Below, piece after piece: positions 1 to 64,000 of a stretch of 64,000 nt of DNA. The stretch comes from Janthinobacterium sp. (GTDB lineage: Bacteria > Pseudomonadota > Gammaproteobacteria > Burkholderiales > Burkholderiaceae_D), in NCBI GenBank assembly GCA_003133225.1, contig PKWL01000015.1:1-64000 (forward strand). Reading direction: 5' to 3'. The stretch's first letter is position 1. Each line of letters opens with the position of its first letter. Under the pieces are notes generated by a model. It saw nothing but the letters and a program-made list of their open reading frames with translations. It was not told the origin of the DNA and did no database searches. Position numbers and translations under genes: made by a program.

Positions 1-22
1 CTTGACACCGGGGCCCACCTTA

Positions 23-298
23 ATCGAAGGCGTTTGACTGCGCAATTTCATTGGGCAGTACGGCATTGGAGCACCTTGGGAACATCCCCGTTTTCACAAT
101 AAAATTTGTCAATCAAAAATCTGTCTTGCGATAAATTGTTGATCGAGTTCATTTGCGATGTATAGGGTCAAAAATCCGTCAATGCTAACAATGAGAGCGC
201 AAGCAAAAAAAATAGTTCCAGCGCCTGATGGGTGTTTAATCAAAATAAGCAAATACGCGCCACTTTTAAAAAGAAATCGAGCATCAGTTTTAACCTCC
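23..298 (-). pseudogene. Decayed small gene, relic copy A
   Basis: Read on the minus strand, a ribosome binding site (ggagg, 294-298) precedes an ATG at 284 that opens a frame starting MLDFFLK. The frame breaks after 14 codons, and a neighbouring frame carries what looks like the rest of the protein, with a hydrophobic stretch (FFACALIV) followed by LYIANELDQQ. The segment is clearly related to 47034-47303, which lies in the opposite orientation. Both copies are broken in different ways, so this is best read as a remnant of one duplicated gene. I do not recognise the family. It could be a membrane protein because of the hydrophobic stretch. Confidence 0.6.
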
Positions 299-300
299 TC

Positions 301-1081
301 GTTATTGGCTTTCCACGTTCTTTATAGGACATTCCGGCAGCCATGTGCGATGGTTCAAACAAGAGCCAGTGCTTGGGCGGCGATGCGCCCGCTTGCGTCA
401 CCCTTACCACCCCAAGCAAGCAGAGTCGACTGAAGTTCATTGTCGATTTCTACGGTCTTAAACGGGGCCCGCGAGAATTTATGACGCGCCAGCAGCCCCG
501 GGCGGTGGCGCAAAATCCGTGAGCGAGGGCATAATCATGGCACCTCGACAACTTCCTAGGCCTGCCTCGTTGCGCGCCACGACGGCACTTTTCCGGCCAT
601 GACGAACGCCTGGCTATCTTGTTGCAATGCGCCGCCGGACTCGATGCAGAAGTCATTGGCATCGCCACCCGATCGCGCACGGCTTGCGGCGCGATACAGC
701 GGCCAGGACCCAACTCGCCGTCGCGAGCGGCAAAAAAACCACATCGCCACACAAATAGGAAGGGCACTCATCTTGGCATGATCGGCGCCGGCCTTGAGCC
801 CGAGCAACTGACCCTAGTAGCGTCTGCCATGAGCAACAAAGTGTGGCGGCCGTAGCTCAAGTTTGTCTATCTTCAAGCGCGCGCCCGGATCTTGATAGCG
901 CAAGAAGGTATGATGGCGAAGACTCCATAAGTCATTTGTTTTGCAGGGCGTTATACCCTTGCAGCGCCTTCGCGTTTCGCCGCACTATGTCCAGCCCTAC
1001 TCTGCGCGCCTCAGGCAGAGGTGGAAGCTTAAGCCGTGGCGAAACGCGCCTCCCTGCTAAAATTATTATCAAGGAACTTTG
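301..1081. other. No gene recognised
   Basis: Several short open frames exist on both strands, but none shows a ribosome binding site, a recognisable domain or a convincing protein composition. The base composition is mixed. It may be decayed accessory DNA next to the relic at 23-298. Confidence 0.5.
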
Positions 1082-1597
1082 ATGACTCGTTTTTTGCCCT
1101 ATGTAACAGCACTCTTAATGATGTTCGTCGTTTTTCCCTGCCAGGCCGACGATAACTCCGACTACCTAGTCGCAAAAAGAGAAGCATTCCGCGAAAAATA
1201 TACCAAATCAATCGTGGCGCAAGGTTGGAAATATTTCGGGAACGGAGCTCTTTTTAAAACTGCCGGAAACGACTGGTTTATACGTGACATTAGAATACGA
1301 AAAGGAAATATCCGTTCAGCTTGGGTATTAATGTCATTTTATGAAAAAAGTATCCCGTGGTCGACCGACACCACTCCGGCCAGCCAATCAACCAAGTTAC
1401 AATTTTGGGTCAATTGCGCCGACAGCGGCGCGCAAATACGCGATGCGGGTAAATATTCTGACCCGGTTGGTCTAGGGCTGCAGGTAACGCACGCAATTTC
1501 ATTGCCAAATTCACAACCTGCAGAGTTTAAGGATCCGCAACCGGGAAGCTTGACGGAAGCCGTACTCAAGGCCATTTGCTCTGAACACTTAAAATAA
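1082..1597 (+). CDS. Secreted protein, possibly surface-adhesin E-like
   Basis: This is a 171-residue protein with an N-terminal signal peptide (charged start, hydrophobic LLMMFVVFP, likely cleavage after QA near residue 22). The ATG at 1082 has aagga at 1071-1075; a TTG three bases earlier is less likely. The mature part is rich in Trp and aromatic residues, with a segment on Trp, Val and Asp then FWVNCAD. This loosely recalls the surface-adhesin E family, in which a fixed Trp and Cys occur in similar positions. That assignment is tentative. The gene is more A+T rich than its surroundings, which suggests acquisition. No partner gene is adjacent. Confidence 0.7.
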   Translation: MTRFLPYVTALLMMFVVFPCQADDNSDYLVAKREAFREKYTKSIVAQGWKYFGNGALFKTAGNDWFIRDIRIRKGNIRSAWVLMSFYEKSIPWSTDTTPASQSTKLQFWVNCADSGAQIRDAGKYSDPVGLGLQVTHAISLPNSQPAEFKDPQPGSLTEAVLKAICSEHLK

Positions 1598-1689
1598 TGG
1601 TAGACAGGCGGATGTGTTCTGTTAGGGTCCAGCCGTGACGGTCGCGTATTTCAATGACGGCCGCCTTGCATTTCAGACAAACTATATTA

Positions 1690-2310
1690 AGCTACCCCGG
1701 CACAGCGGGGGTTTATCGTTGGGCGCCTCGAAGGCGCTGGCAACCCCGCTGGCAGCCCATTAGCCGCCTGCGTCTACAGTCCAAATTCATTTGATCATAG
1801 CGCAAGTCTTCCGATTCCTGATTCCCGATTCCTGATGTAGGCACGCACCATTTCTTCCTCCAGCCCCACTCTCGAGACAAGGTATCCTCGCGCCCAGAAT
1901 ACTTCTCCGATGAAGTTGCGTTGTCGCCCGCCGAACTGACGGGCTAGCGATATCGGGCTTTTCCCTTTGATAAATCCAACCACATTGCATACCGAATGCG
2001 GTGGCCGTATGCTCAAAAACATATGAACATGGTCCGGCATCAAGTGCGCGGCGACCGCATTTGACTTCTTGTGTAACACCAGCTCTCGAAAAACTTCACC
2101 CAGATGCTGGCGCAACGCCCCGAAAATCGCCTTCTTTCTACGTTTTGGTATAAAAACCACGTGATACTTACAGCAACATCTCGCATGGCTCAAACTCTGG
2201 TACTCTTTCATTGTGAATCTCCTTCTCTTGGTCGAGACCGGAGCTTCACGGCGACCGACGTCTAGGTCGAACCTTGGTGAGTCCCCCAGCAGAGCCGGGG
2301 GTTTGCCTTA
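1690..2310 (-). mobile_element. IS200/IS605-type element with end hairpins
   Basis: A single small HuH transposase gene is flanked by two related stem-loops, one at 1695-1711 and one at 2283-2301. Both follow the pattern CCCC, a GCA/AG loop, then GGGGG followed by TTT. Such subterminal hairpins are what TnpA of the IS200 group recognises as single strands at the left and right ends. There is no tnpB. Exact outer ends and cleavage tetranucleotides cannot be fixed from the sequence alone. Confidence 0.8.
1795..2211 (-). CDS. tnpA: IS200-family transposase TnpA
   Basis: This 138-residue protein is a Y1 HuH transposase acting on single-stranded DNA. The metal-binding HuH motif is visible as PDHVHMF near residue 60, and the catalytic Tyr lies in RAYIRNRE near residue 126. 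The N-terminal CKYHVVFIPKRRKK strand is typical of the family. Length fits the usual 130-150 residues. The C-terminal tail after the Tyr helix is odd: it is encoded by a short tandem repeat (bases 1812-1837, units of attcctg/attcccg), so the last dozen residues may be a secondary extension. The core motifs are intact, so the enzyme could still be active. Confidence 0.88.
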   Translation of the reverse strand: MKEYQSLSHARCCCKYHVVFIPKRRKKAIFGALRQHLGEVFRELVLHKKSNAVAAHLMPDHVHMFLSIRPPHSVCNVVGFIKGKSPISLARQFGGRQRNFIGEVFWARGYLVSRVGLEEEMVRAYIRNRESGIGRLAL

Positions 2311-2370
2311 TTAAATTAAAATTTTTTGCGGATCATAATCCCGCCATTTAACGCGATAAGAGGTGAGCTC

Positions 2371-2610
2371 ATGAAAGAGAAGCAGAAAACACTACCGGCA
2401 ACATCCCGCCCCGACTTGGCCATGGCTAAGTGCGTCGAAGCTGGCATCGCGCGTCAGGATACCCATGGCCCGGCCGAGGCCGCGGCATATCTCGCCGAGA
2501 ACGGCGTCAACTTCAATGTCATCGTGCGCGTCCTAGCTGAGCCTGATCGGCGGCGCCCTGCCGACACCATCCCTGCCGACATCCTGCCTCCACCGCCGCC
2601 AGCAGCGTAA
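2371..2610 (+). CDS. Small hypothetical protein
   Basis: This is a 79-residue protein of unknown function. The ATG at 2371 follows aggtgag at 2361-2367, a fair ribosome binding site; an upstream start at 2326 would add residues without a site. The middle (residues about 30-55) looks like two short helices with AAAYLAENGV and NVIVRVL, and the end is a Pro/Ala tail. There is no signal peptide or Cys cluster. It stands alone directly after the IS200 element, and nothing links it to a pathway. Confidence 0.6.
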   Translation: MKEKQKTLPATSRPDLAMAKCVEAGIARQDTHGPAEAAAYLAENGVNFNVIVRVLAEPDRRRPADTIPADILPPPPPAA

Positions 2611-3120
2611 TCCTATGGCGGCGCCGGGCCCGGACGCATCCGGGTTCGCGCTTGAGAGGGCCGCGAAGCGGCGCGAGCGTTCATCTTGGCCTGAACGACG
2701 AAGAAGCCAGTTCGCCCCCACGAGCGTCGCCTGGCGCGCTCTGCCTATGCCATGATGGCCCGAGCGTCCAGCCCGCTTTAATCCGATCGCAGCAGCACCT
2801 CAAGGCGTCAAATCCCCGCAGGCAGAGCATGCAGACAACAAATTTTGGACCGGCTATTGTTTTTTTTCGGCGTATTGTCGTGCGCGCGGGCTGTATGTGC
2901 GAAACCGCACATACAGCAGCGCTTCATTCATGATCGAATGCTAATTGAGTACGCGGCATGGGGTCATTCAGATGGAAAAGCCCAAACGCCGTTCACGCGT
3001 AGGGAAACGGTACGCGTGAAAAATTGCTCGGCTGCCGAACAAGCGAGATCGACCGTGATTGCCTCGGTTTCTCGACCTCGATGCACGAATCCCAGGCGAT
3101 GTTACACAAAGGAGAACCTC
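2611..3120. other. Intergenic, no gene recognised
   Basis: Open frames here run into the Spy-like gene in frame but show no ribosome binding site or family features. The promoter of the gene at 3121 must lie here. I cannot point to a clear -35/-10 pair. Confidence 0.5.
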
Positions 3121-3588
3121 ATGAAGATAATTGTTGCAGCACTCGCATCCACGTTTCTCATTAGCGGCGCATTGGCACAGTCACCAGCGGCGCCCCCTTC
3201 CCCTACCGCCTCGACCCACGCGATGAAGGCTGATGCTCGGCGCGATATGAAGGTCGAGCAACACATCAAGGAACTGCGAGCGAAGCTCAAAATCACTGCC
3301 GCCGAGGAAACCCAGTGGGCCGCGGTAGCCAAAACGATGCGTGATAACGCGACCACACTTGACACGGCGATCGACAAACGGGAAGCCATCATTCATAACG
3401 CGACGGCCATCGATGACTTGAATGCCTATGCTGATATTGCGCAGGCCCATGCTGATGCGGTCAAGAAGCTCTCTGCCGTTTTTTCTCCCTTGTATGCGTC
3501 GATGTCGGACACCCAAAAGAAAGTGGCCGACGAGGTATTCGCGCAGCGCGCGCATGAAAGAAAGCATGAACACAGAGCAATGAAATAA
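3121..3588 (+). CDS. Spy/CpxP-like periplasmic protein
   Basis: A strong ribosome binding site (aaaggag, 3109-3115) fixes the ATG at 3121 and gives a 155-residue protein. It begins with a classical signal peptide (KIIVAALASTFLISGALA, cleavage before QS). After an Ala/Pro linker the mature part is almost all alpha-helix with many Lys, Glu and Ala, ending with a His/Arg/Lys-rich tail. This layout, with a late S-D-T-Q-K-K segment resembling the LTXXQ motif, fits the Spy/CpxP family of periplasmic chaperones that respond to envelope stress. The assignment is by pattern, not by alignment. It may be co-expressed with the metal-binding-like protein that follows 60 bp downstream. Confidence 0.75.
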   Translation: MKIIVAALASTFLISGALAQSPAAPPSPTASTHAMKADARRDMKVEQHIKELRAKLKITAAEETQWAAVAKTMRDNATTLDTAIDKREAIIHNATAIDDLNAYADIAQAHADAVKKLSAVFSPLYASMSDTQKKVADEVFAQRAHERKHEHRAMK

Positions 3589-3648
3589 CGCTCTTTCAGC
3601 TTTGCGCGGCGATTTTTCGCCACACGGGCGGCATTTTAAGGACCCATC

Positions 3649-3957
3649 ATGAAACCAGGAAAACTTTCACTTGTCATCGGCGCACTCGCCTTGACTGCAG
3701 CCTCGGCCGCAAGTGCTCGGGTAAGTCTCAATATCGGCATCAATCCATTTGGCTACGGTGCCTATCCGCCGCCGCCGGTAGTCTATCAGCCCGATCCCTA
3801 TTATGTCCCCCCTCCGGTAGTCTATTTTGGCGGTGGATCTTGGGGTGATGATCACGACCGGCGCGGAGGTCACGACCGTGGCGACCACGCTAGAGGTGGT
3901 CACCCCGGGGACGGTCACCCTGGGGGTGGTCACGCCGGGGGAGGTAGACACCGCTGA
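3649..3957 (+). CDS. Secreted Pro/Tyr- and His/Gly-rich protein
   Basis: This is a 102-residue exported protein with aagga upstream at 3638-3642 and a signal peptide ending at SASA (residue about 23). The mature N-terminal half carries Pro-Pro-Pro-Val-Val-Tyr segments twice, as in small PXPV-repeat proteins of Burkholderiales. The C-terminal third is a Gly/His/Asp repeat (GGH, DRGDH, GDGHPGGGH) that could bind divalent metals. The role is unknown. It sits 60 bp after the Spy-like gene on the same strand, so a shared envelope-stress or metal-stress role is possible but unproven. Confidence 0.72.
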   Translation: MKPGKLSLVIGALALTAASAASARVSLNIGINPFGYGAYPPPPVVYQPDPYYVPPPVVYFGGGSWGDDHDRRGGHDRGDHARGGHPGDGHPGGGHAGGGRHR

Positions 3958-3986
3958 AATTTTAGTCCGACATCGCGGCAGGTGTG

Positions 3987-4012
3987 CGCTCTTTCGCGCA
4001 AAGGAAAGAGCG
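3987..4012 (+). terminator. Hairpin after 3649-3957
   Basis: Perfect 9-bp arms (CGCTCTTTC and GAAAGAGCG) flank an 8-base loop 30 bp after the stop codon. No T-run follows, so it may be a weak or Rho-assisted terminator or a 3' stabilising stem. Confidence 0.5.
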
Positions 4013-4380
4013 TTCAGCGAGCGCGACTTGGTTTGATGCAATCGTGCATTTCGAGTTCGCCGCCTGTCAGCGGCGGACTAACTATCCGTGCGTTGCGCGA
4101 TGGATAGAGTTTTTCCCGTAGGAGTGCCGGACAGCAAGGTGGCCGATTTTTGGAGGTTGCGCGCTGTTCAAATTGCGGCGTGCCAGTCAATGACGTGGCA
4201 GATCCTGCAAATTATCAATCAGGTACCGAGAAACCGATTTACTTCGGCTCACCCAAAAAATTCGGACGCGCCCCCAAGGCATGCCCGAACATCGTGGTTT
4301 TCCATGCGGATCTTATCCACTAAATTGGAGCCATTGTGACGACAGGCGCCAACTCGGTGGCGCTAGAGGTCGGAGCCGCT
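4013..4380. other. Intergenic, no gene recognised
   Basis: One open frame (4088-4339) lacks a ribosome binding site and any familiar feature. A short GC-rich stem (4058-4075) is present. I see nothing else. Confidence 0.5.
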
Positions 4381-4611
4381 TCAATTGATGCGTTTAAGGC
4401 GTTGACCGTGAATGCCCCAAACGCAATCAACGCCATCCACCGAGCCGCATAGCGCCCAACCGTTTCCAATCTTCCGTACAGCCACTTCGCTGCGCACTTC
4501 AAGCGCCAGACGTTCGGCCCAATGCTCTGCCGAACCCTTCCCTTTGAACAGTTCGGTTCCTTCAACGACGACCGTCGCATCGAAAACGGGCACAGCAAAC
4601 AAGGTCATCAT
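4381..4611 (-). CDS. Small hypothetical protein
   Basis: This 76-residue minus-strand frame starts at tandem ATG codons (4611 and 4608) with gaagga about 8 bases upstream, so translation is plausible. The protein has no signal peptide. It reads as a compact alpha/beta domain with alternating Val/Glu strands, an EHWAERLALEV helix and a CGSVDGVDCVW segment. I do not recognise it. Two overlapping frames in the same stretch have no comparable start. It is isolated between stretches without genes, so it could be a remnant of transferred DNA. Confidence 0.45.
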   Translation of the reverse strand: MMTLFAVPVFDATVVVEGTELFKGKGSAEHWAERLALEVRSEVAVRKIGNGWALCGSVDGVDCVWGIHGQRLKRIN

Positions 4612-5142
4612 CGTTGTTTTCCTTCGAGTTGCTTTATAGCTATTTCAACGCAATCGAGCATTAAGAGCGTGAGCCACTAACTCTTGCCATCGCGGCGTTT
4701 TATGTTTTATTTTTGCTGTATGCCGAGTCAAGAAGGCGGACAGATCAGATCCTTTCGCCGGGAATACCATGCTCATCTTCTGAGCGCCGGCCATGACGTT
4801 CAACTAGCACCCAACGGACATCGACGGATTATACTTGTGCCTTGCAACACCGGGCAACGCTAATTTCTGCCGGTCGGAACTTGCAACAAATTGCAGGCAA
4901 CTGCAACGACTGAGAGCGCCGCGCCCACCCTTGCTGCGGCGGCTACGGAAGAATTCGCGCGCAAGGAATACGGCGGCAAAGGCTGGGACTGGTTCCAGCC
5001 TTACCTATCCGAGAAGGGGCCTAACGTGGGAAGGGACGACCGTCCGGAAATTCGGACAATGTCGCCAAGTCAAACGATCGGGCTGCCTGAACCGGGACTT
5101 GGCTTTTACCCTGCTTTGGTGCTGGGTATCTGTAAATTAGGC
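4612..5142. other. Intergenic, no convincing gene
   Basis: A TTG-initiated frame from 4891 to 5160 would give an 89-residue product that runs into the end of the regulator gene. It has no ribosome binding site and no recognisable domain, so I do not call it. Confidence 0.45.
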
Positions 5143-6003
5143 TTAGACGGCGACGACTAATTTGGCTTCACTATCTAATTTGGCGCCTGCCTGGAGCTTG
5201 GCTGCGGCCAGTTGCTTGGCGCGCGAGCGCGACGGCGGCAGCCGGCGCAAGGATTTCAACGCATCAGGGTCCTTGATGCCGATCGTGCGTTGATCTACGC
5301 TGATCAAGCCAATTTCATTGAAGGCCGACAGGGTGCGGCTGACCGTTTCCAAGGTCAAGCCCAAATAACTGCCAATCTCATGGCGTGTCATGCGCAGGTT
5401 AAACAGTTTGCTGGAGTAACCCATCTGCGCGAAACGCTCGGCTAGCGCAACGAGAAAGCGCGCCACGCGCGCTTCGGCGCTAAGAGCGCCCAGCATGCCT
5501 ATCATGACTTGTTCGCGCACCAGTTCGCGGCTCATCACGTCGTACATCACATTGTCGAGTTCCGGGTGGATGCGTCCCAGCGCCGTCAATTTCTTAAAGG
5601 GCAACAAGATCAAGTCGCAATCGGACAACGCCACCGCTTCCGACGAATGATGCTTGGTGTGGATGCCATCGGTCCCCAGCATGTCGCCCTTCATCGGAAA
5701 ACCCAACACTTGCTCGTTGCCGAAGTCGTCAATCAAGACGGTTTTCAAAAAGCCCGAATTAACGACATAGAGCGTGTCAAACGGCTGGCCGATGGTATGG
5801 ATGCGTTGTCCCGTTTTAAATTGCACGTGCTGGAACAATAATTCGTCCGGCGCGATCGAGCCGGCAATGCAAATATGCAACAAATCACACATTTCTTTCA
5901 AATTCGACCAGAGGCGGCCTTGCCGCTGGCGCCCCGCTTCCATCGAAGGAAGGTGGGAAGCCGACGGGACGGGGCCCTTTGCAGACGTTTGTGTAGAAAA
6001 CAT
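5143..6003 (-). CDS. Crp/Fnr-family transcriptional regulator
   Basis: This is a 286-residue regulator. The ATG at 6003 is preceded by caggaa; the longer frame to 6030 starts at a TTG with no site. After a 30-residue leader comes a cyclic-nucleotide-binding-like beta-roll, then a long dimer helix and a winged helix with the Fnr-type recognition motif LETVSRTL. Fnr uses four cysteines for a [4Fe-4S] cluster. Here only two N-terminal ones remain (Cys39 and Cys45), the position of the first is Lys36, and the central one is Ile. An oxygen-sensing cluster of the Fnr type is therefore unlikely as such. The last 40 residues form an Ala/Lys-rich tail beyond the usual end. Targets are unknown. Confidence 0.85.
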   Translation of the reverse strand: MFSTQTSAKGPVPSASHLPSMEAGRQRQGRLWSNLKEMCDLLHICIAGSIAPDELLFQHVQFKTGQRIHTIGQPFDTLYVVNSGFLKTVLIDDFGNEQVLGFPMKGDMLGTDGIHTKHHSSEAVALSDCDLILLPFKKLTALGRIHPELDNVMYDVMSRELVREQVMIGMLGALSAEARVARFLVALAERFAQMGYSSKLFNLRMTRHEIGSYLGLTLETVSRTLSAFNEIGLISVDQRTIGIKDPDALKSLRRLPPSRSRAKQLAAAKLQAGAKLDSEAKLVVAV

Positions 6004-6654
6004 GCGTATTTCCTGTCGTTGAAATGTCAAGAACCGGCGATGAGAAAGCGCGCCAAGCGGAGCGCTGCGAATGATGAGCTCGGATTGAAGTATGCCAACA
6101 AAGGATGTTGATTGATATCAGGAAGTGCTGAGTATGTTGGTAGGATGAGGCGCATCCTTGTAGGATTGATCCTACAAGGATGCGCCTCGAATGAAGGTGG
6201 CACCGGCGCGCATGCGTCTGCTGTGGACTCGGGTCGCGACCTGCGACCTGATACCCAGCGCCGGCCCACTCATGCTCGTCCAGCCTGGGCCGCGGGCGCG
6301 ACTCGGGTCGGCCCAGCTACTGCCATCGGGCACGAGCCAAGCCTGTCACGCGCCGCCCTGATTCGTCTAGCAGCAGCAACAAAATCGATGCCGACCGCGC
6401 CCTGCAAATAGAACGTCCGCTAGAAGCCGCCTTCGTCAGCGTCGATCGAGTCTGCTGCAAGCCCTATGGCCAAGCGCCATGCGCCTTGCAGCAGGTCCAG
6501 CCTTGATATTGCAAAAATGCCAAGCCCAACAATACACCGTATTCCTGCCGCGGCGCCGTTCGCGAAGTGGTTCACGCTGTGACAAGTAGGACCATCAGTC
6601 CTCCCGTGGCTGCCGGCAGCGCCGCCTAGTCACGATGGAGCGCCTAGCCGCGCA
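6004..6654. other. Intergenic with large palindrome
   Basis: This stretch separates the end of the NRPS gene from the start of the regulator, both on the minus strand. It contains the perfect palindrome at 6147-6188 and otherwise no convincing gene. Confidence 0.5.
6147..6188. repeat. Perfect 20-bp inverted repeat
   Basis: Left arm 6147-6166 and right arm 6169-6188 are exact reverse complements with only 2 bases between them. The arms start GAGGCGCATCC. It lies about 144 bp upstream of the Crp/Fnr start and 470 bp past the NRPS stop. No T-run follows on either side, so it is not a classic terminator. It could be an operator, a recombination or repeat-element stem, or an RNA processing signal. 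Confidence 0.85.
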
Positions 6655-9600
6655 TCAGGGCCGCGCGGGCGCCGCCGGGCAGCCGACCCAACTGCTCGCT
6701 GCCGGGATATTTTCTCCCTTCATCACCAAGGTCAGCGCGCCCAACTTGGCATTGTCGCCGACCTCGGCGCTATAGAGCACGGCACTGCGCGGTCCCATAT
6801 AGATGCGGCTGCCCAGTTTGACGTGGTCGATTTTCATCACGCGGTCTTCAAACAAATGGGTTTGCGGACAAGTCAAGGCATTAAGTTCGCTATAGTCGCC
6901 AATCGAGACGCAATCGAACTCCGTGATGTCAGTCGTGTCTAGATACACCCCTCGGCCTATCTTGCACCCAAGCAAATTGAAGGCCAACGGCAACCACGGC
7001 GTGCCGCGCAAATAGCGCATGAAGTTGGGTACGGCGATGCCTTCATACAGGTTGGTGACACCTTCCGACAGCCAAACGAACGGGGTCCACATGGGATCTG
7101 CGCGTTTTTTGTAACGCCCTATGAGCAGCCATTTGAACGCCATCACAAAGAAATAATTGCCGATGCCATAGGCCAGCCCAGCCAGACTAAGGTCCCAGAT
7201 CACTTCGCCCCAACGACCGGCGCCGGCAACGGGCATCACATCTAGCACCACAGTGTAGCCGGCGGCGATGACGACTGCATGGGGCGCGGCGATGCGGAAT
7301 GCTTCAATCAGCCCCCGGCCCAGTCGGCGCAGTAGCGACGGGCTGAAGGTCAGCCATTCCGGATAGCCCGAGACCTGTTCGCGTGCCGGCAGATTCAGGG
7401 GCGGCGAGCCGAGCCAGGTGTCGCCGCTGACCATCTGCGCGTTGGCCGGCGCGCGCGAATGAACACCAATCAACACGTTTTCCGGCAAGATGGTGCCATC
7501 CGGAATATAGGCGCCATTGCCAACGAAGCTGCGATGGGATACGACTGTCGCTTGCATCGTCATCCAGCCGCCGTCAATTTGCTCGTCGCCCAACATGACG
7601 GCGTCGGCGATGAAAGTTTCATCGCCTAAGGTCAGCATGTCGGGCACGACGCCCAAAGCGGTGGAAATTTCCGCATCGCGTCCCACCTTCGCGCCAAGCA
7701 GACGGTACCAGACTGGCGCGTAGATCGTTGCGTAAATGCCGTGCAAGACAATCAAGCTCGACTCCTGAATTTGGCTAACCAGCCATTTGCAACAATAGAT
7801 ATTGCTATGCACAGGGGAAGAGCCGGCCTTCAGTCGCGGCAGAACACTCCAGCGGATGCCGGCCGACACCAGCGCGGTCAAGACAATTAACACGATACTA
7901 GCTGGAAATGCCAGGGCAAAATAGCGCACCAGTTGCATTGCGATATCGTCGCCTTGCAGCCAAGGCAGTAAATTGGTCTCGTCGAGCCAGTCAATCAGCA
8001 CGAAAGTTGGGAACACCGGCATAAAAAACAGCGTGACGACGAGCAAAATCCCAAGGGCGAAGAACAGCGTTTCCAGTGCCAGTCGCGCCGAGGCGACGGT
8101 TGGGCGCGGTCGCTGCAGATTTTGCTCGAATGGGCCCGTATCTCGCGCCGGTGAGCCACCCCAGATGCGCCCGGGCGGAATGAGGCCGCCGTCGCCGAGC
8201 GCCGACTGGCCTTCCATGTGGCCCCTTTGACCGATCATGGTGTTGCCTTCCAAGACGGCATAGGAACCAACGCATGCATCCTTGCCAAGCGTGATGGGGC
8301 CAATTAGCAAGCGGCCCCGTTCAACCCGGGCATTTTCCAAATTAACGGCGTTGCCGATGCTAACGCCATCGCCAATGCACAGAAGATCGGGCGCGCGCAG
8401 CGTGATCGAACCAATGATGACATCGCGTCCCACCGACGCGCCCAGCGCACGCAGCCACCATGCATACAGCGATGAGCCGCTTAGCAGATAGGTCGGCGCC
8501 GATTCCACCAAGCGGTCGCTCAGCCACCAGCGAAAATAGGTCAGGCCCCACAACGGATAGCTGCCGGGCTTCAAGCGGCCGACGATCAGCCATTTGCCGG
8601 CGATAGCAAAGACAAATTCCATCACCGTAGCGAGCAAAAAAACGCCGACGGATGCCGCGATCGCGCCCGCGGTCGAGTCGCCAGGATCGCCCGTAAAGAA
8701 GTGATAGGTGAAAAAGGGCGCCAGCATTTGCGCCATGTGCAGTGTGACGAGGCCAGGCACGGCGGCGGCCTGGGCGGCGCCGCAAATCCAGCGCCGCATG
8801 GTCGGCGGCGGAGTCCAGTCCGGTTCGGGTACGGACCCGCCTTCGGGAGCCATGGCCAGCGCTGCGGCGATGCGGCCGATTTGGCGATTCTGGTAAATAT
8901 CGCGCACCGTCACGTGCGCGAAGCGCGGATCGGCACGCAAAGCCGACGCCAGCCTCGCGGCCAAGAACGAGTGGCCGCCGAGATCGGTAAAAAAATCAGC
9001 GTCGCGGCGAATCGCCTGGCCCGGGAACAACTTGGACAGCGCCCCAAACAAGGCCACTTCGGACGGCGTTTCGGCCTGGTCCGAATCGTGCTCGGCGGCG
9101 CCCGCCAAGGCCGCCAGCGGCAGCGCCTTGAGTGCCTTGCGATCGATCTTGCCCGAGGTCAGGAGCGGCATCGCCCCAAGTATTTCGAAGCGGGCGGGAA
9201 CCATGTAGGGTGGCAGTTGGCCGCCCAATTCCTGGCGCAGCGCGCCCGCCGATAGGCCGGCGCCGGCCACCGCCCCGCCATTGGCAACGAGGTAGGCAAC
9301 CAGCTGATCCATGCCATCTTCATTTCGCAGTAACACGGCGACTGCGCCAACGCCGGGTTGTAGCGCCAGCAGGGCCTCGATTTCGCCTAGTTCTACGCGA
9401 AAGCCGCGGATCTTTACCTGGTCGTCAGAGCGTCCCAGGCACACCACATCGCCATTCGCTTCAATGCGCGCCAAGTCGCCCGTGCGATACAGGCGGGCAT
9501 CGAATTGACCGCTGGCCCATGGGTTGGGCAAAAATTTTTCTGCCGTCAAGTCGGGGCGTCCAAGGTAGCCGTCGGCCAGGCCGGGGCCGGTGATGCAAAG

Positions 9601-10713
9601 TTCCCCGGTCAGCCCACGCGCCAGCAAAGTCATCGCCTGCTCAGATCGGCCATCGGCGTTGGCATCGATGATCAGCAAGCCGTAGTTGGGCAGCGGCGTT
9701 CCAATCGTCACCGGCTCTCCGAGGCGCAACGGCGCCAAGCTGGCCGACACGGTGGCCTCGGTCGGGCCATAGGAATTGAACATCTGCCGACCGGGCCTGG
9801 CCCAACGCCGCACCAGCGCATCCGGGCACATTTCGCCGCCCAGATTGATCAGCCTCAGAGTTGCCACATCCTGATTAAACAGCGATAACAGGGTGGGCAC
9901 AGCATGCAAAACGCTCACCTTGTTCGCTGCGAGCAGCCGGGGCAAGTTGTCCGGATCGCCCGTCACTTCCTTGGGCGCGATCCACAATGTGGCGCCGACC
10001 AGGTAGGCGATCCAAATTTCTTCAAACGACATGTCGAAGGCAACCGAAAATCCTTGATACACGATGTCGTCGCCGCGTATGCCGAGCACGGAGTTCTCAC
10101 TGCGCAGGAAATGGCAGATGCTGCGTTGGGCAATGAGGATGCCTTTCGGCTTTCCCGTCGAGCCGGAGGTGTAGATCACGTAAGCAGGATGGCGCGGCAA
10201 GACGGCGCCGCGGCGCGAACGTGCAACGGCGCCGCCAGGCAGCGCCAGCAACGCCTCAGCGGTCCAAACGGGGCGCCCGAGCGACTCCAGGCGGGGCGCC
10301 AATTGGGCGCAGCTGACGATGCCTATGGCCTGTGCATCATCGAGGCAAACGGTGAGCCGTTCGAGGGGCGTGTCTTCGTCAACTGGCAGCCAGGCGGCGC
10401 CCGCCTTGGTGATGCCCGCTTGCATCACGAGCAAGTCGATGCCGCGCGGTAGCCACAGCCCGACGATGTGCCCCGGCAAGACGCCGGCATCGATCAGGCT
10501 AGAGGCCACGCGGTCGGCCTGCTGGTTCAGTTCGCGGTAACTGAGCTGGCGCTCTCCGAAAATGAGTGCGACCTGATCCGGACAGCGCCGTGCACTCGCC
10601 TCGAGCAGGTCGGCTAGTACTTCGTCGCGCAGCAGTTCGGGACGACTCGGCCCGTACAAAATGTCGGAATACGGTTGCGCGGCGCGTAGCGCCATAGGCG
10701 ATAGATCATTCAT
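6655..10713 (-). CDS. Pls-type NRPS (A-PCP-membrane terminal domain)
   Basis: This is a 1,352-residue membrane-bound single-module synthetase of the Pls/PosA type, the family that includes epsilon-poly-lysine synthetase. An adenylation domain (about 20-535) shows YTSGSTGKPKG, NSYGPTE, YRTGDLAR and LTSGKIDRK. A carrier domain follows with the phosphopantetheine Ser in LGGHSF (about residue 582). From about 640 to the end there are repeated blocks of paired membrane helices and hexapeptide-type (left-handed beta-helix) segments, the terminal domain that in Pls catalyses repeated peptide bond formation. There is no condensation or thioesterase domain. By eye the specificity code is D-M-E-H-I-L-S-V-S-K, whose acidic Asp and Glu hint at a basic amino acid. 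The ATG at 10713 was chosen because homology-like sequence starts there; an upstream ATG at 10764 is possible. It is the last gene of a presumed biosynthetic cluster. Confidence 0.9.
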   Translation of the reverse strand: MNDLSPMALRAAQPYSDILYGPSRPELLRDEVLADLLEASARRCPDQVALIFGERQLSYRELNQQADRVASSLIDAGVLPGHIVGLWLPRGIDLLVMQAGITKAGAAWLPVDEDTPLERLTVCLDDAQAIGIVSCAQLAPRLESLGRPVWTAEALLALPGGAVARSRRGAVLPRHPAYVIYTSGSTGKPKGILIAQRSICHFLRSENSVLGIRGDDIVYQGFSVAFDMSFEEIWIAYLVGATLWIAPKEVTGDPDNLPRLLAANKVSVLHAVPTLLSLFNQDVATLRLINLGGEMCPDALVRRWARPGRQMFNSYGPTEATVSASLAPLRLGEPVTIGTPLPNYGLLIIDANADGRSEQAMTLLARGLTGELCITGPGLADGYLGRPDLTAEKFLPNPWASGQFDARLYRTGDLARIEANGDVVCLGRSDDQVKIRGFRVELGEIEALLALQPGVGAVAVLLRNEDGMDQLVAYLVANGGAVAGAGLSAGALRQELGGQLPPYMVPARFEILGAMPLLTSGKIDRKALKALPLAALAGAAEHDSDQAETPSEVALFGALSKLFPGQAIRRDADFFTDLGGHSFLAARLASALRADPRFAHVTVRDIYQNRQIGRIAAALAMAPEGGSVPEPDWTPPPTMRRWICGAAQAAAVPGLVTLHMAQMLAPFFTYHFFTGDPGDSTAGAIAASVGVFLLATVMEFVFAIAGKWLIVGRLKPGSYPLWGLTYFRWWLSDRLVESAPTYLLSGSSLYAWWLRALGASVGRDVIIGSITLRAPDLLCIGDGVSIGNAVNLENARVERGRLLIGPITLGKDACVGSYAVLEGNTMIGQRGHMEGQSALGDGGLIPPGRIWGGSPARDTGPFEQNLQRPRPTVASARLALETLFFALGILLVVTLFFMPVFPTFVLIDWLDETNLLPWLQGDDIAMQLVRYFALAFPASIVLIVLTALVSAGIRWSVLPRLKAGSSPVHSNIYCCKWLVSQIQESSLIVLHGIYATIYAPVWYRLLGAKVGRDAEISTALGVVPDMLTLGDETFIADAVMLGDEQIDGGWMTMQATVVSHRSFVGNGAYIPDGTILPENVLIGVHSRAPANAQMVSGDTWLGSPPLNLPAREQVSGYPEWLTFSPSLLRRLGRGLIEAFRIAAPHAVVIAAGYTVVLDVMPVAGAGRWGEVIWDLSLAGLAYGIGNYFFVMAFKWLLIGRYKKRADPMWTPFVWLSEGVTNLYEGIAVPNFMRYLRGTPWLPLAFNLLGCKIGRGVYLDTTDITEFDCVSIGDYSELNALTCPQTHLFEDRVMKIDHVKLGSRIYMGPRSAVLYSAEVGDNAKLGALTLVMKGENIPAASSWVGCPAAPARP

Positions 10714-10777
10714 CTTTTGTGATTTTCTGGCTGGACTGCACCGCCACTGTTGATGCAAAAACATTCATCTGGTGGCA

Positions 10778-10798
10778 GTACAAGGCATCACCTTGTAC
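10778..10798 (-). promoter_or_regulatory. Operator-like dyad before the NRPS gene
   Basis: Perfect 8-bp arms (GTACAAGG and CCTTGTAC) are separated by 5 bases, 65-85 bp before the chosen ATG. The size and symmetry suit a TetR- or MarR-type repressor site. No regulator gene is adjacent. If the upstream ATG at 10764 is used the site lies directly before it. Confidence 0.5.
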
Positions 10799-10859
10799 AA
10801 TTTTGGTGCTGCGCTTGGTTTTTGAGGGCATTATCTGTACATCGTTGTTGTTGACGGCT

Positions 10860-10883
10860 GCGCTCGTTCGTTCAAACAAGCGC
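10860..10883. promoter_or_regulatory. Second, imperfect dyad in the same intergenic region
   Basis: A 24-bp inverted repeat with 9 of 11 matching positions per arm (GCGCTCGTTCG against GCGCTTGTTTG in complement) around a 2-base centre. It lies in the 513-bp stretch 10714-11226, which contains no gene I can support. Confidence 0.35.
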
Positions 10884-11226
10884 TTACTAATTTATTAATT
10901 TATGCGTACCGAGCCGAACTGTCGGAGCGCCTCGAAATTACTGCCCAATTTACTACCCACTCATGAGCGCCCCGTGCATTCCAAGATCACCTCGTCCATC
11001 ACCGTGCATGCGCTCGTCGGCACTGGCCCTGGCACGCCACCCAGATAACGCAGTTGCAAGCACGAAAGAAGCGTCGGAGCGACCGAATTATAGGCCAAAG
11101 CCGGGTGCTATGGAGAGGCGCAAGCCGCTTGGTGGCGGCAAAAACTGGTATGCGCTTCCATATAGGCGTCCCCGTTTATCGGCACCTTTGATCCGGGCGC
11201 CCATTTCGCGCATACACCCGAGCCCT

Positions 11227-12714
11227 TTAAAGGGCCGCAATCATGTGCGTAATCTGATCCAAGGCGGCCAAGGCATCGGCGCACGCGCTCGCCGCGCCTG
11301 CGCCGCGGCACGCGCTCGCGATCATGGGTGCGCTCACGCATAGGCGCAGCGCACTGACGGGAATACCGCCTCGCGTACCGCAAGGCACGGGCTGACCGAG
11401 TTGAAAGCGGCGCACGGCGCTGCCTGCAGCGGGGTTGCGCAACTGCCGATATAGCCTGTCAGTTTGCTCTCGCGACAAGGGCCTGCGCCCTGCCAATCCG
11501 GCCGGCTGGTACAGCAGGAAAGGAAAAATAGTTTGTTCCGTGTCCCAGCACTCTCCTATACCAAGTGCATGGCGATTAAGTGGCGCTACCGGCAATGCTT
11601 CAAAACAAGGCGAGCGCGCCAGGCGCTCTTGCACTGCCTGCCCGAAGCGACGCAAAAACGGCCGAATGTTTTGGTCCGGAATCGCGAAAAAAGAACGAAG
11701 TTCCGTCAAAGCGGCTTCCCAGCGCAACAACAGCCCGAAGTTCGTGGCGGCCAACAAGGACTGGCTCGCCAGCCAGCCTGAAGGCCAATCGGCGGCATTC
11801 GAATAGGCTCGCGCGCCAGCGCTCAACACGATGTCCCGATAATTTGCAGCCGTCGCCGGCGGAATCATCAGGGCGCCGCAGAAAGTCGGACCGGACATGA
11901 ACTTCGAGCCCGTCACAGCCACCATACAGTTTTGCGACAGATAGGCCCGTATCGTTTGCGCCGACAGGCGAAATTGACAGGCGTCAACTAGCACCTCCAG
12001 CTGTTTAGGCCAACGCCGCTTCAACGCCAAAGCCGTCTCGACACTCGGCACGATGAGGCCAGTTTTGCTAACGTCGGTCAATATAAGAAGCACTTGCTGC
12101 CCTGCTTTTACGGCTTCGCCGACGCGGGCCGAACATTCAGCGTCGACACTGGCGCATTCGCGCAGTGCGCCGTCGGATGTTCGCGCATCGAGCGTGCACA
12201 GCTCACCTTGCCACGAGCCGACCAAGGTCCCGATCTGGGCCGTACGGCCATCCGAGGAGCGGCGATTGAAATGCTGGCCTCGTAGCGCTGCCGGCACGCC
12301 ACTCCCCGTTTCCGTTGGCTCGATCATCACCGCCCGCTGCGGCCTGAGCCATTGGACAGCCAACAAAAACAGATCGGTCCCGGAAGCGGCCAACAACGCG
12401 TGCACGCCATCGCCACTCGCTACGCCGCACTGGGCCAGCAAGTCCGAACGCAGGCGCTCGATATGCAGCGTGTACACGGCGGCCAGGGACTGGTGCTGCA
12501 ACTGGTTGAGGCAAGTTTGGCGCAGGGAATCGGAGGCAGCGATCCCCGCTTCGGAAATGAGGGACGCCGTGGACGATCCAAGCGCAACCAAGTCCGGGTC
12601 CGGGCAGGGACAGCAGCCATACACGGACAAGCCGGAAACCGCGTCAAGCGCAATGCGGGAATCGCCGCCGGAGACCAACAAGGCGGCCGTGCTAGGCAGT
12701 GTCTGCGGGCACAA
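11227..12714 (-). CDS. Class V aminotransferase-fold PLP enzyme
   Basis: This is a PLP-dependent enzyme of about 495 residues. The long open frame extends upstream into the preceding gene, so the start is set near its stop; a TTG at 12714 lies 1 base after that stop, but no good ribosome binding site is seen. The fold signature is a DACQFRL segment (Asp that contacts the pyridine nitrogen) followed about 20 residues later by VTGSKFMSGPTFCGAL, with the Lys of SKF as the likely Schiff-base residue. This resembles cysteine-desulfurase/kynureninase-like proteins. The substrate is unknown; it could be a transaminase, lyase or desulfurase. Tight coupling with an ATP-grasp and a decarboxylase gene points to a biosynthetic role. 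Confidence 0.75.
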   Translation of the reverse strand: MCPQTLPSTAALLVSGGDSRIALDAVSGLSVYGCCPCPDPDLVALGSSTASLISEAGIAASDSLRQTCLNQLQHQSLAAVYTLHIERLRSDLLAQCGVASGDGVHALLAASGTDLFLLAVQWLRPQRAVMIEPTETGSGVPAALRGQHFNRRSSDGRTAQIGTLVGSWQGELCTLDARTSDGALRECASVDAECSARVGEAVKAGQQVLLILTDVSKTGLIVPSVETALALKRRWPKQLEVLVDACQFRLSAQTIRAYLSQNCMVAVTGSKFMSGPTFCGALMIPPATAANYRDIVLSAGARAYSNAADWPSGWLASQSLLAATNFGLLLRWEAALTELRSFFAIPDQNIRPFLRRFGQAVQERLARSPCFEALPVAPLNRHALGIGECWDTEQTIFPFLLYQPAGLAGRRPLSREQTDRLYRQLRNPAAGSAVRRFQLGQPVPCGTRGGIPVSALRLCVSAPMIASACRGAGAASACADALAALDQITHMIAAL

Positions 12715-12715
12715 A

Positions 12716-13951
12716 TTAAGCAGCCAGTGCCGGCTGCCGGGCATTTTCCAACATCTGGCGAAATGCGGCAAACACCTTGTGCATCGCGACTTTCTTGTAC
12801 GGGAACATCGCCGCGTCGTCCATGGCGTGCACGACCATCGCGTTATCGACTTCGAAGATGAGCAAATCGCCGGCGCGGGTTTCGGCGCAATCGATTGCCA
12901 GGTAAGGCAAGCCCATTCTTTGATGAATATCTTGCAGGGCCACAGCATGACGAACGGCGAATTCCTCGTCAAAATGAGCCATGCAGGCGGCCTCCTCGGC
13001 GCGCTTCTCGGCGCATTCGCTCATTCCGGCATTGAGATAATGAATCATCCAGTGCGCCGACACCGCATAGTGGCAAACAAAGGGCCGCCCCTCGATTAGG
13101 GCAATCCGGTATTTGCGGAACAAGCCGTCGGCGCTGGAATAATCGACAAAGCGGGATAGATAAAAATCTTCCGCATCGATTCGCGCGAGATAGGCCGTGA
13201 CGTCGGCGGCGTGCTCCATTTTTTCCAGGTTTTGCCCCGCGTGGGAACCGATCGGGCGCACGATCAAGGGAAATTGATCCCCCGGCAGGAGCGTGCCGAC
13301 CGTCATCATGCCATTGCCTAAGGCTTGCAAATCCTTGCGCCCGGTGCGCACCGTGAGCGGCATTTCCACGCCCGCCACAGCGCGCAAGGCGGCGCACACC
13401 CCGTCGCGCGAGAGCACGGCAATGCGCGCGGGCAGGTTGATCACGGGACGCGGCCAGTGGGCAAGCGCACCATCGAGGCGCTGCAGCAAGGGCTGGTTGG
13501 CCTCCGATTCCGCCAGCGCCACCATCATCACGTCGTGATCAGGAACGCTTGCCGGCCACGTCGATGCCAGCGTGAGATAGAGTAGGTCGAGCGAAACGTC
13601 TGAGTCTTCAACTAAAAATTCAACGGGCGTGTTCGACATCAGGTCGCCCGGCCCCATGATGACGAGCAAGCGCAAGCCGGCCCCTGCTTTTTGCGCCGGC
13701 AAGGAGTACAGGGCTTGTATTTCAATGGCTTGCGCCTGCACCGACAAGGCGATGTCGCGGTCGCCAATCAGCTGCAATATGGTTGAGCAGTCCAAATAGG
13801 CATTGGCATCGGTCGGATTTTCCCGGGCCCGCGCCAGCAACGCCACTCCCAACGGTTTCAAGTCCTCGTTGAGAAAAGCGCGCCGCGTCAACGGAGCTAC
13901 TCCGATCAGAGGAGAAAACGGCACAACTGCGGATTTCATAGGGTCGGACAT
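12716..13951 (-). CDS. TPR/ATP-grasp ligase-like protein
   Basis: This 411-residue protein has a helical N-terminal part of TPR type (about 40-95), a middle alpha/beta region (95-190) and a C-terminal ATP-grasp-like domain. Visible features are PLIVRPIGSHAGQNLEKM (a P-loop-like grasp segment), FRKYRIALIEG, a conserved CHYAVSAHWM strand and, near the end, YLAIDCAE and LLIFEVDNAM, where acidic residues and Asn would bind Mg-ATP. ATP-grasp enzymes make amide bonds from acyl phosphates, so it may join an amine and an acid. It overlaps the decarboxylase by 16 bases (ATG at 13951, ggaa upstream); a second ATG at 13939 makes a classic ATGA overlap. Co-translation is very likely. Confidence 0.78.
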   Translation of the reverse strand: MSDPMKSAVVPFSPLIGVAPLTRRAFLNEDLKPLGVALLARARENPTDANAYLDCSTILQLIGDRDIALSVQAQAIEIQALYSLPAQKAGAGLRLLVIMGPGDLMSNTPVEFLVEDSDVSLDLLYLTLASTWPASVPDHDVMMVALAESEANQPLLQRLDGALAHWPRPVINLPARIAVLSRDGVCAALRAVAGVEMPLTVRTGRKDLQALGNGMMTVGTLLPGDQFPLIVRPIGSHAGQNLEKMEHAADVTAYLARIDAEDFYLSRFVDYSSADGLFRKYRIALIEGRPFVCHYAVSAHWMIHYLNAGMSECAEKRAEEAACMAHFDEEFAVRHAVALQDIHQRMGLPYLAIDCAETRAGDLLIFEVDNAMVVHAMDDAAMFPYKKVAMHKVFAAFRQMLENARQPALAA

Positions 13952-15408
13952 TGATTTTCCAGTGATGAGGCTGCACAGCGGGTCGCTCCAATGGCACGGA
14001 CCGCCGACAGCAAGGTGTCTATATCTTGGGCGCCGGTGCGGTGATTGACAATCGCGACGCGAATGGCAAGGCGGCCGTTGACCGTGGTGGTGGACGGGAC
14101 TGCAATGCCGGACTCATGCAAATCGGCGACGATTTCCCGATTGGCATTGTCGGAATCGGCGCAGCGGTAACGAAAGCAGACAATATTGAGCGCCACCGGC
14201 GCCAATAATTCAAGCGCCGGATCCGCCTCCACTTGGGCCGCCAAATAACGGGCCAAACGGCAAGTTTCCGAAATCACTTTTCCGAGTTTTTCGGCGCCAT
14301 ATACTTTGATCGTAAACCACGTCTTCAGGGCCCGAAAGCCGCGCGATAAGTCAGGACCAAAATCGCATGGCCAAGGCGACCCTCCCGCTAAGCCGCGCGC
14401 CTCACGGCGCAGATAGGCAGCCGGCGCGGCAAAAGCGTCCATATGCCTGGCAGCCTCGCGCACCAGCAGGAAGCCGGCGTCGTACGGGACTTGTCCCCAT
14501 TTGTGGAAATCAAAAGCGAGAGAATCGGCGCGTTCAATCCCCACTAGCTGCGGCGCGACGTCCGGCGCCAGCATCCCTAAGGCACCGTACGCGCCGTCCA
14601 CATGAAACCACAAGCCATGGCAATGCGCCAAGTTAGCCAATGCGCTTAGATCATCGACGGCGCCGACATCGACGGTCCCGGCCGTTCCCGCGACAAAGAA
14701 CGGGCGCAGGCCCGCCTGGCGGTCTGCGTCTATGGCCGCTTGCAGGGCCTCGATATCGATCTGGTGCCGTGCGTTGACGGGAATCCGGCGTAGCGCCGAG
14801 GTCCCCAGCCCGGACAGGTCCATGGCTTGGGCGATACAACCATGGGCGGCACTCGACGTATAGGCCACCAACTGGGCCGCGCTCCCGTGCACACCCGTTT
14901 GCCGCACCGCGCTGCCCAAAACAGCGGTCCGCGCCACCAGTAAGCTCATCAGATTGGCCATCGAGGTACCGGTGACGAAGATTCCGCTGGCCGTATCTGG
15001 AAAACGGAACAACTCGCGCATCCAGCGCACCACCTGCCGCTCCACTTCGACGGGCATTTGGTCGCGCCCCCCCAGATTGGCATTGAGTCCGGCCGCCAGC
15101 ATTTCCGCGACCATTCCCACCGGCGTTCCGCCACCGTGGACCCAGCCCATGAAGCACGGATGCACATTGCCTACAGTGTAGGGCAAGACGTCGTGCATGA
15201 AGCGCTCATGCGCAGCGCCAAGGCTGCCGGCTAAGTACGGTAATGACTCCTGGAAGTGCGCGCGCGTCTCCGCCGGGATCGGCTGCCAAACGGGACGTTG
15301 GCGAATGTTTTCGACGTAGCTCAACATATCGTCGAGCATTTGATGACTCTGGGCCCGAAAGTCCGCCCAATCGCTGGGATCCAATGAGCCGCAAACAGGT
15401 TTCTGCAT
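13936..15408 (-). CDS. PLP-dependent amino acid decarboxylase, group II
   Basis: This 490-residue enzyme belongs to the aromatic-L-amino-acid/glutamate/diaminobutyrate decarboxylase family, which removes the alpha-carboxylate to give an amine. Key segments are NVHPCFMGWVHGGG (substrate-loop region), VTGTSMANL, WFHVDGAYG with the Asp that binds PLP, and AFDFHKWGQVPYD with the Schiff-base Lys after His. The ATG at 15408 follows aggtg at a good distance; an ATG at 15414 is too close. It heads a minus-strand unit that continues into the ATP-grasp and class V genes. The substrate cannot be read from the sequence. Lysine, ornithine, diaminobutyrate, aspartate or an aromatic acid are all possible. 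Confidence 0.88.
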   Translation of the reverse strand: MQKPVCGSLDPSDWADFRAQSHQMLDDMLSYVENIRQRPVWQPIPAETRAHFQESLPYLAGSLGAAHERFMHDVLPYTVGNVHPCFMGWVHGGGTPVGMVAEMLAAGLNANLGGRDQMPVEVERQVVRWMRELFRFPDTASGIFVTGTSMANLMSLLVARTAVLGSAVRQTGVHGSAAQLVAYTSSAAHGCIAQAMDLSGLGTSALRRIPVNARHQIDIEALQAAIDADRQAGLRPFFVAGTAGTVDVGAVDDLSALANLAHCHGLWFHVDGAYGALGMLAPDVAPQLVGIERADSLAFDFHKWGQVPYDAGFLLVREAARHMDAFAAPAAYLRREARGLAGGSPWPCDFGPDLSRGFRALKTWFTIKVYGAEKLGKVISETCRLARYLAAQVEADPALELLAPVALNIVCFRYRCADSDNANREIVADLHESGIAVPSTTTVNGRLAIRVAIVNHRTGAQDIDTLLSAVRAIGATRCAASSLENQCPTL

Positions 15409-15441
15409 TATCATGCACCTAGAAAAGATAGGCTGATTATC

Positions 15442-15453
15442 GCATCTAGATGC
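15442..15453. promoter_or_regulatory. Palindrome upstream of the decarboxylase
   Basis: GCATCTAGATGC is a perfect 12-bp palindrome about 34 bp before the start codon. Further upstream (15473-15500) is an A+T-rich stretch with TTTGAAA/TTTCAAA symmetry. Both could be operator or promoter elements for the biosynthetic operon. Confidence 0.35.
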
Positions 15454-15602
15454 TATCTCGCAATAGTTTATGTTTGAAATCCACAATTCAAATTTTCAAA
15501 GCAATAAATGTGTGGGGGTATGTCGACAAACACAATGCTAAACGGGGCCCCGGTGTGGATCCGCCGTGAGGCCGGCAGCATCTCGGCCATGCCACCGCCG
15601 TC

Positions 15603-16700
15603 TTAACAAACGGTATGCATCCAGGCGTGATTGTCGGGGGCCGTGCCATGTTGGATAGCCAATAGAGCGGCGCGCAGTGCCATGCTGACGGGGCCGTTTT
15701 CGCCATTGTGGATGCGCATTTCGAAACCATTGGCTTTGACCTCGCCAACGGGCGTGATGACGGCAGCCGTGCCGCATGCAAAGACTTCGGTCATGCGCCC
15801 GGCGTCGATGTCGTCGCGCCATTGCTGGACCGTGATTTTGCCTTCGCGGGCTTCAAAACCGAGATCCTTAGCCAATTCGAGCAAACTGCGGCGCGTAATG
15901 CCCGGCAGTAGTGTGCCGGTCAGCTCGGGCGTGACGATGACCGTCTTTCCCTCCTCTTGATAGACGAAGAACAAGTTCATGCCACCCATTTCCTCAATGT
16001 ATTCGCGCTGCACGGCATCAAGCCAAACGACTTGGTCGCATCCTTTTTCCTGGGCTTGGGCCTGGGCCACGAGGCTGGCGGCGTAGTTGCCCGCGCACTT
16101 CGCTTCGCCGGTGCCGCCGGGGGCCGCGCGCACGTAGTCTTCGCTGATCCAGACGCTCACGGGATTAACACCCTTGGGGAAATAAGCGCCTGCCGGCGAA
16201 GCGATCAAGACGAACAGGTACTCGGATGCGGGACGCACCCCCAGGAACGGATCGGTGGCGATCATCAAAGGCCGCAAGTAGAGACTTTCACCAATATTTT
16301 GCGGCACCCAGGCGCGATCCAAGGCAATCAGTTCGTCGGCGGCCGTCAGGAACAATTCGACGGGAATTTCGGGCATGGCCAAGCGTTTTGCGCTGCGGTT
16401 AAAACGCGCACCATTGGCCTCCGGCCGAAACGTCTTTACGCTGCCATCCGGTTGGGCGAAGGCTTTGAAGCCCTCAAAAATGGCTTGACCGTAGTGCAAG
16501 GCGGACGCCGCAGGCTCCAAGCTCAAAGGACCGTAAGCCTTGATTTCACCTTGTTGCCAGGCGCCATCCCGATACGCGATCAGTACCATGTGGTCGGTGA
16601 AGACGCGGCCAAAGCTAAGGTTGTTCATTCGCTCGGCGCGCTCGGTGTCGCTCAAGCGAGTCGCGGACGGTGTTACGACGAGGCTAAAGGTTGCAGTCAT
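15603..16700 (-). CDS. ilvE: Branched-chain amino acid aminotransferase
   Basis: This 365-residue class IV PLP enzyme transfers the amino group of Leu, Ile or Val to 2-oxoglutarate (EC 2.6.1.42). It shows the family's HYGQAIFEGFKAF segment, RPEANGARFNRSA, LYLRPLMIATD, the PLP Lys in GGTGEAKCAGNYAASL and EEMGGMNLFF. Length matches the long (class II) bacterial form. The start at 16700 is preceded by cggag; the open frame continues upstream without a site. It may be the ordinary biosynthetic gene. It lies 194 bp before the decarboxylase operon on the same strand, so co-expression with that operon is possible but not shown. Confidence 0.92.
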   Translation of the reverse strand: MTATFSLVVTPSATRLSDTERAERMNNLSFGRVFTDHMVLIAYRDGAWQQGEIKAYGPLSLEPAASALHYGQAIFEGFKAFAQPDGSVKTFRPEANGARFNRSAKRLAMPEIPVELFLTAADELIALDRAWVPQNIGESLYLRPLMIATDPFLGVRPASEYLFVLIASPAGAYFPKGVNPVSVWISEDYVRAAPGGTGEAKCAGNYAASLVAQAQAQEKGCDQVVWLDAVQREYIEEMGGMNLFFVYQEEGKTVIVTPELTGTLLPGITRRSLLELAKDLGFEAREGKITVQQWRDDIDAGRMTEVFACGTAAVITPVGEVKANGFEMRIHNGENGPVSMALRAALLAIQHGTAPDNHAWMHTVC

Positions 16701-16948
16701 GAAAAAGCTCCGAGAAAAAATCAAATGAAAACAGCAACCGACGACTGTGCCCGCCCCACCGGTTTGCCGCGCACGTCGGCCTCGACAAATGTAGCCGTTG
16801 CCGTCAAACCACATGTGCAAAGGCAGATCTTTTCGCCGCTTCCCATGATACCGCGTGTCGGCGATTTTTCAACTTCTTCCACCTGGCGCCGGGCTGCGCA
16901 GCGTCCCGGCAGCCCCAACCTGACGCAATCTACGGAGCCACGCCGCCC

Positions 16949-17800
16949 TTAAATCGCCATCTCCTGCCGATACCGTTGCTGCGCCTCCGCTTCCAGGCGC
17001 GCATCTTCTATCTCGCGCAAAACCGCTGCCACGTCGGCCTTGCGTAAATCGTGCTTAAAGTGACCGGTCAACGCCAGTTCCGGCGTGAGCAAACCGGCCT
17101 GATAGAGGGCCCAGATTTCCTTGCCGTAAAACGTCGCGTTTAGGGCCGGGGCGAACTGGCCAAAATACGTCCGTAAATTGTCCACGTCGCGCTCTAGCAT
17201 TGGCCCTGCGTTGGTATTGCCCGCTGCATCCACCGCCTGCGGCAGGTCGATGATCACGGGGCCATCGGCATCGACCAAAATGTTATATTCGGACAAGTCA
17301 CCGTGGATGATGCCAGCGCATAGCATCAACACTACCTCATGCAGCAGCTGCGCATGATAGCGCAGCGCGGTCGTCTCGTTCATCTCGACATCGTTCAGAC
17401 GCGGGGCCGCATTGCCATTGGCGTCCGTCACCAGATCCATCAGCAGCACGCCCTCAAAACAAATATAGGGCTTTGGCACCTTCACGCCGGCGGCGGCCAG
17501 GCGGTACAAGGCATCGACTTCGGCGTTTTGCCACACTTCCTCCTGCATCTTGCGGCCATAGCGCGTGCCTTTCTCCATCGCGCGCGCCTGGCGGCTGTTT
17601 TTGACCTTGCGCCCTTCCTGATAGACGGCAGCTTGTTTAAAACTGCGCTGGCCGGCTTCTTTATACACTTTGGCGCAACGGATCTCTTCGCCGCAGCGCA
17701 CCACGTATACCGTGGCTTCCTTGCCGCTCATCAACTGGCGAATGACCTCGTCTAGCAGGCCCTCCTGAACCAGCGGCTCAATTCGTTTTGGGGTTTTCAT
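16949..17800 (-). CDS. RIO1-like serine protein kinase
   Basis: This is a 283-residue atypical kinase of the RIO family, known in proteobacteria as the PA4780-like group. It shows the glycine-poor nucleotide loop SGKEATVYVV, a Lys in CAKVYK, the catalytic loop HGDLSEYNILV with Asp and Asn, and the metal-binding IDLPQAVD. The C-terminal 60 residues are helical and charged. The cellular substrate of bacterial RIO proteins is not established. The ATG at 17800 has no strong ribosome binding site, but the family's N-terminus fits. It stands alone between the aminotransferase and the PBP gene. Confidence 0.88.
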   Translation of the reverse strand: MKTPKRIEPLVQEGLLDEVIRQLMSGKEATVYVVRCGEEIRCAKVYKEAGQRSFKQAAVYQEGRKVKNSRQARAMEKGTRYGRKMQEEVWQNAEVDALYRLAAAGVKVPKPYICFEGVLLMDLVTDANGNAAPRLNDVEMNETTALRYHAQLLHEVVLMLCAGIIHGDLSEYNILVDADGPVIIDLPQAVDAAGNTNAGPMLERDVDNLRTYFGQFAPALNATFYGKEIWALYQAGLLTPELALTGHFKHDLRKADVAAVLREIEDARLEAEAQQRYRQEMAI

Positions 17801-17943
17801 AAAATTTGGCGTGTTCAGTTAATCGAAAGATAACACTGCTTAGAAAGTCGCTCCGGATCTTCCAGACCCTCATAGTACCAAGCTGAGCGGAGAACGGGGA
17901 AATGGCCAGCCGGCGCCGGCCCATAAAATCACGGACGCTCAAG

Positions 17944-20418
17944 CTAACGAACCGGTTCGCCGCCGTCGGAACGGGGCCCAGCGGTATCGCCCGGTTCCTG
18001 CCCGCGCAGCTCATCTAGGCGGGTCCGGTTCCCTTTTGGCGGCAGATCGGCGTCGCCCTGATCGGCCCGAGCGCTGCCGGGGTCGGCGTCGCGGCGATCC
18101 GGCTGCTGCATTCCCGGCCCTTCATCTTGCGCTGCCTCATCGGGCGGCCCGTTCCACTCTTCAGGCGCCGCGTCAACTCTGAGCGGCGGCGGGGCGAGTT
18201 TGCCGCCAGGGAACAGACTGGTGGGACTCAGCTTGCCGCTATCTAAGACATTGCGGAAAAAATCGCCCACCAACAAGATGGCGTTGTGGCCGCCCTGGCC
18301 CCAATAATTGCTGCGCATGGTCACACGGGCATCGTTAAAGCCGACCCAGGCGCCGGCCACCAGATTCGGGTGCATCAGGATAAACCAGCCGTCAGTATTA
18401 TTTTGCGTGGTGCCGGTCTTGCCGGCGACGTCGGCATTAATCCCGAAGCGGGTCTTGATCGCCTGCCCCGTCCCGCGGTTGATCACGCCGCGCATCATGT
18501 CGATCAACTCATCGGCCGATTTGGCCGACATCGCGCGCTGGCTCTGAGGCCGGCCAAATTCGGCAATCACCTTGCCGTTACGGTCAGTGATGCGGCGAAT
18601 GAAAATCGGCTTCCGATATTCTCCCTCGCCCGCGATAGTCGAGTAAGCCGACACCATCTCCAGCAAGGTCACGGGACTCGTGCCGAGCGCCAATGACGGC
18701 ACTGAATCGAGCTTGCTCTGGTTGATGCCAAGCGCGCGCGCCATGCGGATGATGCTGGGCAGGCCGACATCTTGCATCACTTGGGCGGTAATCGTGTTTT
18801 TCGAATACACCAGTCCATCGCGCAAGGTCATGGTCCTGCCGCTGGAACCGGACATGTCGGTGGGGCGCCAGACGCTGCCATCAACGGCGCGGATATCCGT
18901 TACCTCGTCCAGATAAGGATGGTCGGGACGCAAGCCTTGCTCCAGCGCGGCGCCGTAGACGACGGGCTTGAACGTTGAACCGGGTTGGCGCGCGGCTTGC
19001 ACCACATGATCGAATTGTTCACGCTGGAAATCGCGGCTGCCCACCCAGGCCTTGACTTCGCCCGTGGCTGGGTCGAGCGCGACAAACCCCGCTTCCAAGC
19101 GCGTCTTTGCGGCATGCAATTGCTCGATGAATTTGCCATTGGCCTTGAGCCGACGCAAGACGCCGGCCCCCGGCTCGCCGGCCTCAACGGCCTTGTGGTA
19201 TTCCGGCGTTTCCCGCACGAACGCGTTGACCAGATCAGCGTGGGATTCCCAAAAATAGCGGAACGGGACAACATGGCGGCGCATGCCGGCATAGGAACCG
19301 GTCGAGCTCGACGTCAATGCCCCGCCCCGACTCCATTCGACATCGGCGACGGCTTGCAGAGCATCGGCTTGACGCTGGACGGCGCTGAGCGCCGCCTGCT
19401 GCAAGCCAAAATCGAGAGTGGTTTGGACGATCAGCCCATCGCGCTCGAGATTGTAATCATTTTCGTCGGCCCATTCGATCAACCATTTGCGCACATAGGC
19501 CGTGAAATGAGTGTCGCTCGTGCTTTTTTCCTGCACTCGACTAAAATGAACCCGAAGCGGGCGCTTGATCAGCGCTTGATAGCGGGTCTCGGTCAGACGA
19601 CCTTGCTTGCGCATTTGCCCTAGCACGACGTTGCGCCTTTGCAGCGAACGTTCAGGGTTATTGACCGGGTTGTAATAATTGGTCCCCTTTAACATCCCGA
19701 CCAAGGTGGCACTTTCCAAAATATCGAGCCGGGCGGCGGATTTATCAAAGTAGGTGCGTGCCGCCATCTCGATGCCGAAGCTGTTATACAAGAACGGCAC
19801 CGTATTCAGATACGCTTCTAAAATTTCATCCTTGCTGTACGTGAACTCGATCTTCAAAGCCGTAATGAGCTCCTTGAGCTTGCGGTTCAAGTTGCGCGAA
19901 CGACCGATTTCTTCTGGAAACATGTTACGCGCCAGTTGCTGCGTAATGGTCGAGCCGCCTTGGGCGTTACCGCCTAGACTATGCAAGGCGGCAGCCGCCG
20001 TGCGTCCGAGATCGATCCCATGATGTGCGTAAAAGCGGTGATCCTCCGTCGAAATCAGCGCCTGAATCACATACGGCGAGACTTGACTAATCTTGATTCT
20101 CTCCTGCAACCCCTGATCAAAATTGGCCAATTGCCTGCCGTCGGCCGACACCAGGACCGTCGCTTGCGCGCTGCGTGCCTGCCTCAGATCCTTGATACTG
20201 GGCGTAATCGGGATCAGCACGACGATATAGCAAAACAAAAGGACAAATAGCGCCGCACCAGCCATTCCCATCAACAACAAGACGCGCCGACGCGGACTTT
20301 GCCGCATCAGGTAGGCATGCGTTTGCGCGTACCGGTCCAAGGTTTTTTCTGAAAATACGGTAAAGCCGTGCTGCAAGCGCTGGCGCAATTTGCTCAGTCG
20401 CATTTGTTTTTCGTCCAC
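17944..20418 (-). CDS. Class A penicillin-binding protein (bifunctional)
   Basis: This 824-residue protein makes and crosslinks peptidoglycan. A cytoplasmic tail is followed by one membrane helix (about 45-70), a glycosyltransferase domain with the catalytic Glu125 in EDHRFY and GGSTITQQLARNMF, and a transpeptidase domain with SxxK at Ser481 (QPGSTFKP), the SxN triad at Ser539 (YSKNT) and KTG at 667-669. The end is a disordered Pro/Asp/Glu/Arg-rich tail of about 80 residues. A GTG at 20418 has aagg upstream; the ATG at 20403 is an alternative start. All active-site motifs are intact. It is PBP1-like; which of the mrcA/mrcB/pbpC names applies is uncertain. Confidence 0.93.
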   Translation of the reverse strand: MDEKQMRLSKLRQRLQHGFTVFSEKTLDRYAQTHAYLMRQSPRRRVLLLMGMAGAALFVLLFCYIVVLIPITPSIKDLRQARSAQATVLVSADGRQLANFDQGLQERIKISQVSPYVIQALISTEDHRFYAHHGIDLGRTAAAALHSLGGNAQGGSTITQQLARNMFPEEIGRSRNLNRKLKELITALKIEFTYSKDEILEAYLNTVPFLYNSFGIEMAARTYFDKSAARLDILESATLVGMLKGTNYYNPVNNPERSLQRRNVVLGQMRKQGRLTETRYQALIKRPLRVHFSRVQEKSTSDTHFTAYVRKWLIEWADENDYNLERDGLIVQTTLDFGLQQAALSAVQRQADALQAVADVEWSRGGALTSSSTGSYAGMRRHVVPFRYFWESHADLVNAFVRETPEYHKAVEAGEPGAGVLRRLKANGKFIEQLHAAKTRLEAGFVALDPATGEVKAWVGSRDFQREQFDHVVQAARQPGSTFKPVVYGAALEQGLRPDHPYLDEVTDIRAVDGSVWRPTDMSGSSGRTMTLRDGLVYSKNTITAQVMQDVGLPSIIRMARALGINQSKLDSVPSLALGTSPVTLLEMVSAYSTIAGEGEYRKPIFIRRITDRNGKVIAEFGRPQSQRAMSAKSADELIDMMRGVINRGTGQAIKTRFGINADVAGKTGTTQNNTDGWFILMHPNLVAGAWVGFNDARVTMRSNYWGQGGHNAILLVGDFFRNVLDSGKLSPTSLFPGGKLAPPPLRVDAAPEEWNGPPDEAAQDEGPGMQQPDRRDADPGSARADQGDADLPPKGNRTRLDELRGQEPGDTAGPRSDGGEPVR

Positions 20419-21129
20419 TATCGATATACCTTGCCTGGCTACTCATAAAAAGTCGAATTACTACGGCACAGCTAATTTCCCCGTTCCGCCCGTACTTTAC
20501 TACATGGCGCGATTATGGGCTCGCGCCGGCACCCGTTCAATTTTTTGGCGCCTCACCGCGCCACCGGGGCGCACATGCTTTCCCTGCTATGCCAAGCTCG
20601 CAGCAACGGGCGCGGCCAACCATTGGTGCAGCGACATACCGCGCGCCACTTGCCTTGCCAGCTCTTGTTAGGGATGTCGCACAGGTTTTGCAGCGCCGCC
20701 GACGCAAAACGGGGCTTGCACCAAATGGTCGCCTGAATCGGCCCCGGCGCTACCGGTGGGTCTTGCGCCCGTTAAAAATTGCCGCGAACGGCAGAAAACG
20801 AATAAAAGCAACGGGTCGATGGACAGGTTCGACGGTGGGACCAAGATGGTTAGTCATAAAAATAATTGGGGCCGTATGTACGCTATCGCACGGATCTGAG
20901 GGCATGGGCAATGGACAATTGCCACATGAAGTGGAGTGCTTGAGCAGCACCGTGGACAGCCATGGCAGCGGTGCGATGAGCGGCCCCGACCTGTCTTTCC
21001 CGCCTGTAGAATCTGCAGCCGCGCGGTCCCGAGCGCGGGTCCGTCGCTTCCTGCGGCTTACCGGATGGCGCTAGCGGCGCAACGCTGCCACATGGCATAA
21101 CTTTTTTTAACAGCGCTAAGGGGAAAAAA
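20419..21129. other. Intergenic, no gene recognised
   Basis: This 711-bp gap lies between the PBP start and a small membrane protein gene. Several frames are open on the plus strand, but none has a ribosome binding site or a plausible product. Confidence 0.45.
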
Positions 21130-21321
21130 ATGACCTTGATAATTAGCTTGATCGTGTATCTCGTTATTTTCGGATTGATATGGTGGTTAGTCGGCATGTT
21201 GCCGTTGCCATCACCGGTTGGGCAAATAGTGCGCGTGCTTTTCATTCTTTTGTTAATTATGATCATTCTTTCAGTAACCGGTATTCTGCCCGGCGTCAAT
21301 GTGCCGTTAATACGCTTGTAA
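21130..21321 (+). CDS. Small two-helix membrane protein
   Basis: This 63-residue protein is almost wholly hydrophobic, with two membrane helices (about 3-24 and 31-52) joined by a Pro-rich turn (LPLPSPVG). The ATG at 21130 follows aaggggaaaa, an excellent ribosome binding site, and a strong terminator follows 50 bp after the stop. This is therefore a real, monocistronic gene. It resembles short membrane proteins named after Thivi_2564 in Proteobacteria, whose function is unknown. Confidence 0.8.
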   Translation: MTLIISLIVYLVIFGLIWWLVGMLPLPSPVGQIVRVLFILLLIMIILSVTGILPGVNVPLIRL

Positions 21322-21374
21322 CAGGAAAAGGCGCAAACTTTGGCGTGGGTCGTTTCTAACTATTTTGAATAATT

Positions 21375-21419
21375 GGGGGTGGGTTGCCATGCCAATGGCA
21401 ACCCACCCCCGTTTTTTTT
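21375..21419 (+). terminator. Strong intrinsic terminator
   Basis: Perfect 16-bp arms (21375-21390 and 21395-21410) with a 4-base loop are followed by T8. This ends the transcript of the small membrane protein gene. Confidence 0.93.
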
Positions 21420-21821
21420 GGCGCATTTAGCTAAAAATAGGCTGTGGCAGCGGGCTGTAACAGCGGCGCCAGCTGCTTAGCTACCAAAGGGACCAAAGAT
21501 ATACCGCTTGCCTCGCCCCCTAGTGAGCTGGAGCGCTCAAGACGGGCAGTGCATGCGGCGCGACGCTCGCGAGCGCTGGCTTGCCTTCCATTCGGGACGT
21601 CAAGGTGCCCTGGCCAAACGGCTGCGCATTTTGACGTTGCAAGGCAGAGCCAAACCAGGTTGACGAAATCGGACGGGGCCGTCGATGGTTCTGGCTCTGC
21701 AAAAAACCGTAATGCCGGACCCCGCTGCCGTCTTAGGTGGCGAAGCGGGCAGCAAGATGGTTGCAGGCGGGCGCAAGCGCGCTCTTGCATTGACCCTGGC
21801 GGCGCGCAGCCGGGGCATTTT
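21420..21821. other. Intergenic, no gene recognised
   Basis: Overlapping frames on both strands in this 400-bp stretch have no ribosome binding site or recognisable features. It lies between the terminator and the end of a signalling gene. Confidence 0.45.
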
Positions 21822-23000
21822 TTATTGCTTGCGAGGCCCATTGATGGTGCCGACGATGACCCAGTTCTCGTCCACCCGTACGGCGCGCCAATCGATCGCC
21901 GTAGCTAGGATCGCGCCGTCCTTGCGGCATAATGTCACGCCTTGGCGCTGCACCTCGACCCCGGCGAGCAGCGGGTCGAAGATGGTCGCTAGCTGCGCGC
22001 GGTTGCCAATGCCGAGCTCGGCCAGATCGACGCCAAACCATTCATGCCGGCTGTAACCGGACATGCGGCAAGCCGTCTCGTTGACGTCGATCACGCGCAA
22101 GCTGGCGTAGTCGAGTAAGCACACGCCTTGATCGATGACATCCATGGCCGCACGAAAGCGCCGTTGCTCAAGGTTCGGGCGCATGCGATCGGTGACCTCC
22201 ATACCGATGCCGCGATAGCCGGTAAAGCGGCTGGCGCTATCGAACATCGGCTCCCCGCTCACTTGCAGATATTGAGTGCTGCCATCGATGTTGCTGCGGC
22301 TGTAGACGAAATCGAGAAAGGGGCGCCGCGCCGCAATGTTAGCATCGAGCAACGCGCGCTCGGCTTCGTTCCAGCGCCATGGTGACGCAGAACTGATCGC
22401 GCCCGGCGTGCCGTCGCCGCCAATGCCGAGCATTTCGAAGACGGGGCCGGAGAATTCAGTCAGCTTTCCCTGCGCGTCCTGCTCCCAATACCAGTCCGAT
22501 GAGAGTTCGGTAAAGCGCTGAAAGCGCGCCTCGCTGGCGCGCAATTGGGCCGTGCGTTCCTGCACCGTGCGCTCTAGCACCTGATTGTATTGGCTCACTT
22601 TCTGATACAGCAGGCGCACCTCGAGCATGTTGTGGATGCGGGTTTGCACCTCCAGCAAATCGAACGGTTTGCTGACAAAGTCCTTGGCGCCCGCCTGCAG
22701 CGCGCGCAGCTTATGCCCCGGTTGCGCCGTGATCACCAGTACCGGTACGTAGCCGCCCGTCTCGACGTCCTTCAAGCCTTCCATGACCTCGAAGCCATCC
22801 ATTTCTGGCATTTGCAAATCGAGCAAGATCAGGTCGTAATGATGCGCCTCATGCAAGGCGCAGACGGCACGCGGATCCATGGTCGATGCGAGATGGGTAT
22901 ACCCCGCGTTGCGCAGCATTTGTTCTAGCAGCATGACATTGACTTCCTGGTCATCGACGATCAGGATGCTGGCGTTTAAAATCTCGGATGCTTCAAGCAT
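21822..23000 (-). CDS. Response regulator with REC and PAS domains
   Basis: This 392-residue protein starts with a receiver domain: acidic pair in ILIVDDQEV, phospho-acceptor Asp61 in LILLDLQMPEMDG and Lys in DFVSKPFD. A coiled-coil linker (QVLERTVQERTAQLRASE) leads to two PAS sensor domains (about 160-270 and 275-390). There is no DNA-binding, GGDEF or kinase domain. The ATG at 23000 has gggga 8 bases upstream; the frame reaches 23039. It follows the hybrid kinase gene by 39 bp, so the kinase is its likely phosphodonor. The output is probably through protein contacts. Confidence 0.85.
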   Translation of the reverse strand: MLEASEILNASILIVDDQEVNVMLLEQMLRNAGYTHLASTMDPRAVCALHEAHHYDLILLDLQMPEMDGFEVMEGLKDVETGGYVPVLVITAQPGHKLRALQAGAKDFVSKPFDLLEVQTRIHNMLEVRLLYQKVSQYNQVLERTVQERTAQLRASEARFQRFTELSSDWYWEQDAQGKLTEFSGPVFEMLGIGGDGTPGAISSASPWRWNEAERALLDANIAARRPFLDFVYSRSNIDGSTQYLQVSGEPMFDSASRFTGYRGIGMEVTDRMRPNLEQRRFRAAMDVIDQGVCLLDYASLRVIDVNETACRMSGYSRHEWFGVDLAELGIGNRAQLATIFDPLLAGVEVQRQGVTLCRKDGAILATAIDWRAVRVDENWVIVGTINGPRKQ

Positions 23001-23039
23001 TACATTGTTCCCCACAAGTCGTCCTTCGTTCGGCACCAA

Positions 23040-25325
23040 TCACCGTACTGCCCCTTCTGCCATGCCATGTTCGGCCGCAAAGTGCAGGGCAACATCGAGC
23101 GCATCCATAAACTCGACCACCTTGATCGGTTTGGTCAAATAACGGAAGAAGCCGGCCTGCATGCCCTTTTCGATATCGCGCGGGACGGCGTTGGCCGACA
23201 ACGCCAGCACCGGGATGTGGGCGGTCGCCGGATCGTCGCGCAAAATCTGCAAGGCACCAAAACCGCTGATGCCGGGCAAGTTAATATCCATCAAAATCAC
23301 ATCGGGCCGATAGGCGCGTGCGAGCTCGATGCCCAGATGGCCATCAACGGCCGTTAACAATTTCAAATCGCTGCGCCGGGCAATCAATTGTTCTACCAGC
23401 AACAAATTGGCCGGATTATCCTCGACATAGAGCAAAGTGCGCTTGGTTGATCCCTGCTCGGCTCCAGCTTCGTCGCCAGTGGCAACGGCGGCGCTGCTGG
23501 CAAATACCAACTGCGGTGCGCTGACCGCGGCCAATTCGATCCAAAAGACGGTGCCAACGCCGACTGTGCTCTCGACGCCGATGACGCCGTCCATCAACTC
23601 GATTAACTGCTTGGTGACGACGAGGCCGATACCGGTACCCTCCTCAGGGCTGCTCTCCTGCCCCAGCCGATTGAACGGCTGGAACAGTTGGCCGAGTTGC
23701 TCGGGTGCCAAGCCCGCACCCGTATCCGTGACGCTCACGCGCACGCGGTCCGCGCCGCTCATCACACATTCGACAATGACCGAACCACCGCTTCGGTTGT
23801 ATTTGATCGCGTTCGACAGCAAGTTGATCATCACCTGTTTGACCCTGGTCCGGTCGGCATGCACGAAAAACAGATTGTCAAGCTCTGGAAAACTCAGCTG
23901 AATGCCGCGTTTTTGCGCTTGCGGCTCGATCATGGCCCGACAATCTTGCAGCACATCAAACAGGGACATCGATTCTTGCGACATGGTCACCTTGCCCGAT
24001 TCGATCATGGCCAGGTCAAGGATTTCATTAATCAAGCGCAGCAAATACCAGCCGCCCTTCAATATCTGATCGATCGAGCGCTGCTGCTCCAATGGTGGCG
24101 CTGGCGTCGCCGAGGCCATCAGCTGCGCAAAACCGAGCACGGCATTTAGGGGCGTGCGCAACTCATGACTCATGCTGGACAAAAATTCGGATTTCGCCAG
24201 ATTGGCTTTTTCGGCCGCCGCCTTCGCGCCTTCCAGTTCAATATTGTTTTCTTGCAAAGCCAGCTCGAATTGCTTGCGCTCGGTGACGTCGCGCGCTGCC
24301 GCGAACACGCCTTGCAGTTTACGCTCGCGGTCGTGGAAGGTAGTCGCGTTGTATGACACCACGGTTTCCTTGCCATTTCTGGCGTGCGCCGTCAACTCAT
24401 AATTGGTCACCTTGCTCTCGCGCAGGACGCGCGTGATGGCTGCCTCGGCCCGTTCCGGCTCCGTGAAGAAACTTTTAAACGGCGCCCCGATCAATTCGTC
24501 ACGCGTGCAGCCCGTCAGCGCTTCCATCTGCTGATTGACGTCGCTGATAATGCCGCGCGGGTCGGTCGTCATGATCGCGTCGATATTCGATTCAATCAAC
24601 GAGCGGGTGTAGAACTGTTGATCGCGCAAACGCTGGTCCAGCAGCGCCTGCTCCGCTTCGACTTGTTTGCGCGCTGTGTTATCCGTGCCAATTAGCAAGT
24701 AACCGATGACTTTTTCTTGCGCGTCGCGCAGCGCCGTGACGGACACGATTGCCGGAAAGCGGCTGCCATCCTTGCGGATATAAGTCAGCTCGTAAATATC
24801 CTCAATGCCGCGTGAGGCCTTAAACACCAAGGCCTCAAATCCGGGCATGATCGGGGTATCCCATTCCACGCTCAAGGACGCGGCCCGCGAAATGAGCTCT
24901 TGCGCGTCCGAAATGCCGGCCGGCGTGATCTTGTCGACCACGTCCTCGGCCCTATAACCGAGCATGCGTTCGGCGCCCACGTTGAAAATTTGGATCACGC
25001 CATGGGCATCGGTGGCGATGCTGGAGAAATTGGCGCTGTTGAAAATGGCGTTTTGCAAGGCGCCCGCGATCAGCAAGGGCTGCGGTCCCGCTTTCATTGC
25101 CGCATCGGGCGCTGCGCGGGCGCGCATCAGGCGCCGTATGCGCCCATACAGCAGAGCTAGAAATGCCAACAACAAGACGACGCTGATGGCGGCGACGTCA
25201 ACCGCGGCGCCCGTTGGGGGCGCATTGTTCCACGCAATGGTGCCAACTAGCGCCAGCACGGCCAGTGTCGTGAAAAGCCCAATTAACATTAGCCGCTCGA
25301 CCGGCGTTTTTTCCATCGTGTGCAT
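23040..25325 (-). CDS. Hybrid sensor histidine kinase (PAS-PAS-HK-REC)
   Basis: This 761-residue membrane kinase has two helices (about 12-32 and 42-62), PAS domains at about 90-215 and 235-345, a HisKA domain with His387 in SMSHELRTPLN, an ATPase domain with the N-box at 501-510 (NLLSNAIKYN), DTGAGLAP and GTGIGL, and a receiver with phospho-acceptor Asp680 (LMDINLPG). The signal-sensing part is cytoplasmic PAS rather than periplasmic, because the loop between the helices is short. It forms an operon with the REC-PAS protein downstream. No adjacent gene reveals the stimulus. Confidence 0.93.
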   Translation of the reverse strand: MHTMEKTPVERLMLIGLFTTLAVLALVGTIAWNNAPPTGAAVDVAAISVVLLLAFLALLYGRIRRLMRARAAPDAAMKAGPQPLLIAGALQNAIFNSANFSSIATDAHGVIQIFNVGAERMLGYRAEDVVDKITPAGISDAQELISRAASLSVEWDTPIMPGFEALVFKASRGIEDIYELTYIRKDGSRFPAIVSVTALRDAQEKVIGYLLIGTDNTARKQVEAEQALLDQRLRDQQFYTRSLIESNIDAIMTTDPRGIISDVNQQMEALTGCTRDELIGAPFKSFFTEPERAEAAITRVLRESKVTNYELTAHARNGKETVVSYNATTFHDRERKLQGVFAAARDVTERKQFELALQENNIELEGAKAAAEKANLAKSEFLSSMSHELRTPLNAVLGFAQLMASATPAPPLEQQRSIDQILKGGWYLLRLINEILDLAMIESGKVTMSQESMSLFDVLQDCRAMIEPQAQKRGIQLSFPELDNLFFVHADRTRVKQVMINLLSNAIKYNRSGGSVIVECVMSGADRVRVSVTDTGAGLAPEQLGQLFQPFNRLGQESSPEEGTGIGLVVTKQLIELMDGVIGVESTVGVGTVFWIELAAVSAPQLVFASSAAVATGDEAGAEQGSTKRTLLYVEDNPANLLLVEQLIARRSDLKLLTAVDGHLGIELARAYRPDVILMDINLPGISGFGALQILRDDPATAHIPVLALSANAVPRDIEKGMQAGFFRYLTKPIKVVEFMDALDVALHFAAEHGMAEGAVR

Positions 25326-25403
25326 TTTTTCAGACCTTGATTAACTTACCAATTTACGCTAGCGTCGGTTCGGAAGAAGGGGCCGGGTCGCAGCGCCAAC
25401 GCA

Positions 25404-26153
25404 TCATGTTTTCCGAGCCGGAGCCGGCGTCTCTTGGCGCTGCAGCACGTCAGACAACAAGCGGGCGAATTCCTTTTTGACGACGTCATAACATTCACAC
25501 ACATCGTTTTCCAGTCCGGCCCGGTCTAGCACCGTGATATGGCCGCGCCGATAGCTGATATAACCGCACACCTGCAATTTGCGGGCCGCTTCGGTCACGC
25601 CTTCGCGCCGCACCCCCAACATATTGGCGATCAACTCTTGGGTCATGGTCAATTCGTTTGACGGCAAGCGGTCCAGGGTCAGCAAAAGCCAGCGGCACAA
25701 TTGCTGCTGCACCGAGTGATGACGGTTGCACACGGCCGTCTGCGACATTTGCGTGAGCAATGCTTGTGTGTAGCGCAGCAACAAGCGCATCACCGGTCCG
25801 GCCCGGTTAAATTCGTCCATCAAGATATTGGCCTTCAGGCGGTAGCCGTGGCCTCCCGTCTGCACCACGGCGCGGCTGGGTGTGGAGTCGCCGCCCATGA
25901 AAAGAGGAATCCCCAGCACGCCTTCTTTGCCAACGCCGGCAATTTCCGACGAGCTGCCGTTTTCCAGCAAATAATGCAGCGAAATAATCGAGGTGGTTGG
26001 AAAATGGACATACTGCAGCTTGTCGCCGGACTCGTACAGGACGTCCCCGAGCTGCATTGGGATCAATTCCAAATGCGGCGCCAAGCGGTCGAACTCAGCG
26101 TCGAGCAGAGCAGCCAAAAGATGGTTCTGGTTTGGGTCGTGCTTACTGACCAT
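25404..26153 (-). CDS. Crp/Fnr-family transcriptional regulator
   Basis: This 249-residue regulator has a cyclic-nucleotide-binding-like beta-roll (about 20-130, including VHFPTTSIISLHYLLENG and GKEGVLGIP) and a C-terminal winged helix with the recognition segment LGVRREGVTEAARKL. No Fnr-type N-terminal cysteine set is present. This is the common short Burkholderiales type whose ligand is generally unknown. It lies 78 bp upstream of the hybrid kinase gene on the same strand and may share its transcript, which would link it to that signalling pair. Confidence 0.88.
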   Translation of the reverse strand: MVSKHDPNQNHLLAALLDAEFDRLAPHLELIPMQLGDVLYESGDKLQYVHFPTTSIISLHYLLENGSSSEIAGVGKEGVLGIPLFMGGDSTPSRAVVQTGGHGYRLKANILMDEFNRAGPVMRLLLRYTQALLTQMSQTAVCNRHHSVQQQLCRWLLLTLDRLPSNELTMTQELIANMLGVRREGVTEAARKLQVCGYISYRRGHITVLDRAGLENDVCECYDVVKKEFARLLSDVLQRQETPAPARKT

Positions 26154-26526
26154 AGGGGCATTCTGTCATCAGTCGTTATCTCAAAGGGCGGGAAGGGAGC
26201 TAGGCACCGGAACGCCAGTGGGCAAAACAGAGTAACACACGCCCAATACTCGAGCCCGACTGTATTTGTTCCCACGCCCGCAGTCCGTACGCTACCGCAC
26301 TTAAGCTAATTATAGTGCCACAGATCAACAGGACGCAATACCGGCAAACCGACCCAAGTACATCAACTGGCTGCGCCGGCACCCGTAGAAATGCGAAGCG
26401 AGTACTTAAAATACACCGCCGATTGGGATATTAATCGAGATGTTTGTATTGTCCATGCACATCCGAAAAAAAGCATGCGGCATACCGCGAGCCGCCACGG
26501 CGCAGACCGTGGCATGAAGGCGCTCG
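26154..26526. other. Intergenic, no gene recognised
   Basis: This 373-bp stretch should hold the promoter of the Crp/Fnr-kinase unit. I see no clear promoter pair, terminator or gene. Confidence 0.45.
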
Positions 26527-27114
26527 TCAAATGTCCAGCGGCGCCAAGCTCATGCCCGCCAGTACGGGCCGCTCTAGAATGCCGCGACCGTCCAACACCA
26601 AGGCGAGCAAAGGCGCCTGCGCCGCACCGCCTACAACGTGTCCAGCAGCGTCAAGTGTCGGCGTCGAGACCGGCAGCCGCCATAATGCGTTTCCCTCAAA
26701 TTGGCTGAGAGCGTCAAAGCTCATGCACATCAATATCACCGCTTCCGGCCCCGCCTCGGCATTGCCTGTATCCGTCAGCTGGTAATAGGCCATGAAAGTA
26801 TTTGCGACTCGCAAGGCGCCCTGGCCCCATCGTTCGCCCAGCACGGGATCGCTACGCACCACCGTCGGAAACACGAGAATTCCCCGCGCTTTCTGCGCCA
26901 CCACCTGTACTTCCGGTGCGACCCGATACAAGCGCTGTAATGTCGCGGCAAAGTCCGTCTCGATGTAACGCCGCTGCTGCGCACGGCTAAATTCCGTACT
27001 CACGGGCCCCGTACAGCCGACGAGGGCCAACGAAGCCACGGCAAATGTCAAGCACTTGCCAAAAAATAAACGCCGGTCACTGGGCGGCCGCGCCGCAACA
27101 TCTTCGACTTCCAT
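26527..27114 (-). CDS. SYLF-domain (YSC84-like) lipoprotein
   Basis: This 195-residue protein has a basic start, a hydrophobic helix and a lipobox ending VGC, so it should be lipidated. After that, LQRLYRVAPEVQVVAQKARGILVFPTVV and GQGALRV match the pattern of bacterial SYLF/YSC84-like lipoproteins, whose role is not settled (lipid binding has been proposed for the domain). The C-terminal part is shorter and more divergent than usual. ATG 27114 has ggtgg upstream; a GTG at 27123 is an alternative. It stands next to hsp20 and may belong to the same stress neighbourhood. Confidence 0.75.
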   Translation of the reverse strand: MEVEDVAARPPSDRRLFFGKCLTFAVASLALVGCTGPVSTEFSRAQQRRYIETDFAATLQRLYRVAPEVQVVAQKARGILVFPTVVRSDPVLGERWGQGALRVANTFMAYYQLTDTGNAEAGPEAVILMCMSFDALSQFEGNALWRLPVSTPTLDAAGHVVGGAAQAPLLALVLDGRGILERPVLAGMSLAPLDI

Positions 27115-27181
27115 TGCAGCCACCCCGCCTCACTAACTAGAACCGAGCGATCCGAAAGAACCGTACAAGGCCAACGGTGAA

Positions 27182-27646
27182 TTACTGGACTGTCAATTTT
27201 TTAGGCTGTGCCGATAATTTTTTCGGCAGACTCAGCATCAAAATCCCGTTTTCGAGCCGCGCCTTGGCGCCGGCGTCCTCGACTTCAACGGGCAAGCTGA
27301 AGCTGCGCGCATACTTGCGAGTAGAGCGCTCGCCATACACAATATGTTCACCTTCCTTTTGCGCCGATTCGCGTTTCGCTTCGCCTTCGACCGACACGTT
27401 GCGATTGTCGATCGCCACCTTCACGTTTTTCTTCTCCACGCCAGGCATTTCGAGTTCGATCTCAAACGTCCTGTCGGTCTCAAGCACATTTAAACGGGGA
27501 CTAAAGGTAGTCGCATCGAGCCGGCCAGCGGATGCATAAGGTATTAAAAAATCTTCAAACATATTTTCCACCAGACGCCCAAATTGGTCGTCCAGGGAAG
27601 GACGGTAGCTAGACAAGGGTGAATTGTCACGTCGACTGATGTTCAT
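27182..27646 (-). CDS. Small heat shock protein, Hsp20 family
   Basis: This 154-residue ATP-independent chaperone holds unfolded proteins. The N-terminal 45 residues are the variable arm; the alpha-crystallin domain (about 48-140) includes FEIELEMPGVEKKNVKV, YGERSTRKYARSF and the diagnostic ARLENGILMLSLPK near the end. The C-terminal I/V-x-I/V motif is replaced by KKLTVQ. Start ATG 27646 is preceded by aaaggagg, an excellent site. A promoter fitting both the sigma-70 and, loosely, the heat-shock consensus lies upstream (27688-27719). Confidence 0.95.
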   Translation of the reverse strand: MNISRRDNSPLSSYRPSLDDQFGRLVENMFEDFLIPYASAGRLDATTFSPRLNVLETDRTFEIELEMPGVEKKNVKVAIDNRNVSVEGEAKRESAQKEGEHIVYGERSTRKYARSFSLPVEVEDAGAKARLENGILMLSLPKKLSAQPKKLTVQ

Positions 27647-27687
27647 GATGGCCTCCTTTGTCTCTCATGAAATAAGATGGACACCAT

Positions 27688-27719
27688 TAAATATAGAACA
27701 ACAATCTGCTGCTTTCAAG
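27688..27719 (-). promoter_or_regulatory. Promoter of hsp20
   Basis: On the minus strand CTTGAAA (27713-27719) and TATATT (27690-27695) are spaced so that TTGAAA and TATATT lie 17 bp apart, ideal for sigma-70. The CTTGAAA box also matches the sigma-32 -35 element, though the -10 is A+T rich rather than CCCCAT. The start codon is about 42 bp downstream. Confidence 0.6.
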
Positions 27720-27854
27720 AGTGCTGATCCGGTGCGACCAGCCGGCGGCGCGCACGGTCGTCACTGGGCAAAGGCGTATGTCAAAGCGTATGTATCAGTG
27801 CCGGACGTTCGGCGCGAAAACCGAAAAACGCCGGCCCACGACATGCCGCTCGGG

Positions 27855-28103
27855 TCATGCCAAGCGCACGAGGGGATTGGCGATGATATTGTCAATCTGG
27901 CGGATCGCCTCGTCGCAGGCAGCGGCAATTGCGTCCTCCGCCTGCTCGCGCACAAACTGCATGGTCGCCCCCTCAAACACTTCCACGCCGTCGGCGCCGG
28001 CCCGTTTGATCTCGCAGCTCGCCGACCACTGCTTGTCAGAGCTCGGAATGGCTAGCGGAATTATTTCCCAGCCTTTGTAGTGAATTTTTGATTGGTCGCC
28101 CAC
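27855..28103 (-). CDS. Small hypothetical protein, paralogue of 28180-28416
   Basis: This is an 82-residue soluble protein. The start is the GTG at 28103, set by aaaggag 6 bases upstream; the longer frame has no site. The sequence begins with a KIHYKGWEIIPLAI strand pair and ends with a helix containing AIAAACDEAIRQIDNIIA. The next gene upstream has the same plan (EYRGYTIAVTPI, then EVACLAGMEVAKIEVDNLLA) and length, so the two are tandem paralogues. The function is unknown; the domain looks like a small alpha/beta stress-type protein found in Burkholderiales. Confidence 0.7.
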   Translation of the reverse strand: MGDQSKIHYKGWEIIPLAIPSSDKQWSASCEIKRAGADGVEVFEGATMQFVREQAEDAIAAACDEAIRQIDNIIANPLVRLA

Positions 28104-28179
28104 ATTACTCTCCTTTAGGAACAAGAGAAATCCTAGCACGAAGCGTCAGGACCGCGTATCGAAAAATGATCAGACAATG

Positions 28180-28416
28180 CTATTTGTCCTGCAGGGCCAG
28201 TAAATTGTCAACTTCGATCTTCGCCACTTCCATGCCGGCCAAGCAGGCAACCTCGGGTCCCGCATAACCGCCCAAGGTCTGGCTACCCGATAACCTGGCG
28301 GGCTCGGGCGCGCCGTCTTTTGACAAAACGTAATTAAAGTCCCATTGGTCTCCCTCGTCCTTAATTGGGGTGACGGCGATGGTATAGCCTCGGTACTCTG
28401 CCGTTAATCTATCCAT
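28180..28416 (-). CDS. Small hypothetical protein, paralogue of 27855-28103
   Basis: This is a 78-residue soluble protein starting at ATG 28416 with aggagaa directly upstream. It shares the plan of the next gene: an N-terminal Tyr/Gly strand (EYRGYTIAV), a variable middle and a C-terminal helix ending VDNLLALQ. The segment upstream of each gene also matches (a TAGCA-GAAG block at about 28130-28142 and 28441-28452), which supports a tandem duplication including control DNA. No function can be assigned. Confidence 0.7.
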   Translation of the reverse strand: MDRLTAEYRGYTIAVTPIKDEGDQWDFNYVLSKDGAPEPARLSGSQTLGGYAGPEVACLAGMEVAKIEVDNLLALQDK

Positions 28417-28541
28417 AATTTCTCCTGTGTATTGAGAAAATACTAGCATGAAGAATGGCCGGCCGGCGCCAGCCTGACCTGTCCGTCGGTCAAATCGGCA
28501 GCGCGCCCGCCGTCATGGCTCTATCAGGCGCGAGCTGCCTG

Positions 28542-30056
28542 TTACTGAAAGGCCACCTCGGCAAAACTGCGCAACTTGCGACTGTGCAGCTTGTCTACGC
28601 CAAGCGCGCGCAGTAATTCGAGTGCGCGCATGCCGATGCGCAGGTGCTGGTCTACTCGCTCGCGGTAGAACTGGTTGGCCATGCCGGGCAGCTTAATCTC
28701 GCCATGAAGCGGCTTGTCGCTCACACACAACAAGGTGCCATACGGTACCCGAAAGCGAAAGCCATTCGCGGCAATCGTGGCGCTTTCCATGTCGAGCGCA
28801 ATCGCGCGACTTTGGCTGAAGCGTCGTTCTGGGGTGCGCTGCGTTAATAATTCCCAATTGCGATTGTCAGTGCTGGCGACCGTGCCGGTGCGCATCACCC
28901 GTTTCAAATCATAACCGGTGAGCTGGGTGACTTCGGCCACAGCCGCTTCAATGGCGACCTGTACTTCGGCCAGCGGAGGAATGGGCACCCACAGCGGCAA
29001 GTCTTCGTCGAGTACGTGGTCTTCGCGAACGTACCCGTGGGCCAGGACATAGTCGCCTAATTGCTGCGTATTGCGAAGGCCAGCGCAGTGCCCCAGCATC
29101 AGCCAGGCATGCGGGCGTAGCACTGCAATATGGTCGGTGATGGTTTTGGCGTTGGCCGGCCCGACCCCGATGTTGACCATCGTGATGCCGCTGCCATCGG
29201 CCCGGACCAAATGGTAGCCAGGCATTTGCGGCAAGCGCGGCAGTGGCGCACCCAGTGCGTCGCCCGGCTGTATGCTTTGGCCGACCCGACGCGTGATGAG
29301 ATTGCCCGGCTCAACGAAGGCGATGTAGGCGTCGTCCTCCGCCCCGGCGCCAGGTTCCGGTACGCGGTTCATGATGTCGTGTCCCAGCCGCACGAACTCG
29401 TCAATATAAAATTGGTAGTTGGTAAATAATACAAAATTTTGGAAATGGACGGGCGCAGTACCCGTGTAATGACGCAGCCTTTGCAGCGAATAGTCGACTC
29501 GGGGAGCGGTGAAAAGTGCCAAGGGCTGGGCCTCCCCGGGCGCCGTTTCATGCGTGCCGTTGGCAATGCCGTCGTCCATCGCGGCCAGATTTGGCAGGTC
29601 AAACAAGTCCCGCATCGCCAGCCGCCGCTCCGCGCTCATGTTGCCTTCAATGTGGTCGTGCTCGGCAAACGAAAAATGCACGGGAATGGGCTGGGAACTG
29701 GTACCTACTTCCAGCTGCACCTGTTGATGATGACCGTGGTTCTTGAGCAGCAAGCGAAACTGCTCCACGTAGTAGGAAGAAAACAGATCCGGGCGCGTCA
29801 GCGTTGTTTCAAAGGTGCCCGGTCCGGCCACGAAGCCGTACGACAGGCGCGAATCGGCCCGTACCACTGTGTTGGTATGCACCCGCACGAAGGGATAACA
29901 AGCGCGCACATGACCTGCCAGGTGTTCGCCATTGACGAAGCGCTGCAGGGATTCACGCAAGTGGTTGGTGCTCATGTCGTAGATGGCGCGCACCTGTTCG
30001 AAAGCGGCGGTGGGGTCGTCAAATCGGGCCGGAGAAATGAAGTGTTGGGTCTGCAC
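28542..30056 (-). CDS. amn: AMP nucleosidase
   Basis: This 504-residue enzyme hydrolyses AMP to adenine and ribose 5-phosphate (EC 3.2.2.4) and helps adjust adenylate levels. The N-terminal part has RVHTNTVVRADSRLSYGFV and VPVHF-type strands (IPVHFSFAEHDHIEG); the C-terminal nucleosidase part shows MVNIGVGPANAKTITDHIA, PHAWLMLGHCAGLRN and the active-site ALDMESATIAANGFRF with the Met-Glu that contacts ribose. The start is the GTG at 30056, chosen because aaggag lies 7 bases upstream; the open frame runs on to 30161 without a site. All key segments are complete. Confidence 0.92.
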   Translation of the reverse strand: MQTQHFISPARFDDPTAAFEQVRAIYDMSTNHLRESLQRFVNGEHLAGHVRACYPFVRVHTNTVVRADSRLSYGFVAGPGTFETTLTRPDLFSSYYVEQFRLLLKNHGHHQQVQLEVGTSSQPIPVHFSFAEHDHIEGNMSAERRLAMRDLFDLPNLAAMDDGIANGTHETAPGEAQPLALFTAPRVDYSLQRLRHYTGTAPVHFQNFVLFTNYQFYIDEFVRLGHDIMNRVPEPGAGAEDDAYIAFVEPGNLITRRVGQSIQPGDALGAPLPRLPQMPGYHLVRADGSGITMVNIGVGPANAKTITDHIAVLRPHAWLMLGHCAGLRNTQQLGDYVLAHGYVREDHVLDEDLPLWVPIPPLAEVQVAIEAAVAEVTQLTGYDLKRVMRTGTVASTDNRNWELLTQRTPERRFSQSRAIALDMESATIAANGFRFRVPYGTLLCVSDKPLHGEIKLPGMANQFYRERVDQHLRIGMRALELLRALGVDKLHSRKLRSFAEVAFQ

Positions 30057-31037
30057 TGTGCAACTCCTTGAGTATGAAGGCGTGGACGGACTGGAGCGGA
30101 CATTGTTATTGTAAGGCCTGAACAGGGAACATGGCTCAAAAGTAAAAAGCGCAATGCTCAAAAATAAGCATTTAAAAAAGTTGGCCCAAAATCAAAGAGC
30201 ATCATGCTTGCCAGCTGCCCTGCCGCCGTCGCTTCCTAAATGCAACGCACAGGACAACCACAGCATGCCGCCGGCACGGGCGCGGCGCCACCAATTGTTC
30301 GCTCCCGCACAGACCAGCTGCATATTTGCGCCCATTCTGTAAGCCATGCGCTCAGGCAGCACAGACAAAATGGTCGATCAATAGTTGGTCGACCCAATTT
30401 TTCGACCAGCGAAACGAATGAAATGGCAAATACAACTACTGGACCGGCCAACGATCCAGGCACGAAGGCGAAACTTTTCAGGAAGGCTAGAAATGACCAA
30501 CAATAAATGCGGCAGCCGTGATCTCGAAAAAGACAAACCAGACCAAGGCCCGGTCGGCACGGCTCATCATGAGCAGGCCCCCCTATTGCCACGCATAGCC
30601 CCACGCTCGTTTGTCGATCGCATTATTCTGCTGTCGCGGGGTCTTATCTCCGTTAAAACTATCGCGGTAAACAAGACCGGCATCGGGCTAGCTGTGGTGT
30701 CACCACCATGCGAGCGCGTGCATGATGTCCATCTAGCGATCGAGCCCGCGCCGCCAACGCGGCGCCCATTGGGCAAGTGGAGTAGACCCTGGCTCGCAAA
30801 CCACACCAGCGGCAAAGATGTGGCGCAAACCCCCTCAAATCTAGGCTGATCCGGAGTCGCGGAAAACGGCTCAGCCGATCGCATCACAGGGTGCTAAGGG
30901 CGGTGCCGCGCGCCGGAGCGAGATCTTCGAGCGACTAGGGACCCAAGCCCTGCGCCACGTCGGCAGGTGGGCCCTGGTCAAGGCCAGCGCAATCGGCTTC
31001 CCGCTTTTCAGTGCGCTCTTTAGGAACATGTCGGATG
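30057..31037. other. Long intergenic region, one weak gene candidate
   Basis: Nearly 1 kb without a recognised gene between amn and the glutaredoxin-like gene. It holds the candidate at 30493-30849 and a 27-codon open frame from 30422 that overlaps its start. The rest shows nothing I can identify. Confidence 0.4.
30493..30849 (+). CDS. Possible small protein
   Basis: This ATG-started frame of 118 codons has aggaagg 6 bases upstream. The product has an acidic/basic start (CGSRDLEKDKPDQ), a middle with SVKTIAVNKTGIGLAVV that could form a strand pair, and a basic Pro/Arg end. I do not recognise it. A 27-codon frame (MANTTTGPAND...) upstream overlaps its beginning, as a leader peptide might. Evidence is only the ribosome binding site and composition. 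Confidence 0.3.
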   Translation: MTNNKCGSRDLEKDKPDQGPVGTAHHEQAPLLPRIAPRSFVDRIILLSRGLISVKTIAVNKTGIGLAVVSPPCERVHDVHLAIEPAPPTRRPLGKWSRPWLANHTSGKDVAQTPSNLG

Positions 31038-31403
31038 CTAGGCACTCATGCGGGCAAATTCGCCGCTATCGATCAAGCGCTGCAGTTCGCCCGCTCCTCC
31101 GACCAGCATGCCCTTGACAAACACCATGGGAAAGGTGGGCCAACCGGTCCACATCTTGAGCGCATTGCGACGCCTCCATTGGCTAAGATAGCTGCCATAT
31201 TCGAGGTATTTATATGGCGCGCCGATCGCATCGAGCGCTTGGCGCGCCTTGCGTGGGAAAGGGTTTTGCGCCATGCCAACCACAACCACAGAGTTCATCG
31301 CAATGGCGGCCAGCACTTCATGAATAATTTCGGAGTTCTTTTCATCGATGGATTGGCGAATGGCGGGATGAATATGACCTTCATCGAGAATGTTACGCGT
31401 CAT
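31038..31403 (-). CDS. Glutaredoxin-like protein without cysteine
   Basis: This 121-residue protein has the thioredoxin-fold pattern of monothiol glutaredoxins: a VVVVGMAQNPFPRKARQALD strand and helix, KYLEYGSY, then WPTFPMVFVKGMLVGGAGELQRL with the cis-Pro (TFP) and Gly-Gly glutathione-site signature. The place of the CxxC or CGFS active site is occupied by NPFP, and the whole protein contains no cysteine. It therefore cannot act as a thiol oxidoreductase and is more likely a binding or scaffold protein. The C-terminal body matches Grx4-like proteins well. It is monocistronic. Confidence 0.82.
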   Translation of the reverse strand: MTRNILDEGHIHPAIRQSIDEKNSEIIHEVLAAIAMNSVVVVGMAQNPFPRKARQALDAIGAPYKYLEYGSYLSQWRRRNALKMWTGWPTFPMVFVKGMLVGGAGELQRLIDSGEFARMSA

Positions 31404-31538
31404 GATGGTTTCCTTGGTGGTTAGAGCGTGATTGCGATGATACGGTATAGGCGCCGCAAATTGACGCCGGGGAGTCGATGGCCGGGGGGTGAGACCGGGC
31501 GCGGCAAAGTTGCCCTATCCGGGCAGCTCCGCGCCCGC

Positions 31539-32246
31539 CTAGTCATCGGCGCCCGCGTCGTATACGGCGAGACGATAACCGACCCCGCGCACGGTATGAA
31601 TCAGGTTGGGGAAAAAATCCTTGTCTATTTTCGTGCGCAGGCGGCTGATTTGAACATCGATGACGTTCGTTTGCGGATCAAAATGGTAGTCCCAGACCGC
31701 TTCTAGCAGCATCGTCCTAGTCACTACCTGCCCTTCATGCCGCATAAGATATTCGAGTAAGCGGTATTCGCGCGCTTGCAAGGCGATGATGCGGGTCGCT
31801 CGCGTCGCGCGCATGGCCCGCATATCGAGTGTGAGATCGGCGACCTGCAGTTGGGTCGTATCGTGGCCCGGGCTGACACGGCGCAACAAGCTTTCAATCC
31901 GGGCCAGCAATTCAGAAAAGGCAAATGGCTTTGAAAGATAGTCATCTGCTCCGGCGCGTAATCCGGACACGCGCTCATCGACGTTTGTGAGGGCACTAAC
32001 GATGATTACGGGCGTCCTGTCGCCCAGACTACGCAATTTTGCGATGATCGATAGTCCATCAATATGCCCAGGCAGCATACGGTCGAGAATGACGATGCTC
32101 CACTTTTCCGTGATTGCATAGTTGAGGCCGTCGGCCCCATTTGCGCACGCTGTCACGGCGTAACCAGCCTCCCTTAGGCCCTTGCATATATAGTGGGACG
32201 TGGCCACTTCGTCTTCGATGACCAGACAGCGCAATTCATTTTCCAT
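31539..32246 (-). CDS. OmpR-type response regulator, orphan
   Basis: This 235-residue regulator has a receiver domain (acidic EDE near residue 11, phospho-acceptor Asp in VILDRMLPG near 54, Lys in YLSKPF near 106) and an OmpR-type winged-helix domain with REYRLLEYLMRHEGQVVTR and QISRLRTKID ending in HTVRGVGYRL. All phosphorylation residues are present, so it should be controlled by a kinase. No histidine kinase gene lies next to it, which makes it an orphan in this window; the hybrid kinase 7 kb away already has its own partner. Confidence 0.92.
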   Translation of the reverse strand: MENELRCLVIEDEVATSHYICKGLREAGYAVTACANGADGLNYAITEKWSIVILDRMLPGHIDGLSIIAKLRSLGDRTPVIIVSALTNVDERVSGLRAGADDYLSKPFAFSELLARIESLLRRVSPGHDTTQLQVADLTLDMRAMRATRATRIIALQAREYRLLEYLMRHEGQVVTRTMLLEAVWDYHFDPQTNVIDVQISRLRTKIDKDFFPNLIHTVRGVGYRLAVYDAGADD

Positions 32247-32781
32247 TTGATAAAATCCGCACTATCGGCCACTGCAGCTATCCATGCGCTTAGGATAAAC
32301 GCAAGGCTGACCGCCAGGCAAGGATAATTTTGGGGCGCGCGGCAAGGGCGCGCCCCATCGGCGCCATGCCGCCTCGAGAGTCACTGTTAGGCGCCTCATT
32401 TCCTATTCTTATGCACGGCTTGGAGTCAAACGCCCAGTTCGGCGTTGCAGCGGGCGGTTTCTCGGCGCCGGCGCTGGCGCACTACTAAAAGCGACTGCGC
32501 TAACACCCGCGAGCGATTATCGCATTGGCGCCGGCGGTGGCTCGCCAGTCCGCCTTTTCAGATGAACCTGCTGCAGCCGCCAAGGCCGCCTTCGCCGCGC
32601 GCAAAGGAACGGGTCCTAGGCACTTTCGAATTGCAGGCTCTGACTCGAGCTTTACGCCTGCGCCCCGCCCTTAAAGGGCAGGCCCTATTGGGCTCGCCTG
32701 CGTCGGGAATTGGGGGTGGGTGCGAAGCGCATGATATTCTTTGCTGCCGCAATACCCCATTTCCCGCTTAAGAGGCCATCC
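32247..32781. other. Intergenic, no gene recognised
   Basis: This 535-bp region between divergent genes should contain both promoters. Frames on both strands lack start sites and recognisable products. Confidence 0.45.
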
Positions 32782-33351
32782 GTGGAAGAAGAATACGAAG
32801 TTCCGAGCCCGCACGAACACGAGCTTGAAGAAGCTGTTGAAAAAGAGCGCGACGGCTTAACGCAAAAAATTGCTTTGATGACCGCCATTCTCGCCACGAT
32901 TGGAGCGTTAATCAGTTACCAAAGTGGGAGTGCCCAGAACGAAGCGATGTTCCTCAAAAACCAGAGCATATTGAAACAAGCCGAGGCCAGCGACCAGTGG
33001 GCATTCTACCAAGCAAAATCAGTGAAGGCCCACCTTGACGATGCAGTCGCTTCCTTATCGAGCGCGCCGGAAATCAAAGCGCGCTTTTTGGCCGACAAAG
33101 CAAAAGAAGATCGACAGAAAGGTGAAATTCAAGCCGACGCTCAAAAGCTGGAGGCCGACTCCCGCAAATTGGGACAGGAGTCTGAAGCAAAACTGAAACC
33201 ACATGAGCGCCTAGCTCTCGCATTAACGTTCATCCAGATCGCCATTGCCTTGGCGGCCATTACTGTATTGACCAGAAAGCGGTGGCTGCTTTGGGGCTCC
33301 GTGGCCTCGTCAGCCACCGGGATCCTCACGGCGACGACTGCTTTTTTTTGA
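32782..33351 (+). CDS. DUF4337-type membrane protein
   Basis: This is a 189-residue protein starting at GTG 32782, fixed by aagagg 6 bases upstream; the longer frame has no site. An acidic leader (EEEYEVPSPHEHELEEA) is followed by a membrane helix (MTAILATIGALISYQSG), a long charged helical stretch (about 60-140, KAHLDDAVASL, DAQKLEADSRKL) and two C-terminal helices (TFIQIAIALAAITVL and SSATGILTATTAFF). This layout matches the DUF4337 family, of unknown function. It converges with ftsH, with a hairpin between them. Confidence 0.75.
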   Translation: MEEEYEVPSPHEHELEEAVEKERDGLTQKIALMTAILATIGALISYQSGSAQNEAMFLKNQSILKQAEASDQWAFYQAKSVKAHLDDAVASLSSAPEIKARFLADKAKEDRQKGEIQADAQKLEADSRKLGQESEAKLKPHERLALALTFIQIAIALAAITVLTRKRWLLWGSVASSATGILTATTAFF

Positions 33352-33361
33352 TCTTGGCTGA

Positions 33362-33390
33362 CCGCTCGTGTTCGTTTCAAAAACGAGCGG
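33362..33390. terminator. Hairpin between convergent genes
   Basis: 8-bp arms (CCGCTCGT and ACGAGCGG) with a 13-base loop lie between the stop codons of the DUF4337 gene and ftsH. The position suggests a bidirectional terminator, though no long T-run follows. Confidence 0.45.
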
Positions 33391-33442
33391 GTCACTTTGC
33401 AGCCGCTGGCGCGAGCGCACGCCGCTAAAAAAGGCAATGGCA

Positions 33443-35290
33443 CTATTCCGGCGCCAAGCCGCCGCGCTTGAGCAGCCCATCCAGCGCGGCCCGGTCCACC
33501 GTTTCCTTTTCTAGCAGCATCTTCGCCAGTGCATCTAGCAAATCGCGCTTGCCATTCAAGGTGGCCTTGACGCGCCCCTTCGCTTGATCCAGAAAATTCT
33601 CGATTTCCGCGTCAATGGTTTCGGCCGTACGCTCGCTGTACTGCTTTTTTTCGGGCAGCGGCAAAGTGTGGAGAAACGGCGTGGGCCCATCTTCGAAAGC
33701 AGCAAGACCGAGCCGCTCGCTCATGCCGTACTGGGTGACCATGTGCCGTGCCATGTCGGTGGCCATCTGCAAATCATTGCGCGCGCCGGTGGAAACGTCG
33801 CCAAAAACCAACTCTTCTGCGACCCGTCCTCCCAGAAACACGTCGAGGCGGTCAAGCAGCTCAGTCTTCTTCAGTAAATAGCGGTCTTCCGTGGGTAGCT
33901 GTTGCGTGTAACCTAGCGCCGCGATGCCGCGCGGTATGATCGAAATCTTGGATACCCGGTCGACGTGGGTTCGAAATTCGGCCACCAAGGCATGTCCGGC
34001 CTCGTGGTACGCCACGGTTTCCTTTTCTTGCGGGTTCATCACGCGCGTTTTCTTTTCCAGGCCCGCCACCACGCGGTCGATGGCCTCGTTAAAGTCGCTC
34101 ATCTCCACCTTGTTCTTATTGCGCCGCGCCGCCAGCAACGTCGCTTCGTTGACGAGGTTGGCCAGATCGGCGCCAGCGAATCCGGCGGTGCGGGCGGCGA
34201 TGGTGTTCAGATCGACCTGCGGCGCCAGGCTCACCTGTTTGCTGTGCACCTCAAGGATTTTCTGCCGGCCCTTCAGATCGGGGCGGTCGATGGCAATCTG
34301 ACGATCAAAGCGGCCGGGTCGCAGCAACGCCGGGTCTAGAATTTCAGGCCGGTTGGTGGCCGCCAGAATGATCACCCCCTTATTGGTATCGAATCCGTCC
34401 ATTTCCACCAACAACTGGTTCAAGGTATGCTCTTGCTCGCTGTGGCCGGCCATGATGCCGCCGATGCCGCGCGCTTTGCCCATCGCATCCAATTCGTCAA
34501 TGAAAATGATGCATGGCGCTCTCTGTTCTGCTTGCGCAAATAGATCGCGCACCCGCGCCGCGCCAACGCCGACGAACATCTCCACGAATTCCGAGCCGCT
34601 GATGGAAAAAAACGGGACCCCGGCCTCGCCGGCCACCGCCTTCGCCAACAGCGTTTTTCCAGTGCCGGGCGCGCCCACAATCAACAATCCTTTTGGAATT
34701 TTTCCGCCCAACTGATGGTAACGCTGTGGATTTTTCAAAAAATCAACCACCTCCATCAATTCCTCTTTTGCTTCATCGATCCCCGCCACATCGTCGAACC
34801 TGACCTTGGTTTCATGTTCAATGTAGACCCGTGCCTTGCTCTTCCCGATATCAAACGCCAATCCGGATGACATGCCCGAGCGCTTGGCAAGGTAATTCCA
34901 AAAGGCAAAGATGAGAATTAGCGGCAAGAACCAGGATAAGAGTGTCGGCAACAGATCGCTTTTGACTTGGCCTTCATAGCGGATGCCGGCCGCGTCCATA
35001 TCCTGAATCAGCGCCGGGTCGTCGATCCTGACCGTCATGAAAGAACATTTTCCGGACTCAGCACAGCGCAACTGCGCCAGTTTTGGTTTCGACAGAATTT
35101 TATCGAGGCCACCGGCTTTGACCGAGCCATTGATCGTTTCATGAGAAACCACCAGCTCTTCCAACTGGCCGGCGCGCAGCAAATGTTTGAAATCGCTGTA
35201 CGCGAGCGGCTCACCGCTTGGCTGCCCGAACACGCCTTGCATGACAATAAAAACGACCGGTATAAGTAGCCAGTACCAGAAATTTTTCAC
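33443..35290 (-). CDS. ftsH: ATP-dependent zinc metalloprotease FtsH
   Basis: This 615-residue membrane AAA+ protease degrades membrane and regulatory proteins. Two membrane helices bracket a periplasmic segment (about 5-25 and 115-135). The AAA domain shows Walker A at 206-213 (GAPGTGKT), the pore motif [22 protein letters not shown] and the second region of homology ([20 protein letters not shown]). The protease domain has the zinc site HEAGH (429-433). GTG 35290 follows ggggag. It differs from the canonical copy that usually follows rlmE/ftsJ, because that gene is absent, so it is probably an additional stress-related FtsH. Two Cys in the periplasmic part are unusual. Confidence 0.93.
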
Positions 35291-35924
35291 GGATCGCTCC
35301 CCGGTCCGCCCCAACTTCGTGACCTGGAAAGAACAGGAGCCGACCGCGAAGCGGTCGCTGCCCTGGGCTTTTTTACCGTTTTTCCCGCTTGCATGCTAAT
35401 TCCCTTGTGTTTCGCCGCGCCGACAGCGCGATCAGGGCAATGTCTTCCAACTTGCGTGCTCGTGCGCGGCGATTCTGATGCCGTCTCCTGTTTTTCCGCT
35501 GCCATCAACGACATTGCCATCCCAGCGATCGACACATAAGCGCTGCTGCGCATGCCTTTGAAAAAGACGCACGCCTTCGCATAAGCCAAACGACTTGCCG
35601 GCCCGGACATGCAGCTGGCCGTGCTTGCCATACGTCTGCTGCTAGTCGCCCTTGGCGGGACCTAATCCAGATTAGGCGTAATGGCAGTCACAATTTTGAG
35701 ATGGATCAAGGCGCTACCGATCTGCCCAATGCCTAAATGCCCGGTCTGCCGTCCGGCAAGCGCAACTGCCGGGCGAAGATGGCATCGCTCGGAGACCATT
35801 GCCGTGTTTTTTAATGCCAAGCCGGCTTTGCCGGCCCGTCGCCTCACCAAGCAGCCATTGACCAAACTCAAGAGTTAAAAATGGCGCGCTGCTACGCTAG
35901 CTAGGTGGCAGGGGAGAGCAACCT
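35291..35924. other. Intergenic, no gene recognised
   Basis: This 630-bp stretch lies upstream of ftsH. It has no supported gene and no clear promoter. Confidence 0.4.
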
Positions 35925-36209
35925 ATGGAGTCACTTTCAAATGATCCGGACCGATTGGCGCACGGCGAACGTGACCAGCGCCGTGATTTTGCCACGGCGC
36001 GCACCGTTGACCAAACCTTGGGGGTCCAGGTTTGCTACGGCACTTATTGTGCAGCGGTGCTGTTGCGCAATAAAGGGTTCAGCATCGGTGTTGCCCTGCG
36101 CGTACTGACGCGGCCCGCTCAACTGCGGACGCCATTGCCCCCAAACTTGCTTGAACCGCGCTTGTACGGCAGCGTGCAGTGTGTCGCCTATCGGCACACC
36201 TACCGGTAA
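35925..36209 (+). CDS. Small hypothetical protein
   Basis: A 94-codon frame starts at ATG 35925 with ggagag about 8 bases upstream. The first 60 residues look like a structured domain: a charged N-terminal helix, then LGVQVCYGTYCAAVLLRNKG and FSIGVALRVLTRP. The rest is Pro/Leu rich. I do not recognise the family. A frame on the opposite strand covers the same bases, but it lacks a start site. Confidence 0.4.
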   Translation: MESLSNDPDRLAHGERDQRRDFATARTVDQTLGVQVCYGTYCAAVLLRNKGFSIGVALRVLTRPAQLRTPLPPNLLEPRLYGSVQCVAYRHTYR

Positions 36210-36433
36210 CGGAAATCGCTTCAGCCCAAGAAAGTTCAACGTTGGAAACATCGAGGGCGGCGCTGTTGATGCACACCAGTTCCCGCCAGGCGACGCGTAA
36301 CGGCTTGCGCTATCGGCGCGTCCCGCCCCGACGGCATGGCCGCTTGCGGCGGGCGGGTCGAGAGATTTAGCCCAACCAAAACGACAACTCCAAGCGACAA
36401 GCGGTCAGTTGCAAAAGGCGGGCTTTGATTTGA

Positions 36434-37969
36434 TCAGGCGCCGCTGTCTGGCATTGGCGTTTTTCGCGGCCGACGGCTCCGTGCGGCAGGTTTGCGCACT
36501 GCCTTAGCCACGCCTTCTGCCACCTCTTCTGGCGCGCCTTGAGCTGGTGCGCCCGTCGACGCTGCTGGCGTCAACCCATGGCTCAAATTGGCCATCGCTT
36601 CGGCCGCGCTCTTTTGTGCGGCCTGGCCAGCGCCACGCCCTTTGCGCCGCATTTCTTGCTTGTCATCGACTTTGACGGGCGCTGCCGGCTCAGCGACCAT
36701 CGCCAACACCATTGGCGTGGCCGGCGGCGCCTCGGGTACGACTTCGGCGACCTCCTCCACCACGCTGCGGTAAGGGGAAGCACGCGGTTTCTCGTCGCGG
36801 CCGAACGCCGGCTTACGCCCACCGCGTCCCTTGTGACGGGTGGCCGGAACGCCAAGCTCCACAGATGCATCCGGTGCGGCCACGACGTCAAGCACGACCG
36901 GCATGGACGGCGCTACTTGCGGCTCGGGGCCGGCCTCGTCGCCCGCGGCTGAGCTGCTGCTGGCATAGACGGGCGTGCCCGGTTTTTCGTCACGCCCGAA
37001 CGCCGGCTTGCTGCGCCCGCCACGGCCCTTGCGGCGCGATTCTTGCCGCTCGCCCGCCGGCGCCGGCGCCTCGAGCGCTGGCGCGGCGTTGATTACCGCG
37101 GGCGCCAGCGCGCCCGCCTCGTGCCCGGTCTCCCTGCCTGCCGCGGCCGCGTGGCTGCGGTACACATAGGCGCCCGATTTCTCGTCACGGCCAAATTCGA
37201 GCAGTCCGCGCGTCTGCGCTTCTTCGAGCAAATTGCCGAAGGTCCGAAAACCGTAATAGGACTCACTGAAATCAGGCTTGCGGCGCTTGATCGCTTCCTT
37301 TAGCATGGAAGCCCATATCTTGCCGCTGTCGCCTCGTTCAGACACCAACGCATCGAAAGTCTCGACCGCCATTTCGATCGCCTCGCTCTTGCGCCCTTCC
37401 AGGTCTTCCTTGCGCCGGGTATCTTCCTCGGGCGAGCGTTTGATGGCCGGCTGGGCACCGCGCGGGTCGCGCTTGGCCGCCGCTCGCCGGCTCTCACGCA
37501 CCAGATCGTCGTAAAAAATAAATTCGTCACAGTTGGCGACAAGCAAGTCGGACGTCGACTGCTTGACGCCAACTCCAATTACTTGTTTGGCGTTTTCACG
37601 CAGCTTGGACACCAATGGCGAAAAATCGGAGTCGCCACTGATGATGACAAACGTATTGACGTGTGATTTGGTATAACAAAGATCCAGTGCGTCCACGACC
37701 AATCGAATGTCGGCTGAGTTCTTGCCCGACTGGCGCACATGGGGAATCTCAATCAACTCAAAATTGGCCTCGTGCATGGTCGCCTTGAATCCCTTATACC
37801 GGTCCCAGTCGCAATAGGCTTTCTTGACGACGATGCTACCTTTCAGAAGAAGCCGCTCGAGTACGGGCTTGATATCGAATTTTTCGTAGTTTGCGTCGCG
37901 CACGCCGAGCGCGACGTTTTCAAAGTCGCAAAACAGCGCCATGCTGACGTTTTCGTTGGATGCAGCCAT
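36434..37969 (-). CDS. NYN-domain protein with LOTUS-like domain
   Basis: This 511-residue protein begins with a PIN-like NYN nuclease domain (about 1-165): ALFCDFENVA, SADIRLVVDALDL and IISGDSDFSPLV give the acidic metal-site residues, suggesting RNA cleavage. A helical LOTUS/OST-HTH-like module follows (about 200-270, SMLKEAIKRRKPDFSESYYGF). The remainder is a low-complexity tail with three repeats of a GRG(G/A)-KPAFGRDEK unit, basic and Ala/Pro-rich, like RNA-binding tails. The ATG at 37969 was chosen at the start of the NYN domain; the open frame continues to 38293. NYN-LOTUS proteins act in RNA metabolism; the substrate here is unknown. Confidence 0.87.
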   Translation of the reverse strand: MAASNENVSMALFCDFENVALGVRDANYEKFDIKPVLERLLLKGSIVVKKAYCDWDRYKGFKATMHEANFELIEIPHVRQSGKNSADIRLVVDALDLCYTKSHVNTFVIISGDSDFSPLVSKLRENAKQVIGVGVKQSTSDLLVANCDEFIFYDDLVRESRRAAAKRDPRGAQPAIKRSPEEDTRRKEDLEGRKSEAIEMAVETFDALVSERGDSGKIWASMLKEAIKRRKPDFSESYYGFRTFGNLLEEAQTRGLLEFGRDEKSGAYVYRSHAAAAGRETGHEAGALAPAVINAAPALEAPAPAGERQESRRKGRGGRSKPAFGRDEKPGTPVYASSSSAAGDEAGPEPQVAPSMPVVLDVVAAPDASVELGVPATRHKGRGGRKPAFGRDEKPRASPYRSVVEEVAEVVPEAPPATPMVLAMVAEPAAPVKVDDKQEMRRKGRGAGQAAQKSAAEAMANLSHGLTPAASTGAPAQGAPEEVAEGVAKAVRKPAARSRRPRKTPMPDSGA

Positions 37970-38443
37970 ATCGTTGATCGTACTCCATGATGAGTTGGGC
38001 TTGGAAGCCACACGGAAGCACAATACACCAATCGCTCGATTAAACCCACAACATTGGCCCACGTCTCCACCCGAATGTTCCAGACGCTTCCAACTGCAAA
38101 AGCCAGGCACACCTGTGGCACACAAAAAGCGGCGCGCCGCGCTTGGAAAATTAGCGCGCCGGTGTGGATCCGCAGGCCCAGACGCCGCCTGGTTTGCAAG
38201 CGCGCTCCATTTCATTGCCGCGGCTGATAAATTGAAGCGCACACAGGCGCACTGCAACCGGAAATACAAGCCGTCCGGCGTGTAAAATGCCAATCTTCCG
38301 ATTGGAAAAATCCATCTCTATCGATCAGTGCGGGCGCACAAAATCCAGGTCTTCCTCGACTGGGACACTTAAATCAGGGGGCTTTAGGCGCAGCCCCCCG
38401 GCGCGCGGCCACGACCGTCCGCCGCAATTTTGCTAGGATGGCA
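37970..38443. other. Intergenic, no separate gene seen
   Basis: The frame of the NYN gene stays open upstream to 38293, but the sequence is low-complexity and lacks a start site. The rest probably holds divergent promoters for the NYN and reductase genes. Confidence 0.4.
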
Positions 38444-39498
38444 ATGACAACTCTATTTGATCCGATCACCATTGGCGATCTGACGCTGAGAAACCGCATT
38501 ATCATGGCGCCGCTCACGCGCGCTCGAGCGAGCGGCGGCGCGCGCGTGCCGAACGCGCTCATGGCGCACTATTATGCGCAGCGCGCATCAGCCGGCCTGA
38601 TCCTGAGTGAAGCGACCTCGGTCACCCCTCAAGGCGTCGGTTATGCCGATACGCCGGGCATCTGGTCCGATGCCCAGGTTGAAGGTTGGACCCACGTCAC
38701 CCAGGCCGTGCACGATGCCGCCGGGCGCATCTTCTTGCAACTGTGGCATGTCGGCCGCGTGTCCGACCCGATCTTCTTGGATGGTGCAGCGCCGGTAGCG
38801 CCCAGCGCGATCCGTGCGCGCGGCTTCGTTAGCCTGCTGCGCCCGAAGCGGGAATACGTGACCCCGCGCGCGCTGGAAACGAGCGAAATGGCCGGTATCG
38901 TCGAGGCTTACCGCAAAGGCGCGCACAACGCGCAACGGGCGGGCTTCGATGGCGTCGAAATCCATGGTGGGACGGCTACCTGCTCGACCAATTTCTGCAA
39001 GATGGCAGCAACCGTCGCACCGATGCCTATGGCGGACCAATCGAAAACCGGGCCCGCCTGATGCTCGAAGTGACTGACGCCTGTATCGGCGTCTGGGGCG
39101 CCTCGCGCGTGGGCATGCACTTGGCACCACGCGGCGATGCACACGATATGGGCGACTCCAATCCAAAAGCCACCTTCGGCTACGTCGCGCGCGAACTCGG
39201 CAAACGCGGCATCGCCTTCATCTGCGCGCGCGAGGCGGTCGGCGCCGACCGCCTCGGCCCTCTCATGAAAAAAGAATTTGGCGGGGTCTATATCGCTAAC
39301 GAACAGATGGACAAAGTCACTGCCGAGCGACTGCTGGCTGCGGGAGAGGCGGACGCAGTGGCGTTTGGCAAATTGTTCATCGCCAATCCCGACCTGCCGC
39401 GCCGCCTGCAAACGGATGCGCCGCTCAATGTAGTAAGACCGGAAATGTTCTACAATGCGAGCGCCACAGGTTACACCGACTACCCGGCATTGGCCTAA
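38444..39498 (+). pseudogene. Old Yellow Enzyme (NemA-like), frameshifted
   Basis: The region encodes an FMN-dependent alkene reductase of the N-ethylmaleimide reductase type, about 350 residues when intact. ATG 38444 has tagga upstream. The first part shows RNRIIMAPLTRARA, FLQLWHVGRVSDP and GFDGVEIHG. There the frame breaks: the next expected residues (ANGYLLDQFLQDGSNRRTD) appear only in the +1 frame, starting near 38968, and continue through YGGPIENRARLMLEV to the normal C-terminus ending at 39498. A single-base deletion in the codon after GVEIHG explains this. Either the gene is inactive or the base was lost in sequencing; the rest is intact, which argues for a recent event. Confidence 0.85.
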
Positions 39499-39607
39499 GG
39501 GCCCCTTGCCTTGTCGCGACGGGCGACGCCGCCGGCCGACGCCTAAATCCCAACCGCCGGCGCGACGGGCAAGCGCCAACCACCAGCCATGATCTGGCGC
39601 GGGCGAT

Positions 39608-40993
39608 TCAAAACGTCATAGGCAAGCGTACCGTCAACGTGACCCCCGGCGTATCCGCCGTCAAGCCCGCGCCAACCGACACATTGAGGGTGGTTTTTTC
39701 GCTGATGCGGTAGGAATATCCCACCAGCAAGGTACCCAGCTGTAGGCGCACCGAGCCCTGCGCCGGAACATCGTTTTGCAGCGTACGCCCAATCGAATGA
39801 TGATCGTAACCAATGCTGAGCGCGGACTTATCGTTAAGGGCTAGTCCCATGCCAAAATTAAAGCCGATGACCCCGCCTGGTGCAATCCTTCCCAGCGGCG
39901 CCTCGACGCCGTTGAGGACAAGGGTCGAGACATTATTTCGCGCGATGCTGTACAAATAACTGACACTGCCAAAGAACACGGCCGGATCGGACGGAAACAA
40001 CCACGTCAAGCTCGGTTGCACTCCATAAAACCCCGAGCCCGTCGGCAATGTCAGTGGCAAGCCGGTGCCGGTGGCATTGTTGGCGACGCAACTTACCGTG
40101 CAGTCGGTGACGACGCTAAACGGATCGCGTCCGGTGCGCGTTTTGACGCGCAGACCGGCCACGTAATACGATTTGTCCATCCCGCCTTCGTTGAGCTGGT
40201 AGCGGGCAGCCAGTTCGACGTCGCCAATCCCTTGCCCGCTCGTTTGGAAGACGGTATCGACGGCGCTGCCGGTCGATTGCGGGCGACTGAGGGTGGAATT
40301 GGTGCTATAGGCATAAGGCACCTTTGCTTCCACCTCGAAGCGGCGCCCCAAGCCATAGCGCAAGGTCAGCGCCGCTGTCGTCGTGCTAACCTTGACTTGC
40401 TGGATATCGATCAGGCCGATCAGCAGGGCGGGAATAATGGTATAGCCAATCAGCGCGACCTGGTCGCTCGACGAATAGCCGTACTGCAGCGACGGCTCGA
40501 GCACGAATTTTCCTTTCGGCGTAAGCACCCCGGGCTGTTCAAAAAGAGGGGCGACTTCGGGCGGCCGGCCGTCGTTAGTGGGCGCCTGCCCGACCGCGAC
40601 CGGCGCTTGCGTTGGCGCCGGCGCCTGTGCCACCGTTGCCGGCGCCGGTGGCGGCGATGCGTCCCCGTTCGCCGCGTCCGGCGCCGGCGGTGGCGACGCG
40701 TCCCCGTTTACTGCTTCCGTTGCGTCCATGCTCTGGGGACCGGTACCGCGATGGCGCGCGAGTACGTCGCCGCTGACGGTGTCGCGCAATTCGATCATGC
40801 TGGCTTTTTGCTCAGTGACCGATTGCCTGAGTGACTCGAGCAATTTTTTTTGCTCTGTCAGCTGTTGCTGCATCAATTCGAGCTGGCCCACCAACTCTTC
40901 GCGCGTGCCGGAAAATTCTTGGGCGCGCACGGCGCCACTCATCAAGAGTGCGGAAACTCCGAGTGTGCCAATACGCAGCAATTGAATTTGCAT
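39608..40993 (-). CDS. FapF-like outer-membrane protein
   Basis: This 461-residue protein has a signal peptide ending at VRAQ (residue about 25), then a coiled coil (about 28-75, rich in EEL-QLELMQQQL-LLESL heptads), a Pro/Ala-rich linker with two near-identical GDASPPPAPDAAN units, and a C-terminal beta-barrel (about 155-461) with alternating aromatic strands and a terminal Phe, typical of outer-membrane insertion. The order coiled coil, linker, barrel is that of FapF, the amyloid export pore of Pseudomonas. ATG 40993 has ggggag upstream. It is the last gene of the amyloid-like operon, 66 bp after the gene at 41060. The barrel is assigned from pattern only. Confidence 0.75.
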   Translation of the reverse strand: MQIQLLRIGTLGVSALLMSGAVRAQEFSGTREELVGQLELMQQQLTEQKKLLESLRQSVTEQKASMIELRDTVSGDVLARHRGTGPQSMDATEAVNGDASPPPAPDAANGDASPPPAPATVAQAPAPTQAPVAVGQAPTNDGRPPEVAPLFEQPGVLTPKGKFVLEPSLQYGYSSSDQVALIGYTIIPALLIGLIDIQQVKVSTTTAALTLRYGLGRRFEVEAKVPYAYSTNSTLSRPQSTGSAVDTVFQTSGQGIGDVELAARYQLNEGGMDKSYYVAGLRVKTRTGRDPFSVVTDCTVSCVANNATGTGLPLTLPTGSGFYGVQPSLTWLFPSDPAVFFGSVSYLYSIARNNVSTLVLNGVEAPLGRIAPGGVIGFNFGMGLALNDKSALSIGYDHHSIGRTLQNDVPAQGSVRLQLGTLLVGYSYRISEKTTLNVSVGAGLTADTPGVTLTVRLPMTF

Positions 40994-41059
40994 TTTTTCT
41001 CCCCGAGGTTTGACAGAAGCAGGTTCCAGCGATCATGAAGGCGTTACACCTCGCCCTCT

Positions 41060-42004
41060 TTATTTCAAGACGGCAGCTTTGGACAAGGCATTCGACAAGG
41101 TACCCATGAAATTCATGCCTCTTAAAATTCCCAGGCTGTTGACGGTAGAGTTGACGACGGTCGTGCTACTAAGCACCTGATTGTTCAAGGTGTTCTGAAT
41201 GACGGTTCCGGCTACCGATTGCGGCAACGCTCCCACCAGGACGGTATTACCGGCACCGTTTTGGATCACATTGAGTGCTGTTGCCGCATAAGAATTCGAT
41301 TGGGCCGGATTGTTATTGAGTGAAGCGAGGTCGCCAACGTTCAAGGTGGTGCTAGAGACCACGTTACCGTTAATCGACACCATCCGTTCGATTCCGATCG
41401 ACATCACAAGACCGCTGCCCAAATCAAAACCGGCGCGCATGTCGTCGAGCGCGTGCTCGCTCACTGGCTGCCACGCGCTGGCGGAGGAACGGGCGCCAGC
41501 AGCAGTTCGTGCTAACGCCGTTCTTGAGGCGAGGGGCGGGTTCGAGACAGCGGCGACAAACTTGGGCAAGCTTAATTCCGGCACGGCTAACTTCGCTAAG
41601 GGCAACGCCGGCAAGGGCAACTCCGACATGACCAATTCTTGTTCCGCTAACTCGGGCACTGGTAACTCCGGCAATGGCAACGTCGGCAGTGTTAATTCCC
41701 TCACGGCTAACACCACGGATGACACCGGCAGGGGTAACTCTGCCTGCGGCATGCCTAATGCTCCCGTCGCCAATCCCGATATGCCCTGCGGCGGCGCGGG
41801 GAACGCCGTCAACAACCACTCCGGCATACTCGACTCTAACCCGGCAGAGCCGGACACACTGAAGGTAGGCAAGGGCAACTCCGATGCTGCGGCCTCCGGC
41901 GCCGCGTTGCTAGCTTGTGCATCCACCTCCTGCGTCAGTCCGGTTGCCGGCACACTCATGCCGGCCGCCAACAAGAGACAGGCCAGCTTTTCAGTCGATC
42001 GCAT
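41060..42004 (-). CDS. FapE-like exported protein with Leu-Pro repeats
   Basis: This 314-residue protein starts at ATG 42004 with aggaggag upstream and has a signal peptide to about residue 25. Residues about 100-155 form a run of five-residue units on the theme (L/V)PELP, PLPALPLAK and AVPELSLPK. The C-terminal 140 residues contain LDDMRAGFDLGSGL, SINGNVVSSTTLNV and two IQN segments (VIQNGAGNTVLVG and VIQNTLNNQVLSS), similar to the Asn/Gln-rich motifs in the small protein at 42702 and to amyloid-like sequence. It probably leaves the cell or acts in the periplasm with the fibre. The FapE name is by gene order and character. Confidence 0.6.
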   Translation of the reverse strand: MRSTEKLACLLLAAGMSVPATGLTQEVDAQASNAAPEAAASELPLPTFSVSGSAGLESSMPEWLLTAFPAPPQGISGLATGALGMPQAELPLPVSSVVLAVRELTLPTLPLPELPVPELAEQELVMSELPLPALPLAKLAVPELSLPKFVAAVSNPPLASRTALARTAAGARSSASAWQPVSEHALDDMRAGFDLGSGLVMSIGIERMVSINGNVVSSTTLNVGDLASLNNNPAQSNSYAATALNVIQNGAGNTVLVGALPQSVAGTVIQNTLNNQVLSSTTVVNSTVNSLGILRGMNFMGTLSNALSKAAVLK

Positions 42005-42015
42005 TTCTCCTCCTG

Positions 42016-42699
42016 TCAAAACTGCCCTGGCCCGTTTTTAGGCATCGTCACGGCATTTAGCCCGTTGCGGTCAATACCCGCCTGCAGCGGCGCGCGCGGA
42101 GCGACCCGCCAATCGGCAGCAGCATTAAACTTGATGAGGCCCGGCTTGTCATGAATGACAAACAACAGTTTACTGGGCCACATCGCATCAAAACTGCTGC
42201 GCGGAATGGCCCGCGTGCCACCCGCGGGATCGCCAATTAGGACCCGCCCCTCCTCGATTCCTTTGATCACGACAAAATGGTTGTATCCCCTATCGACCAA
42301 CAACACGATGGCCGGATAACCGGTCTCGACTAGCTTTTCCAAAGGTAACTGAAATCCATCGGCATCGAACCCGTGCAGCGCAAGGAATCGTTTGATATCG
42401 AGCAAAGAAAAGCCTTCCTTCCGAATTTTGTTCTGATCACCTTGCGCGTACATTTGCTCAAAAGCGAGCTGTTCCGTAATGGGATAGTTGTAATGGTGCG
42501 TCAGCAAGGTTGCCACCGCTGCTGAACCGCAGCTGAAGTCGTATTGTTGGCGCAAAGTCGTCTTGAAGCGCGCTTCCTTCAAACTGGTTATATGCAATCG
42601 GAAATTGGCTCCATCAACCGAAGCCAAATCCATTGCGGCCGCGCTCACGCCTGCGGCCCCGATTGCCATTCCAAGCAAGAACTTCGTTAGCGAGCGCAT
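42016..42699 (-). CDS. C39-family peptidase (FapD-like)
   Basis: This 227-residue protein has a signal peptide and a papain-like C39 peptidase domain. The active site is complete by eye: Gln51/52 (oxyanion), Cys57 in QQYDFSCGSAAVATLL, His141 in YNHFVVIKG and Asp157 in IGDPAGG. C39 peptidases cleave double-Gly leader-type sites; in Fap loci FapD is needed for fibre processing and export. It lies 2 bases after the FapA-like gene, with no ribosome binding site of its own visible, so it is probably translated by coupling. The ~80-residue C-terminal end goes beyond the catalytic domain. Confidence 0.85.
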   Translation of the reverse strand: MRSLTKFLLGMAIGAAGVSAAAMDLASVDGANFRLHITSLKEARFKTTLRQQYDFSCGSAAVATLLTHHYNYPITEQLAFEQMYAQGDQNKIRKEGFSLLDIKRFLALHGFDADGFQLPLEKLVETGYPAIVLLVDRGYNHFVVIKGIEEGRVLIGDPAGGTRAIPRSSFDAMWPSKLLFVIHDKPGLIKFNAAADWRVAPRAPLQAGIDRNGLNAVTMPKNGPGQF

Positions 42700-42701
42700 G
42701 G

Positions 42702-43172
42702 CTATTTCATTTGCAAATTGATAATGGTTGAATTCTGAATCAACACATTTGCCCCGGAATTTTGCACCACGATCGGCACACCGGAAAAGTTGGCAAAAGC
42801 GCCGCCGTCGATGACATTTGATCCGGTGTTGACATTAATGGCGGTATTGCTACTGACGACGCCACTCAAGGTGGCGTTATTGTTGACCGTTTCGGTGCCG
42901 CCACGCAGTTGGTCGAGCTGATCAAGCGGGGCCGGTTGCGCCAATTCGAATTTCGTCGTCGACGGCGCTGCGCTCGAGGTCCCCATGGCGAACGCGGCTT
43001 GCGGCGCCGCTCGGGCCAAGCCTTGTTGTGGCGCGGCATCCCTTTTCAATGCGGGTGCGCGCTGCTCCGGTTCGGATGCGCCAGCTTGCTGCTCCGGTGG
43101 TGCCGCCCAGGCCGACAATGGCGTGCCGGATAGTACCAGCAGGCTCATGTAAAAATAGTGTTTGAATTGCAT
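42702..43172 (-). CDS. FapA-like small exported protein
   Basis: This 156-residue protein starts at ATG 43172 with aagggga upstream and carries a signal peptide cleaved near AWA (residue about 23). An Ala/Gln/Pro-rich region follows, then a C-terminal 65 residues dense in Asn, Val and Ser: ETVNNNATLSGVVSSN, INVNTGSNVIDG, VIVQNSG-type repeats and LIQNSTIINLQ. This beta-prone Asn-rich sequence resembles FapA and amyloid nucleators. In known Fap loci FapA can act as periplasmic chaperone. The gene follows the fibre gene after a stem-loop and is tightly linked to the peptidase gene. Confidence 0.62.
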   Translation of the reverse strand: MQFKHYFYMSLLVLSGTPLSAWAAPPEQQAGASEPEQRAPALKRDAAPQQGLARAAPQAAFAMGTSSAAPSTTKFELAQPAPLDQLDQLRGGTETVNNNATLSGVVSSNTAINVNTGSNVIDGGAFANFSGVPIVVQNSGANVLIQNSTIINLQMK

Positions 43173-43279
43173 GACTTCCCCTTATCTCCGCATGCACGCG
43201 AGAACAGCCGCCGGCCAGTGCAGTCCAAAATGCCGGACCGTAGCACTGGTCAGCCGCCTATTTTCTGACTCACGAAAAT

Positions 43280-43312
43280 GCCGTGGCGCGCAACAAATTC
43301 TCGCGCCACGGC
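43280..43312 (-). terminator. Stem-loop directly after the fibre gene
   Basis: Perfect 11-bp arms (GCCGTGGCGCG and CGCGCCACGGC) with an 11-base loop start 8 bp after the fibre stop codon, followed on the minus strand by TTTT. It may partly terminate transcription or protect the fibre mRNA end, so that fibre subunit is made in excess over the export machinery. Confidence 0.65.
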
Positions 43313-43320
43313 GGCGTGCT

Positions 43321-45066
43321 TTAATGCCCGAGGGTCAGATTGGACTGCACGTTCACGCTTTGCTGAATGAAAGAAGCCATGCCGCTGTTTTGGCTCAGCA
43401 CCATGATGCCTGCGGCCGACTGCGCAGCACCCGTCATGGTGTTGGACATGTCGAAACCGCCGGTCGTCACGCTGATGCTGCCACCAGCACCACCAGTACC
43501 GCCCATGCCCGTCCCGCCGGTACCCGCACCGGCCGTATTGCTGCCGCCAGCGCCACCAGCACCGCCCGTGTTAGTCCCACCGGCGCCACCGGCGCCGCCG
43601 GCACCGGCCGTTGCACTGCCGTTGGTCGCATTCCCGGTGGTGGCGCTGCCGCCCGTCGCATTGCCACCGGCAGCACCACTACCACCGGTATTTGACGCCG
43701 AGCCACTACTGCCGCCAGCACCGCCGGCCGCACCAGCGGCGCCAGCACCACCCGACGTCGTTGCAGAGGCGCCTGAACCGCCTGCGCCAGTGGCGCCGCC
43801 GGTTGCCGAACCGCCGGCACCGCCGCTACTTGTCAAGGCAGCGCCGTTGCCGCCAGCACCACTAGTTGCGCTGCCTCCGGCGGCGCCCGAGCCGGCCGTA
43901 TTGGTAGCTGCCCCGCCGCCGGCACCGGCGCCGGTCGTCGAACCGTTGCCGCCATTGCCGCCATTGCCGGCCGTTGCCGCGCCGCCCGTGGAGGTGAGGG
44001 CGCCCGTCGTCCCGGCGCCGCCCGTGCCGGCGCCACCCGTACCGGAGCCGGCGGAGCCGGTGGTGTTAGTGCCGCCGGTCGCGGGCGGGATCACACTGAT
44101 AGCGCCGCTGGTGGCAGTAGACGAGCCGCCGGTGCTGCCGCCGCCCTTCGCGCCACTGAGCGCCGCCGCGATGCCGCCGGCGGCAAGGCCGCCTTTGGCG
44201 CCGCTGCCGCCATTCGCGCCCTTACCGCCATTGCCGCCCGTGCCAGCAAATGCGCCGGCCGCCTTGCCGCCCGCGCCGCCGGCGCCGGCCTTGGCCAGAC
44301 CGCTGGCGCCCCCATTGCCCCCTTTCGCACTCGCGTTGCCGCCATCGCCGGCGATCGTGGTGCCGCCTTTGCCACCGTTGCCGCCGCTGCCGCCAATAGC
44401 AAAGCCGCCGGAGCCGCCTTTGCCGCCGGCGCCGCCATTGCCGCCCTTGCCGCCGGCCCCGCTCGTCGCTTTGCTGGCATTGCCGCCGTTGCCGCCGTCA
44501 CCGGCGATGGTGGCGCCCACTTTTGCGCTGCCGCTGGTGGCATTGCCCACTTTGGCGAAACCGCCGGCCGCCCCTTTGGCGCCGTTGGCGCCAATTGCCT
44601 TGCCGCCAGAGGCGCCATTGGCGCCGGAAGCGTTACCCCCTTTGCCATCACCGCCGGTACCGCCCTTCGCAGTGCCGCCGTTCGCGTTGCCATCATTGCT
44701 TGCAGTATTGCCAATTCCAGAAATTGTGTTGCCAGTCACAGAGCCTTCCAAGCGGCTGCTCGCTGTGGCGGTGGTTTTGTTAAACGAGCTAGCGACCGAG
44801 GCCGTTGAGCCGTTGTCGGCTGCTGCGGACCCGGCTGCACTGGCATCGGCATTTCCGCTGCTATTGTTTTGACCAGAATTATTGTCTTGCGACGCCGTAG
44901 AATCCTGGTTGGCAGAAGGACCGGCACCAGACTGGGTGGAATTCGTGGTGGCCGTTTGGGTCAGGCCGCCACTCGGACTTTTAGCAGAATTGGTTGCATT
45001 GTCTTGCGCCTGAGCGTTCAAGCCAAAGGCAAGGGCAATGGCTGCCGCTAGCAAAGTTTTGTTCAT
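43321..45066 (-). CDS. Gly/Ala-rich amyloid-like fibre protein
   Basis: This 581-residue exported protein has a signal peptide cleaved after NAQAQ (residue about 20). Residues 25-110 are rich in Asn, Ser, Thr and Gln (amyloid-like); about 120-540 is a run of GGNGG, GGAGG and GGSGG-type repeats like PE_PGRS proteins or glycine-rich fibres; the last 40 residues are ordered and beta-prone, with GIMVLSQNSGMASF and QQSVNVQSNLTLG. There is no cysteine, unlike the FapC of Pseudomonas. ATG 45066 has agggaa upstream, and a sigma-54 promoter lies 75 bp upstream. It is the first and presumably most expressed gene of the operon. I infer it is the structural subunit. Confidence 0.72.
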   Translation of the reverse strand: MNKTLLAAAIALAFGLNAQAQDNATNSAKSPSGGLTQTATTNSTQSGAGPSANQDSTASQDNNSGQNNSSGNADASAAGSAAADNGSTASVASSFNKTTATASSRLEGSVTGNTISGIGNTASNDGNANGGTAKGGTGGDGKGGNASGANGASGGKAIGANGAKGAAGGFAKVGNATSGSAKVGATIAGDGGNGGNASKATSGAGGKGGNGGAGGKGGSGGFAIGGSGGNGGKGGTTIAGDGGNASAKGGNGGASGLAKAGAGGAGGKAAGAFAGTGGNGGKGANGGSGAKGGLAAGGIAAALSGAKGGGSTGGSSTATSGAISVIPPATGGTNTTGSAGSGTGGAGTGGAGTTGALTSTGGAATAGNGGNGGNGSTTGAGAGGGAATNTAGSGAAGGSATSGAGGNGAALTSSGGAGGSATGGATGAGGSGASATTSGGAGAAGAAGGAGGSSGSASNTGGSGAAGGNATGGSATTGNATNGSATAGAGGAGGAGGTNTGGAGGAGGSNTAGAGTGGTGMGGTGGAGGSISVTTGGFDMSNTMTGAAQSAAGIMVLSQNSGMASFIQQSVNVQSNLTLGH

Positions 45067-45140
45067 AGCAGTTCCCTAAGTAAAAAGTTAATGTGGATTC
45101 AATCTTGCTGTGCGATTGTCGCTAAGCATTAGCCATCTAA

Positions 45141-45155
45141 GCAAGGTCAATGCCA
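45141..45155 (-). promoter_or_regulatory. Sigma-54 promoter of the fibre operon
   Basis: On the minus strand the sequence TGGCATTGACCTTGC, followed by T, has GG and GC elements exactly 10 bp apart, matching the -24/-12 consensus TGGCAC-N5-TTGCW in all but two positions. Transcription should begin near 45129, giving a 60-base leader before the ATG at 45066. Confidence 0.85.
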
Positions 45156-45262
45156 AGGTACGGACACAAGCGTTAAGTTATTGATATTGCGATGGAAATT
45201 ATTAAAACCAGAGTCAACATCAAGGTAAATTGCTGATCTGCGGCACGGGCAGACGCGGGCGT

Positions 45263-45278
45263 GTCACATCGATGTAAC
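45263..45278. promoter_or_regulatory. Possible activator-binding dyad upstream of sigma-54 promoter
   Basis: GTCACATC GATGTAAC is a 16-bp inverted repeat with one mismatch per arm, 108 bp upstream of the -24 element, the usual distance for an enhancer-type site. A weaker related half-site lies near 45212-45228. The activator at 45433-46764 is the natural candidate to bind it. Confidence 0.5.
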
Positions 45279-45432
45279 GATACGCGGGGACGGGTAATTG
45301 CAAAACGCATTCAGACTAAAAAATAGTGAATGAATACAGAGGCTTAGGTGCATTAAAAGCGACTTTTGTCGAGGAGCAGTATGTATCGAAATTGTGACGA
45401 GTTGATCAGTGCAACGTACACCACTGTGGCGT

Positions 45433-46764
45433 TCAGGCACGAAGGCCGTGTTTTGCCAACAGGCGGTAGAGTGTCATGCGGGAGATACCCAGATCGCGGG
45501 CGGCGCGACTGATGTTTTTCCCGGATTTTTGCACGCTGGCTAGAACAGCGTCACGCTCGGCTCGTGTCCGCGCCCCATCCAGCGCGGCGCCATCAATTTG
45601 CCTAAATTGCAATTCCAAACCCAGGTCCTCGGGCGCGATCAGGGGCCCTTCGGCCATCACCATGGCGCGCCGTATGCGGTTGATCAATTCGCGCACGTTA
45701 CCGGGCCAGTCGTGCTGCACGATGGAGTGAAAGGCTTTGGCGCTAAAGCCCTTCACGCGCGGCGCCCGTTCACTTGAAAATTGCGAGAAGAAATGGTTTG
45801 CCAGTAAAACCAGATCGTCCTTGCGCTCGCGCAATGGCGGCACGTCAAGCGCGAGCACGTTCAGCCGGTAATACAAATCCTCGCGAAAACTGCCATTGCT
45901 TACGGCTTCTTGCAAATTAACGTGGGAGGCGGCAATGACCCGGACGTCGAGCTCAATGCTGTGGGTCGAACCGACCCGGTAAATGGTCTTTTCCTGCAAA
46001 AAGCGTAGAAAATTCGACTGCAATTCCATCGGCAGGTCGCCGATTTCATCGAGAAAAATAGTGCCGCCCGCCGCCGACTCGATCAGGCCCAGCTTTTCCT
46101 TGGCGGCACCGGTGAAGGCGCCCCGTTCGTGTCCGAACAATTCCGATTGGATCAAGTTGGAGGGAATGGCGCCGCAATTGATGGGCACAAAAGGCCTGGC
46201 GGCGCGTACGGAATGGGAATGAATGGCATGCGCCACCAGTTCCTTGCCGGTGCCGCTCTCGCCCCAGATCAACACCGGGGCGGACGCGCTGGCCACCTTG
46301 ACGATTTGCTGGCGCAGCCTGCTGATGGCGGCGCTTTCACCTTTGAGCGCCATGTCGCGCGGCTGCGCCGATCGCGGTCCCGGAGTCTGGCGCAGGGCCG
46401 CGTAGCCATGGGCATGGCCGAGCGTATGGTTGAGGCGAAAAATGTCAATCGGCAGCGTGTGGAAATCGCAAAAATGGTCGAGCACCAACTGCCGGCACAG
46501 CGTCGATTTGAGTGCCTGCGCAGGGAACACGCCGATCCATTGCATGGCCCAGTGTTCACGCAGAAAGCGGTCCACCTCGTCGACTGCGTCATGTTGCAAG
46601 GTGACATGCAACAACCCCACCAGAAATCCGCGCGCACGCAAGACACGGTTTGCTTCCTTCAGGCTTGCCACGATGCAAACCTCCCATTCCTGCAATGCGC
46701 CAGCGTGCTCGTTGAATAGCGACGCATCACCCAACGCCACACAAAGCAGCTGTTTCTTAACCAT
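45433..46764 (-). CDS. VpsR-like sigma-54-dependent activator
   Basis: This 443-residue activator has an N-terminal receiver-like domain of about 120 residues that lacks a clear phospho-acceptor Asp (VpsR type), a AAA+ domain with Walker A GESGTGKE (168-175), the sigma-54 contact loop GAFTGA (215-220) and Walker B FLDEIGD (237-243), and a C-terminal Fis-type HTH (SRAARDLGISRMTLYRLL). In Vibrio VpsR binds c-di-GMP and drives biofilm genes. ATG 46764 has gggggtgg upstream. It lies upstream of and in the same direction as the amyloid-like operon, whose first gene has a sigma-54 promoter, so it very likely controls that operon. Confidence 0.9.
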   Translation of the reverse strand: MVKKQLLCVALGDASLFNEHAGALQEWEVCIVASLKEANRVLRARGFLVGLLHVTLQHDAVDEVDRFLREHWAMQWIGVFPAQALKSTLCRQLVLDHFCDFHTLPIDIFRLNHTLGHAHGYAALRQTPGPRSAQPRDMALKGESAAISRLRQQIVKVASASAPVLIWGESGTGKELVAHAIHSHSVRAARPFVPINCGAIPSNLIQSELFGHERGAFTGAAKEKLGLIESAAGGTIFLDEIGDLPMELQSNFLRFLQEKTIYRVGSTHSIELDVRVIAASHVNLQEAVSNGSFREDLYYRLNVLALDVPPLRERKDDLVLLANHFFSQFSSERAPRVKGFSAKAFHSIVQHDWPGNVRELINRIRRAMVMAEGPLIAPEDLGLELQFRQIDGAALDGARTRAERDAVLASVQKSGKNISRAARDLGISRMTLYRLLAKHGLRA

Positions 46765-47033
46765 AAGCCACCCCCGATAGTTCGTGCATATTTGCACTAA
46801 ATTCAATACTGGTCAAAAGGCAACATCAAGGGCAAAAAAAAGAGCCCGTTCCAGAGCCTTCAGGCCATTTCGCAAAATGCACACTCAGCTGCCATGATGC
46901 CTCGACCGGACCCAATTCGCAAATGCGTTCCGCCCGGCATCAAGCAAGGCTCGGGCCTTCCTGATTTGGAGACGGGCGCGGCCCCTTCCCTCGCGTCTAA
47001 GCGCTCGTCAACTGGGCCCGGGCATACGGCTTT
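46765..47033. other. Intergenic, no gene recognised
   Basis: This gap precedes relic copy B. It holds no supported gene. Confidence 0.4.
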
Positions 47034-47303
47034 GGAGGTTAAAACTGACGCTTGATTTCTTTTCAAGTGGCGCCTATGTGCTTATTTTGATCAAACACCC
47101 ATCAGGCGCTTGAACTATTTTTTTGCTTGTGTTCTCATTTTTAGCAGGGCTAGATTTTTGTACCTATACATCGCAAATGAACTCAATCAACAATCCATCG
47201 CAAGACAGATTTTTGACGACCAATTTCATCGTGCAAACGGGGATGTTCCCAAGCTGCTCCAATGCGGTACTGCCGAATGAATTGCTCAGCCAAACGCCTT
47301 CGA
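47034..47303 (+). pseudogene. Decayed small gene, relic copy B
   Basis: The segment matches 23-298 in inverted orientation. The ribosome binding site ggagg is kept (47034-47038), but the start codon has become ACG (47048-47050), and a stop interrupts the frame about 24 codons later; a partly preserved neighbouring frame reads LYIANELNQQSIARQIFDD. Copy A keeps the ATG but is broken elsewhere. The two therefore decayed independently after duplication. Confidence 0.6.
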
Positions 47304-47592
47304 TATGGACCAAGATAGGACTGTGCGCTCATCTCGTTCTCCGGCGCAACTGAGCGTCAATAGGCTTAATGAGTTGGGCGAGCAACCGCATCAATTTGAA
47401 ACGAGGTGGCTTGGTTTACCAAGACCGGTGGCGGCCGACGCCGGGCGGCCAAGGACCAAGCTTGGCCTTGCTGGACGCCCCAAAGTGAAAGGGAATACAA
47501 AAACTTGTCAACGGAAATGGGCGAGCCGCGTTTTTTACGTAGTGAGACGGGAATTAACCCTCTTCATCAACGCAACCCCAAAGGATTTCACC

Positions 47593-47847
47593 ATGAAAAA
47601 AATTATCGCCACCTTGATCGCCGGTTTGTTCGCTACTGCAGCATTTGCTCAAGCTCCTGCTATGACCGCTGCTCCAGATGCTAAGGCTGCTGCCAGCACG
47701 ACCGCCAGCGCCCCCGAAAAAGTTGTCGCCCCTAAAGCAACACACAAAGCAAAAGCAAAAAAAGCGCACAAAAAAGTAGCTAAAAAAGCCAAAGCTACCG
47801 CTGCCGAAGCCAAACCTGAAGCGACAGATGCGGCCCCTGCCAAGTAA
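47593..47847 (+). CDS. Secreted Lys/Ala-rich small protein
   Basis: This 84-residue protein starts at ATG 47593 (aagga 9 bases upstream). A clean signal peptide (KKIIATLIAGLFATAAFA, cleavage before QA) is followed by an Ala/Thr/Pro stretch and a Lys/Ala-rich repeat (HKAKAKKAHKKVAKKAKA) reminiscent of histone-like tails. In Burkholderiales such proteins are common and unassigned; the cationic repeat could bind nucleic acid, teichoic-acid-like or acidic polymers in the envelope. A strong terminator follows 24 bp after the stop. Confidence 0.8.
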   Translation: MKKIIATLIAGLFATAAFAQAPAMTAAPDAKAAASTTASAPEKVVAPKATHKAKAKKAHKKVAKKAKATAAEAKPEATDAAPAK

Positions 47848-47870
47848 TAATTGGTTCAGTGTCGTACTGG

Positions 47871-47906
47871 AAAAAGACAGGCAGGTTCTGTCTTTTTCCT
47901 TTTTTG
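47871..47906 (+). terminator. Intrinsic terminator
   Basis: AAAAAGACAG pairs with CTGTCTTTTT (10-bp arms, 7-base loop) and is followed by CC and T6. It ends the transcript of the Lys/Ala-rich protein gene. Confidence 0.88.
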
Positions 47907-48193
47907 GGCGACGGACTCAACTTGGTTAAACTTGCGCGATAACCGCTTGCCCATCATCCAAAAAGAGGCAGTGAAGCCGTCTTCGGTGAACGAACCTGCG
48001 AACCTGGTTTCGATGGCGAGTCCAATCGTTCGCCGCGCGCCGCGCCAACTCCTTCGTATCTGGCATGCATGCGCCCGGGGCGCACCACCCTAGGCCATTG
48101 CGCTGTCAATCAGGTTGCCAAAGGCAGCTTCCAACATCGGCGCCCGATGCATGTGCAACCAAAAACACGTCGATCCATGAAAGGAACCTTGCG

Positions 48194-49159
48194 ATGAGCG
48201 AGTTGAGCGCGCCACACAAAATCGTTTTTCTCGATCGCAACAGCCTGATCGCTACCTTGCGCGCGCCGGGTTTCGCGCATGAATGGCAAGAATACCCCGC
48301 CACGAGCGCGCCCGACGCCCGCCAACGCCTGCAAGACGCGACGATCGCCATCACCAATAAGGTGCCGCTGCGCGCGGCCGATCTGGCCTTGCTGCCGCAC
48401 CTGAAAATGATCGCGGTGGCGGCCACCGGAACCGACATCATCGATCTGGCAGCCTGCCGCCGGCGTGGCATCGTCGTCTCCAACATCCGCAATTACGCCG
48501 CCACGACGGTGCCCGAACACTGTTTCGCGCTGATCCTCGCGTTGCGGCGCAACCTGCTGGCCTGGCGCGCCGACGTCGAGGCCGGCTTGTGGCAAAAGTC
48601 GGACCGTTTTTGCCTGTTCGGCCACCCTATCGCGGACTTGGCAGGCAGCCGTCTCGGTTTGGTCGGATACGGAGCCCTAGGTCAGGCCGTCGCCAAAATT
48701 GCGCTTGGCTTTGGCATGCGAGTATGCGTCTTTTCGCGCTCGCCGGCCACCGATCGTGAAGTCATCAACGTGCCCTGGGACGAGCTGCTGGAAACATCGG
48801 ACGTCATCAGCTTGCACCTTCCATTGACCGAAAAGACGCGCAATATGATCGCCGCACCCGAGCTAGCGCGCATGAAACCGAACGCCTTGATCATCAATAC
48901 TGCGCGCGGCGGCCTGGTTGACGAAGCCGCGCTGGCACGCGCTCTGACCGCGGGCACTATCGGCGGCGCCGGTTTTGACGTCCTAACGAGCGAACCGCCA
49001 GCGGCCGACAATGTGCTGCTCAATTTGCGTTTGCCGAACTTCATCTTGACGCCGCACGTGGCGTGGGCCAGCATCGAGGCGATGCAAACCTTAGCCGATC
49101 AGTTGATCGACAATGTTGAAGCATTCATGGCCGGCCAGCCAAAAAACGTGGTCGCTTAA
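48194..49159 (+). CDS. D-2-hydroxyacid dehydrogenase (glycerate/hydroxypyruvate type)
   Basis: This 321-residue NAD(P)-dependent enzyme reduces 2-oxo acids such as hydroxypyruvate or glyoxylate to D-2-hydroxyacids. It shows the Rossmann glycine motif in LGLVGYGALGQAVA, the catalytic Arg in INTARGGLVDE, Glu further on and the His in LTPHVAW. The substrate-domain ATGTDIIDL and NYAATTVPEHCFAL match hydroxypyruvate reductases. ATG 48194 follows aagga. It lies back to back with the lactate dehydrogenase gene (convergent), with overlapping substrate chemistry. Exact specificity is unclear. Confidence 0.88.
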   Translation: MSELSAPHKIVFLDRNSLIATLRAPGFAHEWQEYPATSAPDARQRLQDATIAITNKVPLRAADLALLPHLKMIAVAATGTDIIDLAACRRRGIVVSNIRNYAATTVPEHCFALILALRRNLLAWRADVEAGLWQKSDRFCLFGHPIADLAGSRLGLVGYGALGQAVAKIALGFGMRVCVFSRSPATDREVINVPWDELLETSDVISLHLPLTEKTRNMIAAPELARMKPNALIINTARGGLVDEAALARALTAGTIGGAGFDVLTSEPPAADNVLLNLRLPNFILTPHVAWASIEAMQTLADQLIDNVEAFMAGQPKNVVA

Positions 49160-49235
49160 GTTTCGATCGGGCTAACGCCGCGCGCCGCGCAGCGCCGATT
49201 CTGTCTTGCCAGTCGCATCGGAGACGAAGGCAAAG

Positions 49236-50384
49236 CTACGAATAGGTCCCCGGCAGAAGAATATTCTTATCGACCAGCCGGACGTCGCGCAAGCCGCAAA
49301 ACGCCATCGTTAGATCGAGCTCGTTGCGGATGATGTCGAGGCATGCCGTCACGCCGGCCTCCCCTTTCGCGCCCAGTCCATACAGGAACGGGCGCCCGAT
49401 GTAGACGCCCTTCGCCCCCAGCGCCAGCGCCTTGAGCACGTCCTGGCCGGAGCGGATGCCGCCGTCCATATGCACCTCGATGCCGCCGCCGACCGCATCG
49501 ACGATCGCGGGCAAGGCGCCAATCGACGACTGCGCGCCGTCGAGCTGGCGGCCGCCGTGGTTGGACACAATTAGCGCATCGGCGCCGCTGGCCACGGCAA
49601 GGCGTGCATCTTCCGCATCCATCACGCCTTTGATGATGAGCTTGCCGCCCCAGCGCCGCTTGATCCACTCGACATCGTTCCAAGACAAGGTCAGGTCGAA
49701 CTGCTGCGCGGTCCAAGACGACAATGATGTCATGTCCGACGCTGCTGTGACGTGACCGACGATGTTGCCAAAACCGCGCCGCGGCGTGCCCAGCATCCCC
49801 AGACACCAGCGCGGCTTGCCCATCATGTTGACGAGGTTGGCCAGCGTCAGTCTGGGAGGCGCCGACAGACCGTTGCGCAAATCCTTGTGGCGCTGTCCGA
49901 GCACTTGCAAATCTAGCGTGAGCACGAGCGCCGAGCAATGCGCCGCCTTGGCGCGATCGATCAGGCGGCCAATGAATTCCCGGTCCTTCATCACATACAG
50001 CTGGAACCAGAACGGCTTGCTGGTGCGGGCGGCCACGTCCTCGATCGAGCAAATGCTCATGGTCGATAAGGTGAATGGCACACCAAATTTTTCTGCCGCC
50101 TTGGCCGCCAAAATTTCGCCATCGGCGTGCTGCATCCCGGCCATGCCGGTCGGCGCCAGCGCCACCGGCATGGCCACCTCCTGCCCCACCATCGTGCTCT
50201 GCAGGGTGCGGTTTTCGAGGTTGACGGCGACCCGCTGGCGGAACTTGATCTTTTCGAAATCACTGGCATTGGCGCGATAAGTCGATTCGGTCCACGAGCC
50301 GGAGTCGGCGTAATCGTAGAACATGCGCGGTACCCGTTTTTGCGCTAAAACGCGAAGATCCTCGATGCAGGTGATGATCGTCAT
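49236..50384 (-). CDS. lldD: FMN-dependent alpha-hydroxy-acid (L-lactate) dehydrogenase
   Basis: This 382-residue membrane-associated flavoenzyme oxidises L-lactate to pyruvate and feeds electrons to quinone. It shows the family's PRMFYDYADSGSWTE start, APTGMAGMQHADGE, the active-site VSNHGGRQLDGA (His-Gly-Gly-Arg) and DGGIRSGQDVLKALALGA. The start at ATG 50384 follows gggag; the longer frame has no site. Neither lactate permease nor lldR is adjacent, so it is outside the classic lld operon. The lldD name is likely; a related 2-hydroxyacid oxidase is possible. Confidence 0.88.
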   Translation of the reverse strand: MTIITCIEDLRVLAQKRVPRMFYDYADSGSWTESTYRANASDFEKIKFRQRVAVNLENRTLQSTMVGQEVAMPVALAPTGMAGMQHADGEILAAKAAEKFGVPFTLSTMSICSIEDVAARTSKPFWFQLYVMKDREFIGRLIDRAKAAHCSALVLTLDLQVLGQRHKDLRNGLSAPPRLTLANLVNMMGKPRWCLGMLGTPRRGFGNIVGHVTAASDMTSLSSWTAQQFDLTLSWNDVEWIKRRWGGKLIIKGVMDAEDARLAVASGADALIVSNHGGRQLDGAQSSIGALPAIVDAVGGGIEVHMDGGIRSGQDVLKALALGAKGVYIGRPFLYGLGAKGEAGVTACLDIIRNELDLTMAFCGLRDVRLVDKNILLPGTYS

Positions 50385-50966
50385 GCACGCTCCCGTTGGT
50401 GATAAAAGGCAATCCATGATCGGGCATTTGCGGTAAATTGCCAAGCCCATTATTCGGCGCACCCAGCGGGACCACCGGTCCGCACGCGTTTTGGGTTCAT
50501 CGCGCAAATCGGCCCAAGACGTGTCTCCAGACCATTGCCGCCGGCGTTTACCGCCACGCCCGCTAGGGCCGCGCTGAACTGATGCGGCACGGGAATTCAC
50601 TCAAAAGCGGATTGAGGCTAGGGCTGGGCGTCGGGCCGGGCGGCGCTAGGCGCCCTCCGATTCGGGCTATGCTGGGCGCAGTGAAACGACATCGGCCATT
50701 GGCGCCAAATCCGTTTTTGACGTACTTGCCCCACCTGCCCCATCACTGCTCGGTGCACTACCGTCGCCACCCTGATTCCGGCCGTAGCCCATGAGGCATT
50801 GGGTCTGCTCCGAACGAGCGCAGCGCCGCGCGCGCACCCGGTAAAGGCGCATTCCGGTTGCCGGCGCGGCGGTGCTTTGCAGCTGAAACGCCGCGCGCCG
50901 TAACCACCGCCAAGCGGCGCTCGGCGGCCATTCGTTAAAATGGGACGTCGCCAACGCGAATTGGGA
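50385..50966. other. Intergenic, no gene recognised
   Basis: This 580-bp stretch lies between lldD and the GST gene. Short frames on both strands have no start site or features. Confidence 0.45.
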
Positions 50967-51578
50967 TCATTCCTTGATCAAGCCTTCGTCCATCAAGGCC
51001 ATGTGGACGGCCGGACGGGCGGCGATGCGGCTCAGATAGGCGCCGACTGCAGGCCAGGGGTCGAGATCGAGATCAACATGGGCACTCCAGTTGAGAACGG
51101 TAAATAAGTAAGCATCGGCCACTGAAAACTGCTGACCGCACAGGTAATCGGTTTTTTCAAGTTGCCGGGCCACAAGGCCGATGCGCTTGGCGAGCAGTTC
51201 GCGCGCGAAGGCTTTCGCTTCTTGCGGCATTTTGGGGTTGAACAGGGTGCTAAACCCCTTGTGCAACTCGGTTGAGATGAAGTTGAGGGTTTCCATCAAT
51301 CGATAACGTTCCATACTACCGGCCGCTGGCGCGAGCTTTTTGGCTGGTACCAGGTCGGCCAGATATTGCACGATGGCCGGTCCTTCGGTCAGGATCTGAC
51401 CGTCGTCAAGTTGCAACGCCGGTACCGAGCCTTTTGGATTGATGGCGTTGAAGTCGCTTCCGCTGGAAGTCAATTTGGTGGCGAGGTTGACGCGCTCGCT
51501 AGTAAACGCGAGTCCGGCTTCCAGCAGAACGATATGGGGAGACAGGGAACATGCGCCAGGGCTCAGATACAGTTTCAT
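50967..51578 (-). CDS. gstA: Glutathione S-transferase, beta class
   Basis: This 203-residue enzyme conjugates glutathione to electrophiles. The N-terminal thioredoxin fold begins MKLYLSPGACSLSPHI with the bacterial-type catalytic Cys10, then NPKGSVPALQLDDG with the cis-Pro and LTEGPAIVQYL with the glutathione-binding Glu. The all-helical C-terminal half ends VADAYLFTVLNW. It is collinear with E. coli GstA over the full length. A ribosome binding site is not obvious (only a weak gattcg upstream); the start is set by family alignment. Confidence 0.93.
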   Translation of the reverse strand: MKLYLSPGACSLSPHIVLLEAGLAFTSERVNLATKLTSSGSDFNAINPKGSVPALQLDDGQILTEGPAIVQYLADLVPAKKLAPAAGSMERYRLMETLNFISTELHKGFSTLFNPKMPQEAKAFARELLAKRIGLVARQLEKTDYLCGQQFSVADAYLFTVLNWSAHVDLDLDPWPAVGAYLSRIAARPAVHMALMDEGLIKE

Positions 51579-51946
51579 CGAATCGCTCTTTCATGTGGGG
51601 GACAAGTTGATGCGTTCGTATCGCATGGGGCGAAGCCATCGCCACCGTTACGCCGCCCTCAGATGATAGCGCATTGTGCCAAGAGAGTGGTGCGCCTGTT
51701 TGATTTGAAAACCGGTATTTGTCAACCTAGTTGTCGCGTCACATCACTAAAATCACATTAATTCAACCGTCACCGGCCCACGGCATCGTCGCTGCGGGGG
51801 CCGACCCCGCAAAACGCTCCTGCATGCCATGGTGATACGCCGGGGTACGCCCTTAGGGCTACCTCGCCGTCGCTCGGCTCAAATCGCCCCGGCCCTTTTC
51901 GGCACCGGTTGGAGCGGTTTATAGGACTTGCAGCAATCACTGTTTT
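51579..51946. other. Intergenic, right flank of the IS3 element
   Basis: This 368-bp stretch holds no gene I can support. It contains a GGCACC-TTTATA motif (51890-51925) that partly mirrors the other end of the insertion (53530-53560), so it may include one end of the element. Confidence 0.4.
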
Positions 51947-52972
51947 CTATGCTGCCACCTTTAGCCGGTCCGACTGAAGACGCTCGGGATTGAGCCAGAC
52001 CTCGTCCTTCAATTGCCAGTTCCTCGTCCTTCCAGACCAACGCTCCGGATGCTTTGCCTTCGCCTCGGCATAGAGCTGTTCGCGCCGCCTCAGGATGCCA
52101 GCTGCTTGCCCCGTATGACGCTGTGCCGGCGTCACGAATTTCAAGCCGCTGTGCTTGTGCACCGTGTTGTACCAGCGCACAAATTTCAGCGTCCAGCCTT
52201 GTGCGGCCTCCAGGCTTTCAAACGGTTTACCCGGATAGTCGGGCCGATATTTGCAGGTGCGGAAGAGCGATTCGGCGTACGGGTTGTCATTGGAAACCCG
52301 CGGCCGGCTGAACGACGCGGCGACACCCAATTGCTCCAGCGTAGCCAGCATTGTGGCGCCTTTCATCGAGCTGCCATTATCTGAATGCAGCACCAAGGGA
52401 CGCCCTGCAAGCCTCTCTGCCAGGCTGGCACGCCGCATCAGTAGCGCTGCCAGTTCGGCCAATTCCACTTCATGCACTTCGTGCCCAACGATCTTGCGAC
52501 TGAAGACATCGAGAATCATGTACCAGTAGTAGTACATCCCCCTTACGGGTGCCGGCAGCCAGGTGATATCCCAACTCCAGACCTGGTTTGGCCCCGTGGC
52601 GCAATGACTCGTCACAACCCGCGTTGAGGGCTTCTTGGCACGCCCCCGGTGATGCTGCTGTGCCTCGTCCTTCAAGATTCGATAGATGGTCGATTCCGAG
52701 GCCAGGTACACGCCACGGTCTACCAGCGTTGGTACAATCTGGCTAGGTGGCAGGCTGGCAAACTCGGCGCTATTGGTCACCACGAGAATTTCCTTGCGCT
52801 CCTCATCACTGAGCTTGCTCGGTGGCGTCGGCCGCAAGCTCGTGGTGCGACAATCTGCGACAACCGCATCATCCCCTTCCTGCACCCAGCGCTGGAAGGT
52901 ACGTATGCTCAGTTCCAGTTCGGCGCATGCCTGGCTCAAACGGCAACCTGCCTGCTCCGCTTCGCGAATCAA
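51947..52972 (-). CDS. IS3-family transposase OrfB (DDE)
   Basis: This 341-residue integrase-core transposase cuts and joins the element's ends. The catalytic triad is visible as the Asp in WSWDITW, Asp in LHSDNGSS and Glu in NPYAESLF. The N-terminal 60 residues are a second HTH-like region. The frame stays open upstream of 52972 across the overlap with OrfA, and a TTG is the only near start, so it is probably made only as the OrfAB fusion through the frameshift at 53040. The frame is complete, so the element may still be active. Confidence 0.9.
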   Translation of the reverse strand: MIREAEQAGCRLSQACAELELSIRTFQRWVQEGDDAVVADCRTTSLRPTPPSKLSDEERKEILVVTNSAEFASLPPSQIVPTLVDRGVYLASESTIYRILKDEAQQHHRGRAKKPSTRVVTSHCATGPNQVWSWDITWLPAPVRGMYYYWYMILDVFSRKIVGHEVHEVELAELAALLMRRASLAERLAGRPLVLHSDNGSSMKGATMLATLEQLGVAASFSRPRVSNDNPYAESLFRTCKYRPDYPGKPFESLEAAQGWTLKFVRWYNTVHKHSGLKFVTPAQRHTGQAAGILRRREQLYAEAKAKHPERWSGRTRNWQLKDEVWLNPERLQSDRLKVAA

Positions 52973-53004
52973 CGTGATACATATAAGGCGATCTGGGACG
53001 CTGA

Positions 53005-53502
53005 TCAGTCTTCCTCTTGGTCCCCCCAGATCGCCTGGGCTTTTTTTCGCAGGATCAACAGCGCGGCCGCTTCGGCCAGTGCTCTCTCTTTGCGATTAAG
53101 ATCTTTCTCCAACTCACGGATACGTTTTTTGTCATCCTTCGATTGTTCCCGCAGCCCTCGGGCCTGTTGCGCCGCGTTCGCATTGGCCGAGCTGCAAACC
53201 GCCCGCCAAGCGCCGATCTGTTCGGCAAACAGCCCCTTGCGCCGGCAATACTCCGCCAATTCGGCCGCGCTCAGCGATGCCGTTTCTAGCACCACCGCAA
53301 ACTTGTCTTCCGAGGTCCAATCCTCGGCATTCTTTCCGTCACCTGGCACTGCAACTCCCTGTCCCTTTAGTTCACGACGCCAAGTATAAAGCGTCTTGTT
53401 ACTGATTCCATTCTCACGTGCGATCTGCGACACCGGTTTGTTTATCGGCGGCATCATCTGTCGTAAAAGCGCTTCTTTTCTTTCTGCTGGATAACGATTC
53501 AC
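53005..53502 (-). CDS. IS3-family OrfA (HTH, leucine zipper)
   Basis: This 165-residue protein has an HTH of the transposase-8 type (SQIARENGISNKTLYTWRREL, residues about 24-44) and a C-terminal coiled coil (about 105-145, REQSKDDKKRIRELEKDLNRK) for dimerisation. Alone it normally binds the ends and moderates transposition; fused to OrfB it is the transposase. ATG 53502 begins MNRYPAERKE; ggcaaatgagagaac upstream gives only a weak gaga site. Confidence 0.88.
   Translation of the reverse strand: MNRYPAERKEALLRQMMPPINKPVSQIARENGISNKTLYTWRRELKGQGVAVPGDGKNAEDWTSEDKFAVVLETASLSAAELAEYCRRKGLFAEQIGAWRAVCSSANANAAQQARGLREQSKDDKKRIRELEKDLNRKERALAEAAALLILRKKAQAIWGDQEED
53040..53047 (-). promoter_or_regulatory. 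Programmed -1 frameshift site
   Basis: Seven A followed by G (read on the minus strand) near the end of orfA let ribosomes slip from the orfA frame to orfB. In the -1 frame there is no stop from here through to orfB, so a continuous OrfAB protein results. Confidence 0.8.
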
Positions 53503-53724
53503 GTTCTCTCATTTGCCCGCCCCCGGTAGGTTTTTATAAATCAGGTGCCGCGACAACTAGTCTGACGCAGGGGGAAACTGCGCTAAGGCCGGATTGACGG
53601 ACGATGCCGTTCAAGGCCAGGCACAGGCGTCTGGCCGTAACCATATGAGCGCGTTTGCAAGATTGAAAGGGCCCATGGCCACGTGTTGACGTTTGCGGGG
53701 AGATGCCTTTGGCGCTGGTCTTTC

Positions 53725-54240
53725 TCAGAAAGCCTCATTGCGCATGGTGGCCGCAACGCTAAATGCGTAGAGCCCAGGAGAACTCAATTGACCACTTGGA
53801 TTGAGCAGCGCCATCAAGAGATAGACCGGAGTCACGACCGGCCACGTGCAGTCCAGTTGCAGCACGACGATTGCGTCCGAGGCGCCAAACATGGTGTTGT
53901 TGTAGGCGGCGGGAAGTTGTGCAACGCCGTTGACGACGATGGTCGCATTCACTTCGGAATACAACCCCATGGAGCTGTCCTTGATCATCTGGATCGCGGC
54001 CAGATAGCGCTGCTGGTTAGCCGTTGCCGGGTCAAGATTGCTTTGCCCAGTCACAGCGTAGCGTGCTCCTTCTCGGACCGCATATTGCATGGTGAGCGTG
54101 ACCCAAAACAAGATGCCAAGCTCGATGATCATAAACAGCAGGAAAAAAAGCAGCGGTGCGATCAATGCAAACTCGACGATAGTCGCGCCGCGCTCCTCTT
54201 TTTTAATTCCCTTAGCGGCGTAGTGCTTTCTTGCTGACAT
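53725..54240 (-). CDS. tadE: TadE-like pilus assembly protein
   Basis: This 171-residue protein belongs to the TadE/TadG group of pseudopilin-like subunits of Flp pili. The N-terminus is basic, then RGATIVEFALIAPLLFFLLF gives the Gly, the Glu at +5 and the hydrophobic stem cleaved by the TadV-type peptidase. The rest is a small globular part with one Cys. ATG 54240 has only a weak ribosome binding site (gcgaga). It is transcribed away from the flp gene, with a shared 508-bp control region, unusual because tadE normally lies downstream in the operon. Confidence 0.88.
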   Translation of the reverse strand: MSARKHYAAKGIKKEERGATIVEFALIAPLLFFLLFMIIELGILFWVTLTMQYAVREGARYAVTGQSNLDPATANQQRYLAAIQMIKDSSMGLYSEVNATIVVNGVAQLPAAYNNTMFGASDAIVVLQLDCTWPVVTPVYLLMALLNPSGQLSSPGLYAFSVAATMRNEAF

Positions 54241-54365
54241 GATGATCTCGCTTGTCTGTTTTTGATCGAAGCGCGCAGCCCATGCAAACGGAAGGGCCTG
54301 CGGCCAGATTAACGAAATGGCCGTTCTGGTGCAGGCATCCGGTGCGTCGGGCAACTATTTCGGCG

Positions 54366-54512
54366 TTAAATATAGTATTTAACTTCACCAAACCCAAGCA
54401 TTGATTTTCGTCAAAGAAATATTTCTAATTAATCGACTTGGGCCATTCAATCAAACCCGGGGCCGCAGTTTCCATGAATATATATTCATTGCATTATTTG
54501 ACGCTTGTCAAA
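54366..54512. promoter_or_regulatory. Divergent control region with four A+T-rich dyads
   Basis: Between tadE and flp lie four inverted repeats in 150 bp: TTAAATA-TAG-TATTTAA (54366-54382), AGAAATATTTCT (about 54415-54426), the perfect 16-bp ATGAATATATATTCAT (54474-54489) and TTTGAC-GCTT-GTCAAA (54497-54512). The region is far richer in A+T than its surroundings. It probably contains the promoters and regulator sites for both divergent units, possibly including H-NS-type silencing. Confidence 0.5.
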
Positions 54513-54748
54513 AAGAATTTTTGCATTCATGAAACACTTCATTTGTCGAATGAGACAAAGGCAAAGGCGGCAACAGCAGTGGCTAGGAAAGTCTGCAAAT
54601 GCCCTAGTGCAATTGTAAGGGGCGATTAGTAAAAATTCGTCGCTGTGGCGATGCCGTGAAGTAGCAGTCGGCGGGACTGTTTCCATCGAGCATTCTTTGC
54701 AACAAAGACTTGACTCCGTTAGTTTCAACTATGAAAAGGAAAATGACC

Positions 54749-54919
54749 ATGAGCTTTATCAAAAACTTCATTTGCGAGGAAGACGGCGTGACGGCGATCG
54801 AATACGGTTTGATCGCCGCATTAGTTGGCGTTGCCATCGTCACCGCAGTGACTGGACTGGGAACGGAACTCAACGCAGTGTTTAACAACGTAGTTCTCAA
54901 GCTGACGCCGGGCGCGTAG
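54749..54919 (+). CDS. flp: Flp type IVb pilin
   Basis: This 56-residue pilin is the main structural subunit of Flp pili. The leader ends EEDG and the mature part begins VTAIEYGLIAALVGVAIV, with the Glu at +5 and the hydrophobic stem; the mature pilin is about 45 residues. The ATG at 54749 has aagga 10 bases upstream; earlier in-frame ATGs (54731, 54743) give longer leaders. It is the first gene of the plus-strand tad locus, followed by a hairpin that may stabilise its abundant mRNA. Confidence 0.92.
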   Translation: MSFIKNFICEEDGVTAIEYGLIAALVGVAIVTAVTGLGTELNAVFNNVVLKLTPGA

Positions 54920-54943
54920 GGGCGCTGCAGCGTAAGCAGGGCC

Positions 54944-54996
54944 GCTGACAACAAGGTGCACAAGCCATTTCGCGCTTTGGACAACTTGTTGTCAGC
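54944..54996 (+). terminator. Hairpin after flp
   Basis: Perfect 12-bp arms (GCTGACAACAAG and CTTGTTGTCAGC) with a 29-base loop lie 25 bp after the pilin stop. Without a T-run it is more likely a partial terminator or mRNA 3' stabiliser, keeping pilin transcripts in excess over the downstream tad genes. Confidence 0.6.
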
Positions 54997-55215
54997 GTTC
55001 GCCCCCTGTGATATGGCGAAAAAATGAGTCTGCCTGAGCTAGCCTGCACCGATATCGGTGCGGCAGGGTCGGCGCATGACGCCTAGGGCCCCCGCGATTA
55101 GGCTTGGGCTGGCGTAAATCCATTGCAATATAGTCAATTGATAGCCTAACCGCGGCGGCCCTATTTGACCAGCCGGTCGAGACCATGTCGGAAAACGAAT
55201 CGAAGCGAGGATTGA

Positions 55216-55821
55216 ATGCATCATATCGGCACTGGCATCAGTACTATCAGCGTCCTTTGTGCCGTCTGGCTCGGCCTTCTACTTGCGGGCGCATCCTGGA
55301 CGGATGCCCGCAGCCGCCGCATTTCCAATAAGCTCGTGCTTGCCGGTGCGCTCACCGGTCTTGCCCTCAATACGCTTCTACCCGTGGGCGACGGGCTTTT
55401 CAGCGCGGCTCCTGGAGGGCTAGGCTTTAGCGGCGCACTTGGGGGGGGCGCCGTGGGCCTCGGCTTACTACTGCCTTTTTATTTACTGCGAATAATGGGA
55501 GCGGGCGACGTCAAGTTGATGGCCATGGTCGGCTCTTTTCTCGGACCCGCCTCCATTCTCGGCGCCGTGCTCATGGCATTGCTTGCCGGGGGCATCCTCG
55601 CCCTTGCCGTGGCCTTCTGGAAAGGAATCGTGCGCAGCACTCTGGCGAACGTTCGCTCCATGCTCATCAACACGCTACTGAGCGCCCTGTCGGGGCCGGC
55701 CAAGCCGATTGAAAGGCTGCCCGCTGCGCCTGCGGCCACGCTGCCCTACGCCTTGGCCATTGCGGCTGGCACCGTCGGACAAATTTTGTTAGCGCGCGAT
55801 GGCCATGCTCTTTTTTTGTAA
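55216..55821 (+). CDS. tadV: Flp prepilin peptidase (TadV/CpaA)
   Basis: This 201-residue membrane aspartyl protease cleaves the leader of Flp and TadE-type subunits. The two catalytic Asp are visible in SWTDARSRRISN and in IMGAGDVKLMAM. Six membrane helices can be drawn. It lacks the N-methyltransferase domain present in PilD, as usual for TadV. ATG 55216 has gcgagg upstream. It follows the pilin hairpin and starts the machinery part of the operon. It is longer than minimal TadV by a C-terminal extension of some 40 residues. Confidence 0.92.
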   Translation: MHHIGTGISTISVLCAVWLGLLLAGASWTDARSRRISNKLVLAGALTGLALNTLLPVGDGLFSAAPGGLGFSGALGGGAVGLGLLLPFYLLRIMGAGDVKLMAMVGSFLGPASILGAVLMALLAGGILALAVAFWKGIVRSTLANVRSMLINTLLSALSGPAKPIERLPAAPAATLPYALAIAAGTVGQILLARDGHALFL

Positions 55822-55869
55822 GCGAATCACCGCCCACCCACAATCTGATTTTGCATCTAAAAGGCAACC

Positions 55870-56490
55870 ATGAACCCATCCTCTCGCCCTTCCCATTCGG
55901 AGCCAATTCGCGTTTTCACGGGAGTTCTGATGGCGTTCCTTTGGGGCTGGTTTGCCTATCGCCATGTGGCAGCGTTTCATCACACGGGGGCATGGGCCTA
56001 TCTGTTGGTGAGTATTTCAGAAACGGTCACCGCCGCATTTTTTTTATTTCGCAGCGCGCCGGCCAGCGTGTCATCCGATCCGCTCGATTGGCTGTTCGCC
56101 ATCGCGGGAACTTTTGCGCCACTGCTTCTTGCTCCCGCAGCATGGGGGCTCTTGCCTGCCGCCAGGCATCTCATCATCGCCGGCACGGCCTTACAGATTA
56201 TCGGTTTGGCCTCACTTAATCGCAGCTTTGCCCTAGTCGCCGCGAAGCGCGAGGTCAAAACGAGAGGCATGTATCAAATCGTGCGCCATCCCATTTACGC
56301 CAGCTACCTGCTGATTTTTACTGGATATATCCTGGCAAACACGACGTGGATGAACGTTATTCTCTACCTCATGACGTTGGGGCTGATGTTGGTTCGCTTA
56401 CGCCGGGAAGAAGTGCATCTGGTGCTCGATCCGGCGTACGCCAACTATATGCAGCAAGTACGTTATCGCGTCATCCCGTTCGTATTTTGA
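55870..56490 (+). CDS. ICMT/PEMT-like membrane methyltransferase
   Basis: This 206-residue protein has four to five membrane helices and the C-terminal signature of isoprenylcysteine carboxyl methyltransferases and phospholipid methyltransferases: GMYQIVRHPIYASYLL and EEVHLVLDPAYANYMQQVRYR, the latter with the Glu-Glu near the SAM site. The substrate is unknown. It is inserted between tadV and the AAA ATPase in the same direction, 48 bp after tadV. Because TadV lacks the methyltransferase part of PilD, methylation of a pilin or another envelope component is conceivable but unproven. Confidence 0.8.
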   Translation: MNPSSRPSHSEPIRVFTGVLMAFLWGWFAYRHVAAFHHTGAWAYLLVSISETVTAAFFLFRSAPASVSSDPLDWLFAIAGTFAPLLLAPAAWGLLPAARHLIIAGTALQIIGLASLNRSFALVAAKREVKTRGMYQIVRHPIYASYLLIFTGYILANTTWMNVILYLMTLGLMLVRLRREEVHLVLDPAYANYMQQVRYRVIPFVF

Positions 56491-56545
56491 GACTGGCGAT
56501 AGCGACCATCGCAACCCTGGCCATGCGCGTACGAGGAATTTGAAC

Positions 56546-57868
56546 ATGCTCTCATCTCAAATGGAACGCAACGTCATCAGCATCAAGCCGGACTCCGCAC
56601 TATTGCCGCGCGCGCCGCGCACAATAGAGGAAACTGGCCTGCCATTCCTGTTCTTGGTCAATTTGGTCGCCAAGATCCTATTTCTGCGCGGTCAAGTGCG
56701 GCTAGCCGACCTTGCAGAGCACCTTAAACTGTCCGTCAGCCTGCTCGATCCGCTAACGCTGTTCATGCGCAGTGAGAAGCTGTGCGAAGTCACGCGCCGT
56801 GGCGGCAGCGGTACCGATGCCGATCTCACCTACCACCTTACCGATCTGGGCCGCATCCGGGCATCAGAATTTCTGAACGGCAATGCCTATTCGGGTCCCG
56901 CTCCGGTGACCCTGGCCGCCTATTGCGCGCAAGTAGAAGCACAAAGCGTGATGCAGATGGGCATCATGCGCGCGGACGTGGCCAACATATTTGAAAACGT
57001 CGTGGCCAACCCGATCGTTCTTGAACAATTGGGGGCCGCCATGAACTCACGCAGCGCCATGTTTGTGCACGGCCCGGCCGGCAGCGGCAAGAGCTTCCTG
57101 ACCAAGCGCCTGGCGGGCTTGTTAAAGGGCAATATATCGGTGCCTCATGCCATCATGGTCGATGGCGAGGTCATACAGATTTACGACCCCGTTGTGCATC
57201 ACCCCGTTGAGGGCGCCGCAATACAAGTCGGTGCATTCGATAAGCGCATGGTTCTAGATACCCGCTGGATGCGGTGCAAGCGGCCAACCGTTCTAACGGG
57301 CGGCGAACTCACGCTCGGCATGCTCGACCTGCAAGCCGATCCGGCCACCCGCTCTTACCAGGCGCCGCCCCATCTCAAGGCCAACAACGGTCTTTTCATC
57401 ATCGATGACCTGGGCCGTCAACGCTGCTCTGTGCCTGAATTGATGAACCGTTGGATTGTTCCAATGGATGCTCGCGTGGATTATCTCTCGCTGCATACCG
57501 GCTACAAGTTTTTGGTGCCGTTTGATGTCATCGTCGTGTTTTCTTCCAATTTCCCGCCTGAACAGCTCGCCGACGATGCCTTTTTGCGCCGCCTTGGCAA
57601 CAAGGTCCATGTCGGACCGCTGACGGAATCACAATATGAACGATTATTTCGTCAAGTGTGCGAACAATATGGAATAGCCCGCTGTGACCACGCCTTCCAT
57701 TACCTGCTGCATGAACATCATTATAAGGAAGGACGCCCACTTCTCGCTTGTTACCCGCGTGACATCCTGGCGCAGGTGCGCAATCTCGCCCGCTACGAAG
57801 GAAGGATTGCGAGCCTAAATGAAAGAGTGCTCGACTGGGCATGGAATAATTTTTTTATCGGTGCCTAA
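56546..57868 (+). CDS. AAA-type ATPase with winged-helix-like start
   Basis: This 440-residue cytoplasmic protein has an N-terminal domain (about 30-115) resembling a winged helix (VRLADLAEHLKLSVSLLD ... LTYHLTDLG), then an AAA domain with Walker A GPAGSGKS (about 176-183 here), Walker B LFIIDDLGR and a sensor-like IVVFSSNFPPE. ATG 56546 has agga upstream; a TTG at 56540 is possible. ATPases of this type are often found in tad loci of Burkholderiales. Its role is not known; it may regulate or remodel the assembly complex. It is separate from the TadA motor and TadZ. Confidence 0.78.
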   Translation: MLSSQMERNVISIKPDSALLPRAPRTIEETGLPFLFLVNLVAKILFLRGQVRLADLAEHLKLSVSLLDPLTLFMRSEKLCEVTRRGGSGTDADLTYHLTDLGRIRASEFLNGNAYSGPAPVTLAAYCAQVEAQSVMQMGIMRADVANIFENVVANPIVLEQLGAAMNSRSAMFVHGPAGSGKSFLTKRLAGLLKGNISVPHAIMVDGEVIQIYDPVVHHPVEGAAIQVGAFDKRMVLDTRWMRCKRPTVLTGGELTLGMLDLQADPATRSYQAPPHLKANNGLFIIDDLGRQRCSVPELMNRWIVPMDARVDYLSLHTGYKFLVPFDVIVVFSSNFPPEQLADDAFLRRLGNKVHVGPLTESQYERLFRQVCEQYGIARCDHAFHYLLHEHHYKEGRPLLACYPRDILAQVRNLARYEGRIASLNERVLDWAWNNFFIGA

Positions 57869-57939
57869 TCCATCGCCAGCCAGGCCCGAATGGCCCGCAG
57901 CTCAACACCCATTGGCCCAATTGAAGGGGGACATGAAAA

Positions 57940-58776
57940 ATGCGAAATAGACGTTCTTTAATGATGATTGCCTTGGCCCTCATTTTGGCATCCGGCGCCG
58001 TCTTCGTGGCTGCGCGCTGGATCAATGCGCAAACCTCGGGGGCCACCAACAAGGTGGCCGTTGCCCTCGTCGATATCGGTCTCGGTTCCAGGCTGAGTAT
58101 GGACATGGTGCGCATGGTCGATTGGCCATCGAGCGCCATGCCGCCGGGCGCGATTGTGGACGCCAAGTTGGTCGAAACGCGCGTCGCGCGCACCAGCATC
58201 CAGCGCGGTGAGCCGGTGATGGAAAGCAAGCTGGCGCCGCCTGGCACCCAGGGCGGACTATCGGCCGTAGTTGCCGATGGCAAGCGCGCCATGACCGTGC
58301 GCGTCAACGACGTGGTGGGCGTGGCAGGATTCGCCCTACCCGGCAATTTTGTGGACATCTTGGTCAATACCCAGGAAGAAGGGGCAAAAAGCAATCCGAA
58401 CAAGGATCAAACCATTTCGAAAATCGTATTGGAGCGCATTCTGGTGCTGGCGATTGCCCAGGAATCGAGCCGCGACGAGACCAAGCCCAAAGTGGTCAAT
58501 GCCGTGACGCTCGAATTGACGCCCAGCCAAGCGGAAAAACTGGATCTAGCCCGTAGCGTCGGCACCCTCTCCCTCGTGCTCAGAAACCAGATCGACCCAA
58601 AACCTGTCAATACAGGCGGGGCCACCAAATTCACCCTGTTCGATGTCAAGGCGGCGCTTCCCGCGGCGAAGCCGCCGCCTATTCCAAAGCGCATCCCCGT
58701 ACGTCGCCCGCCGCCCTCCCCCGGAGAGCGAGTGGAGGTCATCAAAGGTCTAGACCGCACTACCCAACAATTTTAA
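57940..58776 (+). CDS. cpaB: Flp pilus assembly protein CpaB/RcpC
   Basis: This 278-residue protein is exported (signal anchor MMIALALILASGAVFVAARW) and has the SAF domain (about 45-110, VALVDIGLGSRLSMDMVRMV and ... GEPVMESKL) followed by the RcpC domain (about 120-230, VVGVAGFALPGNFVDILV). It helps gate or stabilise the secretin in the periplasm. The C-terminus is Pro/Arg-rich. ATG 57940 follows gggggac. The gene is followed 23 bp later by the secretin gene, the usual tad order. Confidence 0.93.
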   Translation: MRNRRSLMMIALALILASGAVFVAARWINAQTSGATNKVAVALVDIGLGSRLSMDMVRMVDWPSSAMPPGAIVDAKLVETRVARTSIQRGEPVMESKLAPPGTQGGLSAVVADGKRAMTVRVNDVVGVAGFALPGNFVDILVNTQEEGAKSNPNKDQTISKIVLERILVLAIAQESSRDETKPKVVNAVTLELTPSQAEKLDLARSVGTLSLVLRNQIDPKPVNTGGATKFTLFDVKAALPAAKPPPIPKRIPVRRPPPSPGERVEVIKGLDRTTQQF

Positions 58777-58799
58777 AAAAAGACCAAAGGGAGAATTCC

Positions 58800-60356
58800 A
58801 TGAGCAGTTTCCACAAGCGGACAAGAACGGCGGTATGGCGCATGGCATGGGCGCTGGCCGGCGTGTTAGGGGCGCCCCTGGCGCACGGCCAAGCAGCATT
58901 GGGAACGGGCGCGTCTGGCGCCGACCAAGCTCCTGGGGCCACCTCGAAACCGGTGAAACAAAGCGAAGCCGGCAAACGCCCGGCCGCGCTCATACAGGGA
59001 CCGCCCGTTGTGACGGGCAATGTCGAACTGGCGCCGCAAATCAACCTCTTTGAAGGGAAGTCGACCCTGATGCGCCTGCCCTACCCGGCAACCCGCCTTG
59101 CCGTCGGTGACGCCCGCATCGCCGACGTTATCTTGCTTCATCCGAGCGAGATGTATCTGCTCGGAAAATCCGTCGGATCCACCAACCTCATCTTGTGGAA
59201 CAAATTCAACGAGGCCACCATCATCGACATCACGGTCGGTCTCGATACCACGGCATTGCACGCTCAATTAGAACTGCTTCTGGCCGGCGAAAAAAATATC
59301 AAGATCACGCCAGCCGCCGATACCCTGATTATTTCCGGAACCGTATCCGATGTCGTCAAGGCCGACCAAGTCCTGGCCCTGGCGAACGCCTATATGCAAC
59401 GCAGCACACGCACTGCCCAGGCTGGCGGCCCCCCCCCAGTGGGTGCGCCCGGTCAGCCATCGTCGAATGCGTCGCGCGTCGTCAACATGCTCGCCATCGA
59501 CGCGCCGCAGCAAGTGATGCTGGAAGTAAAGGTCGCGGAAGTGTCGAAGACGCTGGTCGACCAGTTGGGCGCTAGCGTTGGGGCAAGCAAGACGAATGGC
59601 AGTTGGACCTACACGCTACTGTCGAATCTGCTCAGTGGAAGTCCCAGCCTGGCTAGCGCCCTCAACAACAAGACCGGCAGCTTTGCTACGCTCGATGCCC
59701 AAAAAAGCGACGGGCTGGTGAAAGTACTGGCCGAGCCAACGATCATGGCCATCAGCGGCCAGGAAGCGAGCTTTCTGGCGGGCGGAAAAATCTTCATACC
59801 GGTGAGTCAAAACAACAATGGCGGAGCCCAAACCATCACCCTAGAAGAAAAGGAGTTCGGCATCGCCGTCAAGTTCACGCCCACCGTCCTCGCGGGCGGG
59901 CGCATCAACCTCAAAGTGGCGCCCGAGGTGTCGGACCTGAACAAAGAGGGCATCGGCATCACGGTAACCGGTGCGACTACGACAGCAATCCTGCCTTCTT
60001 TCACCACCCGCCGCGCCACCACCACCGTCCAACTCTATGATGGGCAAAGCTTTGCCATCGGCGGTCTGATCAAAAATAACGTGACGACCAACATCAAAGC
60101 GCTTCCGCTGCTCGGTGAAATCCCCGTGCTTGGCGCCCTCTTCCGCAGCAGCAATTTCCAGACTGACCGATCGGAACTGGTATTCATCATTACGCCCCAT
60201 TTGGTCAAGCCACTAGCGCCCGACTACAAGCTGCCGACCGACCCTTACATCGAACCTAGCCGAGCGGAATTTTTTCTCGGAGGAAAAATGGAAGGCTCGC
60301 CCGCACCTCAAGCAAAAAGCCAGGCCGGGCGGCCGACCGGCTTTGAACTCAACTAG
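58800..60356 (+). CDS. cpaC: Tad secretin CpaC/RcpA
   Basis: This 518-residue outer-membrane channel lets the pilus exit. A signal peptide ends at AHGQ (residue about 30). Then come a BON-like domain and a secretin N domain (about 75-215), and the secretin domain (about 290-470) with VLAEPTIMAISGQEASFLAGG, the conserved FTTRRATTTVQLYDGQSFAI and the final LPLLGEIPVLGALFRS block. The C-terminal tail is Pro/Lys-rich. ATG 58800 has aagggaga upstream. Confidence 0.94.
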   Translation: MSSFHKRTRTAVWRMAWALAGVLGAPLAHGQAALGTGASGADQAPGATSKPVKQSEAGKRPAALIQGPPVVTGNVELAPQINLFEGKSTLMRLPYPATRLAVGDARIADVILLHPSEMYLLGKSVGSTNLILWNKFNEATIIDITVGLDTTALHAQLELLLAGEKNIKITPAADTLIISGTVSDVVKADQVLALANAYMQRSTRTAQAGGPPPVGAPGQPSSNASRVVNMLAIDAPQQVMLEVKVAEVSKTLVDQLGASVGASKTNGSWTYTLLSNLLSGSPSLASALNNKTGSFATLDAQKSDGLVKVLAEPTIMAISGQEASFLAGGKIFIPVSQNNNGGAQTITLEEKEFGIAVKFTPTVLAGGRINLKVAPEVSDLNKEGIGITVTGATTTAILPSFTTRRATTTVQLYDGQSFAIGGLIKNNVTTNIKALPLLGEIPVLGALFRSSNFQTDRSELVFIITPHLVKPLAPDYKLPTDPYIEPSRAEFFLGGKMEGSPAPQAKSQAGRPTGFELN

Positions 60357-60365
60357 GGAGTCATC

Positions 60366-60653
60366 ATGAACCATAAGCGCTTTCGTAGCAGAAGCGTGCC
60401 CTGCGCGGCGTTGTTGCTGATATTGGCAGGGTGCGTATCAACAACGCCGAATCTGGATCGCGATTTTGGCGCGGCCGTCAGACTGTTATACGCGCAGCAA
60501 ACCTTGAACCCGGACGCGTCGCGCAATACGGATTCCGTAGCAGGCATCGATGGCAAGGCGGCAAAAGGCGCCTATGACGAATATTTGAAATCCTACGCGA
60601 CGCCTGAGCCGCAGCAAAATGTGTTCACCATCGGCGTTGGTGGCGCTCATTAA
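60366..60653 (+). CDS. Tad-locus lipoprotein
   Basis: This 95-residue protein has a signal sequence with lipobox LAGC (Cys near residue 23), so it should be an outer-membrane lipoprotein. The mature part contains DFGAAVRLLYAQQTLNPDAS, VAGIDGKAAKGAYDEY and ends FTIGVGGAH, a pattern typical of small lipoproteins in Burkholderiales tad loci. It begins 9 bp after the secretin gene with ggag upstream and is probably a pilotin- or CpaD-like helper of the secretin. It is too short to be a full CpaD. Confidence 0.75.
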   Translation: MNHKRFRSRSVPCAALLLILAGCVSTTPNLDRDFGAAVRLLYAQQTLNPDASRNTDSVAGIDGKAAKGAYDEYLKSYATPEPQQNVFTIGVGGAH

Positions 60654-60802
60654 ATCTGGGTTTAACTGGTCGGCACAAAGGCTGTGATGATGAAAACGTC
60701 ATTACTTAAAGCAAAACGGCAATGCGGTGTGCGTCACCGTAAGGCATCGGGACGGCCGCCAACAGGGCTGCCACTCGCGCCCACTGGATCACAGGAGCTG
60801 AC

Positions 60803-61969
60803 GTGAAAATCTCCGTCGTATCACACGATGAAAAGTCTCTTTGGGAGATCGCCAGATTGCTGCGCGAGCGCAACCCGTCGGATGCGGTGAACGTCGTTTT
60901 CGGCGCATTGGAAAAGTTGGCCGGGCTCGCCGACCTCGCGTCGGCCAACGTGCTGGTCCTCGACCAGCCCTCGGTCGAAGGCGGCGATCTGGAGCGGCTC
61001 GAACGCTTAAGCCAGCTTTATCCGCGCATGGCCTTCATCCTGCTTTGTCCTCAGCAGCACTCGCCCGCGTTCCTCATCCAAGCCATGCGCGCCGGCGTGC
61101 GCGAGGTGTTGGCCTCTCCCGTTAGCTCCGCCACCCTGTATCCGGCCATCCAGCGCATTGAGGAAAAGCTCGACCACCAGTACCAGGCCAACGGCAAGGT
61201 GCTGGCGTTCGTTTCCTGCAAAGGCGGCAGCGGCGCCACCTTCCTTGCCACCAACCTCGGCTACGCCCTAGCCATGCAGGGCAAAGCCCGGGTGGCGTTA
61301 ATTGACCTTAATTTGCAGTTCGGCGATGCATCGCTGTTCGTCTCCGATCAAAAGCCGCTGGCAACCGTGGCCGACGTGGCCCGACAAATTCACAGGCTGG
61401 ACTCTTCGTTTCTCGCCTCTAGCATGCTCAACGTGACACCCAACTATGGTGTGCTGGCAGCCCCGGAAGATCCGACCCACGCCAACGATGTCAAGCCAGA
61501 ACATATTGATGTGATCCTGAGGCTGGCCCGACGCCAATACGACTTCGTCTTGCTTGACGTCGGTCGCAGTCTGGACGCCGTCAGCATCCGCGCGCTAGAT
61601 CAGGCCGACATGATCTTCCCCATCCTGCAAACAACCCTGCCTTATATCCGCGACGGCAAGCGTCTTCTGGGCATTTTCCGGTCCTTGGATTACCGCAACG
61701 ACAAGATTCACCTGATCGTAAACCGCCATGAAAAAGGCAACGATATCAAGCTGCACGATCTGGAGGCGGCCTATGGCGTAAAGATTTTCCGGACCATCCC
61801 CAACCACTATGGCGCGGCCGCCGCCTCGGTAAACCAGGGAGTGCCCATATTGAAGCTGGCCCGCAGCAGCCCGATTTCCAAATCCTTGCAAGAGTTTGCC
61901 AAGTCGCTGGCAGGAGCCGCTAACCCAGCCTCGCACAGTTGGCTATCGCGGGTTTTTCAACGCGCTTGA
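60803..61969 (+). CDS. tadZ: Tad pilus localisation ATPase TadZ/CpaE
   Basis: This 388-residue MinD-like protein places the Tad machine at the pole. An N-terminal receiver-like domain (about 1-125) without obvious phosphorylation residues is followed by a ParA/MinD ATPase domain with a deviant Walker A CKGGSGATFLATNLG, LIDLNLQFGDASLF and FVLLDVGRSLD. The GTG at 60803 has caggag upstream. It continues the order secretin-lipoprotein-TadZ-TadA of Burkholderiales loci. Confidence 0.92.
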   Translation: MKISVVSHDEKSLWEIARLLRERNPSDAVNVVFGALEKLAGLADLASANVLVLDQPSVEGGDLERLERLSQLYPRMAFILLCPQQHSPAFLIQAMRAGVREVLASPVSSATLYPAIQRIEEKLDHQYQANGKVLAFVSCKGGSGATFLATNLGYALAMQGKARVALIDLNLQFGDASLFVSDQKPLATVADVARQIHRLDSSFLASSMLNVTPNYGVLAAPEDPTHANDVKPEHIDVILRLARRQYDFVLLDVGRSLDAVSIRALDQADMIFPILQTTLPYIRDGKRLLGIFRSLDYRNDKIHLIVNRHEKGNDIKLHDLEAAYGVKIFRTIPNHYGAAAASVNQGVPILKLARSSPISKSLQEFAKSLAGAANPASHSWLSRVFQRA

Positions 61970-62000
61970 CGCCCCTTAAGCTGCCACAGGAGTAAATGCC

Positions 62001-63374
62001 ATGCCCCTAGAGAACATCGAGAACATCTCCATCCGCGACCGATTAGGTAGCGCCAATGACAAGGTGGCGTACGCCGGGCAGCGTCCGGGGGGCATTGATA
62101 ACCGCGCTTTCCAGGATCTAAAGCACCGTATTCATCAAGCCTTGCTTGACCGGGCCGACCTTGAAAGCATGCAGCGCCTATCCCATGAGCAGATTCGCGA
62201 CGAGCTCAGAACTCTGGTCGAACGCTTGCTCGAAGAGCAAGCCGTCGTCATCAACGACATCGAGCGCAAAAACCTGACCCGCGACATCCAAAACGAGATG
62301 CTCGGTTTCGGGCCGCTGGAACCTTTGCTGGCCGATCCGAGCATCTCTGACATTCTCGTCAACACCCACAAACACGTCTACGTGGAACGGCATGGCAAGC
62401 TTGAACTCACTGATGTCACCTTCAGCGACGATGCGCATCTCATGAAGATAATCGATAAGATCGTGTCGCGCGTCGGTCGCCGCATCGACGAGTCAAGTCC
62501 GATGGTGGACGCGCGCCTGCCTGACGGTTCACGCGTCAACGCGATCATTCCTCCGCTCGCCATCGATGGTCCCATCATGTCGATCCGCCGTTTTGCCGCC
62601 GAGCCGTTGCGCCTGGCCGATCTGGTGACGCACAGGAGCTTGACCGTCGAGATGGCGGAAATCTTGCAGGGATTGGGCAAGGCCAAGGTCAACATCTTAA
62701 TTTCGGGCGGCACGGGCAGCGGTAAGACCACCATGCTCAATGTGATCTCCGGCTTCATCGGCGCCTCCGAGCGCATCGTGACGATCGAGGATGCGGCCGA
62801 ACTGCAATTGCAGCAGCCTCATGTCGTGCGCCTTGAAACACGCCCGCCCAATATCGAGGACAAGGGCGAAGTGACCCAGCGGGCACTGGTGCGCAACGCG
62901 CTGCGCATGCGCCCGGACCGCATCATCTTGGGCGAAGTGCGCGGCGGCGAGGCCTTAGACATGCTGCAGGCCATGAACACCGGTCATGAGGGATCGATGG
63001 CAACCATTCATGCCAACACGCCGCGCGACGCGCTCACCCGACTCGAGAACATGATCAGCATGGCGGCCGCGAGCCTGCCAACCAAAGCCATGCGCCAACA
63101 GATCAGTTCTGCCATCAGCGTCGTCGTGCAGGTGGCGCGCTTGACAGACGGCAAACGCAAGGTCTTGTCAATCCAGGAGATCACAGGCATGGAAGGCGAA
63201 ATGATCATGATGCAGGAGATCTTTATCTTCAAACAGACGGGACTGGGAGAGCACGGCGCCATCATTGGGCATTTTTGTTCCACCGGGATACGCCCTAGAT
63301 TCCTGGAAAGGCTGCGCACCTTCGGCATATGCGTATCCGATAGCTTGTTTGACCCGACCCGACAGTACCACTAG
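62001..63374 (+). CDS. tadA: Tad pilus ATPase TadA/CpaF
   Basis: This 457-residue hexameric secretion ATPase powers extension and retraction of Flp pili. It has a helical N-terminal domain, the [19 protein letters not shown] motif, Walker [11 protein letters not shown] (about 230-240), the Asp box, Walker [21 protein letters not shown] with the catalytic Glu, and the His box [18 protein letters not shown] 62001 has caggagt upstream. All ATPase motifs are intact. It is followed by the tadB gene 3 bp later. Confidence 0.95.
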
Positions 63375-63377
63375 ACT

Positions 63378-64000
63378 ATGAGCTACCTCTACTATATTTT
63401 CGGCACCCTCATCTTCGTCGCCGTGGTTCTTCTGATCGAAGGCGTGTATCTGACATGGAATGGCGCCAAAGGGCCGGCAGCGACGCGCGTGGCGCGGCGC
63501 TTGCGCTTCGTATCCGAGGGTACACAAGACGGCGAGCAGAACATTTCCATCGTCAAGGAAAGGTTGCTCAGCTCGGCTCCGATATTGCAGCGCATCCTGT
63601 TGCAAGCTCCCGTCGTGGCCACCTTGGACCGGCTTTTGCTGCAATCTGGGCTGGCGTGGAACGTCGCCAAGCTCCTAGGGATAGCCATGCTGGCCAGCCT
63701 CGCTTCGTTTATCGCTGGCATGTATTTTTCGCAGCCCTGGCCGGTTAGCTTGGCGCTGGCCAGTTTTGCGGCGACGTTGCCATTTATTTATATCAAAAGA
63801 GCGAAGGATAAGCGTTTAACCCGCATCGAGCAGCAACTGCCGGACGCGCTTGACCTCATGGGTCGCGCCTTGCGCGCCGGGCACGCCTTTCCAACGGCGT
63901 TGAAAATGATCGGCGAAGAGATGAACGACCCTTTGGCCGGCGAATTTCGTGCCGTTTTCGACGAAGTGACCTTTGGCGTCGCCATGCAAAATGCCCTGCT
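63378..64000 (+). CDS. tadB: Tad inner-membrane platform protein TadB (5' part)
   Basis: The frame starts at ATG 63378, 3 bases after the tadA stop, and is still open at the end of the window (207 codons). An N-terminal membrane helix (YIFGTLIFVAVVLLIEG) is followed by a cytoplasmic stretch, two helices (about 95-135) and the start of the T2SSF domain, with RIEQQLPDALDLMGRALRAGHAF, the classic TadB/GspF signature, and MNDPLAGEFRAVFDEV. TadB and TadC form the platform that couples TadA to pilus growth. The 3' end lies outside the window. Confidence 0.93.
   Translation, partial: MSYLYYIFGTLIFVAVVLLIEGVYLTWNGAKGPAATRVARRLRFVSEGTQDGEQNISIVKERLLSSAPILQRILLQAPVVATLDRLLLQSGLAWNVAKLLGIAMLASLASFIAGMYFSQPWPVSLALASFAATLPFIYIKRAKDKRLTRIEQQLPDALDLMGRALRAGHAFPTALKMIGEEMNDPLAGEFRAVFDEVTFGVAMQNAL

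Follow-up and report, generated by a model that had tools for sequence, protein, structure and literature searches.

A candidate second lineage of the Fap secretion system with a glycine-rich fibre protein in Janthinobacterium sp.

INTRODUCTION

Pseudomonas uses the Fap machinery (fapABCDEF) to build biofilm amyloid fibres. FapA is described as frequently absent from Fap operons (PMC3792158), and in P. fluorescens fap was reported to be under RpoN/BrfA control (PMC9207406). Secretion of FapC was found to require FapD catalysis, with FapE as the sole protein showing complete N-terminal processing (PMC5557850). The FapD target was given as undetermined in 2017 (PMC5557850) and 2018 (PMC6173800); according to a 2025 review, it is thought to be FapE and FapF.

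A 2013 survey considered FapD and FapF likely members of two larger families (PMC3792158), and a 2018 review noted that homologues of the two genes are co-located in five further phyla (PMC6173800). These co-located pairs outside classical Fap differ from the locus reported here in that a glycine-rich fibre, a small protein and an RGG motif are absent from their descriptions in the two sources. The nap island of Neisseria (NapP, NapF, NapABC), compared by its description, shares a C39 peptidase, a FapF-like channel and exported GG-motif peptides with our locus, but its cationic peptides have a role in autolysis, and a glycine-rich large protein and a FapE-like gene are absent from that description.

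RESULTS

The window, i.e., the whole stretch of 64,000 nucleotides of Janthinobacterium sp. DNA that was analyzed, contains a five-gene operon on the minus strand (39608..45066) with fibre, small protein, peptidase, FapE-like and channel genes in transcription order. All five adjacent ORFs named in a preliminary description of the sequence were found in the ORF list, ends included. The intergenic distances are 148 bases (fibre/small), 2 bases (small/peptidase), −4 bases (peptidase/FapE-like, overlapping) and 66 bases (FapE-like/channel). For comparison, 78 named loci were drawn from a search with the small protein (best 80 of 392 matches); since they were picked by this match, the small protein is present in all of them by construction, and some stem from the same genomes as our first set (e.g., L071 and L032). 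In this selection, the order fibre-small-peptidase-FapE-like was kept in 73/73 Burkholderiales loci holding all four genes, more than expected by chance, whereas in 18 of these 73 the channel gene was not next on the strand.

The last gene (39608..40993, minus strand) encodes a FapF-like outer-membrane channel of 461 aa with a signal-peptide-like start, a coiled coil, a Pro/Ala linker and a barrel (NCBIfam FapF, 3.4e-38). Its FapF match reached 131.5 bits versus a curated equivalog cut-off of 700. The barrel matched the FapF structure PDB 5o67 (E 9.5e-30; residues 140-460), with the LPTG kept. In the predicted periplasmic coiled coil (residues 26-76; 40766..40918, minus strand; heptads), 10 of 14 a/d positions are aliphatic, and only 1 of 2000 shuffles was as good; together with the homology to the FapF barrel, this bears out the coiled-coil plus beta-barrel architecture claimed before. 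Among 398 genomes of the phylum sorted by channel score, 20 carry a classical-type FapF (at least 343 bits) and 15 a channel in the window's range (126-175 bits, the window's own counted), so Fap-type secretion may be more widespread than currently estimated.

The peptidase gene (42016..42699, minus strand) encodes a FapD-like C39 protein of 227 aa (NCBIfam C39_FapD, 2.1e-37; Pfam C39, 3.1e-20), which scored 128.6 bits versus a curated equivalog cut-off of 330. As noted earlier from the sequence, its catalytic residues are complete: Gln51, Cys57, His141 and Asp157 are invariant in 27/27 aligned rows. It is a single-domain C39 peptidase related to FapD and, as judged by eye, probably exported. 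The Fil cluster of Acinetobacter was compared via its FilB and FilC models: FilB fits the peptidase almost equally well (7.4e-34), but the FilC match to the barrel is weaker (3.7e-10). A tree of 57 peptidase rows, in which rows and groups were picked by gene content and L211 and L219 were put under "other" before being read, placed 18 classical rows on one side of a branch (99/93) and 31 window-type rows on one side of another (79/80; 77% of bootstrap trees); it is unrooted and has some long branches. The window-type peptidases form a lineage separate from the classical FapD clade.

The curated FapB, FapC and FapE models matched Pseudomonas-type controls, defined by a FapF above the curated cut-off (7/398 genomes) together with L152/L198, which comes near it; none of the window's proteins was matched. 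The HMM searches suggested as a check in the preliminary description gave a divided result, as the FapD and FapF models did match the peptidase and the barrel.

FapE similarity emerged from profile comparison. The FapE-like protein (41060..42019, minus strand) has 319 aa if started at a TTG; the ATG at 42004, five codons further, is an alternative start. When the untrimmed families were compared, HHalign aligned it with FapE over 32 columns on the motif segment discussed below (probability 94%, E 9.7e-8), and 0/98 completed column shuffles were as good. The Leu-Pro repeat/Asn-rich protein recognized earlier is present, but its Leu-Pro-rich stretch, part of a long propeptide, is an insert of the window's species: 185 residues stand ahead of the conserved motif versus 36-99 in 19 relatives. 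The motif, LDDMRAG (41429..41449, minus strand), is a predicted C39 cleavage site; all other homologues in the alignment have RGG here (19/20, the window's own member having RAG), and [LM]x3RG[GKR] occurs in 76/76 unique FapE-like proteins of the named loci (best 80 of 392 small-protein matches). The predicted mature domain of 122 aa (41063..41428, minus strand; delimited by alignment) was modelled by AlphaFold2 as beta-rich (pLDDT 71, pTM 0.57).

The small exported protein (156 aa; 42702..43172, minus strand), characterized by alignments and HHalign, carries a predicted C39 cleavage motif of its own, LDQLRGG (residues 86-92; 42897..42917, minus strand), with L86, R90 and G91 invariant in 21/21 rows; alignment A1 does not include the L031 row, part of which is masked. 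Of 77 unique small proteins encoded in the named loci (best 80 of 392 matches; some genomes repeated), 75 have [LM]x3RGG, and the double-glycine motif was found in 20/21 of the first alignment, a set sharing some genomes with the named loci. A conserved block starts directly after the motif and corresponds to the predicted mature protein (residues 93-156; 42705..42896, minus strand), with 65% mean column identity over 63 rows. For the small protein, the AlphaFold2 model was unusable (pLDDT 59). HHalign related it to the C-terminus of the fibre protein (probability 77%; 0/100 column shuffles equal this) and, as a weak match, to the Fap repeat (probability 23%). The resemblance of its conserved domain to the fibre C-terminus and, less strongly, to the repeat of FapB/FapC suggests a minor subunit more than FapA, and we predict for it a role as minor subunit or nucleator similar to that of FapB. 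The earlier view that the gene content mirrors Fap (fibre, FapA, FapD, FapE, FapF) has sequence support for the FapD, FapE and FapF counterparts, while the FapA assignment is less apt; a fap-type regulator, described below, also has sequence support.

In both the small and the FapE-like families, L-x3-R-G-G stands at the start of the conserved domain. The double-glycine motif was present in 121/5438 other six-frame ORFs (stop-to-stop frames, mostly no genes) and in 1/75 fibre ORFs. At the corresponding segment of FapE homologues, [LM]x3[RT]G[RKG][YF] was found in 32/32 sequences, from which the partial L153 and exact duplicates had been removed beforehand; 17 came from the 398-genome survey, 13 from another search in loci without FapB/FapC inspection, and 2 were those of L055 and L056. 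In the overlapping set L191-L206, it was found in 15/16; the L205 homologue has His in place of Arg. We propose that L-x3-R-G-G and the matching FapE segment are the FapD cut site. Extending the site to classical FapE is an extrapolation, since K/R there replaces the second Gly and the Arg is His in L205. The motif in the two peptidase neighbours, together with the classical FapE segment, makes the FapD target testable by a few residue changes.

The first gene (43321..45066, minus strand) encodes a secreted glycine-rich fibre or matrix protein of 581 aa, as judged from its ORF and composition, with a signal-peptide-like start and without Cys, Trp and Tyr. It had been described as a single long, Cys-free fibre protein with PGRS-type repeats, all of which applies in the window; absence of Cys is common but not universal among relatives (43/56 fibre ORFs of at least 250 aa). 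The core (residues 131-520; 43507..44676, minus strand) consists of PGRS-like GGX triplets (41% Gly; period 3, z 4.2) with 5% ILVFYWM and 6% Q/N, a composition which points to polyglycine-II-like triplets. The C-terminal domain (residues 521-581; 43324..43506, minus strand), delimited by homologue alignment and HHalign, is conserved: 75 of the 78 named loci (best 80 of 392 small-protein matches) have a homologous C-terminus (HMM score >40), and even the shorter, Asn-richer fibre proteins of the distant loci L207 and L208 end alike. This domain and the small protein are the beta-prone parts of the system.

Against the Fap repeat, the fibre C-terminus aligned no better than shuffles (25/100), and Pfam gave no match to the fibre protein at E up to 1. 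The core pattern of the X15GX4NX3GX6NX7 repeat had one match in the window, in the fibre ORF only; two matches occurred in two ORFs of L031-L053 and in two of L067-L144, all four with the fibre C-terminus. By these comparisons, the fibre protein is not FapB/FapC. Of the divergent or new secreted amyloid system envisaged before, the divergent Fap-like export operon stands by its FapF/FapD homology, while an amyloid nature of the long fibre core is unsupported.

Upstream of the operon lies a gene for a sigma-54 activator (45433..46806, minus strand) with an N-terminal VpsR domain and HTH_8 (Pfam Sigma54_activat, 8.5e-70; VpsR, 9.4e-14). It is 50-52% identical to the regulators next to 6/6 fetched Pseudomonas-type fap loci, an identity that is partly generic, as it includes the AAA domain found in sigma-54 activators generally. 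A VpsR domain was detected in 7/7 scanned neighbours of classical fap, in one under the curated cut-off. By sequence, the activator is the probable counterpart of the regulator adjoining classical fap operons. A -24/-12 (RpoN-type) promoter-like site, TGGCATTGACCTTGCT (45140..45155, minus strand), is located about 74-89 bases upstream of the fibre ATG; TGGCAYN5TTGCW has this single match in 64 kb (0.33 expected; at least one match in 27/100 shuffles). Among the relatives whose fibre ORF is closed and at least 250 aa long, 50/56 distinct upstream regions have such a site (at most 2 mismatches), versus 3/56 on the reverse complement. In the ORF list of the window, there is no gene between the site and the fibre gene, and no FapA was seen in the operon. 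Regulator type and promoter-like site match the control of Pseudomonas fap and predict a corresponding regulatory role.

DISCUSSION

Taken as a whole, the locus is best explained as a second lineage of the Fap secretion system of Pseudomonas, in which FapF-/FapD-type machinery exports a glycine-rich fibre and the peptidase cuts the small and the FapE-like proteins; we assign this reading a probability of about 0.72. With Pseudomonas Fap, the locus shares a FapF-type channel with coiled coil and LPTG, a C39 peptidase, a FapE-like gene (in the window between the peptidase and channel genes), a VpsR/BrfA-type regulator and a -24/-12 site. It differs in that no FapA and no FapB/FapC-type protein with three X15GX4NX3GX6NX7 repeats was found in the operon, and in having a single glycine-rich fibre protein, a small protein with its own RGG site and a peptidase on a separate tree branch.

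In the proposed mechanism, the VpsR-domain activator would turn the operon on via the -24/-12 promoter, and the proteins would reach the periplasm via signal peptides (judged by eye). The FapD-like peptidase is predicted to cut the small and FapE-like proteins directly after L-x3-R-G-G, which would free two short, Asn/Gln-containing, beta-prone domains. By homology, the FapF-like channel would export both domains and the uncut fibre protein. The small protein and the fibre C-terminus, with their common repeat-like unit, probably seed assembly and hold it to the FapE-like anchor. The glycine-rich part may form a biofilm matrix or surface layer of extended, probably polyglycine-II-like structure. 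A bolder version, which we advance tentatively, is that an amyloid-export machine was co-opted for a non-amyloid polyglycine-II matrix, the uncut fibre passing the channel and being seeded by the two peptidase-freed beta-prone proteins, and that FapD recognizes and cuts L/M-x3-R-G-[KR]-[YF] in Fap systems at large.

Two alternatives overlap with the best explanation and concern the product. That it coats the surface or serves as an adhesin instead of forming a fibre, with PGRS-like polyglycine-II sheets held on the outer membrane by the FapE-like protein, appears somewhat unlikely: the Gly period of 3 in the core and the modelling of PGRS domains as a polyglycine-II sandwich (PMC9436101) agree with it, but kinship to a fibre-making system argues, indirectly, for a fibre. 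It is unlikely that the fibre protein is itself a functional amyloid with unusual linkers, in which case the system would be mechanistically Fap throughout and the glycine-rich core would act as a long linker preceding the cross-beta C-terminus. Linkers of classical FapC are reported to vary widely (PMC3792158), and the location of the beta-prone parts and the fibre proteins of L207 and L208 would suit such an arrangement; however, there is one repeat-like unit instead of three, its similarity to the Fap repeat does not exceed that of shuffles, and the core is poor in ILVFYWM and Q/N.

The other two alternatives assign the machinery a different task. In the first, which follows a proposal for the nap island, the small protein would be matured and exported to act as a peptide of bacteriocin-like or autolytic function. 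NapP and NapF are C39 and FapF-like and accompany GG-motif peptides (PMC11798529), and the product of 64 residues after the GG motif would be bacteriocin-sized. This reading is very unlikely in view of the strong conservation of the mature peptide and of a large secreted protein gene directly upstream in 73/73 loci (best 80 of 392 small-protein matches). An uptake pathway for hydrophobic compounds, with a COG4313-like channel and unrelated neighbours, is scarcely credible: FapF structurally resembles COG4313 channels (PMC6173800), but the conserved cassette order, the coiled coil, the peptidase and the motif-bearing neighbours speak against it.

Resemblance to mycobacterial PE_PGRS is restricted to Gly-rich triplets, by composition and period; the fibre lacks a PE domain (no Pfam match at E up to 1), and PE_PGRS proteins use another export route. 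Curli have a major and a minor subunit with a common repeat unit, but no curlin or CsgG Pfam match was obtained in six scanned proteins of the window.

If the best explanation is true, an exported glycine-rich, possibly polyglycine-II matrix protein of common environmental bacteria would be a new biofilm material. Surveys requiring FapB/FapC repeats, such as a GTDB search as described (PMC12392863), would miss the window-type lineage. Related cassettes were also found in other orders of the same class and in one case in another class; locus L129, labelled Akkermansia, is probably misbinned.

Gene content and upstream region of the operon

The preliminary description placed five consecutive minus-strand genes at 39608..45066, and the ORFs are indeed present there, tightly packed. 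In order from the promoter, they encode a glycine-rich protein (581 aa; the fibre), a small protein (156 aa), a C39 peptidase (227 aa), a protein with a Leu-Pro-rich first half (319 aa; FapE-like) and a coiled-coil plus barrel protein (461 aa; the channel). The same strand also carries, 366 bases upstream, a sixth gene, whose product is a sigma-54 activator containing a VpsR domain. We conclude that this is a genuine operon of a second Fap-type lineage, which is widespread and whose product is glycine-rich. At the sequence level, homology to Fap holds for the channel, the peptidase, a FapE segment and the regulator; cleavage, export, assembly and function of the window system are inferred.

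A -24/-12 site (TGGCATTGACCTTGCT) lies at 45140-45155, and nowhere else does the window match its pattern. Since at least one match was also found in 27/100 shuffled windows, the argument rests on the position and conservation of the site. Allowing up to two mismatches, it was detected in 50 of 56 distinct upstream regions (reverse complement, 3/56), in 42 of these 50 at 70-110 bases before the ATG. Such a promoter is reported for P. fluorescens fap, which requires RpoN and the adjacent regulator BrfA (PMC9207406). Regulators from all 6 Pseudomonas-type loci fetched were 50-52% identical to that of the window, part of this identity falling in the AAA domain that sigma-54 activators share. The VpsR domain was present in all seven scanned regulators beside classical fap loci, in one of them (locus L055) below the curated cut-off.

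Channel and peptidase

Residues 140-460 of the barrel protein, including the LPTG segment, aligned with the solved FapF barrel (PDB 5o67; E 9.5e-30), and the protein matched the NCBIfam FapF model at 3.4e-38 (131.5 bits; cut-off, 700). The peptidase matched C39_FapD at 2.1e-37 (128.6 bits; cut-off, 330), and the model of Acinetobacter FilB fitted almost as well (7.4e-34). Its Gln, Cys, His and Asp residues did not vary in 27/27 aligned rows. Loci L063, L058-L061 and L064 from other genomes hold further cassettes pairing a C39 peptidase with a FapF-like barrel; that of L063 adjoins a 105-aa protein with MDRVAAG. Beside the cassettes of L058 and L064 are, respectively, a putative FadL-like gene and a putative filamentous-haemagglutinin-like protein. 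Second channel genes were found in two genomes, one in each (L049 of genome G056, and L241); in the 15 kb of L049, tblastn found none of the other five window proteins.

A shared motif as a candidate processing site

A full-length profile comparison of the FapE-like protein with FapE aligned precisely the segment containing an L-x3-R-G-G motif (32 columns; prob 94%, E 9.7e-8), and none of 98 completed column shuffles was equally good. The motif sits at the start of the conserved domain in both the small and the FapE-like proteins. In the first set, it was present in 20/21 small proteins (exception: RGR in L051) and in 19/20 FapE-like proteins, the exception being the window's own. In the named loci, which overlap the first set in some genomes, 75/77 unique small proteins (the other two have RGR) and 76/76 unique FapE-like proteins contained it. 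As background, [LM]x3RGG occurred in 121/5438 of the remaining six-frame ORFs (100 aa or longer) from the same loci, and a wider form of the motif in 1/75 fibre ORFs. The segment is variable in small proteins of distant loci (MDSSRGG, LNHSRGR, LADSSGR, LAALRGG). Unique FapE homologues contained [LM]x3[RT]G[RKG][YF] in 32/32 cases; in the overlapping set of FapE proteins from L191-L206 it was found in 15/16, L205 having LSDMHGKF. The window FapE-like protein has RAG, not RGG, at the predicted cut site, and its propeptide contains a Leu-Pro/Glu-Leu-rich insert (41450-41945, minus strand) missing from 19 aligned relatives.

FapD is described as a periplasmic C39 peptidase, on whose catalytic Cys FapC secretion depends; in the same reports, its target is called unclear, canonical C39 sequences are said to be absent from Fap proteins, and complete N-terminal processing is given for FapE only (PMC5557850, PMC6173800). 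A 2025 review names FapE and FapF as presumed substrates of FapD (PMC12822426). The L-x3-R-G segment did not appear in the main-text passages of the Fap literature consulted, which were retrieved by terms other than the motif letters. In the classical FapF of locus L202 (ORF 7543-8997), the linker joining coiled coil and barrel contains LVTMRGRY. This is a candidate FapD site within the channel itself and is consistent with cleavage of FapF, too, in some species. FapA-like proteins with VLSRQRGG (L206) and LASIRGRF (L203) suggest that FapA, too, may be processed in some species.

Fibre and small protein

In the fibre core (residues 131-520), Gly makes up 41% of the residues and recurs with period 3 (z 4.2), as in the Gly triplets of PGRS domains, for which a polyglycine-II sandwich was modelled (PMC9436101). 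An amyloid label for this core is unsupported. Among 56 fibre ORFs of at least 250 aa, Gly accounted for 12-36% of the full ORF, and Cys was lacking in 43. The conserved C-terminus (residues 521-581) is similar to the small protein (prob 77%; 0/100 shuffles as good). The small protein showed a weak in-register likeness to the Fap repeat (prob 23%; 0/100 shuffles), and the fibre end compared with the Fap repeat was not better than shuffles (25/100). The fibre proteins of the distant loci L207 and L208 are shorter and have two Cys; because they keep the same conserved end at 16-18% Gly, the fibre family is defined by this end, not by the glycine core. These comparisons lead us to regard the small protein as a putative minor subunit of FapB-like kind, and the fibre protein as a putative major subunit of another type.

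Conservation and two Fap lineages

Barrel matches were found in 31 of 120 genomes searched (the window's genome counted); some of these matches were weak and belonged to other types. A named-genome scan with the small-protein alignment yielded 392 relatives. We kept the top 80, which correspond to 78 distinct loci from Massilia, Janthinobacterium, Duganella, Rugamonas, Variovorax, Ralstonia, Cupriavidus, Polaromonas, Undibacterium and others. These 78 loci contained the peptidase (78), the FapE-like protein (76), the fibre C-terminus by a strict score (75), the barrel (72) and the sigma-54 regulator (46). The order fibre-small-peptidase-FapE-like on one strand was kept in all 73 loci holding the four genes; there, the channel gene was next on the same strand in 50, elsewhere or on the opposite strand in 18, and absent from the locus in 5. 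One Burkholderiales-type cassette (L129) lies on a contig labelled Akkermansia muciniphila, which is probably misbinned.

In the phylum, 42 of 398 sampled genomes had a FapF-family match, 7 above the curated cut-off. Full loci fetched from relatives and from this sample separated well by gene content. L055, L056 and L191-L206 encode FapE together with FapB/FapC repeat proteins. The loci with lower FapF scores (L207-L210, L212-L218) lacked a FapB/FapC repeat protein and had the small and FapE-like proteins, with the exception that the L210 fibre ORF shows two matches to the minimal repeat pattern; in L220, only peptidase and barrel are present. No window ORF matched this pattern twice, and in L031-L053 and L067-L144 the sole ORFs doing so were four fibre ORFs. 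L211 and L219 had no match to the small-protein or fibre models; on reading, they follow the window plan, with LEQLRGR in the small proteins and LGVMRGG or MAELRGG in the FapE-like ones, and L211 has a glycine-rich protein. In an unrooted maximum-likelihood tree of 57 peptidases, which has some long branches, the 18 classical rows were set apart by one branch (99/93) and the 31 window-type rows by another (79/80; 77% of bootstrap trees); L211 and L219 fell within or next to the latter group. Genome G149 harbors one locus of each type (L201, L218), and 3/6 Ralstonia genomes have two channels, one scoring as classical-type (365-380 bits), the other as window-type (152-166 bits). Taken together, these findings suggest that the window system is a lineage of its own and not a decayed Fap.

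Most of the distant loci belong to other orders of the same class; L217 is from another class of the phylum, and the gene upstream of its small protein is short and not rich in glycine. FapD and FapF are considered likely members of larger families (PMC3792158), and their joint occurrence in five further phyla had been reported earlier (PMC6173800).

Other genes in the window

Downstream of the operon, a NYN-domain protein is encoded at 36434-38293 (minus strand). The adjacent plus-strand ORFs 38438-39061 and 39061-39498 look like two halves of one protein, presumably an NADH:flavin oxidoreductase (old yellow enzyme), apparently frame-broken or mis-sequenced. The plus-strand region 58800-63374 encodes a secretin with a pilus N-terminal region and a T2SSE ATPase, perhaps a Tad/Flp-type pilus locus.
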